The translations under genes were made by a program, and so were the position numbers. DNA of 32,627 bases from a virus. The stretch spans positions 1-32,627 of IMG/VR virus record IMGVR_UViG_3300030222_000033. One strand, given 5' to 3'. Positions 1-32,627 of the stretch are shown in pieces (the first letter of the stretch is position 1; each line of letters starts with the position of its first letter). Under the pieces are notes generated by a model that was not told the origin of the DNA, did no database searches, and saw nothing but the letters and a program-made list of their open reading frames with translations.

Positions 1-105
1 CGTGCTGATGCCGTGATTGCGGCAGACATCCGCAGTCGGCGCTCCGGCCTCCTGCTCCTTAATCATGCCGATGATCTGTGCCTCGGTGAAACGTGAGCGT
101 CTCAT
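1..105 (-). CDS. IS3-family transposase OrfA, N-terminal fragment (partial)
   Basis: The minus-strand frame from ATG at 105 reads MRRSRFTEAQIIGMIKEQEA and continues with a TADVCRNHGIS segment. This is the conserved N-terminal helix-turn-helix of IS3-family OrfA proteins, which bind the element's terminal repeats and are normally fused by frameshifting to an integrase-core OrfB. A good Shine-Dalgarno (AAGGAG) stands about 8 nt upstream. The gene runs off the left edge after 35 codons, so it cannot be told whether it is intact. Confidence 0.85.
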   Translation of the reverse strand, partial: MRRSRFTEAQIIGMIKEQEAGAPTADVCRNHGIST

Positions 106-168
106 GTGTCGTCTCCTTGTCGAGACGAACTCTACTCATTATTGGAGGAGATTCAGGGTCGCAGGTCA
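1..168 (-). mobile_element. End of an IS3-family element (IS407-like group), cut by the window edge
   Basis: Read on the minus strand, the segment begins with TGACCTGC at 168, a TG-starting terminus as expected of an IS3-family inverted repeat. A leader follows, then a ribosome binding site AAGGAGAC and the start of a transposase OrfA. Only one end is visible, so the element's length, its second repeat and any target duplication cannot be judged. It lies 250 bp upstream of the aldehyde dehydrogenase operon and may have displaced that operon's original upstream region or supplied a promoter reading into it. The exact outer boundary is inferred from the terminal CA at 167-168. Confidence 0.75.
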
Positions 169-420
169 AACACGCAAACAGACAATCTACCTATCTCACA
201 GATTTGGATTTCTAACGCTACTTAAATTATCGGAGCAGAATCAATGCCTTATCAATGCCATTTCTGGGTACAACGGAGCTCATTTTGTTTACCATCGTCC
301 TCCCGAACGAGGCTCGACCAGCCCTTTTTCTTAGCACAATGAAATCGCCCTTTCCTATTACAATTTTTCCAGCTAACATTTCAGACCTTATTGCAATCGG
401 ATGATCGAGGCGAATTATTA

Positions 421-1629
421 GTGTCAACACGTAATGACATTCGCGAGATTCGAGAGAACTACGCCCGTTTGTTTAGCCAGCTTGGGGAGAGAATCCTTAC
501 CAACAAGTCCTCATTGCTTCCCCTCCTTATGACTGTCGAGACGGCCGCTACAGCCGAAGACGAAATTGAGAAGTCGGTTCGCGCTTTGCGGACCTATCAC
601 CGTGAACTGGATATGATTCAGGAACGGGAACCAATTGGAACGGTTCTTGTGTCCCTTCCTTTCAATAATCCCCTATACTCCCTTATACTTTATTCATTCG
701 GTCCGCTGATTGGTGGAAATCGTGTCATCATAAGGCCATCGGCAATAACGCGCGATGTTGTGATAGCAATACTTCACCTATTTCCGGAGATCTCAGACGA
801 GTTAGGGCTGACTATCTTCGAAGGCTCCGGAAAGGATTTCATTCAAAAGGCATCCCGAAGCGATGAGGTCCAGGGGCTCATCTTTGCTGGCAATTGGGAC
901 AACGTCACTCGCTTGATGTCAGATTTCCCACCGAACAAACGGCTAATTTACTGCGGCTCTGGAATTAATCCATTCGTGGTAGATAAAGATGCATTAGACT
1001 CTATTGGCATGAATCATGTCTCCCGGTTGATCGTAGACAGCAAAATATATAATTCCGGTCAAGATTGCCTATGCACTGAAAGGATATTCGTTCACCATAC
1101 GCTATGTGATAGCCTTTTAAATGCTCTAGAGTCTGCAATACTGAGTCTAAAAGTAGGTGACTTTGGTGACGTAAATGCTGACATCAACCCTCTACTTGGT
1201 GGTATCGCGAATTCTGCGCAAGCGATCGCAAATCGTGCGTCGCACGCAGATTGGATTATCCCATTCAGAAAAGAGGGTGCCTTAGTTTATCCCTCGCTCG
1301 CATACGCAGCTATAGACTCGGAGATTGTAAATTCTGAGAAGTTTTCACCGGTCTTTACGGTCGCTGGCTTCGATAGTTATCATCAACTAGATCGTGCGCT
1401 CGATTTTCAATACATGTTTGGTGTGACCATTTGCGGCTCTTACTCGTCTGATATTTTGTGCCTTTACCCCCATGTCACAAAGACGGAGACCGTGATTAGC
1501 AACGAGTCGGAGGACGCGCATGTTCCATTTGGGGGTCGAAGGAGATCGGGCTTTGTAAAACTAGACTCGTCAATCCATGATGGCCCTATCCTTTATTCGG
1601 TAGAAACGACTGTACCTGCACAGTGGTGA
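421..1629 (+). CDS. Aldehyde dehydrogenase-fold protein, CoA-acylating / LuxC-like
   Basis: A 402-residue protein of the aldehyde dehydrogenase superfamily. Seen: FNNP in the cofactor region, the catalytic cysteine in NSGQDC (C216), EKFSP near 306 and the C-terminal PFGG..RSG near 369. Canonical NAD-dependent enzymes have ELGGK with a general-base Glu; here the segment is CGSGINPFVVD, as in CoA-acylating dehydrogenases and LuxC-type acyl-CoA reductases, which lack that Glu. It is about 80 residues shorter than classical members, mostly at the N-terminus. I chose GTG at 421 because a GAGG lies 10 nt upstream; an in-frame TTG at 391 has no binding site. It is first in a four-gene operon, 31 nt before a canonical paralog. 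Inferred role: reduction or interconversion of an acyl thioester and an aldehyde; substrate unknown. Confidence 0.75.
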   Translation: MSTRNDIREIRENYARLFSQLGERILTNKSSLLPLLMTVETAATAEDEIEKSVRALRTYHRELDMIQEREPIGTVLVSLPFNNPLYSLILYSFGPLIGGNRVIIRPSAITRDVVIAILHLFPEISDELGLTIFEGSGKDFIQKASRSDEVQGLIFAGNWDNVTRLMSDFPPNKRLIYCGSGINPFVVDKDALDSIGMNHVSRLIVDSKIYNSGQDCLCTERIFVHHTLCDSLLNALESAILSLKVGDFGDVNADINPLLGGIANSAQAIANRASHADWIIPFRKEGALVYPSLAYAAIDSEIVNSEKFSPVFTVAGFDSYHQLDRALDFQYMFGVTICGSYSSDILCLYPHVTKTETVISNESEDAHVPFGGRRRSGFVKLDSSIHDGPILYSVETTVPAQW

Positions 1630-1660
1630 CATTTGGACTGAAAAATGGGAGAATAGCGTT

Positions 1661-3124
1661 ATGAAAATCAACAACGAATTGTTTGTTGGTGGGGAATTTA
1701 ACTCGGCAACTGACGGGCGCACCTTTCCGAACGTTAATCCCGCCACAGAGGAAGTTATCTGTAACGTCGCATTGGCGAACACCGCAGATGTCAATGCAGC
1801 CGTTAAGTCATCTATTTCGGCACAACAAGAATGGGCGGCATTGGATCCAAGCCGCCGGGGGCAGATCGTCACTGCAATGGCCGACGCCATCGAGGCTAAT
1901 GGAGAAGAACTCGCAAATCTCGATTGTTTGGATGGCGGTCGGCCGCTTCCGGATTGCCAGGAAGACATTCATGCTGCCACAAATATGTTCCGCTATTTTG
2001 GAGGTTTGGCCGACAAGATATTTGGCCAAACAATTCCCGTACAGAATGACAAACTATGCTACACAAAGCGGGTGCCTTACGGCGTAATAGCCGCCATCAC
2101 AGCCTGGAACTACCCATTATTCAACGCTTCTGCGAAGGTTGCCCCGATTATTGCGATGGGGAACAGCTGTATTTTGAAGCCTGCCGAAGAGACTCCGTTG
2201 ACGACGCTACGCTTGGCCGAAATCCTTCAGGACCTTGATGGGGTTCCGCCCGGGCTCGTGAATGTCCTGACTGGACCTGGTGAAATCACCGGCGAGGCGA
2301 TTACCCGGCACGAGGATATCGGAAAGGTATCGTTTACTGGCAGTACCGATACCGGAAGGCGGATATTGATAGCTTCAGCCGAAAGCAACCTGAAAGGTGC
2401 GGTACTGGAGCTTGGCGGCAAGGGGCCATTCGTCGTCTTTGATGACGCTGACTTGGAGATGGCGCTTAATGGAATAACATTTTCTATCTTCTATAATCAA
2501 GGGCAGACTTGTACCGCTGGAACCAGATTGATCGTACATAAGGCAATTTTGGACCAAGTCATTGATGGACTGAAGAAGAGGATCGATCGTATCCACGTAG
2601 GTAACCCACTACATGAAGATACGGTAGTGGGTCCTTTGATTTCAAAGGCACAGTTTGACACTGTGTGCGGCTACATTTCCGACGCGAAGGAGGATGGATT
2701 CGAACCAATAATAGGGCGTGGAAAGGCGGAAGGGTTTGAATCAGGGTATTATGTCGAGCCAACCGTATTTGTAGATGTTCCGATAGACTATAAGTTGTTT
2801 ACGGATGAGATCTTTGGTCCGGTTCTTGTTGTTAATACGTTTGAGAGTGACGAAGAAGCTATGACGATCGCAAATCGTACGAAATATGGACTTGCTGCAA
2901 GCATTTGGACTGCTTCAAGCAAACGTCTCGTAAACGTAGGCGATCGCATAAACTGCGGAATAGTTTGGTGTAATACGACTTTTGCCGAGCATCCTGGCGC
3001 ACCGGCGGGTGGTTTCAATCAGAGCGGTTTTGGCCGTGAATATGGGACTTCCGCTATTGATGAATATACCAAACTAAAGACAATCTGGATTGACAAATCT
3101 GGTGAATTCTTTTCTTGGCCTTAA
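1661..3124 (+). CDS. NAD(P)-dependent aldehyde dehydrogenase
   Basis: A full-length 487-residue aldehyde dehydrogenase, cytosolic, oxidising an aldehyde to the acid. The classical motifs are all present: WNYP (149-152), KPAE (173-176), FTGST (225-229) in the Rossmann region, ELGGKGP with general base E250, GQTC with nucleophile C284, and EIFGP near 383. Betaine-aldehyde or gamma-aminobutyraldehyde dehydrogenases are the closest style, but the substrate cannot be read from sequence. Its start is preceded by a GGGAG at 1647-1651. It sits 31 nt after the shorter paralog and 6 nt before an unknown gene. The pair could act in sequence: one forms an aldehyde from a thioester, this one oxidises it, or the reverse. 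Confidence 0.92.
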   Translation: MKINNELFVGGEFNSATDGRTFPNVNPATEEVICNVALANTADVNAAVKSSISAQQEWAALDPSRRGQIVTAMADAIEANGEELANLDCLDGGRPLPDCQEDIHAATNMFRYFGGLADKIFGQTIPVQNDKLCYTKRVPYGVIAAITAWNYPLFNASAKVAPIIAMGNSCILKPAEETPLTTLRLAEILQDLDGVPPGLVNVLTGPGEITGEAITRHEDIGKVSFTGSTDTGRRILIASAESNLKGAVLELGGKGPFVVFDDADLEMALNGITFSIFYNQGQTCTAGTRLIVHKAILDQVIDGLKKRIDRIHVGNPLHEDTVVGPLISKAQFDTVCGYISDAKEDGFEPIIGRGKAEGFESGYYVEPTVFVDVPIDYKLFTDEIFGPVLVVNTFESDEEAMTIANRTKYGLAASIWTASSKRLVNVGDRINCGIVWCNTTFAEHPGAPAGGFNQSGFGREYGTSAIDEYTKLKTIWIDKSGEFFSWP

Positions 3125-3130
3125 TTCTAG

Positions 3131-4564
3131 ATGGTCTGGGCGTCATTTAGATCAATCGGCGAACTTGGTCAGCTCCGAGTTGGGGCACTGGGACGTCTTT
3201 TCTTTGAACGTTGCGCGGTCATCGATCAAGTACGAGCACACGTAACTGGTGTTGAGTACCTTTCTCGGCACGGCATCAGCCTCACATTGATCCTCGATGA
3301 CGACAGGGACTACGAATTCCTGGACGCACTACGTAATTCAGAGTACGTCGCGTCCACTAATCGCATTGGGCGCTTTTTTAACATTGTTTTTGATCGCCGT
3401 ATACGAGACCTTTATTTGGATCTACGCCTTAAAGAGCAATCAGATGTTAAACGTCTAATTGTTGAACACACGAGCCTCTTACCCGTTTATCCGCTGAATC
3501 TAGCGACTTTCAGATTGAGTGTGGTGGGTGAATGGTTCCGTCGCGCTCTGGTTTTTTTGGGCAACGATGTTCAGGCTCATTTTTGGGTACAAGACTCCGC
3601 GCGCCAGGTTGATTTGGTGAAGGCGCAGTTGCGGCGCGGTAGCTATACGTCAACTAAAACTGCGTTTGGCAAGGGCGATCACACAATAGGACTGATTTTT
3701 GCTGAAGCACTTTTGATGGAAGATGGTATCAGCAAAAGAAAGGCGCGAAAAGATGCCACTCGGTTGTTCCCGCTCGGGGCGAGCGGAATTCGCCGCCCGG
3801 GATATGGAAATTGGATTCTAGATGTCATTGCTGGTTGGCGCAGTACGTTGAGTACGGCGGGAGTTCACATCGACCGTTTCGACCGAGACGCAGACCTCTT
3901 AGAGTCTTGTAGCTATGGCGAGTTATTACAGGCGGCAGGACGAAGGCCCAATGTCCGGATTTCGTTGCCAACAACTGCGTCAAAGCCGGGAAACCTGACT
4001 TACTTGGAATGGTCGGTCATCTATTACTGCTATCTACTTCAGAAGGCGGACTATGTCGTCTCCGTAGCGTCGGCTCGACAAAGAGCGATCCTAGAGGAGG
4101 CCAGGGATTATGCGTGCTTCATTCGAAAAAGGCCAACTGATGCGCTGCAGGTTGTGCCGGTAGGAGACGTCTTTTGTAATGGAGAGTTGGATAGTGTTCG
4201 CGCCGGACGTTTCCATCTCGTTGATAACTTGGATTTCTATTCGCAACGAAACGTACAATGGTTGATTGCCAGGTACCTGACAGCGCGCCCCACTACGAAC
4301 CTGAAACTCCGTTTTCCGATTGAAGAGAGGGGCGATCCAGATGTCGTTAAATGGGATAAAACCGATGAAGTCGTCTATGCGTGTATGCTACTAGACTCAC
4401 TCCCACTGGTTGTACGAGTTTGTATTAGCGATGGTGATTTTGCTCCGCTAATTAGGTGGACCGCCAAAGCAAAAGTTTGTCGAGCCAGACTTGGCACACG
4501 CGTAGCGGAGCTTTCTCGGGACATCGCGTCTGCATGTGACGCTTTTGACCCGTTCCCTTCTTAG
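3131..4564 (+). CDS. Protein of unknown function in the aldehyde dehydrogenase operon
   Basis: A 477-residue soluble protein that I do not recognise. No signal peptide, membrane helix, P-loop or zinc motif is visible. It mixes alternating alpha/beta-looking segments (a strand ending LTLILDDD near residue 55) with helical stretches, and a conserved-looking YLEWSVIYYCYLLQKADY segment near 295. The start lies 6 nt after the previous stop with no clear Shine-Dalgarno, which suggests translational coupling. The next gene starts 8 nt after its stop, so the four genes are almost certainly co-transcribed. An enzyme acting on the metabolite handled by the dehydrogenases is possible but only inference from context. 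Confidence 0.7.
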   Translation: MVWASFRSIGELGQLRVGALGRLFFERCAVIDQVRAHVTGVEYLSRHGISLTLILDDDRDYEFLDALRNSEYVASTNRIGRFFNIVFDRRIRDLYLDLRLKEQSDVKRLIVEHTSLLPVYPLNLATFRLSVVGEWFRRALVFLGNDVQAHFWVQDSARQVDLVKAQLRRGSYTSTKTAFGKGDHTIGLIFAEALLMEDGISKRKARKDATRLFPLGASGIRRPGYGNWILDVIAGWRSTLSTAGVHIDRFDRDADLLESCSYGELLQAAGRRPNVRISLPTTASKPGNLTYLEWSVIYYCYLLQKADYVVSVASARQRAILEEARDYACFIRKRPTDALQVVPVGDVFCNGELDSVRAGRFHLVDNLDFYSQRNVQWLIARYLTARPTTNLKLRFPIEERGDPDVVKWDKTDEVVYACMLLDSLPLVVRVCISDGDFAPLIRWTAKAKVCRARLGTRVAELSRDIASACDAFDPFPS

Positions 4565-4572
4565 GAGAACCA

Positions 4573-5991
4573 ATGCCGGTTCAATTCTATCAGTTCGGAC
4601 AGAGTCCTTTCAGAGATGAGCTTCTTGCACACTTTATTGTGCCGGCAGCGAATTGGTTCTTGGGAGAGAAATCTAGCGCTTATCTTCTTCCGCAGATAAG
4701 CGGAAGCCATTGGGAATGTGCACTCGCTGTGGAAGCGATGTTCTCGATTTTTGATTTCGATGCGACGCCTCCCAACTTTGACTCTACGATGGCACGTGAA
4801 AAGTGCGTCCAGACTATTCGTTGGTTGATTTCTAGGGCGGAATCAGTCGGTTCCGGTCGTAGCAGTTGGGATGGTGTAACTTGGGACACAGCGATTTGCT
4901 GCCGACTTCTTCTAAAAGCCGAGAAGGAGTTGGAATCATCCTGGAGCGCTCACGACAAAACGAACATCGCATCAATACGTGAAAATTCAGTTCGATGGCT
5001 TGTGGAGACCGCCATTCAATGGGATCGAGATGTAAGGTACCCCGCAGGTCCTCCAGACCTTGCCCAAGTGCTGCATACCCTTTCTTTGATGTCGCGATCG
5101 CATCCAGAACTTCTAGGAAAGATTGAAAGCGAAATTCATCTAGAGAATGGCGAGGGGATCATCGATAGGATTGCTCGTGTGCTGCTGGGCATGGAACAGA
5201 CGCAAAAACAGCAGCTTTCAGACGGCACTATCGATGTCAGCTACTGGGTTGATTGCTTCAATACCGCTGAAGTAATCGAAGGCTTGGCAGCCTACGTAGA
5301 TCTGCACAAGGATCAATGTGTAGAATCGAACTCTGGACTTTTTCAAGCTGTTCGGAGATCGCTGTTTAGTGCACTTCAGTATATCGAAACGAACCAAGTT
5401 GATGCGACATGGGGTGGCGTGGCAGACACATGCGGAACTCTTTACGGGTATCTACGGGTAACGAGTATGATGGATGGAATTTCCCCTCAAAACCATTCTG
5501 TATTTCAGGCTTTGCGTTGGATGTGCGACGAAAAGCAGGCACTAGATGATGGTAGTTTTCTTCATACCAGCTATGTCACAGTGTTTTTTCTGATGGCGTT
5601 GGTCGAGGCTTATAGGTCCTGGAAGCTTGGCTACAAGTCTGGTCCAGAAGTATACGATATTGCTCTCTGGTCATCGCCCGCACAAGAAACCGTGGAAAGG
5701 AGTCGGCGCATCGGATTGCAGATAGAGCTTGATGATAAAAGGCTTCTTATATTGGATTTGAAACATCGAATTAGGAACCTAAATATGATTTTCACGGCGG
5801 TTTTTGCTTTTGCGTTTCAGGTTATTATTTTGCTTTGGATTTTAAATGTAATGGGGACAATGAATGTTGACTTAGCTAGTATGAATGTTGATTTGTTGGA
5901 TTACGATAAGTTTTGGACTGTTTTTGGACTTGGAATAACAATTATCTTGGTGTCGACACCTGCCATTGTGTCTTTAGTTTTCAGGCGGTAA
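4573..5991 (+). CDS. Alpha/alpha-toroid-like protein with two C-terminal transmembrane helices
   Basis: A 472-residue protein. The first 380 residues are helical and carry spaced segments reminiscent of the terpenoid cyclase/prenyltransferase alpha-alpha toroid: SWDGVTWDTAICCRLLL, SYWVDCFNTAEVIEGLAAY, ATWGGVADTCGTLYGYL and DDGSFLHTSYVTVFFLMAL. I see no DxDD cyclase motif, so catalysis as a terpene cyclase is not supported. A charged, possibly coiled-coil stretch leads to two hydrophobic helices at about 405-427 and 447-469, separated by a short linker with a duplicated MNVDL. A soluble domain anchored at the inner membrane is the likely topology. A TAGGAG stands 7 nt upstream of the start. 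It closes the operon. Toroid assignment is by pattern only and moderately uncertain. Confidence 0.7.
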   Translation: MPVQFYQFGQSPFRDELLAHFIVPAANWFLGEKSSAYLLPQISGSHWECALAVEAMFSIFDFDATPPNFDSTMAREKCVQTIRWLISRAESVGSGRSSWDGVTWDTAICCRLLLKAEKELESSWSAHDKTNIASIRENSVRWLVETAIQWDRDVRYPAGPPDLAQVLHTLSLMSRSHPELLGKIESEIHLENGEGIIDRIARVLLGMEQTQKQQLSDGTIDVSYWVDCFNTAEVIEGLAAYVDLHKDQCVESNSGLFQAVRRSLFSALQYIETNQVDATWGGVADTCGTLYGYLRVTSMMDGISPQNHSVFQALRWMCDEKQALDDGSFLHTSYVTVFFLMALVEAYRSWKLGYKSGPEVYDIALWSSPAQETVERSRRIGLQIELDDKRLLILDLKHRIRNLNMIFTAVFAFAFQVIILLWILNVMGTMNVDLASMNVDLLDYDKFWTVFGLGITIILVSTPAIVSLVFRR

Positions 5992-6354
5992 TAACATGCC
6001 AATGAATATTCTAATCGTCTTCGCTGACGCGTGAGGTGCCTGTGTTTTCAGTATCTCGAAGTTGTGAGATCTGACTGATGATTATATAATCCTACGTGAT
6101 TCAGCACGCCGTGCTCAGTACTGCCGCATTTGAGCGGGGGCTAACCTCTTATTTTGTCGATCCGCCAGTACGTAAGAGTTGGACAGGATCACTCAAGTAC
6201 GGCTGTTTGTGAGCCTTCAAGACTCGAACTTCCAAAGCTAAATGCTTTCGGGATACGAATAGGTTGTTTTCTAAAGATCAAAACGCATTCTACGGTGATA
6301 TTCGAGTGCTGATAAATTGCTATCGATTCCTCTTCTGAACCCGTCACTGTTTGA
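5992..6354. other. Intergenic region between the operon and the convergent integrase
   Basis: About 360 bp without a credible gene on either strand. It holds a short palindrome (AGCACG, one base, CGTGCT at 6103-6115) but no hairpin followed by a T run that I would call a terminator. The base composition stays A+T rich like the operon to its left. Confidence 0.6.
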
Positions 6355-7539
6355 TCAGCCAGCCACCAAGCTGTCCAAGAGGTTGGCCCATTCCTGCATC
6401 AACCGCACGCGCTGGTCCCAGTAGGTAGCGCGGTTGTAGGTACGGCGGATAGCGTTGCGGTCTTGGTGAGCCAGGACAGCCTCGATCACGTCAGGGTCAT
6501 ATCCGCGCGCATTGAGGATGGTGCTGGCAGTAACGCGGAAGCCATGTGCCGTCACTTCGTCCTTGCCATAGCCCATGCGCCGCAGCGCGGCGTTGAAGGC
6601 AACTTCCGACAGCGGCTTCTTTTGCGTGCGGATGGATGGAAACACCAGTTCTGCTCCCTCTGAGAGTGGCCGGATGTCGTTGAGGACAGCCAACGCCTGC
6701 TTGGACAACGGAACATCATGCGACTGGCGCATCTTCATGCGCTCAGCTGGAATGCGCCAAACGGCTTTCTCAAGATAAAACTCATCCCAGCGTGCGTGCC
6801 GCACCTCGCCTGGACGGACACAGGTCAACATCAGGAACTTGAGACCGGCCGCCACGGTGGGCCAGCCGTCATACTCGTCGATCGCTTGAAGCAGCGCCCC
6901 CAGCTCGCCCTCGTCAGTGATGGCCGCGCGGCCTTTTACCAACGGCGGCAGCAGCGCGCCGTGGAGCGCTTGGGTGGGATCGGTGTCAACTCGCAGGGTA
7001 GAGATGGCTAAGCGAAAGACCGTGCCGATGGTTCCGCGCAGCCGCCGCGCGGTCTCGCGGCGTCCACTGATCTCCACTCGTTTGAGCAGGTCAAGGATTT
7101 CAGCGGCAGTGATCTCGCGAATTGGGCGGCCGCGCAGTGGTTTTGCCAAGTCCTGAAGCAGCCAGCGGGCCTTGTCTAACGTGGTCTTGGCAGCGCCAGT
7201 AGCGATGAGACGTTCTATGTGCTCATCAGCGATCAGACCGAAGGTTTGCCGTGCGGCGGTCTCAGCTTCAATGCGGTCAGCCTTGCGCTTGGCAGCCGGA
7301 TCGATGCCGTTGGCGAGGAGACTCTTGGCCTCATCGCGTTTGCGGCGCGCCTCAACCAGCGTCACGTGCGGGTAGCGCCCGAATGACAGCACGTTCTCTT
7401 TCTGCCGAAACCGGTAGCGCAGTTGCCATAGCTTTGAGCCGTTTGGTCTGACCAAGAGATGCAGACCATCACCGTCGCTCATGCGATATTGCTTTGGGCG
7501 TGGCTTGGCCTTGCGGAGGGCGAAATCAGAGAGGGCCAT
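6355..7539 (-). CDS. P4-type tyrosine recombinase / integrase
   Basis: A 394-residue site-specific recombinase that would integrate and excise its island at the neighbouring tRNA-Phe site. The N-terminus (MALSDFALRKAKP, then LHLLVRPNGSKLWQLRYRF) is the DUF4102 arm-binding domain of P4-like integrases. The catalytic domain shows CVRPGEV with the first Arg, AHGFR (HxxR), a LAH and the RTYNR tyrosine near the C-terminus. I chose ATG at 7539, where family homology starts, over an upstream in-frame start at 7578 lying among repeat sites. The gene begins 164 bp from the 3' end of a tRNA-Phe remnant and reads in the same direction, the standard layout for P4-like islands, so it belongs to the element extending to the left. 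Confidence 0.93.
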   Translation of the reverse strand: MALSDFALRKAKPRPKQYRMSDGDGLHLLVRPNGSKLWQLRYRFRQKENVLSFGRYPHVTLVEARRKRDEAKSLLANGIDPAAKRKADRIEAETAARQTFGLIADEHIERLIATGAAKTTLDKARWLLQDLAKPLRGRPIREITAAEILDLLKRVEISGRRETARRLRGTIGTVFRLAISTLRVDTDPTQALHGALLPPLVKGRAAITDEGELGALLQAIDEYDGWPTVAAGLKFLMLTCVRPGEVRHARWDEFYLEKAVWRIPAERMKMRQSHDVPLSKQALAVLNDIRPLSEGAELVFPSIRTQKKPLSEVAFNAALRRMGYGKDEVTAHGFRVTASTILNARGYDPDVIEAVLAHQDRNAIRRTYNRATYWDQRVRLMQEWANLLDSLVAG

Positions 7540-7542
7540 TGC

Positions 7543-7588
7543 GGGTAACAAGTTTTGGTGTTTGGGTAACAATCCCAACTGTTACCCA
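7543..7588. promoter_or_regulatory. Cluster of GGGTAACA sites upstream of the integrase
   Basis: GGGTAACA occurs at 7543-7550 and 7564-7571, and its inverse TGTTACCC at 7580-7587. Direct copies are 21 bp apart, two helical turns. The position, between the att repeat and the integrase start, fits arm-type integrase sites or an excisionase/AlpA-type operator controlling int; which one is inference. Confidence 0.5.
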
Positions 7589-7702
7589 CATTTGCCCGCG
7601 CTTCAAGGGTTGGCTAGGCGCAGCTATGGTCAGACCGAAAGGCGCAAACCATTGATTTTCAATGATTCCTGTTCAGCGATGTTCAATGATGAGAAAGCGG
7701 AG

Positions 7703-7748
7703 TGGTGCCCGGGGGCGGATTTGAACCACCGACACGCGGATTTTCAAT
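7703..7748 (-). repeat. Attachment site: 46-bp direct repeat, tRNA-Phe 3' half (copy 1)
   Basis: On the minus strand this is the 3' portion of tRNA-Phe from the anticodon loop (TTGAAAA, anticodon GAA) through the T arm (TTCAAAT loop flanked by GGTGG and CCGCC) to the acceptor strand CCCGGGC, A and CCA. The 5' half is absent, so it is not a gene. An identical 46-bp copy lies at 23139-23184 in the same orientation. Such repeats form when islands integrate at the tRNA 3' end. The rest of the gene-free stretch 7540-7920 holds the GGGTAACA sites and nothing else I can name. Confidence 0.9.
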
Positions 7749-7920
7749 GAGGCTAGTTGGTGAAGCAGATTGCCCAGTGCATACTCAAACAGTCGCACGG
7801 ACCGATTGATCCCATTTAGATATGGGGCGCCAAACTTTCTCGAGACACTTCAACGCGCCGCATTCAAGCCCACCGGCAAACGCACCCCCATTGCAACCCA
7901 TCGGCAAACCGGCCGGAAGT

Positions 7921-8754
7921 TCAGCTAAAGCCACCTTCACAAAACCAATCGGAGGTCGCTAGCGCTCGATACATTGCCGTCTGCCAAGAATTCGGATGGG
8001 CATCTTGGCAGCTTTCAAAGCGGAGTTGCAGCTCATCTCGAACATCCTGAGCTGTTCCGCGCTCAGATATGAGCCGCAAGCCATATTGGATATTCACCAG
8101 CTCGACTGCCGAATGAGATGCATATAGGGCACCTAGACCAAAAACAGTGAAATGATGCCGAACTCGTTCCTGTTTTGCTGCCGACCAATCGCTTAGGGGT
8201 TTGACAACATATCTGAGCGCAGCGGGACTTACTTCCAACACTTCGGCGTACAGCCAAGCACCATCGTCCACGTTGTCGAAATATGGATGTAGCGTTTGCT
8301 CGGCCTCTTTTGTTGGCTGCGCGTTAAGTTTTGCCTTGTTGCAATCGGCGCAACACGGCAAGAGGTTCGCTGGCGAGAGAGCTAGTGCAGGATGCAGAGA
8401 TTGCGCAAGGTAGTGATCGAGAGTTCCGACCGTTCGTTGACCACACATTGGGCAGATGTCATTTGCGGGGAGTTTCTTGATAGCATCGTATATCGGACGC
8501 GTCTTTTTGCTCTTAACAAATGTATTTTTATAGACTCGTTTCATTTCTTCAGCCGTGACGCCATTGGCCACTTCTGCTTGAGCGATCTGGAATAGTGCGC
8601 CGATTGCAGCGCGTCCTAGGTAGGCCGCCTCTGCTGACTCAAAGTGGTCTGCAGCTCCTTTGAGGCGCGCTTTTAAGTCTGGATTTTGGATGCTTTCGGC
8701 GCAGAGTTCCAGAACGCCACGCGAAACCTCGGTAGGTCGATCAAGCTTACGCAT
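7921..8754 (-). CDS. ptuB: Septu-like HNH endonuclease (PtuB-like)
   Basis: A 277-residue protein with a zinc-bound HNH nuclease core: CPMC (C101, C104), the DH pair at 113-114, N130 and CADCNKAK (C135, C138, N139). In Septu systems the HNH protein is the nuclease that acts with the ATPase PtuA against phage. Here it follows the ATPase gene by only 6 nt on the same strand, so the two are co-transcribed. Length is close to that of PtuB proteins. The N-terminal 95 residues are helical and the C-terminal half shows no second catalytic motif. Retron-type systems such as Ec78 use similar ATPase/HNH pairs, but no reverse transcriptase is seen nearby. The symbol is given by architecture, not by database match. 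Confidence 0.8.
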   Translation of the reverse strand: MRKLDRPTEVSRGVLELCAESIQNPDLKARLKGAADHFESAEAAYLGRAAIGALFQIAQAEVANGVTAEEMKRVYKNTFVKSKKTRPIYDAIKKLPANDICPMCGQRTVGTLDHYLAQSLHPALALSPANLLPCCADCNKAKLNAQPTKEAEQTLHPYFDNVDDGAWLYAEVLEVSPAALRYVVKPLSDWSAAKQERVRHHFTVFGLGALYASHSAVELVNIQYGLRLISERGTAQDVRDELQLRFESCQDAHPNSWQTAMYRALATSDWFCEGGFS

Positions 8755-8760
8755 TCTAGC

Positions 8761-10320
8761 TCAAGCCTCACCATCACGCTTCGATACTAACGCCCGAACC
8801 ACCGCTCGAGCTTCCGCACCAAGTTGCCCACCAAAATGCTCAAGCGCCTGGTCGTAACTCAACCTGCGCACCATCACCGCATCATCAAGCATACGGTGAA
8901 ACCCGGATTTGGTGATCTCAAAACCGAAAACCTCCCGCGTTAGGACGCCCACATTTTCCCCAAAAGTCTCGACCACCGGTCTCTCGACGACGGATACAGC
9001 GCCTGAGCGACGTAGTTTCCATGCGCAGGACCTTGGGACCTCCTGCAAGACCACTGGCGAGTGCGTAGCGACAATGGCCACTCCGTTGCGCTTAACGAGT
9101 AGGTCGGAGAGTGCTCTGATGAAGGCCGATAAAAGCGGTGGATGAAGATGCCCCTCAGGTTCGTCCAAGAGGACCAGCGTGCGTTCATCAACGAGTTCCA
9201 CCAATTTTGTTATCGTCAGTAGGACAATCGCATGACCAGAACTAAGCCTCCTATAGAGACCGAAAGCAGCATCGCTCCACGCATCATCATCCATTTCCAA
9301 TAACGCGGAAACATTGGCCTCAGCGAATAGGTCATCTGCCTCGAGGGTCTGGACAGCCAAGAGCCAGCGCTCTGATCTTAAACCCTGTCGGCAAAGCGAA
9401 AAGCTCTCCGTGAAATCTCTCGCTAGATCCTGCGGGGTTTTTCTCGAAACAAAGTCCCCGTCCTCTGCGTCTGTTTGCCATTGAAGTAACCCAACCTGCT
9501 CGCAGCGCATTGGATCTTCGGGAGAGGATCGCAGAGGCACATCATCGAATGCACTGAAGGAGGTAACCACGAGCCCCGAGAAAGACCACTCGTCTCCGGC
9601 AGCATCTTCAATGATTTGACCCACCGCATCGTCAGCAATTTCGGGCGTTCGTCCAAGAAGCGCTAAGGCAATTCCCCGCATACAACGGGTCTTGCCCACG
9701 CCGTTCCGACCGATGAGCACATGGACATTCGTCGGTGGCCTAGACTCTGGGAATACCTCAAACCTTATTGACGGCGGTTCTATCCCCTCGCTCTGCACCG
9801 GGAACGCGTAGCTAAACTTGTACTCCGTTAGTGTTGCATCGCCGTGTGACAGTCGGTGCAGCCGTCCCTTAACGCTTTTCGGGCTCACACTTCGAAGAAG
9901 TGACGTCGTCATCACGTTTTCAAAGCGCGCGGCAGCAAATATCTCCAGATCAAAGGCGCAGTCCCGGAGACCTAGAAGTACACGTTGCCGCTGGTTCTTG
10001 GAGAGGCCGTTGAGGGTCTCGTAGTAGTCCTCATCCTGACCAAGAGAGAAGAACCTATCATCCAGCTCATCAAACGCTTGTTCCATATCAGGGGAACGAA
10101 CGTCAGGCGCAGGTTCAACGCCCTGACCAGAGGCGCGAAGGCCAAATTGGCCAATTTTAACAGAGCCTACCCGGTGCCTTTTACTCTCTTCATCAAAAAC
10201 CCATAGAGTGAACATTGTCTGGAATCTGAACCAGTCATCCCAATTGTCCACGAGTAAGAAAGCTTGATCCTTTGCATCTGCAGGAACTTCGCCCCAACTC
10301 TTAATTACTGTGAAGAACAT
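8761..10320 (-). CDS. ptuA: Septu-like ABC/AAA-type ATPase (PtuA-like)
   Basis: A 519-residue ATPase of the ABC/SMC-like AAA group found in phage defence. It has the Walker A GRNGVGKT (204-211), an ABC-type signature LSSGH (359-363), Walker B TLVLLDEPEGHLHP (381-394) and the switch histidine in ATHSP (418-422). A long insertion between Walker A and the signature, and a 200-residue N-terminal region, match the PtuA layout. In Septu it forms a complex with PtuB and licenses its nuclease. ATG at 10320 is preferred to an upstream in-frame codon at 10350 because GGAG stands just upstream. The 108-bp gap to the divergent integrase must hold promoters for both genes. Confidence 0.82.
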   Translation of the reverse strand: MFFTVIKSWGEVPADAKDQAFLLVDNWDDWFRFQTMFTLWVFDEESKRHRVGSVKIGQFGLRASGQGVEPAPDVRSPDMEQAFDELDDRFFSLGQDEDYYETLNGLSKNQRQRVLLGLRDCAFDLEIFAAARFENVMTTSLLRSVSPKSVKGRLHRLSHGDATLTEYKFSYAFPVQSEGIEPPSIRFEVFPESRPPTNVHVLIGRNGVGKTRCMRGIALALLGRTPEIADDAVGQIIEDAAGDEWSFSGLVVTSFSAFDDVPLRSSPEDPMRCEQVGLLQWQTDAEDGDFVSRKTPQDLARDFTESFSLCRQGLRSERWLLAVQTLEADDLFAEANVSALLEMDDDAWSDAAFGLYRRLSSGHAIVLLTITKLVELVDERTLVLLDEPEGHLHPPLLSAFIRALSDLLVKRNGVAIVATHSPVVLQEVPRSCAWKLRRSGAVSVVERPVVETFGENVGVLTREVFGFEITKSGFHRMLDDAVMVRRLSYDQALEHFGGQLGAEARAVVRALVSKRDGEA

Positions 10321-10428
10321 ATTTTCTCCGAGTACCGCACAGCACCACACGGACCATTACACCATCGGTCGCAGTACGCCTCAAACCATACCCTGACACG
10401 CGGATCTTTCGATCTTAATTTCGGCGTC

Positions 10429-11682
10429 ATGAAACGACGCCTGACACCCAAGACCATTGATGCGCTGCCGCCTGCCGTCAACAAGCGGTACGAGGTGCAT
10501 GACCAATTGCTGCCCGGGCTGCACCTGCGTGTGTCGGCCACAGGTGGGAAGGTGTTTTACGTCTCCAAGCGCGTCAACGGCCATATGAAGCGGATCAAAA
10601 TCGGTTCGTGGCCCATCCTGACGCTGCACGAGGCGCGCGACAAGGCACGCAGCATTCTCCGCTCAATCGAACTTGGCCGCTATGTCGAGAAGGCACCACA
10701 CGAGGAAGAACAGCGCATGATGACGCTGGGCGAAGTGGTGCCGCAATTCATCGAGCTTTACGCCAAGCAGCGCACCAAGGACTGGAAGGGCAGCGAGCGC
10801 GTGCTGCTTAAATTCTCTTCCCTGTTCTCGCGCCCCATCGACCAGATCAAACGTGCTGATGTTGTGCGCGTGCTCGACACGATCATTGCCGGTGGCGCAC
10901 CGACACGGGCGAACCGGGCGCTGGCTGCGATCAAGAAGCTCATGAACTGGTGCATTGATCGCGGCATTATCGAGACATCGCCCGTGGCTGCTCTCAGAGC
11001 GCCCACGAAGGAGATTGCGCGTGATCGTGTGCTCGGTGATCAGGAATTGATCGCTATATACGATGCTGGCTCGTCCGAAGGCTTCCCATTCGAACCACTT
11101 CTCAAACTGCTCATCCTTACAGGTCAACGCCGTGGTGAGGTCGCAGGGATGCGCTGGCCCGAGCTTGATCTCGACAAGGGCATTTGGACACTTCCTGCCA
11201 AGCGCGCCAAGAATGCCACTTCGCACATCGTACCGTTGGCGCCCTTGGTGATCTCGATCTTGAAATCCGTTCCAAGGGTTCAGGGAAGCGATCTGGTGTT
11301 CACGACAACAGGCACATCACCCATTTCAGGCTTTGGGCGACTGAAAGAACGCCTTGATATTGCCGTTGGCCTCGACGCCGAAGATTGGCGCTTTCACGAC
11401 CTGCGCCGGACGATGGCAACAAACATGGCGATGATGCGCGTCCAGCCGCATATCATAGAGGCCGTCCTCAACCACAAGACAGGTATCGTCTCCGGCGTTG
11501 CAGCTACCTACAATCGCCATGCATATCTGGATGAAAAGCGTGAGGCGCTGGAGCTATGGGCGAGGAAGATCGAGGAACTCGTCTATCCGGCTGACAAGAC
11601 CAATGGCAGAGATAACGACCAAGATGTTCGTCTCGCCGGTCGAGGCGTTTCAGATTGTGGGGCAGGAGAGCTTCGGCCCTGA
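10429..11682 (+). CDS. P4-type tyrosine recombinase / integrase (second)
   Basis: A 417-residue integrase. The N-terminal DUF4102 arm-binding domain (LTPKTIDALPP, then GLHLRVSATGGKVFYVSKR) is followed by a core-binding domain and a catalytic domain with TGQRRGEV (first Arg), a KRAKN segment, HDLRRT (HxxR), LNHKTG and the ATYNRH tyrosine. All catalytic residues are present, so it looks active. ATG at 10429 starts at the family N-terminus; an upstream extension to 10264 would overlap the divergent ATPase gene. Its 3' end overlaps the next reading frame by 80 nt. No obvious att repeat adjoins it, unlike the first integrase. Confidence 0.92.
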   Translation: MKRRLTPKTIDALPPAVNKRYEVHDQLLPGLHLRVSATGGKVFYVSKRVNGHMKRIKIGSWPILTLHEARDKARSILRSIELGRYVEKAPHEEEQRMMTLGEVVPQFIELYAKQRTKDWKGSERVLLKFSSLFSRPIDQIKRADVVRVLDTIIAGGAPTRANRALAAIKKLMNWCIDRGIIETSPVAALRAPTKEIARDRVLGDQELIAIYDAGSSEGFPFEPLLKLLILTGQRRGEVAGMRWPELDLDKGIWTLPAKRAKNATSHIVPLAPLVISILKSVPRVQGSDLVFTTTGTSPISGFGRLKERLDIAVGLDAEDWRFHDLRRTMATNMAMMRVQPHIIEAVLNHKTGIVSGVAATYNRHAYLDEKREALELWARKIEELVYPADKTNGRDNDQDVRLAGRGVSDCGAGELRP

Positions 11683-12193
11683 TTGGGACGCCGATTGCGT
11701 TCGCAACAACGACTCTGAGCTTCGGCGCGTCGCGCTCATCAACCTTCGCCTAGCGCTTCAGAGCGGCACGGTTCAGGCGCTTTGGTATGGGGATAAACGC
11801 GAGCATCCGCTCACACCGATCGAAGCTGCTGGCGAGTTCTTCAAGATCGACCTCGAACGGGATTGCATCAACCTCTCGGTTTTCGCCGGAGAGCCAATCC
11901 GCGCTGGTATCAACGCCGACGACCTGAAAGCTTTCATCCGAAACGCGATCGAAACATCGCCCGCGACGACCGTTGGTGCGGAAACTGCGTGCCGCAGATG
12001 GATTGTGGCACGGATCAGGAACGGAGAACGAGTACGTCCCACCGCCTTCCTTTGGGACGAAGCTCGGCGCGAGTTTCCACGTTTGTCCGAACGGGCTTTC
12101 AAGAGGGCAAGACGCGCAGCGATGCGAGAAACTGGAACTGATCTGGATAAAGGTGGGCGCCCTCGAAAGACCCCACCAACCACCGAAACCTAA
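11603..12193 (+). CDS. Hypothetical protein following the integrase
   Basis: A 196-residue protein starting inside the 3' end of the integrase gene in another frame, which is typical of coupled accessory genes of P4-like islands. The first 120 residues are acidic with no motif I know. The C-terminal part (RRWIVARIRNGERVRPTAFL, then FPRLSERAFKRARR) looks like a DNA-binding helix-turn-helix tail, ending in a basic, proline-rich stretch. Similar-looking proteins sit beside integrases in alphaproteobacterial islands, but no function can be assigned. The start at 11603 is chosen among several; ATG at 11624 is an alternative. Confidence 0.65.
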   Translation: MAEITTKMFVSPVEAFQIVGQESFGPDWDADCVRNNDSELRRVALINLRLALQSGTVQALWYGDKREHPLTPIEAAGEFFKIDLERDCINLSVFAGEPIRAGINADDLKAFIRNAIETSPATTVGAETACRRWIVARIRNGERVRPTAFLWDEARREFPRLSERAFKRARRAAMRETGTDLDKGGRPRKTPPTTET

Positions 12194-12292
12194 TCACCGC
12201 GCGCATAGGTTTTTGGTCGCTGTTTCGGACCGACCTGAACCGCCACACTCCTCCTCGTCACCGGCGCAACACGCCAAACCGAGGAGATCACC

Positions 12293-12523
12293 ATGCCCCC
12301 CGACATCAACACCGAACGCATTCTGCTTAACCGCACCGATCTGAAACGCCTAGGCATCCTAGTCAGCAACTCGTCGCTCCTCAGGTGGGAGCACGCAGGC
12401 CGCTTTCCGCGCCGTATCCGCATGGCCGGAACCAGCGTCGCCTGGCTCAAGTCCGAGGTCGACGCGTGGCTGAGTGACCGCGCCACCGAGCGCGCCAATC
12501 ACCACTACGCCGATCCCTATTAG
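12293..12523 (+). CDS. AlpA-family phage regulatory / excisionase-like protein
   Basis: A 76-residue DNA-binding protein. The pattern LLNRTDLKRLGILVSNSSLL, a RWEHAGRFPRRIRM segment, then VAWLKSEVDAWLSDR is that of the AlpA/MerR-like winged helix-turn-helix of island regulators, which activate int or act as excisionases. Here a GAGGAG lies 7 nt upstream of ATG. Its place between the integrase and the replication protein is standard for P4-like islands. It may bind near one of the att sites or the int promoter; no target is proven. Confidence 0.85.
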   Translation: MPPDINTERILLNRTDLKRLGILVSNSSLLRWEHAGRFPRRIRMAGTSVAWLKSEVDAWLSDRATERANHHYADPY

Positions 12524-12575
12524 TCGAGGGGCGCCTTAGCCCCTTCCTTCTCCGACAATTCGATTGGAACACAAT

Positions 12576-14381
12576 ATGCGAATGACCTTTCGCGTGACCG
12601 ATGACATGCGTTCGCATGACACGATGGCCGCCGCCCGCGCCTATCTGAAGGCTGGCCTCAAACTCATCCTCACACACGGCATTGATGATGCCGGTCGGTG
12701 CACATGCGGCAAGAGGGACTGCTCACACGCGGGCAAGCATCCGATTGCCGAGTTCTTCCCGAATGGGGCGAAAAGCGCCACCACGGACATAGCAGTGATC
12801 CGCAAAGCGCTGCGCAAGCATCCCAGGGCCAACATCGCCGCAACCCTTGAGGGTCACACGGTGGTCGATGTGGATGGCCCAAGGGGAAAGCGAGCCGTCA
12901 ATGTCCTCAAGCTGCCGAAGACCGTGAAGGTGAAAACCAAGCGCGGCTATCATCATCACTTCATCGGCACGCACGAGGGTGGAGCGTTCAAGGCCGAGGA
13001 GGTGGATGTCCTTACCGGCAGCAACCGCTATGCCATGCTCCCGCCAAGCGTGCATGAGAGCGGGTTTCGGTATCGGTGGCTTCGATCGCGGACAGACGCG
13101 GCGGCGCCAGTACCCGACACGCTTCAGAGATTGCGCGCAGACGCGGGGACCACCGTCACGGCCAAGCGTGGCCGACCGACGCACGCCATCAAGCGGGGCC
13201 AACGTAATGACGTCCTTTTCCGAACGGCATGTGCCATCCGGCGCAGGATCGATGATGAGCGTACAATTCTCGAGATGATTAAGATCGCCAACGCGCAAGC
13301 GTGTCAGGAGCCATTGCCCGAGCATGAACTGCGCAACCTAATCGGCAGCAGCTCCCGATATGGCGAAACCCGCGAAGAGCTGTTTGGGCCGCCCATCCAG
13401 CGGGATCCTCTGCCGATGGAATGGCTCTGGTATCCCTACTTTCCGCGCTATGGCATGACGCTGATCGCCGGTGATCCGGGCATCGGCAAGTCGCTGCTGA
13501 CGTCCCTTCTCTTGGCAACGGTTACGAGCGGCTTGAACTGGCCACTGTCCGATGAGAAGCCAACCGGCAATCGGGTCTTGGTCCTTGCGGCAGAAGACAA
13601 TTGGCAGCGCGTCGTCCTCAATCGCCTGATCAAGGCCGGCGTGAACCTCGATAACCTGCATCAAATGTACAAGTTCCGGGCACTTACGAACGAGCGGTTA
13701 GAGCTGCTGGCCGAGCATATCGAGGAGTGGCGGCCCGACCTTGTCGTGGTCGATACGCTGTCGGCCTACATGGGCGGAGGGCGCGACATGCACCGTCAGA
13801 ACGAGGTCGGCGAGTTCATGGCGCTTTTGACCGAAATGGCTGAGACCACAGGCTCGGCGATTGTCGGGCTTGCCCACCTCAACAAGACCAGCACCGAAAA
13901 CCCGCTCTATCGCATCGTCGGCTCGATCGGCTTTGCGGCGAGCATCAGATCCGCGCTGTTCTTCGGTCCCGACCCAGACGATCAGAGTCGCGTCGCCCTT
14001 GCCCATGGCAAGTCGAACCAGAGCGAAAAGGGGCGCACGATCATCTTCGAAAAGGTCGGCGGTGGGCGGGAGGACGTCCCGCTCCTGAAGCCCGTTGGTT
14101 TCAGCGACGCCGATCACTTCGACGTCTGCCGTGTCCAGAAAAACGCGGTCGGCAGGCCCAGCAGCGAGGCGCAGGCCGCAGAGGCGTTCATACTCGAGTT
14201 CCTGTCCGAGGAGCCAACCTCGTGGAAAGCGCTTGAACTCGCCGCTACGGCGCGGTCAATCGCCTCACCGGCGACACTCAACATCGTCCGGGCCGAGCTC
14301 GCCAAGGTCCGGCGCATTGAGCAGGTCGGTAAGGGCAAGAATGCCCAATGGGTGCTGGGGGAGGCAGATGCCGAGGACTGA
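12576..14381 (+). CDS. Bifunctional prim-pol primase / RepA-like ATPase replication protein
   Basis: A 601-residue protein with two parts. Residues about 15-180 form an archaeo-eukaryotic type prim-pol domain (catalytic VVDVDG near 97, TKRGYHHHF near 122, and LPPSVHESGFRYRW near 156). A cysteine/histidine cluster (CTCGKRDCSH) near 43 is usual in this family. From 285 a RecA-fold ATPase of the RSF1010 RepA type follows, with Walker A GDPGIGKS (299-306) and Walker B LVVVDTLSAY (D393). A C-terminal winged-helix-like region may bind DNA. Such proteins prime and unwind DNA for autonomous replication of plasmids and islands. ATG at 12576 is chosen; a TTG lies four codons upstream and binding-site support is weak for both. 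Confidence 0.9.
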   Translation: MRMTFRVTDDMRSHDTMAAARAYLKAGLKLILTHGIDDAGRCTCGKRDCSHAGKHPIAEFFPNGAKSATTDIAVIRKALRKHPRANIAATLEGHTVVDVDGPRGKRAVNVLKLPKTVKVKTKRGYHHHFIGTHEGGAFKAEEVDVLTGSNRYAMLPPSVHESGFRYRWLRSRTDAAAPVPDTLQRLRADAGTTVTAKRGRPTHAIKRGQRNDVLFRTACAIRRRIDDERTILEMIKIANAQACQEPLPEHELRNLIGSSSRYGETREELFGPPIQRDPLPMEWLWYPYFPRYGMTLIAGDPGIGKSLLTSLLLATVTSGLNWPLSDEKPTGNRVLVLAAEDNWQRVVLNRLIKAGVNLDNLHQMYKFRALTNERLELLAEHIEEWRPDLVVVDTLSAYMGGGRDMHRQNEVGEFMALLTEMAETTGSAIVGLAHLNKTSTENPLYRIVGSIGFAASIRSALFFGPDPDDQSRVALAHGKSNQSEKGRTIIFEKVGGGREDVPLLKPVGFSDADHFDVCRVQKNAVGRPSSEAQAAEAFILEFLSEEPTSWKALELAATARSIASPATLNIVRAELAKVRRIEQVGKGKNAQWVLGEADAED

Positions 14382-14419
14382 TCGATATATGAATTCATGT
14401 ACGCGAATTGATATATCGA
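14382..14419. repeat. 38-bp inverted repeat just after the primase gene
   Basis: TCGATATATGAATTC at 14382-14396 faces GAATTGATATATCGA at 14405-14419 across 8 bases, 15-bp arms with one mismatch. It starts at the base after the primase stop codon. There is no T run, and the arms are very A+T rich inside a G+C-rich island, so an origin-associated site or operator fits better than a terminator. Confidence 0.7.
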
Positions 14420-14545
14420 ATTCACCAGAAGCCGGATCGCCCAGCAGCGGCTACAGGTCCAAAACCTTGGCAGTCTCCATCCTTGCTTGTCCGAGCATGG
14501 AGAGGTCGCGCACAAAAAACGACCTCCCCCATCCCCTTGTGGCCG

Positions 14546-15085
14546 CTATGTAAAATCGAAGAAGTCCGCATACATGAGACCGTTGGCCGTTCGAGAGGTT
14601 GCATCAACGATGACCACCTCAACATCAGCTGATCGAAGCGCATTTGTAATCTTGTCTTGGCCGCCAGCTGGTGGATTTCCGTGCCGATCTGGAGACAGAA
14701 CAACAACACGTATCCGCTCGGGCTCAAATCGCTTCGCAAAGGCTTTCACAACTTCAACACCTTGAGGCAACTTTGCGCTCGCCGTGATTTGGAGTGCGCC
14801 TGCGAAATTCCACCTACGCGCGGTTTGCACCTTGAAGCCCATCTCAGCCGCGCATTTGTCGAGAAATTCGTCCGTTGTTTCGCCTGCTTCGTGTGGCGAG
14901 GACAATCGCAAATAGAGCCAGCGTTCGTTGCTGAGGGGATACGCATTCTTCACATTTCTTGCCGTTGGGACTCTGCCGCTGTTGCCCAACCGCCAATCAA
15001 GGAACATGCTCCGCAGCTGTGTGCTCTTCCCGGTATTCTGCTCACCCAATATGAATAGCGCTCGTTCGAAATGCCCCCCGTTCAT
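14546..15085 (-). CDS. Small P-loop NTPase-like protein of unknown function
   Basis: A 179-residue protein with a near-N-terminal Walker A, FILGEQNTGKST (residues 11-22), and two later hydrophobic strands, RIRVVVLSPDR and VEVVIVDATS, either of which could carry Walker B. It is convergent with the primase gene. ATG at 15085 follows a strong GGGAGG; a GTG at 15106 is a weaker alternative. No partner domain or catalytic motif beyond the P-loop is seen. It could be a stand-alone ATPase in island maintenance or defence; that is a guess. Confidence 0.72.
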   Translation of the reverse strand: MNGGHFERALFILGEQNTGKSTQLRSMFLDWRLGNSGRVPTARNVKNAYPLSNERWLYLRLSSPHEAGETTDEFLDKCAAEMGFKVQTARRWNFAGALQITASAKLPQGVEVVKAFAKRFEPERIRVVVLSPDRHGNPPAGGQDKITNALRSADVEVVIVDATSRTANGLMYADFFDFT

Positions 15086-15468
15086 ATCCACCCTCCCAAT
15101 CGACACGCTGATGATTGATCAGACTGTCGGGGCGAGTTTGGTCCGTCAAACACCAATCCAATCAACAGGTCCGATCTCCCCCTCTCCTGTGGCTGCTCCC
15201 GCTGGGTGACAGGTGGGTCGCAAAGCGGGTGTTTAGGCATGCGCTGGGCGTCGAAAGAGGCCCACCAGCGCCCATGGACGCGAGCTGACAGCGCCGGCAG
15301 CGTAACGACGCTCACAATCGACCCAGGAAGCGTGTTGAAGCGTTCGCCCTTAGGTGCCTCGGAAATCGATGCGAAGGGCGCTGCTGGCCCTCCTATGCGC
15401 CGAGACGGACCAACACAACGCGGCCGCACGCGCCTGAGCCTGTCTCCCGGCTGGATTGATTACAGGCG
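15086..15468. other. Region without a convincing gene
   Basis: About 380 bp between two minus-strand genes. Open frames exist on both strands (for example 15082-15429 minus) but show no recognisable motif, poor start context and overlap with the P-loop gene's binding site, so I do not call them. It may hold the promoter of the P-loop gene. Confidence 0.5.
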
Positions 15469-15759
15469 CTATTCCCACTCGCCAGCATTGTACCGACGCC
15501 ATAGCTCGCGCCGGACCCGACGCCAGATACCTTGCTTGAGTGTATCGCTGTAACGCCACGCACGGTCCTCTTCGATGAAGGCAATCTCTTCCGCACCCTC
15601 GCCGTGCTCGGCGATCAGAACATCGACCATGCGATCGATGTCGGCTTTGGGGATGAACAAGGGCTTGAGGCGAAAGCGCCAAAACTCCCACAGGCCCACC
15701 AAGCCGAACAGAACAGCGACGATGATGAGGGGCAGGTAGTCGGCCAAGCCTTCAGGCAT
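15469..15759 (-). CDS. Small single-pass membrane protein, hypothetical
   Basis: A 96-residue protein. After MPEGLADYL comes one transmembrane helix (PLIIVAVLFGLVGLWEFWRF, about 10-29) and then a charged cytoplasmic-looking tail rich in Arg, Glu and Trp (RAWRYSDTL, GIWRRVRRELWRRY). ATG at 15759 has AGGA 7-10 nt upstream; a longer start at 15798 is less likely. No family is recognised. It lies divergent from an XRE-type regulator, and the 94-bp gap between them must carry both promoters. Confidence 0.65.
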   Translation of the reverse strand: MPEGLADYLPLIIVAVLFGLVGLWEFWRFRLKPLFIPKADIDRMVDVLIAEHGEGAEEIAFIEEDRAWRYSDTLKQGIWRRVRRELWRRYNAGEWE

Positions 15760-15853
15760 GTGGGATCCTGTCGATCGATCCCAAGCACGATATCCCAAAA
15801 TGGGCTTATTCTAAAACAGGATTATCCCTTGCGCTCTCCACCGAGGTGAGCGC

Positions 15854-16111
15854 TTGGCCCAATCGATCCACACCGATGACTATCGCGCCCTTACGGCGAT
15901 CCTGACGGAAGCACGGCGCAAGGCAGGGCTGACGCAGCAGTTGGTCGCTGACCGGCTCGGGAAGCCGCAATCCTATGTGGCCAAAATCGAGGGCAATGAG
16001 CGCCGCATCGATGTGGTGGAGTTCGTAGCATTCGCCCGAGCAATGGGCATAGATCCTGCCAATCTTTTCGGCGAAGTGATCGCGGCCATCGACGGTGACA
16101 ACAAACCCTAG
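15854..16111 (+). CDS. XRE-family helix-turn-helix transcriptional regulator
   Basis: An 85-residue single-domain repressor-like protein. The helix-turn-helix is RRKAGLTQQLVADRLGKPQS followed by YVAKIEGNERRID, a Cro/CI-type fold, and the rest (FVAFARAMGIDPANLFGEV) is the usual fourth and fifth helices. A TTG start is called because GAGGTGAG ends 3 nt before it and no later start keeps the first helix. It probably regulates its divergent membrane-protein neighbour and the next small gene; targets are inferred. Confidence 0.85.
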   Translation: MAQSIHTDDYRALTAILTEARRKAGLTQQLVADRLGKPQSYVAKIEGNERRIDVVEFVAFARAMGIDPANLFGEVIAAIDGDNKP

Positions 16112-16160
16112 CAGGCGCGGGCTTTTCCCTGACAAGGCTTCCGAGGTCGTCTTATTGGAA

Positions 16161-16190
16161 TGATCGTCCAACCAACCAAGGAGACGATCA
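16161..16190. promoter_or_regulatory. Inverted repeat overlapping a ribosome binding site
   Basis: TGATCGTC at 16161-16168 and GACGATCA at 16183-16190 are exact inverse copies separated by 14 bases. The AAGGAG of the next gene lies in the loop and at the edge of the right arm, 8 nt before its ATG. Either a regulator such as the adjacent XRE protein binds here, or the RNA hairpin limits translation. Confidence 0.45.
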
Positions 16191-16191
16191 C

Positions 16192-16401
16192 ATGGCTACC
16201 ACCGAAATCATCACCCTCAAGCAGCTCTGCGCCGAACTGAAGCTCGACCCGCGCGAATGCCGCGAGCGCCTGCGTGCTGCTGTGCGCGATGCGAAGAAAT
16301 TTCCCGAACTCGCCAAGACCCACAAATCACGTACGCCTTGGCAGTGGGTGAAGGGCTCGGCAGGCGAGAAAGAGGCGGGGACCGCCGTCACAAAAGGCTG
16401 A
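16192..16401 (+). CDS. Small hypothetical protein
   Basis: A 69-residue, charged protein preceded by an ideal AAGGAG. The N-terminal half (ITLKQLCAELKLDPRECRER) looks like a short helix-turn-helix similar to those of small island and plasmid proteins, and the tail is Lys/Gly rich. Nothing more specific can be said. It ends before a bidirectional terminator-like hairpin that separates it from the convergent methyltransferase gene. Confidence 0.7.
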   Translation: MATTEIITLKQLCAELKLDPRECRERLRAAVRDAKKFPELAKTHKSRTPWQWVKGSAGEKEAGTAVTKG

Positions 16402-16429
16402 GAGTCGACCCTATTGTCATCTACTTGCG

Positions 16430-16461
16430 AAAGCGCGCTCAAATATGCGTGGGCGCGCTTT
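16430..16461. terminator. Bidirectional rho-independent terminator
   Basis: AAAGCGCGC at 16430-16438 pairs with GCGCGCTTT at 16453-16461 over a 14-base loop, and a T follows at 16462 on the plus strand; the minus strand likewise ends in Ts. It sits between the convergent small gene and the methyltransferase gene, so it can end both transcripts. Confidence 0.65.
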
Positions 16462-16469
16462 TCCACTGA

Positions 16470-17561
16470 CTAGTCTAGCCTGGGTCGTAGGGCGAGTACC
16501 TGTTCAGGTTCCAATTTCGGCGACAGGGCTTTGAACATCTCGACCGCCATCTTCATCGGCACCGCATTTCCGATCTGAGCTGCAATCTGCGAATGGTTGC
16601 CGCAGAAAAAATAGTCGTCCGGAAACGTTTGCAATCGTGCCGCCTCTCTCAAGGTTATCGCTCGATCCTCAACCGGGTGGGCGAATCGGCCGCGCGTAAC
16701 GTCGCTGCAGCCGGTTGTCAGCGTAGGGGCCACATCATCCCAACTCATTCTCCCGTACACGTCCGGGAAACTGCTGGGGCCCAACCTCGCGTGGCATTTT
16801 AGCTGCAGGTCTTCGGGTAGAGAAAGCCTGCTCCCCCCGTCCTTCGGTATGGCAGCTAGCCTCTTCAGCGTAATCTTGGCATGCCGGCGCGCAACGTGCA
16901 AAGTATCCTGCATATCGCGGTCACCGGAACTCAACCTTGACAAGCCTAGAAGAGCTCGGCGCACACTAGATCGCTCTCTCGGAACAACAGAGTTCGCAAT
17001 GAAATGGTCAACGACGGACTGCTTCCGCGACGCAACAAGCACGAACCTGATCCGGCGCTGTGGTACACCGAGATCGGCAGCATCGACCTTAAGCGGGCTT
17101 CCCACGGAGTAGCCAAGGCGCTTGAGCCCGTCAACGAGCCGACTCGATACCGTCGAGTTTGCCAGTCCAGGCACATTCTCGATCCAAATCGTTGCTGGTC
17201 GCAAAGCGTGCACGAAACGCAAGGCCTCCAATAGGAGCCGACTGCGGCGATCTTGGCTCGAGCGTTTTCTGTTCTGCGAGCTGAACGGCTGGCACGGAGC
17301 GCATACTGTCAGCATATCGATTCCCTCGACGTCCAATTCATCTCTTACGCTCGTCGCCGAGACTTTCCGAATATCCGCCTCGTAAAACCTAACCTCCGGG
17401 TGATTTGCCTTGTACGTGAGGGCGGCGATTGGATCGATATCAATAGCTGCGGCCACGTGGAAGCCGACAGACCTCAACGCAGCAGTGACCGAGCCCGAAC
17501 CGCTGAAAAGGTCGACGGCGATAGGCGAACCAAGCGGGCATAGGTTTGAGGAACCAGACAT
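16470..17561 (-). CDS. DNA cytosine-5 methyltransferase
   Basis: A 363-residue C5 methyltransferase that transfers a methyl group from S-adenosylmethionine to cytosine. Motifs in order: I DLFSGSG (17-23), IV PCQPFS with catalytic C90, VI ENVPG (128-132), VIII QRRIR (168-172), a short target-recognition region, and IX/X RLQTFPDDY and QIGNAVP near the end. All are intact. It starts 9 nt after the receiver-protein gene stops, so it is the last gene of a three-gene operon. A divergent Vsr-like nuclease lies upstream of the operon. The recognition sequence cannot be predicted. It probably protects self DNA from the module's nuclease activity. Confidence 0.93.
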   Translation of the reverse strand: MSGSSNLCPLGSPIAVDLFSGSGSVTAALRSVGFHVAAAIDIDPIAALTYKANHPEVRFYEADIRKVSATSVRDELDVEGIDMLTVCAPCQPFSSQNRKRSSQDRRSRLLLEALRFVHALRPATIWIENVPGLANSTVSSRLVDGLKRLGYSVGSPLKVDAADLGVPQRRIRFVLVASRKQSVVDHFIANSVVPRERSSVRRALLGLSRLSSGDRDMQDTLHVARRHAKITLKRLAAIPKDGGSRLSLPEDLQLKCHARLGPSSFPDVYGRMSWDDVAPTLTTGCSDVTRGRFAHPVEDRAITLREAARLQTFPDDYFFCGNHSQIAAQIGNAVPMKMAVEMFKALSPKLEPEQVLALRPRLD

Positions 17562-17570
17562 AACGTCAAC

Positions 17571-19232
17571 CTATGAGGAGTGAAGGCGAAGCCATTCTGA
17601 TTGATCGATGCCAATGCGGCTGTAGTTGCCCGTGAGCTTTGCCACATAGCTAAGAACTTGGGTCTCGCGTACTTCACCAAGCCAGCGCCACCTGCGATCC
17701 TGAGAGTCCAAAAACACCCAAGCCCCATCGGATTTGTCCGCCACTACAGCCTTCTCAGTTTTGGATGGTTTGAAAACGATGGTCGTTAGCCTCGGGTCCT
17801 TATGGTTTAGTCGAAAAGAGGTCGGCTCTTGATCGTCCATCACTATCAGATCAAAAGTGCTGTTATCCTTTTCCAACTCGACCATCAGGAACCCGCGTTC
17901 CTTGGTTAACCGCACCGAGTCGCAACGGGGCTGCAGGCAAAGCAGCCGTTGCGCGGTTCCATCGCCATCGGGCACTTCTTCCAGAAGGACTCCTAAGGTG
18001 AGGATAGGTTTGCGCACAGGAAGCCGATCGCCGCCGCGCCCAGGGTGCGTGACCAAAGTTGTAAGCATCGAAAATTTTCGCTGCGCTTTGTCGGATTCAG
18101 CGTTGTCCGCATAAAACGCAGAGAATATCTTCTTGAGCTGCGTTCCGTTCCCATCAGTTTTTTCAGATAGGCCTGCCTTAAGTAGATACCTTCTTGCAAC
18201 AGCATCAATATTTAGGGATTTTTCGTTGTACGTCAGACCGCCCGGTTTAGGTTTGAATTGAATATTTGCCTTTGGGGAGTGCAACTTTGACTGGTCGGCG
18301 AGCCACTTCTGCGCGGCGACCGAGCCAAGCGTTGCAGAGGGCACGTCCATCGTTTCAATCGAGTTCGAAATCTCCGAAAGCATCACGTCTTTCATCAAGC
18401 GCCCAGCATCATCAGGGTCGGGCAACGACGCTCGCTGCCCAGCAAAAGCCCCATCCAGTTCAGGAGGAAATTGCGCCAGGATACGATGAGTATCTGCTCT
18501 TATCGATGCAACGGACTTAAGTGCAAATGATCGCAAAAGGCCTTTCGTGAAGTCGGCAAACTCTTGCTCGACACGATCCGGAAGTTGGTTCCATGCCACC
18601 ACATTGGTGTCATCGCCGTACTGGCTTCCAATTGTTGGCTTGTTGAAGAACCGAATTCGACAATTCTTGTCTTCAAGTGTTACAGGGCTCGTTTGTACGA
18701 GCGGAAGATCAGGCAACGCGTCTTTCAGCGTCTTCGTTTGGTCCTCCAACGGCGTCGCTGCCGTATAAATTGCTATCAGCCTAAGCCGCCCGCCGATATC
18801 TCTATCTTCGCTGAGCAGCTTGCCGACGATTTCGATTGCCGCGTCGGGACTCCCGTCCTCGAGCTGCCAATCGAGAATTGCAACATCGGCATGCCTTGCA
18901 ATATCGACCGATGTTTCTACGATCTCGCTTCGTCGCAGCTTCTCCTGATCGGGATAGAATGAGCCGCACGTAAGACCTTTTGCCGCAAAGGCGTTTGCAA
19001 CTGTTCGATACTCAAGTCGGTGCGAGTCGGTCTCTGCTTGGGCTGCGACCGTATCATCTGCCTCCTTGCGCGGCTTTGCCGCCGCCTTGAGTGGCGAGGT
19101 TGCTCGGCTTCGGGTCGCCGGCCCCTCTACAGTCTTAGCCTCCGGCTCCGGCTGGTTGTCGACAATTACAACAGTCTGAAGGAAGTCGCTGGCTATGGCA
19201 CGACAGTGCTTTTCGAAATTCCCCGCAGTCAT
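17571..19232 (-). CDS. Receiver-domain protein with large C-terminal region of unknown function
   Basis: A 553-residue protein with an N-terminal phosphoacceptor receiver. Seen: VVIVDN with acidic D25, the phosphoacceptor strand DVAILDWQLEDGSP (D121), a switch Thr in IAIYTAA (T157) and the lysine in RIRFFNKPT (K198). A low-complexity Ala/Lys/Glu insert (about 30-70) interrupts the receiver after the first strand. It resembles the atypical response-receiver family paired with GHKL kinases. The 350-residue C-terminus has no known output domain: no helix-turn-helix or nuclease motif is evident. Its ATG overlaps the kinase stop by 4 nt, so translation is coupled and the two are surely partners. 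Phosphorylation by the kinase probably switches the C-terminus. Confidence 0.85.
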   Translation of the reverse strand: MTAGNFEKHCRAIASDFLQTVVIVDNQPEPEAKTVEGPATRSRATSPLKAAAKPRKEADDTVAAQAETDSHRLEYRTVANAFAAKGLTCGSFYPDQEKLRRSEIVETSVDIARHADVAILDWQLEDGSPDAAIEIVGKLLSEDRDIGGRLRLIAIYTAATPLEDQTKTLKDALPDLPLVQTSPVTLEDKNCRIRFFNKPTIGSQYGDDTNVVAWNQLPDRVEQEFADFTKGLLRSFALKSVASIRADTHRILAQFPPELDGAFAGQRASLPDPDDAGRLMKDVMLSEISNSIETMDVPSATLGSVAAQKWLADQSKLHSPKANIQFKPKPGGLTYNEKSLNIDAVARRYLLKAGLSEKTDGNGTQLKKIFSAFYADNAESDKAQRKFSMLTTLVTHPGRGGDRLPVRKPILTLGVLLEEVPDGDGTAQRLLCLQPRCDSVRLTKERGFLMVELEKDNSTFDLIVMDDQEPTSFRLNHKDPRLTTIVFKPSKTEKAVVADKSDGAWVFLDSQDRRWRWLGEVRETQVLSYVAKLTGNYSRIGIDQSEWLRLHSS

Positions 19233-22213
19233 TCAGACGGCCCTTCATCGTCCATTTGTGCGATTCGAAACACGGGATGTGCATCTGTGCCTTGGGTCTC
19301 CAGTGTTAGAAGAAATCCTTCCTTTGCGAGCGCATCTCTCGAAATGGCAAGCCCCATGCCTCGCCCCCCCGGCTTCGTCGATATCCCGAACTCAAAAACT
19401 CGATTCGCAATACGCAAAGGTACACCAGGTCCGCCGTTGGAGACCAGGAACCCGCGCGAGTCGGCGTCCAACTTGATCCAACGTTCTGAATGCAGGCTGG
19501 ATGATATCCAATATACGGCATTGTCGATGATGTTGACGAAGGCGGCCAGAACAGTTGAAGCGAACCCTTCCACTCTGTGCATTGTGAAGGCGTTTGTTAC
19601 GATCAGCTCTATCGATTCATCGCGCATCTTCTTCTCGAAGACGTCCCCAATGTAGCGCTGGATTGCTTCGCCCGTGACAACACCTTTCCTGCGGCGGACG
19701 CGGCGACTCAACGGCGCGAACAGCGACAGATAGCCATCGATATGATCGAAATTCACTCGCAACTTCTCAAAGGGTTCCCGAAGACCGGGAGTGGCGTCGG
19801 CCCACGGCTTGATCTCGCGGAGCGCACGTCGAATCCCCCCAACGAGATTTTCCATCTCGTGCCCAATGATGCCAACTGCTGCGCCGGCCTGGGCAAGATC
19901 GGTGTAGAGATCGAGTTGCTCCTGCAATGCCATCACTTGCGCTTCGAGTGCGGCGGTCGTTTCTTCGGGAGCGGTACGGTCCTGTATGTCCTGTTTGAGA
20001 GCCCTCAATTGCTCTAGAACACCAGACAGCATCTCCTTGTGTTCGGAGAGGCTTTCTTCAACCTGGCGCTCCCACCGCCGTTGGCGGCCAAAGGCTTCGC
20101 TTTCCTCCATCGCGTCGAGATCAGTGCTCTGGAGTTCGCTCATTACCGTCTCAAGCTCATTCTGAAATCCACGTAGCCGATCGGCCAGTTCGCGCTTTAT
20201 GTATGTCTCGATCGAACTTACCTCGTCTTCGGTCTGCTTCTTAAGCTGGCGTACCTCCGCCAACGACTGCTTCGTTTCCTGCCCCAAAACACTGGCTGCC
20301 CGTTCCCTTCGACGAACTTCAATGGAATGCTGCTTTCTGAAGGCGCCCAGCTTTTCCGATGCCTCACCACGCGCCAACTCCAGGAAATTGTCCCTGAATT
20401 CGCGGAATCTCTCCACATATGCTTCCCAGGCCTTGAGCACCGCCCTGCTCGGGCTGAAGGTTCTTGGGCGCGCAATCGTGAGCGATGTTTCAAGGTCATC
20501 AAACCGTTTCTGCGTCTCCCGCTCAATCGAGTAGGAGGCGTCGCGCGCTGTCGAGGCGTCGGCGTTTTGGAGTGCCTTTAACTGCTCCTCAAGAGTGCTC
20601 AAAGTTTCAGCGACTTCCTTTTCCGGTTCGCCAGCTTCAAACCTGTCGAGTGCGTTCCCAAGAGCGGCTCTGAACTCCCGCCGCCGCTCTGCCACCTGCC
20701 CCTGGCGCCGCTTGAGAAGCCTCGCCTGGCGGTCGAGCCGTTCACGCTCAGCACGGAATTCCTCACCGTGTTCGGCATTCGGTCGAAAATAATCGACTGC
20801 AAGCTGTTTGAAGAAATTCTCCAGAATACCTCGAAACTGGCGGTAGGCCTTATTTTGCCTAAATCCCTCCCGACCGGCTTTTTCAATTAGCGATGGATTA
20901 TCCGCAACGGTCGTGGCCACATAACCGAACATCCGTCGATACGAGAAAAACCAATCCTTTGCGGCCAGCGTCCTTCGCTGCTCGATGTTGAGAAAATCGT
21001 AATCCGAATTGCCGTAGGGAAGGATACGAATGCCGTCTCGGTAGACGTAAAGCCCTCCAAGCTCATCCAACTTTGACATTATTTCTCTATGAGCTTCCGG
21101 CGAGAGTAGACTTTCGGATGCAAGCCCCTGAACATAGGAGACATGCAGATCGAACGGACCGCAATCAGTCACCCGGCCACCCCCTTCGGACCAACTGAGT
21201 ACATAGGGCTGCGGCTCGCCGTTGTAGATTTCCAGAGTCCCCGAAAATTGGCCGTACTCGTCGAAACGGCCGTGAAACCGATGGTCGGCCTGCCGCATTT
21301 CCTCGGGCGTGAAAAACATGCCGGGCCCAATAAGTTCATTGACACCACCGGTCGGTGAGTGATCCCTAAACTCGGCAATTATTGGCGGCCGTCGTTCGGT
21401 CGACATCGTATTGCCGAAGCCGAGCAGCATACGCTTGAGAGGCGTGGCGCCGCGTTCCGGCTTGTCGTCGATGTCATTCTTTAGGATTGGGTCAGTTGGC
21501 TGAAGAAAGAAATGAGTTCCCGTACCTTGTCCCCGAAGGCTCAAGGTCGCGCGATTTTCTTCGGGATCTGTCGCGAACCATTCGTCGATCGCCGGCGGAT
21601 CGAGCTCGAATGCATCGAGCTTCTCCATAATCCCTTTCCGTTTGATCGCCGGAAATTCGGCAAGAATATCCTCCGAATTTTTGTGAACGACGGACCGCAT
21701 TCGACGAAGGTCGTCCACCGACGGTAAATCGGGGAAGGTTTCAACGGGTATGTCGATTGCGGAAACATCAACACCGGGAAGTTCGAACAGCTCCCAGTCT
21801 ACTAGCGCGGCAACCAATTCCCGGTGGCCGTCCGGTCTTATGGCTCGGGACATTACGAACGTGATCGGCGCTATCGTGGCTATCGCCAGGCGACCGATGC
21901 CCTTTTCCCCCATGACGGGTCTTCGCGGCAGATTATCTGGACCGGTCCACACTGATGCAGAGGGGTCATTCGCATCCACTTTGCTTTCTGTGCCGAGAGC
22001 GAGCCAGCGGGTCTCGAAATCGTCCCGATCCATGCCCAACCCGTTGTCCCGAATTACGAGCAGGTTGTCTCCGCGAAAGAAATCTGCTTCCACCCGAGTG
22101 GCGTAAGCATCATGGGCGTTCTTGAATAGTTCATGGATGGCCGTTGGTATGCCGGCAATTTGCTGGCGGCCGAGCATGTCGACAGCTCTCGCGCGCACCG
22201 CAAATTTCACCAT
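19229..22213 (-). CDS. Double-GHKL protein: Hsp90-like ATPase fused to a histidine kinase
   Basis: A 994-residue protein. The N-terminus is an Hsp90/MutL/MORC-like GHKL ATPase: N-box ELFKNAHDAYA with E28 and N32, DNGLGM (56-61) and GEKGIGRLA (102-110). A middle region follows, then a long coiled coil (about 510-770). The C-terminus is a histidine kinase: H-box AGAAVGIIGHEMEN with H785, N-box FVNIIDNAVYW, G1 VSNGGPGVP (the usual Asp is Asn), F-box VFEFGIS and GRGMGLAI. No membrane helix is seen, so it is cytosolic. It heads the operon with the receiver protein and the methyltransferase. Inferred role: a sensor or DNA clamp whose N-terminal ATPase state controls phosphotransfer to the receiver, as part of a conflict system. 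Confidence 0.88.
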   Translation of the reverse strand: MVKFAVRARAVDMLGRQQIAGIPTAIHELFKNAHDAYATRVEADFFRGDNLLVIRDNGLGMDRDDFETRWLALGTESKVDANDPSASVWTGPDNLPRRPVMGEKGIGRLAIATIAPITFVMSRAIRPDGHRELVAALVDWELFELPGVDVSAIDIPVETFPDLPSVDDLRRMRSVVHKNSEDILAEFPAIKRKGIMEKLDAFELDPPAIDEWFATDPEENRATLSLRGQGTGTHFFLQPTDPILKNDIDDKPERGATPLKRMLLGFGNTMSTERRPPIIAEFRDHSPTGGVNELIGPGMFFTPEEMRQADHRFHGRFDEYGQFSGTLEIYNGEPQPYVLSWSEGGGRVTDCGPFDLHVSYVQGLASESLLSPEAHREIMSKLDELGGLYVYRDGIRILPYGNSDYDFLNIEQRRTLAAKDWFFSYRRMFGYVATTVADNPSLIEKAGREGFRQNKAYRQFRGILENFFKQLAVDYFRPNAEHGEEFRAERERLDRQARLLKRRQGQVAERRREFRAALGNALDRFEAGEPEKEVAETLSTLEEQLKALQNADASTARDASYSIERETQKRFDDLETSLTIARPRTFSPSRAVLKAWEAYVERFREFRDNFLELARGEASEKLGAFRKQHSIEVRRRERAASVLGQETKQSLAEVRQLKKQTEDEVSSIETYIKRELADRLRGFQNELETVMSELQSTDLDAMEESEAFGRQRRWERQVEESLSEHKEMLSGVLEQLRALKQDIQDRTAPEETTAALEAQVMALQEQLDLYTDLAQAGAAVGIIGHEMENLVGGIRRALREIKPWADATPGLREPFEKLRVNFDHIDGYLSLFAPLSRRVRRRKGVVTGEAIQRYIGDVFEKKMRDESIELIVTNAFTMHRVEGFASTVLAAFVNIIDNAVYWISSSLHSERWIKLDADSRGFLVSNGGPGVPLRIANRVFEFGISTKPGGRGMGLAISRDALAKEGFLLTLETQGTDAHPVFRIAQMDDEGPSE

Positions 22214-22399
22214 GACCCCTCGTCCCTTAAATTCCTTGAATAACTCTACATTTAGAGAGATTGAAAATGCGCCAGTAATGCGCCCGTGACGTTTAGGCGG
22301 ATATGGTTACTTTTTCCTACCTCGCGTGCAATGCTGCCAGTTCCTTGCCATGTCATAGACGCTACAATCTCCCCCATATATGGAGCTAGAGGAGAGCCC

Positions 22400-22879
22400 G
22401 TGGAAGGCGAATTGCCGAAATCCGATGCGGTGCCCGCAGCACGTAGCCTGCTGATGGCGAAGATCGGCAGCAAGAACTCGCGCCCTGAAATGGCCGTGCG
22501 CCGCGCAGCGCACAACCTAGGATATCGCTTTCGACTACACAGGAGAGATTTGCCCGGAACCCCCGATCTGATTTTCCCTCGAATGCGCAAAGCCATCTTC
22601 GTGCACGGTTGCTTTTGGCATCGTCATCCTGGCTGTTCAAGGACGACGACGCCGAAGACACGAACAGATTTTTGGAGCAAGAAGTTCGGTGAGAACCAAG
22701 CCCGTGATCGGCGCGTGCTATGCCAGCTAACAGAGTTGGGCTGGCAGGTTCTCGTCATTTGGGAGTGTGAGACGAAGGATACCGCGATCCTATCCGAAAA
22801 GCTGCAGGCGTTTCTGGCACAACCTTGCAGCAGGGAAGTCGATGATCCTAAACCATCCCATTTATGCGCACGCGCCTGA
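22400..22879 (+). CDS. Vsr-like very-short-patch / restriction endonuclease
   Basis: A 159-residue nuclease of the Vsr family, PD-(D/E)XK fold. SKNSRPEMAVRRAAHNLGYR is the N-terminal signature, RRDLPGTPDLIFP carries the catalytic Asp (about 56), and FVHGCFWHRHPGC (67 onward) the conserved zinc/active-site motif. TTPKTRTDFW and VLVIWECE complete the family pattern. GTG at 22400 follows a strong GAGGAG; a longer start at 22286 would sit in the divergent promoter region. Classical Vsr nicks T:G mismatches arising at methylated cytosines. Beside a GHKL/receiver/methyltransferase operon it may instead be the restriction nuclease. The two transcripts diverge from a 186-bp gap. Confidence 0.9.
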   Translation: MEGELPKSDAVPAARSLLMAKIGSKNSRPEMAVRRAAHNLGYRFRLHRRDLPGTPDLIFPRMRKAIFVHGCFWHRHPGCSRTTTPKTRTDFWSKKFGENQARDRRVLCQLTELGWQVLVIWECETKDTAILSEKLQAFLAQPCSREVDDPKPSHLCARA

Positions 22880-22964
22880 AACCCAAAATGACACCCAGCG
22901 CCATTCGGGAACCGTCGTCACGGACCGCGACTGGCTTCATCTATCTGAAACAATTGAAGAATTT

Positions 22965-23010
22965 TGGTAGCGGAGGAGGGACTCGAACTCCCGCCACAAG
23001 GATTATGATA
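22965..23010 (-). repeat. tRNA 3' remnant with a CAT anticodon (old attachment site)
   Basis: On the minus strand this reads from an anticodon loop ATCATAA through TCCTT, a variable loop, a T arm with TTCGAGT and the acceptor strand CTCCGCT, A and CCA, matching tRNA-Met or tRNA-Ile2 type genes. The 5' half is missing and the T stem has an A/C mismatch, so it is not functional. It is best read as an attachment-site relic of another element. TGATACCCA copies at 23006-23014 and 23052-23060, and TGACACCCA at 22889-22897, flank it and may be arm-type integrase sites. Confidence 0.7.
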
Positions 23011-23138
23011 CCCAATCCGTTTCAGGCTCTTTCGTTCAAGCCGATCCCAAATGATACCCAAGCGCAACCCGGCATGGTTCTGCGTCTTTGCCCAATTGCT
23101 GGCGCGGGGCCCAACTCGTTCATTTCATTCAGGAATAA

Positions 23139-23184
23139 TGGTGCCCGGGGGCGGATTTGAACCACCGACACGCGGATTTTCAAT
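23139..23184 (-). repeat. Attachment site: 46-bp direct repeat, tRNA-Phe 3' half (copy 2)
   Basis: Base-for-base identical to 7703-7748 and in the same orientation, from the anticodon loop to CCA of tRNA-Phe(GAA). The sequence to its right does not form the 5' half of the tRNA, so the intact gene should lie beyond the right edge of the window, on the minus strand, if the elements are in tandem. Confidence 0.9.
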
Positions 23185-23295
23185 CTCGGCTTAATCGCGT
23201 GGTTTCAATGGTTTACGCCGGTCTGATTGTCAAACCGGGCTCCAAAAAACAAGCACTTGCAGGCGGTTTGTCAAACCTCATTGCGGTGCTTGATC

Positions 23296-23886
23296 ATGAG
23301 TGTATGGCTTGAACTGCTGGCCGCGCGGCAGGAGCTTCTCGAGGCGGCGCATGCCCGTCACAACTTCGATGCGACGCTCGCTTACGCGCGCTCAAATCAA
23401 ATCCATTCCGTGCCCGAGCTGTCGATGGCGATTGGTATCTTCACGGTCACCGAGATCGTGGACTGCGGCAATCGGCGGTTCGACTTCGAGCTAGACGGGC
23501 AAAAGGCTGTCGTCTTCGAGGCGCTGGCCGAAGATGGCACGACTGTGCTCGATCTGGTCGCCTGGCCGACCGAGAAGCCTTCTCAGGTCCTCTCCATGTT
23601 CGGAAGGTGCGGTATCCTCGGCGGCTTTGAGGCCTTCAATCCGTCGACCTACAGTTTCGGCCAGCCCCTCATCATGCACCGCAATCCGCTTGAGTTCTTC
23701 CAGGCGGGCTTTCGAGGCGCCGTGATCGTCGAGCCAAGGGTGGCAGCTCGCCAGATGCTCGATATTCCAGGGCGCATCTGCGCCAAAAATCGTCGGCACG
23801 GGGAATGGATCGACAGCGTTCGACGCAGCGTCATACGCCCCGACATGATCGTCGTGCCGGCCGACAGTGAGCGACAGGTCAGATGA
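23296..23886 (+). CDS. Hypothetical protein, first gene of the satellite-like element
   Basis: A 196-residue soluble protein without a motif I recognise. The centre has strand-rich segments (FDFELDGQKAVVFEALAED) and a LDLVAWP turn; the C-terminus is basic. It overlaps the next gene by 4 nt, so it is translationally coupled to the RepA-like ATPase and may be a replication accessory or primase-like partner. ATG at 23296 is preferred; an upstream extension runs into the att region. Binding-site support is poor. Confidence 0.65.
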   Translation: MSVWLELLAARQELLEAAHARHNFDATLAYARSNQIHSVPELSMAIGIFTVTEIVDCGNRRFDFELDGQKAVVFEALAEDGTTVLDLVAWPTEKPSQVLSMFGRCGILGGFEAFNPSTYSFGQPLIMHRNPLEFFQAGFRGAVIVEPRVAARQMLDIPGRICAKNRRHGEWIDSVRRSVIRPDMIVVPADSERQVR

Positions 23887-25034
23887 ACGTGGTCGACGCG
23901 ATACCGGACGGTTTCACGCCCTTGGGCTCACCTGGTCGCGATTCGCGGCCGCCTTCATTGCCAACGATCTCCGCTTCGGACTTCAGCGGCCAGCCCGTTC
24001 CCGAACGGGAGTTTCATGACGAGCGGGGGTTCATCCCGCGGCAGGGCGTGACGCTACTATACGGCGATGGCGGGACGGGAAAGAGCCTGATCGGGCTGCA
24101 GCTTGCGGTGGCGACGGTGACCGGGCGGCCGTGGCTCGGACAGAGCGTTTCGCGGGGCGGTGTGTTCTATTTCAATGCCGAGGATCCCGTCGAAGAGGTC
24201 CACATTCGACTCGACGCGATCAACCAGCACCTCGGGGTCGTGTTTGCCGATCTGGATAGTCTGCTGATCGCCTCGATGGCCGGTCAGAATTGCGTGATGG
24301 GCGCGCCGGATCGGCGTGGCATCATAGGCCGAACCGAGGTCTTCAACGCCCTGCTGAGCGCCACGCTGGCCGCGCAGCCGACCTTGATCGTTATCGACAA
24401 TGCCATCGATGTCTTCGGGGGCGACCAGAACAACGCCGCGCACGTAAAGCAGTTCATGCAGCTGCTGACGTCGGTTTCCATAAGGGTCGGTTGTCCCGTG
24501 GTGCTGCTGGCGCATCCGTCTCGCTCCGGAATTGCAAGCGGGACCGGCGACGCGGGGTCCGTTCACTGGTCGAACTCTGCTCGGTCCCGGCTCTACCTAT
24601 CCAGGGTCGTGGCAGATGATGGGTTTGGCGGGAAGACCGAGGATGATCCCAACGCGCGCTCCCTCGTCAGAAAGAAGGCCAACTATGCGCCGACCGGCGA
24701 AGAGGTCGCGCTTCGATGGGAGTCCGGCGTGTTCAAGGCCTCGGGGCAAGCTTCGCCAGGCGCCGAGACGTGCGGCGGCAGCGACAAGGCCGAGCGGGTC
24801 TTCATGCTTCTCCTCGATTTGCACGAGAGGCAATCGCTAACGGTCTCGGCGATGCCTGGGCCGAATTATGCACCCTCACGCTTTGCCAATCACAACCGCG
24901 CCGATGGTGTCTCAAAGTGGAGATTTGCACGCGCCATGGAGACGCTTTTGGAGCGTGGCGCGATCGAAGTTCAGGAGTTCGGACCGCCATCAAAGCGGCG
25001 CTCGAAACTCGTTCGAACGGAGGAAAGAACGTGA
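23883..25034 (+). CDS. RepA-like RecA-fold ATPase (AAA_25 type)
   Basis: A 383-residue ATPase of the RSF1010 RepA / RecA-like group used as replicative helicases of plasmids and phage satellites. Walker A GDGGTGKS (61-68), a FYFNAEDP strand near 96, Walker B TLIVIDNAIDVFGG (D172) and VVLLAHPSRSG near 215 are present. A C-terminal winged-helix-like region (FANHNRADGVSKWRFARAME) may contact DNA. It overlaps the previous gene by 4 nt and is followed immediately by the iteron-like array, consistent with a replication module. It is a separate lineage from the fused prim-pol/RepA protein of the other island. Confidence 0.88.
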   Translation: MNVVDAIPDGFTPLGSPGRDSRPPSLPTISASDFSGQPVPEREFHDERGFIPRQGVTLLYGDGGTGKSLIGLQLAVATVTGRPWLGQSVSRGGVFYFNAEDPVEEVHIRLDAINQHLGVVFADLDSLLIASMAGQNCVMGAPDRRGIIGRTEVFNALLSATLAAQPTLIVIDNAIDVFGGDQNNAAHVKQFMQLLTSVSIRVGCPVVLLAHPSRSGIASGTGDAGSVHWSNSARSRLYLSRVVADDGFGGKTEDDPNARSLVRKKANYAPTGEEVALRWESGVFKASGQASPGAETCGGSDKAERVFMLLLDLHERQSLTVSAMPGPNYAPSRFANHNRADGVSKWRFARAMETLLERGAIEVQEFGPPSKRRSKLVRTEERT

Positions 25035-25035
25035 C

Positions 25036-25197
25036 TTCCAACTCGTTCCAACCCCCTTCCAACCATATCGAGTTGGAAGGCAAAAAGACCAATGTTTCCA
25101 TTGGTTTGCCATGGAATTTCCAACGCTCCGCTTCCAACGCCCTTCCAACTCGTTCCAACGCCCGGTTTGCAAGGCTTCCAACGGTGTTCCTTCCAAC
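25036..25197. repeat. Iteron-like array of TTCCAAC motifs, candidate replication origin
   Basis: TTCCAAC occurs nine times in direct orientation, starting at 25036, 25046, 25057, 25118, 25132, 25143, 25153, 25176 and 25191, and once inverted (25072-25078). Many neighbours are 10-11 bp apart, one helical turn. The array starts right after the RepA-like gene. Iterons bound by a replication protein are a good explanation; no coding frame with motifs crosses it. Confidence 0.7.
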
Positions 25198-25209
25198 CCC
25201 TATGTATTA

Positions 25210-25243
25210 CATACATACCCCCGCTTGGGGGGGGGTATGTATG
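25210..25243. repeat. Strong hairpin next to the iteron-like array
   Basis: CATACATACCCCC (25210-25222) is exactly complementary to GGGGGTATGTATG (25231-25243) across an 8-base loop. A second small palindrome, TATGTA-T-TACATA, lies at 25201-25213 and overlaps it. A nine-G run is part of the right side. There is no T tail. Beside iterons this could be an origin structure such as a primase or nick site, or a terminator for the replication genes. Confidence 0.65.
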
Positions 25244-25374
25244 CCGGCGAAGTGCGCGGCTGGCGCCGCGCCCCGCAAGTCGCCCCCTCACCCCCTCGGG
25301 TCCTTCCCGGCCTCGCCCGCACACGGGGCGGGACGACCCCCGGATTTCGCTCAATTTTCGATCGCCAAAGCTGA

Positions 25375-25399
25375 CCTGAAAGCCCTGAAAGACCTGAAA
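25375..25399. repeat. Three CCTGAAA repeats at 9-base spacing
   Basis: CCTGAAA starts at 25375, 25384 and 25393; the last copy runs into the ATG of the small-terminase-like gene. The spacing could reflect a repressor site over the start or a chance tandem duplication. Confidence 0.4.
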
Positions 25400-26028
25400 T
25401 GACGGAGATCGTCTGGCTGACAATTTCGGACCTCGCCCGCCGCTATGGCGTTCGGCCGCAGTCGATGCACGAGCGAGTTCGGCGGCTGGCGGCTCGGCAC
25501 GAGGGCCTGACCCGGAAGAGCGGCCGGAACGTCCTGGTCGATGTCGCCAAGTTCGAGATCGCGGTCGAAGCGGACGGCGACGCGATGCGCGAGACGGCCC
25601 AGCAAACCCGCCGGCTGATGGACGATGATCCGGATGGTGCTCCGACACGGGACAGCCGGTTCCGCGATGCCCAGACCGAACGAGCGCTGATCGACGTTCG
25701 CATCAAGGCCCTCGAGCTTGCCAAGATGCAGGGCGAATTGGTGGCGGTGGACGGCGCGCATGGTGTGCAGATGGCGATGCGCAAGGTGGCCGAGCGCGTC
25801 AGTCAGCGCGTCGCGATGATCCCGCGTGCTGCCCAGGCGATGCACGACGCCGGACTGGTCAGCGACCAAGCGGCCGCGCGGCGCTTCCTGCGCGATCTGG
25901 TCGATGAGGTGATGCGGAAGATCGCGGCGGACATGCGGGTTCTGTCCCTCGACGGCCAGTCGGCCGGGGCAAGTGAGGGACCGGCGGTGAACGCGCCAAA
26001 CCTGGAAATCGAGGAGACAAGCGCATGA
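25399..26028 (+). CDS. Small terminase subunit-like / DNA-packaging protein
   Basis: A 209-residue protein. The N-terminus (LTISDLARRYGVRPQSMHER) is a helix-turn-helix like those of Nu1-type small terminase subunits, which recognise the packaging site. A central charged helix (RDAQTERALIDVRIKALELA, about 95-115) and a Val/Arg-rich helical region follow, as in Nu1-like proteins. No large terminase ATPase is found nearby. Its stop overlaps the next start by 4 nt. A satellite could use such a protein to redirect a helper's packaging; that is inference. Confidence 0.65.
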   Translation: MTEIVWLTISDLARRYGVRPQSMHERVRRLAARHEGLTRKSGRNVLVDVAKFEIAVEADGDAMRETAQQTRRLMDDDPDGAPTRDSRFRDAQTERALIDVRIKALELAKMQGELVAVDGAHGVQMAMRKVAERVSQRVAMIPRAAQAMHDAGLVSDQAAARRFLRDLVDEVMRKIAADMRVLSLDGQSAGASEGPAVNAPNLEIEETSA

Positions 26029-28064
26029 AGCGAACGATCGAAGCGGTCCTGAAGCTCAGCTCGAAGATGGGCTCGACCAAGGCCTTCGCCCAGGTAGGCG
26101 CGCAGCTCGATGACGTGTCGCGCAAGGCGGAGCGGTACAACCGCAAGCAGTCGGCGATTGCCCGTGGCGCACGCTCGCTGCAGGCCGCGACGATGCAGTA
26201 TGTCGGGCCGGCCGCCCTTGGGGCGCTGGCCGTGAATTCGGTCCGCCTCGCGGGCAACTTCGAAGACGCGCTGTTCAACATCGAGAAAAAGGCCGGCGCG
26301 ACCCGCGAGCAGATGGCACAGATTCGCGGCGAGATTCTCGATCTGTCGAAGGAGGTGCCTGTCTCGATCAATGAGATCGCGGCCGCCTATGAGCGCGGCG
26401 CAGCGGGCGGTTTGGCGACCGACCAGCTCAAGGAATTCGCCCGTCTGACGACGATGGTCTCGGATGCCTGGGACATGACGGCCGAGTCTGTCGGCAACGC
26501 CTTCATGGGCTTCGAGACCGGCCTCGGGCTGCGGCGGGACCTCTGGGAAGAATATGCCGACCTGGTCAACTACCTGGCCGACAGCGGCATCGCCGATGAA
26601 GCCGATATCGTGAACTTCGTCGATGGCGCTGGCGCATCGCTCAAGAGCGCCGGCTTCACGCCGGAAGAAACGGCCGCCCTCGGTTCGTCCCTGCTGAACC
26701 TGAAGATGCCGGCCGAGACGGCGGCACGGGCGATGGACACGCTGGTTGGCAAGCTGGCCGCTCCACAGAACCTGTCACCGAAGTCGCGCGAGGCGCTAAG
26801 AATGCTGGTCGGCGATATCAAGGAATTCCAGATGGCATTCGCCGACGATGCGAGCGGCACCCTGCTTGATCTGCTCTACGAGCTCCGATCGATGCCGGGT
26901 CAGGAGCGGATCGGCGTCCTGGGGGCGCTGCTCGGCGAGGGTTTCGATGACGAGATCAATCGCCTGGCGGAAGGTGTGGACGAGGTGAAGCGAAACTATG
27001 ACGCGATCAACGACCGCGACATCTATGTCGGCTCGGTCGGAGACCTGTCGCAGCGCAAGCTCGAGAACCTGAACGCGCAACTCGAGATCATGAAGAACCA
27101 TTTCCAGTCGATCTCGATCAGCGTCGGGCACATCGCGGCGGAGCCGCTTGCCGATACGCTTGGACAGGTCGCGGAGATCGCCGAGCACGTGTCCGAGCTG
27201 AAGACCTATGACGATGCGGTCGTGGACGGCATGCAGGCCGAGGGACGCGGATGGTGGGGCATCACCGGGCACAGCCTGGCGCGCATCTTCGGACTGGACG
27301 ATCAGGCGCAGACGGACCGCTATGCGTGGCTCGGCGGCTATCGGGACGAGAAGACCGCCGCGTTGACGGAAAACCTCACGGCGGGCGATCTGAGCTTTCT
27401 TGACGCCGCCCTGGTGAGCACGAAAATCGCTGATCAGGACACATTGCGGCGCGTACCGCTTCCACGATCGCGGCCGGAGCCCGGAGCGGGGCCGATGACG
27501 GTGCCGTCGTCCGACTGGTCGGGCGGCCTGGCGAGCGTGCCGATTGAGCTCGATACGGCGGCGCTGCATCCGATGACACCGATCGCGCCGCCGGTGCTGC
27601 CTTATGGCTGGAATGAACCGCCGATCATTCCCTTCGAGGATCTGGAAGCCGGCCCGGGCGTGCTGAGCCAGGGCGCAACGGAAGCCGAGGCGGCCGCGAC
27701 GGCGGCTGGCGCTGCCGATCGGCTGCTTGAGTTCAAGCGCCAGGCCGAAGAGGTGGAAGGCGTCTTGAGGCAGGGCGCTGACGATGCCGGCGCGGCGCTC
27801 AACGAGGGCGCGGCGGAAGCCGGCCATTCGCTGACGGAGGCGGCGGCTCGGGCTGGTCAGGACCTGGGCGATGGGGCGGTCGGCCGAATCAGCGGCAGCG
27901 CCCACGCACTCGGCGAGGCGATCGGTGACGGGGCGGTCGGCCGCATCCAGGGCGCCGTCGACGGCGCGGTGCAGCGCCTCGAGGGCGCCGCCGGCCGGCT
28001 GGCCCGGCGCCGTGCTCGGGGCAATCCTGGGCGGACGATGGAGGATGCGGGAACGGCCGAATGA
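26025..28064 (+). CDS. Phage tail tape-measure protein (TP901 type)
   Basis: A 679-residue protein. The region about 65-330 (LAGNFEDALFNIEKKAGATR and LSKEVPVSINEIAAAYERGA, then MTAESVGNAFMGFE) is the TP901 core of tape-measure proteins, which set tail length and form part of the ejection channel. The C-terminal quarter is low-complexity Ala/Gly rich and has a repeated GDGAVGRI element. At 679 residues it is on the short side. It is co-translated with the small-terminase-like gene, and no tail tube, sheath, chaperone or baseplate gene adjoins it, which is odd for a functional tail module. Confidence 0.8.
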   Translation: MKRTIEAVLKLSSKMGSTKAFAQVGAQLDDVSRKAERYNRKQSAIARGARSLQAATMQYVGPAALGALAVNSVRLAGNFEDALFNIEKKAGATREQMAQIRGEILDLSKEVPVSINEIAAAYERGAAGGLATDQLKEFARLTTMVSDAWDMTAESVGNAFMGFETGLGLRRDLWEEYADLVNYLADSGIADEADIVNFVDGAGASLKSAGFTPEETAALGSSLLNLKMPAETAARAMDTLVGKLAAPQNLSPKSREALRMLVGDIKEFQMAFADDASGTLLDLLYELRSMPGQERIGVLGALLGEGFDDEINRLAEGVDEVKRNYDAINDRDIYVGSVGDLSQRKLENLNAQLEIMKNHFQSISISVGHIAAEPLADTLGQVAEIAEHVSELKTYDDAVVDGMQAEGRGWWGITGHSLARIFGLDDQAQTDRYAWLGGYRDEKTAALTENLTAGDLSFLDAALVSTKIADQDTLRRVPLPRSRPEPGAGPMTVPSSDWSGGLASVPIELDTAALHPMTPIAPPVLPYGWNEPPIIPFEDLEAGPGVLSQGATEAEAAATAAGAADRLLEFKRQAEEVEGVLRQGADDAGAALNEGAAEAGHSLTEAAARAGQDLGDGAVGRISGSAHALGEAIGDGAVGRIQGAVDGAVQRLEGAAGRLARRRARGNPGRTMEDAGTAE

Positions 28065-28070
28065 TGGCCC

Positions 28071-28307
28071 TCAGGCGCCCTTGCGCAGCCGCACGCCTGG
28101 TCCTTCGCCGTTTCCCTCGATGAAGATCACGCCACGCTCTTCGAGGGCGGAGCGGATTGCCTTTAGGTTATTGGGGATCGGTTCGCGCTTGCCGTTCTCG
28201 AAATCGATAATGGCGCCCCTCGACACATCGGCGAGTTCTGACAGCTCCTTCTGGCCAATATCGATCAATGCGCGCGCTGCGCGGCATTGATCCGGTGTTA
28301 TCGACAT
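28071..28307 (-). CDS. XRE-family helix-turn-helix regulator
   Basis: A 78-residue DNA-binding protein with the pattern CRAARALIDIGQKELSELAD then VSRGAIIDFENGKREPIPNN, and GVIFIEGNGEGPGVRL, as in single-domain XRE regulators common in alphaproteobacteria. ATG at 28307 follows AAGGAA. It is the only minus-strand gene here and is divergent from a small gene; a perfect palindrome 43 bp upstream is its likely operator. Probably the lysogeny-type or copy-number control of the element. Confidence 0.88.
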   Translation of the reverse strand: MSITPDQCRAARALIDIGQKELSELADVSRGAIIDFENGKREPIPNNLKAIRSALEERGVIFIEGNGEGPGVRLRKGA

Positions 28308-28349
28308 AAAACGTTTCCTTGCACTTTTTGTCGCAGTGGTGTTAAATAG

Positions 28350-28366
28350 ATAATGTTGAACATTAT
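28350..28366. promoter_or_regulatory. Palindromic operator ATAATGTT-G-AACATTAT
   Basis: A perfect 17-bp palindrome, two 8-base arms around one base, in the divergent gap between the XRE gene and the next small gene. Its size and position fit binding by the XRE protein as autoregulator of both promoters. Confidence 0.6.
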
Positions 28367-28402
28367 GTTTGATCCTGATCATAGCTGCAAGGACTGTCTG
28401 AC

Positions 28403-28723
28403 ATGAACACCATCGCCCGCCAGAACGCCGACTTCGCTGCCGTTTCCTTCGCCGGCGGCTCGCACGCCGATGAAGGTGATCCGATCTACGGCCGTTTCGT
28501 GCCCTACCAGGTCATCGAGGCGAGGCGCCGGTATGACCAAGCCATCGCCCGTTGGGCTGAACTGCGCTGGAGCATCCGCGAGCTCGAGCTCTTCGATCCC
28601 GCCTACACGCCGAAAACCGAGCAGCGCGACTGTGACGAAGCTTGGCAAGAAGTGGTTTCGGCCGAGGAGGAACTCGCGCGAGCTTGGCGGAACGAGCAGC
28701 TGTCGGCGAAACGTGTCGCGTGA
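28403..28723 (+). CDS. Small hypothetical protein
   Basis: A 106-residue, helical protein with Glu, Arg and Ala heptad-like runs (RRRYDQAIARWAELRWSIRE and AWQEVVSAEEELARAW), so a coiled coil is likely. The first 30 residues look unstructured. AAGGA lies about 11 nt upstream. Its start codon lies within a TGACATG motif repeated further on. First gene transcribed away from the XRE regulator; no function can be stated. Confidence 0.65.
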   Translation: MNTIARQNADFAAVSFAGGSHADEGDPIYGRFVPYQVIEARRRYDQAIARWAELRWSIRELELFDPAYTPKTEQRDCDEAWQEVVSAEEELARAWRNEQLSAKRVA

Positions 28724-28753
28724 CATGTTGACAACGTCGGCCGAAGCATACAG

Positions 28754-28769
28754 CATGTCACCTGACATG
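28754..28769. promoter_or_regulatory. Palindrome CATGTCA-CC-TGACATG upstream of the MerR-like gene
   Basis: A perfect 7-base inverted repeat around CC, ending 16 bp before the MerR-like start. Further TGACATG copies are at 28721-28727 and 28399-28405. A regulator binding site is likely, either for the MerR-like product or the XRE protein. Confidence 0.5.
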
Positions 28770-28785
28770 ATTTGGAGAAATGGCG

Positions 28786-29292
28786 ATGACGAATCCCGCT
28801 CTGTTCACGCAATCTCAGGTTTGCGCTGCGGCATCGATTGAGCCCAACACGATTCGGCTCCGCCGCTCGCGTGGCCAGTTCGATCTGGGCACGGGCACAG
28901 GTCACAAGCGATACAGCTTTGTCGAAGCTTATCAGGTCGCCCTCATGGTCGAATTGGAGCGGCTCGGCTTCTCGATCGAGGAGGCCTACGCTTGGGTTGA
29001 TCGGGGGGATGTAGCGTCTCTGCTCAACAAGATCCATGACGCGATCATGAATGGCCAGGAGATCGACACGAAAAACTACATCGGCGTCCTGTGCCATTTT
29101 GACGACACAATGCCGGACGGCGTGGACATTATGGTCCAGCACTTCACTTCCGCCGACGCTGATAGCTTGGGCGATCTCTTCAGACCGGTGGAAACTGGCT
29201 TCAGCCCAAACCCTGCCAACGTAGCATCGGTCCGCATTATTCAAATCGAGTCGGTCGTCGCGACCATGTTTTCGCGGCTGTGTGAACGCTGA
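28786..29292 (+). CDS. MerR-like helix-turn-helix protein
   Basis: A 168-residue protein. The N-terminus (LFTQSQVCAAASIEPNTIRL, then GTGHKRYSFVEAYQVALMVE) is a winged helix-turn-helix of the MerR group, followed by a FSIEEAYAWVD helix. The C-terminal 100 residues lack the usual cysteines and have no known ligand-binding motif. ATG at 28786 is chosen because a GGAG is 8 nt upstream; an ATG two codons earlier is only 2 nt from it. Probably controls the late gene that follows. Confidence 0.7.
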   Translation: MTNPALFTQSQVCAAASIEPNTIRLRRSRGQFDLGTGTGHKRYSFVEAYQVALMVELERLGFSIEEAYAWVDRGDVASLLNKIHDAIMNGQEIDTKNYIGVLCHFDDTMPDGVDIMVQHFTSADADSLGDLFRPVETGFSPNPANVASVRIIQIESVVATMFSRLCER

Positions 29293-29344
29293 GCCCGCTG
29301 ATTGCGGGCACCCTTGAGAGTTCAACCAGATAGGATAGACCAAA

Positions 29345-31183
29345 ATGAATCTCCCACCGTTCCTTACCCGCAATCTTTCCGGCCAGACATTCGAGCGACT
29401 GCTTGAAGCTCGGCCGAAGACGCTGAACGCCGAGGCTCGAACCGTTACCGCTGTGATCGCGACGGAAACCCCGGTCAGTCGCTGGTATGGCACCGAGAAA
29501 CTGCTTTGCAGTTCGGAAAATGTGGACCTTTCCCGACTGATCGGCGGCCCGGTGCTCGACAGCCACAAACGGCAAGATGTCGCGAGCATCGTGGGGCGCG
29601 TCGATGATGTGCGATTCGAAGGGCGCTCGCTAATCGCAACCTTGACCTTCTCGGATAGCGCCGAAGGTCGCGCCGCGATGAGCAAGGTCCAGGAAGGTAT
29701 GATCCGCAATGTGTCGATCGGATATGCGATCAACGAGCACGAAAAGACGCGCGGCGCTGATGGCGAGGTCGAGATCGTGGCCAAGAGATGGACGCCGCAT
29801 GAGGTCTCGATCGTGAGTGTGCCGGCCGATCCGAACACGCGTATCCGCTCCGAAGGCCATGTGCCGCAGGAGACGCCGCCGCCTTCGATGATCGCCAGTC
29901 GCGAGTTTGCCGACTTGCGCCGTAATGCAGCCGGACAAGGCCTGTCCGAGCGCGAGATCGAAGATGCCTTCGATGGCGTCTCGTCGATCGACGAGGCCAG
30001 GGTCCGCGTTCTGGGCACCCTGGCGGAGCGTTCGAGAGCGAACCCGACTTCACCTCGGCGCGGCGACGACCGGTTGATGGGCGAGGATGTGGCCACCCGC
30101 AATCACCTGGTGAGCGCGATCGCAATGCGGCTCGGCGGCTCTGGGGACGCGGCCGATAATCCATTCGCCGGCCAATCCATGCCGTCCATGATGCGATCGT
30201 TCCTCGAGCTCAACGGGGCCTCGACCCGTGGCATGAGCGACCGGGAAGTGGTTGACCGCGCCATGTTCGGCGAGTCGTCGATCTGGGGTGGCGACAGCCG
30301 TTCGATGCACACGGTCAGCGACTTTCCGGTCCTGTTCGAACAGGGTGCCAACCGTGTGCTTCTTGAGCGGTACGGCGCGGAGCGATCCCCGCTGAAGCTC
30401 TTTTCCCGCCAACGGAACCTTTCGGACTTCCGCAGGAACAAGCTCATCCGGCCTGGCGAGGCACCTCGCCTGGAGCGGCTCGCCGAGGATGGTGAAATCC
30501 GTCACGGGACGATGGAGATCGACGACAAGGGCGCATTCCAGCTCGAAGAGTATGCCAGAATATTCGCATTAAGCCGGAAGGCGATGATGAACGATGATCT
30601 GGACGTGTTCACCGAGGTCCTGCTCGGCTTCGCCGAAGCGTCGGCCACGACCGAGGGTGACGAGTTCTGGAAGATCCTCAGCGCCAATTCGATGGGCGGC
30701 CAGACGCTTGGCGACGGCAAGGCGCTCTTCCATGCCGACCATGGCAACCTGGCCGGGACGGGCGCGGCGCCGAGCGTAGACACGTTGTCCGATGCCCGCA
30801 AGGCGATGCGCTTGCAGACAAACGTCAACGGTGTCGGTCGGGCCGGCGTCGCACCGGCCGTGATCCTGGTCGGGCCGGCGCTGGAGACGACCGCCGAGCA
30901 GTTGGTCGCGAACCTGACGCCCGCCCAGGTTGCCGAAGTCAATCCCTTTGGCGGCAAGCTGCGCGTCGAGGTCGAGAGCCGCTATGAGGGCGTCGGATGG
31001 TGGGTGCTTGCCGACCCGAAGAGCCGGCCGGCTTTCATTCACGGCTATCTCAGCGGTGCCGAAGGGCCGCAGATCGAAACGCGCGACGGCTGGAATCGCC
31101 GGGGGCTCGAGGTCCGGGCAACGCTCGATTTCGGCTGCGGCGCCTATGATCACCGCGCCATCTACTTCAACCCCGGAGAGTGA
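29345..31183 (+). CDS. HK97-type prohead protease / Mu-like major capsid fusion
   Basis: A 612-residue fusion. Residues about 30-165 are an HK97-type prohead protease (S78 family), with H74 in LDSH, S124 in RNVSIGY and E153 in PHEVSIVSVPADP as a catalytic triad. From about 250 the rest is a capsid subunit of the Mu gpT type (FALSRKAMMNDDLDVFTEVL and FHADHGNLAGTG near 440-480, GYLSGAEGPQIETRDGWNRR near the end). Such fusions process the scaffold from the shell itself and are known in alphaproteobacterial prophages. No portal or large terminase gene is present, so this element could only build a shell unless a helper supplies the rest. Confidence 0.88.
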   Translation: MNLPPFLTRNLSGQTFERLLEARPKTLNAEARTVTAVIATETPVSRWYGTEKLLCSSENVDLSRLIGGPVLDSHKRQDVASIVGRVDDVRFEGRSLIATLTFSDSAEGRAAMSKVQEGMIRNVSIGYAINEHEKTRGADGEVEIVAKRWTPHEVSIVSVPADPNTRIRSEGHVPQETPPPSMIASREFADLRRNAAGQGLSEREIEDAFDGVSSIDEARVRVLGTLAERSRANPTSPRRGDDRLMGEDVATRNHLVSAIAMRLGGSGDAADNPFAGQSMPSMMRSFLELNGASTRGMSDREVVDRAMFGESSIWGGDSRSMHTVSDFPVLFEQGANRVLLERYGAERSPLKLFSRQRNLSDFRRNKLIRPGEAPRLERLAEDGEIRHGTMEIDDKGAFQLEEYARIFALSRKAMMNDDLDVFTEVLLGFAEASATTEGDEFWKILSANSMGGQTLGDGKALFHADHGNLAGTGAAPSVDTLSDARKAMRLQTNVNGVGRAGVAPAVILVGPALETTAEQLVANLTPAQVAEVNPFGGKLRVEVESRYEGVGWWVLADPKSRPAFIHGYLSGAEGPQIETRDGWNRRGLEVRATLDFGCGAYDHRAIYFNPGE

Positions 31184-31191
31184 TGCACAAT

Positions 31192-31218
31192 TGCGGGCGC
31201 CCACACCTCGCGCCCGCA
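31192..31218. terminator. Hairpin after the capsid gene
   Basis: TGCGGGCGC (31192-31200) pairs with GCGCCCGCA (31210-31218) across 9 bases, 8 bp after the capsid stop codon. There is no T run, so termination efficiency is doubtful, but the position suits the end of the capsid transcript. Confidence 0.45.
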
Positions 31219-31257
31219 TTCCCCGCGAGCGGTCTTTATCTCCTGGCCGCCCGCACA

Positions 31258-31295
31258 CCCCACGGGCGGTTTCGTCAGCTTCGCCGCCCGTGGGG
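31258..31295. repeat. 12-bp inverted repeat upstream of the excisionase-like gene
   Basis: CCCCACGGGCGG (31258-31269) and CCGCCCGTGGGG (31284-31295) are exact inverse copies across 14 bases. It lies between the capsid gene and the last two genes, so it may be a terminator or an attenuator for the integrase operon. Confidence 0.5.
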
Positions 31296-31320
31296 CTTGA
31301 ACCGGACAAGGATCATGGCC

Positions 31321-31557
31321 ATGCCCGCCACGAACCTGAACATCGTTGTCGTCAACCGTCGCATGCTCTCGGCGCGCGAAGCCGCCGAATATTGCGGCGT
31401 TCCCGCCAGGCGGTTCGCGGCGGTCTGCGATGTCGAGCCAGTCGAGATCGCCGGCGGCCTTGTCCGCTATGATCGTCACGCGCTCGATCGCTGGCTCGAT
31501 GCGCTGTCGGCCGAGGATGCGGACGCCGACGATGAAATCCTGGCGCGGCTGTCATGA
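31321..31557 (+). CDS. Excisionase-like / AlpA-type helix-turn-helix protein
   Basis: A 78-residue DNA-binding protein. MLSAREAAEYCGVPARRFAA followed by DRHALDRWLDAL is the classical helix-turn-helix of excisionase-like DNA-binding proteins. AAGGA lies 8 nt before ATG at 31321; an ATG two codons earlier is too close to it. The gene overlaps the integrase start by 4 nt, as Xis-Int pairs often do, so it probably directs excision. Confidence 0.8.
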   Translation: MPATNLNIVVVNRRMLSAREAAEYCGVPARRFAAVCDVEPVEIAGGLVRYDRHALDRWLDALSAEDADADDEILARLS

Positions 31558-32627
31558 GCCGGGTGCGGATAAAGGGCTTCCAGATCTTCAAAGACCGCCA
31601 CGGCAAGTGGCGCTGCTATCATCGGGCCACGCGCACGCCGATCGACCTCGACAAGCATCCTGTCGGCTCGGCAGGCTTCATCGCCGAATGCGACCGCCTG
31701 ACCCGCCTCGCCGGCAAGGGACTCGCGGCCAAGCCCGGAACACTCGGGCTTCTCGTTCAGCGCTACAAGGCCAGTGCCGAATTCCAGGACCTGGCAGCGC
31801 GCACACAGGCGGACTATCAGCGCGTCTTCGACTATCTCCAGGCGATCGACGACACACCCTTGACGCGCTTCACCTCGCCCATGGTGGTCAAGATTCGTGA
31901 CAAGGCGGCCCAGGCGAAGGGTCGACGGTTCGGAAACTACACGCGGACCGTTCTCAGCCTTCTGTTCGCATGGGGCCGTGAGCGCGGATACCTGGCTTCG
32001 AATCCGGCCGAGGGCATTCGCAGCATTCGCCGGCCGCGCGGTGCGCCTGAAGCGAACCGCCCATGGATGGACGATGAGCGCCATGCCGTCATGGACGCGT
32101 TGCCGGCTGCCATGCGCCTTCCCATGGCCTTGATGATGTATTGCGGCCTCGACCCGCAGGACGCGCTCTCATTGCCGCGCTCGGCGATCACGGGCGGCAT
32201 GATCGATACCCGAAGAGGTAAGACGGGCGTTCCGGTCTGGTTGCCCGCGCCCTCGCCCGTAGCGGACGCGCTGAGGGATGCGCCGACGCACGATGCCATA
32301 ACTGTATGCGCCAACTCTCGCGGGCAACCATGGACTGGCTCGGGCTTCAGGGCATCATGGCGTCGCGTCAAGCTGGCGCTCGAGGCCGAGGGCAAGGTCA
32401 GGCCTGGCCTGACCTTGAAGGGGCTCCGGCACACGGTCGCGACGATCCTTTCGGAAATGGGACACGATCCGGAGACGATCCGGATCATGCTGGGGCAGAA
32501 GACCGACGCGATGGCGCGGCACTATTCCCGTCGCGCCGATCACACGAGCCGCATGTCCGCGACGATCAAGGATTTCGACGCCGAACTGGACAGACGGCGA
32601 ACGAAGAATGTCAAACCGGGCCAGTAA
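31554..32627 (+). CDS. Divergent tyrosine recombinase / integrase
   Basis: A 357-residue integrase whose stop codon is the last three bases of the window. The N-terminus (SRVRIKGFQIFKDRHGKWRC) is an AP2-like arm-binding domain, then a core-binding domain (TLGLLVQRYKASAEF). The catalytic domain deviates: the first Arg position reads CGLDPQDAL with no Arg, the HxxR box reads KGLRHT (Lys for His), the LGH box is LGQ, while the KTG lysine and the ARHYSRR tyrosine remain. These substitutions look like those of a subfamily of alphaproteobacterial integrases, not random decay. The orientation, toward the right edge, suggests the attachment site lies just beyond the window. Confidence 0.88.
   Translation: MSRVRIKGFQIFKDRHGKWRCYHRATRTPIDLDKHPVGSAGFIAECDRLTRLAGKGLAAKPGTLGLLVQRYKASAEFQDLAARTQADYQRVFDYLQAIDDTPLTRFTSPMVVKIRDKAAQAKGRRFGNYTRTVLSLLFAWGRERGYLASNPAEGIRSIRRPRGAPEANRPWMDDERHAVMDALPAAMRLPMALMMYCGLDPQDALSLPRSAITGGMIDTRRGKTGVPVWLPAPSPVADALRDAPTHDAITVCANSRGQPWTGSGFRASWRRVKLALEAEGKVRPGLTLKGLRHTVATILSEMGHDPETIRIMLGQKTDAMARHYSRRADHTSRMSATIKDFDAELDRRRTKNVKPGQ

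Follow-up and report, generated by a model that had tools for sequence, protein, structure and literature searches.

The 32.6-kb IMG/VR virus record analyzed here, in its full length of 32,627 nucleotides referred to as the window, opens inside the 5′ end of an OrfA transposase gene of what we take to be the IS3 type. This gene fragment borders an operon of four plus-strand ORFs, named ALDH1, ALDH2, P3 and P4 (Table 1). The intergenic gaps of 31, 6 and 8 nt given in the first-pass annotation of the window were confirmed from the ORF coordinates. The ALDH1 ORF begins with a TTG codon at position 391, but translation more likely starts at the alternative GTG codon at position 421, in view of the GAGG sequence preceding it and of the similarly short ALDH1 proteins of the relatives described below. 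The GC3 values of the four operon genes are 0.45–0.49, compared to 0.70 for the adjacent integrase gene int_A and 0.74–0.82 for the phage core genes. A search with Rfam revealed no RNA families in the window.

Table 1. Coordinates of the operon genes, integrases, repeats and neighbouring gene clusters in the window.
Feature	Position	Strand	Remarks
OrfA transposase gene, 5′ end	1..107	-	presumably IS3 family; translation MRRSRFTEAQIIGMIKEQEAGAPTADVCRNHGIST
ALDH1	421..1629	+	PF00171, E 2e-37; Cys-only, FusE-like subfamily (predicted)
ALDH2	1661..3124	+	PF00171, E 6e-164; canonical type (predicted), GQTC and ELGGK
P3	3131..4564	+	ArgRS-derived, without HIGH or KMSKS; NCBIfam and PDB profile matches
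P4	4573..5991	+	predicted alpha/alpha toroid with two C-terminal membrane helices; AlphaFold2 model
int_A	6355..7578	-	tyrosine integrase of the operon-carrying element; PF13356, PF00589, PF22022
att site, 46 bp	7703..7748	-	exact direct repeat of 23139-23184
Septu-type pair	7921..10350	-	PtuB/PDC-M01B HNH protein and PtuA/PDC-M01A ATPase
Phage_integrase gene	10264..11682	+
Cytosine methylase, response-receiver and 994-aa HEF_HK/HATPase protein	16470..22213	-	receiver: PF19192
Degenerate att-repeat match	22965..23004		reads like the 3′ end of another tRNA
Second att copy, 46 bp	23139..23184
Phage_integrase gene	31554..32627	+	runs to the end of the record

The carrier element and its neighbours

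The integrase gene int_A reads away from the first copy of the 46-bp repeat, which is located 125 bp from its start. Read on the minus strand, this repeat presumably corresponds to the segment of tRNA-Phe(GAA) from the anticodon loop to the CCA end. Relatives of int_A were found in two viral contigs, L002 and L003, whose integrases are 55–59% identical. In these contigs, the last 16–17 bases of the tRNA-Phe end occur with at most one mismatch 120 and 173 bp upstream of the integrase start. Because the tRNA end shows a matching geometry beside these related integrases, the operon can be assigned to the interior of the int_A element, i.e., to the element side of its att site, as already assumed in the first-pass annotation. 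The possibility that the operon is host chromosome rather than cargo was rejected on the same geometry. The far end of the int_A element falls outside the record. Integrase relatives also occur in Aminobacter, Xanthobacter and Ruegeria, which makes an alphaproteobacterial host probable.

The two copies of the repeat bound a 15.4-kb element, so that elements appear to be arranged in tandem at a single tRNA site. In addition to Septu and a second integrase, this other element right of the first att site carries a primase-polymerase and a cluster for a methylase, a histidine kinase and a receiver protein; the Septu-type pair is located between the tRNA-Phe att site and the second integrase. The 994-aa HEF_HK/HATPase protein shows weak LmuB and REase_II matches, and the cluster it belongs to is possibly a further conflict system. 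The degenerate repeat precedes the second att copy by 135 bp and could be a remnant of another integration. Besides int_A, two more Phage_integrase genes were detected in the window (Table 1).

This setting would suit a role of the operon in anti-phage defence, in which infection would prompt the enzymes to synthesise or eliminate a small molecule that activates P4 at the membrane and thereby halts the cell or the phage. The operon occupies the cargo slot directly behind the integrase at the tRNA-Phe site, and the tandem array includes the Septu (PtuAB) pair, only 2 kb away, as well as the methylase, HEF_HK and receiver cluster. However, these defence genes belong to another element across the att site, and Septu and the operon have no proteins in common. 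Furthermore, none of the four operon proteins matches a PADLOC model, nor does the operon encode a nuclease, an NADase or any recognised sensor domain.

Occurrence of the four genes in other genomes

All four genes were also found together in L016, a contig of a low-GC uncultured bacterium, and in L017, a contig of an Oscillospiraceae MAG. Both were recovered only by a genome scan with the ALDH1 alignment (44% and 39%, respectively). The gene order of L016 is identical to that of the window and the proteins share 39–63% identity with their counterparts, whereas in L017 the last two genes are swapped (ALDH1, ALDH2, P4, P3) and the identities are 26–51%. Identities to the window for L016 and L017, respectively, are 43 and 38% for ALDH1, 63 and 51% for ALDH2, 39 and 26% for P3, and 44 and 34% for P4. 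In the trees of ALDH1 and of ALDH2 the window is paired with L016 (support 84/38 and 100/99, respectively), with L017 placed outside.

The L017 operon adjoins a transposase gene with an rve domain. A 540-bp gap between its ALDH1 and ALDH2 genes (1771–2310 of L017) resembles a transposase remnant, whereas its other genes stay close together. The operon contigs of both relatives have a GC content of 32–33%, compared to 38–40% for other contigs sampled from the same bins. This fits foreign DNA, but both are short MAG contigs, for which a binning error is also possible. Because full-length homologues of all four genes co-occur in two other genomes, the ORFs can be regarded as real genes rather than chance ORFs, and their joint recurrence in these unrelated bacteria marks them as one conserved unit. 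Outside this genome the set is thus conserved, in L016 together with its gene order.

As single-protein queries, P3 and P4 gave no match in the viral, genome and plasmid collections, and scans of viral contigs with A3, A4 and A5 were equally negative. Apart from L016 and L017, no P4 was detected in about 1,700 sampled genomes or in collections of 72,556 plasmids and 50,697 phages. Sampling of the genomes covered 387 genomes of the G001 phylum, 390 of the G002 class, 30 of the G001 order, 297 of the G002 family, 296 Actinomycetota and 300 Bacilli; they overlap partly and none is centred on Pseudomonadota, and the rarity holds for what was searched. No P4 match was obtained in 295 of the 296 Actinomycetota, and the weak match in the remaining one (L107, 20.8 bits) covers the membrane end only and was judged to be due to chance.

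Sequence and structure of the four proteins

In all three copies, ALDH2 contains the catalytic cysteine (GQTC) and the general-base glutamate (ELGGK), and by these motifs it is a canonical hydrolytic-type aldehyde dehydrogenase, in agreement with its initial annotation. It resembles betaine or aminobutyraldehyde dehydrogenases, as would be expected if the operon served the routine catabolism of an amine or aldehyde and lay on the element by chance. We consider this explanation hardly credible: among the window ORFs, no transporter, oxidase, transaminase or regulator is encoded beside the operon; an ArgRS relative without ATP site and a membrane toroid (see below) do not fit; and the operon is rare, mobile and of foreign GC content. 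Nor is it part of any known catabolic cluster.

ALDH1 differs from ALDH2 in having a YNSGQDC motif and lacking ELGGK and thus the general-base glutamate. Aldehyde dehydrogenases without this residue favour acyl transfer to a non-water acceptor, or reduction. The Cys-only type of ALDH1 is compatible with acyl transfer, in accordance with the earlier description of the protein as a CoA-acylating-like dehydrogenase. In a phylogenetic tree, ALDH1 and the FusE-like enzymes split from the canonical aldehyde dehydrogenases with a support of 100/100, and the ALDH1 proteins of the window, L016 and L017 formed a separate clade (100/100), with long branches inside the ALDH1/FusE-like group that make the finer placement unsure. 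ALDH1 can hence be classified by sequence as a member of the Cys-only subfamily without glutamate that includes FusE, with 25–31% identity to the FusE-like clade. Besides the motif and the missing ELGGK, ALDH1 shares its short length with FusE.

FusE itself could be placed through Paenibacillus loci corresponding to fusE (1224 bp) and fusD (1701 bp) in the gene cluster for the lipopeptide fusaricidin, its length and neighbours agreeing with locus L043. Deletion of any of the genes fusA to fusG abolished antifungal activity, and the lipid of fusaricidin is the guanidino-bearing 15-guanidino-3-hydroxypentadecanoic acid (PMC6829208). A ThDP enzyme is encoded near the FusE-like enzyme in 35 of 40 loci tested, often together with an acyl ligase and a ketosynthase, whereas ALDH1 has no ThDP enzyme as neighbour in any of the three operons and also no acyl-CoA ligase or ketosynthase beside it. 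In the Eubacterium MAG contig L022 (8429–11149), a FusE-like gene has radical SAM-like and flavin reductase-like neighbours and no ThDP enzyme. Actinobacterial clusters among loci L018–L055, which combine the FusE-like gene with genes for a ThDP enzyme, acyl ligase, ATP-grasp, GNAT and NikS-like proteins, are probably natural-product clusters.

P3 gave no match in Pfam at default reach and had been annotated as an unknown protein. Inspection of the sequence flanking the HIGH position, together with PDB and NCBIfam searches, revealed it as a recognisable homologue of arginyl-tRNA synthetase (ArgRS). All three P3 homologues match three NCBIfam arginine-tRNA ligase models (9e-20, 1e-7 and 4e-7), far below the curated model cut-offs. 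A phmmer search of PDB with P3 returned two ArgRS chains only (4e-4 and 0.15), and a profile of the three sequences placed eleven ArgRS chains first (best 3e-9), every significant match being an ArgRS. The alignment covers residues about 60–260, with PLNLATFR opposite P-HxGH-x-R, and takes in both the strand that precedes HIGH and the K..DH..G segment after it. HIGH is replaced by NLAT in the window and by SVAV and NMAT in the other copies, its glycine being changed to alanine in each. A KMSKS-like stretch is also absent from the three copies; the canonical KMSKS is missing from many ArgRS. Compared with the arginine pocket of yeast ArgRS, the arginine-contacting asparagine is apparently lost and the preceding glutamate kept. 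P3 is therefore a divergent, ArgRS-descended protein that has lost the ATP-binding HIGH motif. With this motif substituted in every copy, P3 is unlikely to activate arginine by the usual ATP-dependent reaction.

P3 is also shorter than ArgRS (477 compared to about 580 aa) and its C-terminal half is unrecognisable: neither a significant ArgRS match nor a Pfam match to the DALR tRNA-binding domain was obtained for it. A structure model from the three sequences reached a pLDDT of 41. These properties bear on the alternative that P3 acts at the level of tRNA, either by binding tRNA-Arg or arginyl-tRNA and passing the aminoacyl group to a partner, or by protecting or sensing tRNA-Arg, with ALDH1 reducing the aminoacyl ester. 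Its ArgRS descent would agree with such a role, as would the loss of the ATP motif with retained homology, which is also seen in cyclodipeptide synthases, where the aminoacyl group is handed on. In addition, the C-terminus of the L017 protein (NNGLSLLGI) resembles that of the ArgRS of G001 (RSGLQLLGI). However, the C-terminal ends of the window and L016 proteins do not align with that of L017, and since the C-terminal half has no significant ArgRS match, a tRNA-binding domain of P3 would be hypothetical. Overall, we consider an action on tRNA unlikely.

An AlphaFold2 model of P4 from three sequences (pLDDT 76.7, pTM 0.78) predicts an alpha/alpha toroid at residues about 13–366 and membrane helices at about 406–424 and 452–470. 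Two C-terminal hydrophobic helices are evident from the hydropathy of all three homologues, and the initial description as a soluble toroid with two such helices was borne out. P4 had no sequence-family match, and its model had no significant match among viral predicted structures. VIA-align of the model against toroid enzymes gave Z scores of 20–23, with an rmsd of about 3 over 257–296 residues for alignments with Z 22–23, among them oxidosqualene cyclase (Z 23.4, 296 residues, rmsd 3.4) and a GH76 mannanase (Z 23.2, 279 residues, rmsd 3.0). Weak matches of P4 to complement C5 reflect the common toroid fold.

The similarity of the model to squalene-hopene and drimenyl diphosphate synthases (Z about 22), and the fact that the FusE clade acts in a lipid-chain pathway, would suit a lipid or terpenoid pathway, with P4 acting in the manner of class II terpene cyclases and a prenyl or fatty aldehyde being oxidised by the dehydrogenases. 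However, GH76, GH105 and epimerase toroids score equally, and because of this tie between terpene cyclases and glycosidases the predicted fold does not name the function of P4. The DxDD motif is absent from P4 of the window and L016, and L017 has a single unconserved DHDD. The lipid or terpenoid reading of the first-pass annotation is therefore very improbable.

Invariant residues of P4 cluster where the six inner helices begin (31 of 54 positions, compared to 59 of 301 in the rest of the toroid, p 4e-8), the inner helices being assigned from the helix alternation in the predicted model. Conservation at these starts is also a feature of class II terpene cyclases and GH76/GH105 enzymes, from which P4 differs by its membrane helices. 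Only 9 of 51 positions are invariant at the outer-helix starts and 9 of 106 in the C-terminal membrane part. As conservation is focused on the pocket rather than on the membrane helices, the pocket is probably functional and the helices presumably serve mainly as an anchor. The idea of a specific membrane-pore effector thus found no support. For a function in defence the result cuts both ways, as P4 does have two membrane helices but these are its least conserved part. Including the low GC content, rarity and patchy distribution of the operon, which would also be in line with defence, we regard this function as plausible but not as the likeliest one.

A putative pathway and its alternatives

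We propose, with a probability of about 0.4, that the operon encodes a self-contained enzymatic pathway, spread by horizontal transfer, for an amino-acid-derived metabolite or modification, possibly guanidino-bearing, that ends at the membrane. The gene anatomy is observed, whereas the biochemical functions are inferred. P3 would retain its synthetase fold not to charge tRNA but to bind or transfer arginine, a compound resembling it or an aminoacyl-tRNA. The cysteine of ALDH1 would carry an acyl group for transfer to a non-water nucleophile or for reduction to an aldehyde, ALDH2 would oxidise an aldehyde intermediate, and the conserved pocket of P4 would act on or sense the product at the membrane. 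The resulting metabolite or modification might benefit the carrier element or its host.

The joint recurrence in L016 and L017, the branching of the window with L016 in both ALDH trees, the ArgRS homology of P3 with its replaced HIGH motif, the ALDH1 clade, the P4 pocket and the low GC3 argue for this pathway, and the requirement of FusE, a member of the ALDH1-related clade, for fusaricidin with its guanidino-bearing lipid points to the guanidino link. Against it stand the lack of a ThDP enzyme beside the operon, unlike in the FusE clusters, and the identity of at most about 31% between ALDH1 and this clade. The link to arginine is based on the ancestry of P3, whose specificity may have changed, since the arginine-binding asparagine appears to be lost. 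Defence is the main rival with respect to purpose and an action of P3 on tRNA with respect to chemistry. A further reading, in which P3 without ATP site gives arginine or arginyl-tRNA to a non-hydrolysing ALDH1 for the formation of an amino-aldehyde or guanidino compound that is read by P4 as signal or toxin, would represent a new type of mobile immunity or antagonism system, and seems quite unlikely.

Of the first-pass interpretation, the conserved unit, the type of ALDH1 and the toroid with its helices were retained, while the view of the third protein as unknown did not hold, and the terpenoid pathway and a specific membrane-pore effector found no support. Each part of the operon belongs to a known superfamily. 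Aminoacyl-tRNA synthetase relatives recruited to small-molecule synthesis include cyclodipeptide synthases, MshC and VlmL. These resemble P3 as synthetase-derived proteins, P3 being encoded in a biosynthetic-looking operon, but P3 differs in its ArgRS ancestor and its partner genes. A literature search for ArgRS paralogues associated with aldehyde dehydrogenases returned nothing relevant. Because no system is known to combine these four genes, and none was described in the libraries and literature searched, the four-gene system appears to be new. If P3 uses arginine or arginyl-tRNA without activation, it would be another example of a synthetase adapted to a different chemistry, and the four-gene operon offers a compact and directly testable way to a metabolite, modification or defence system that would be new.
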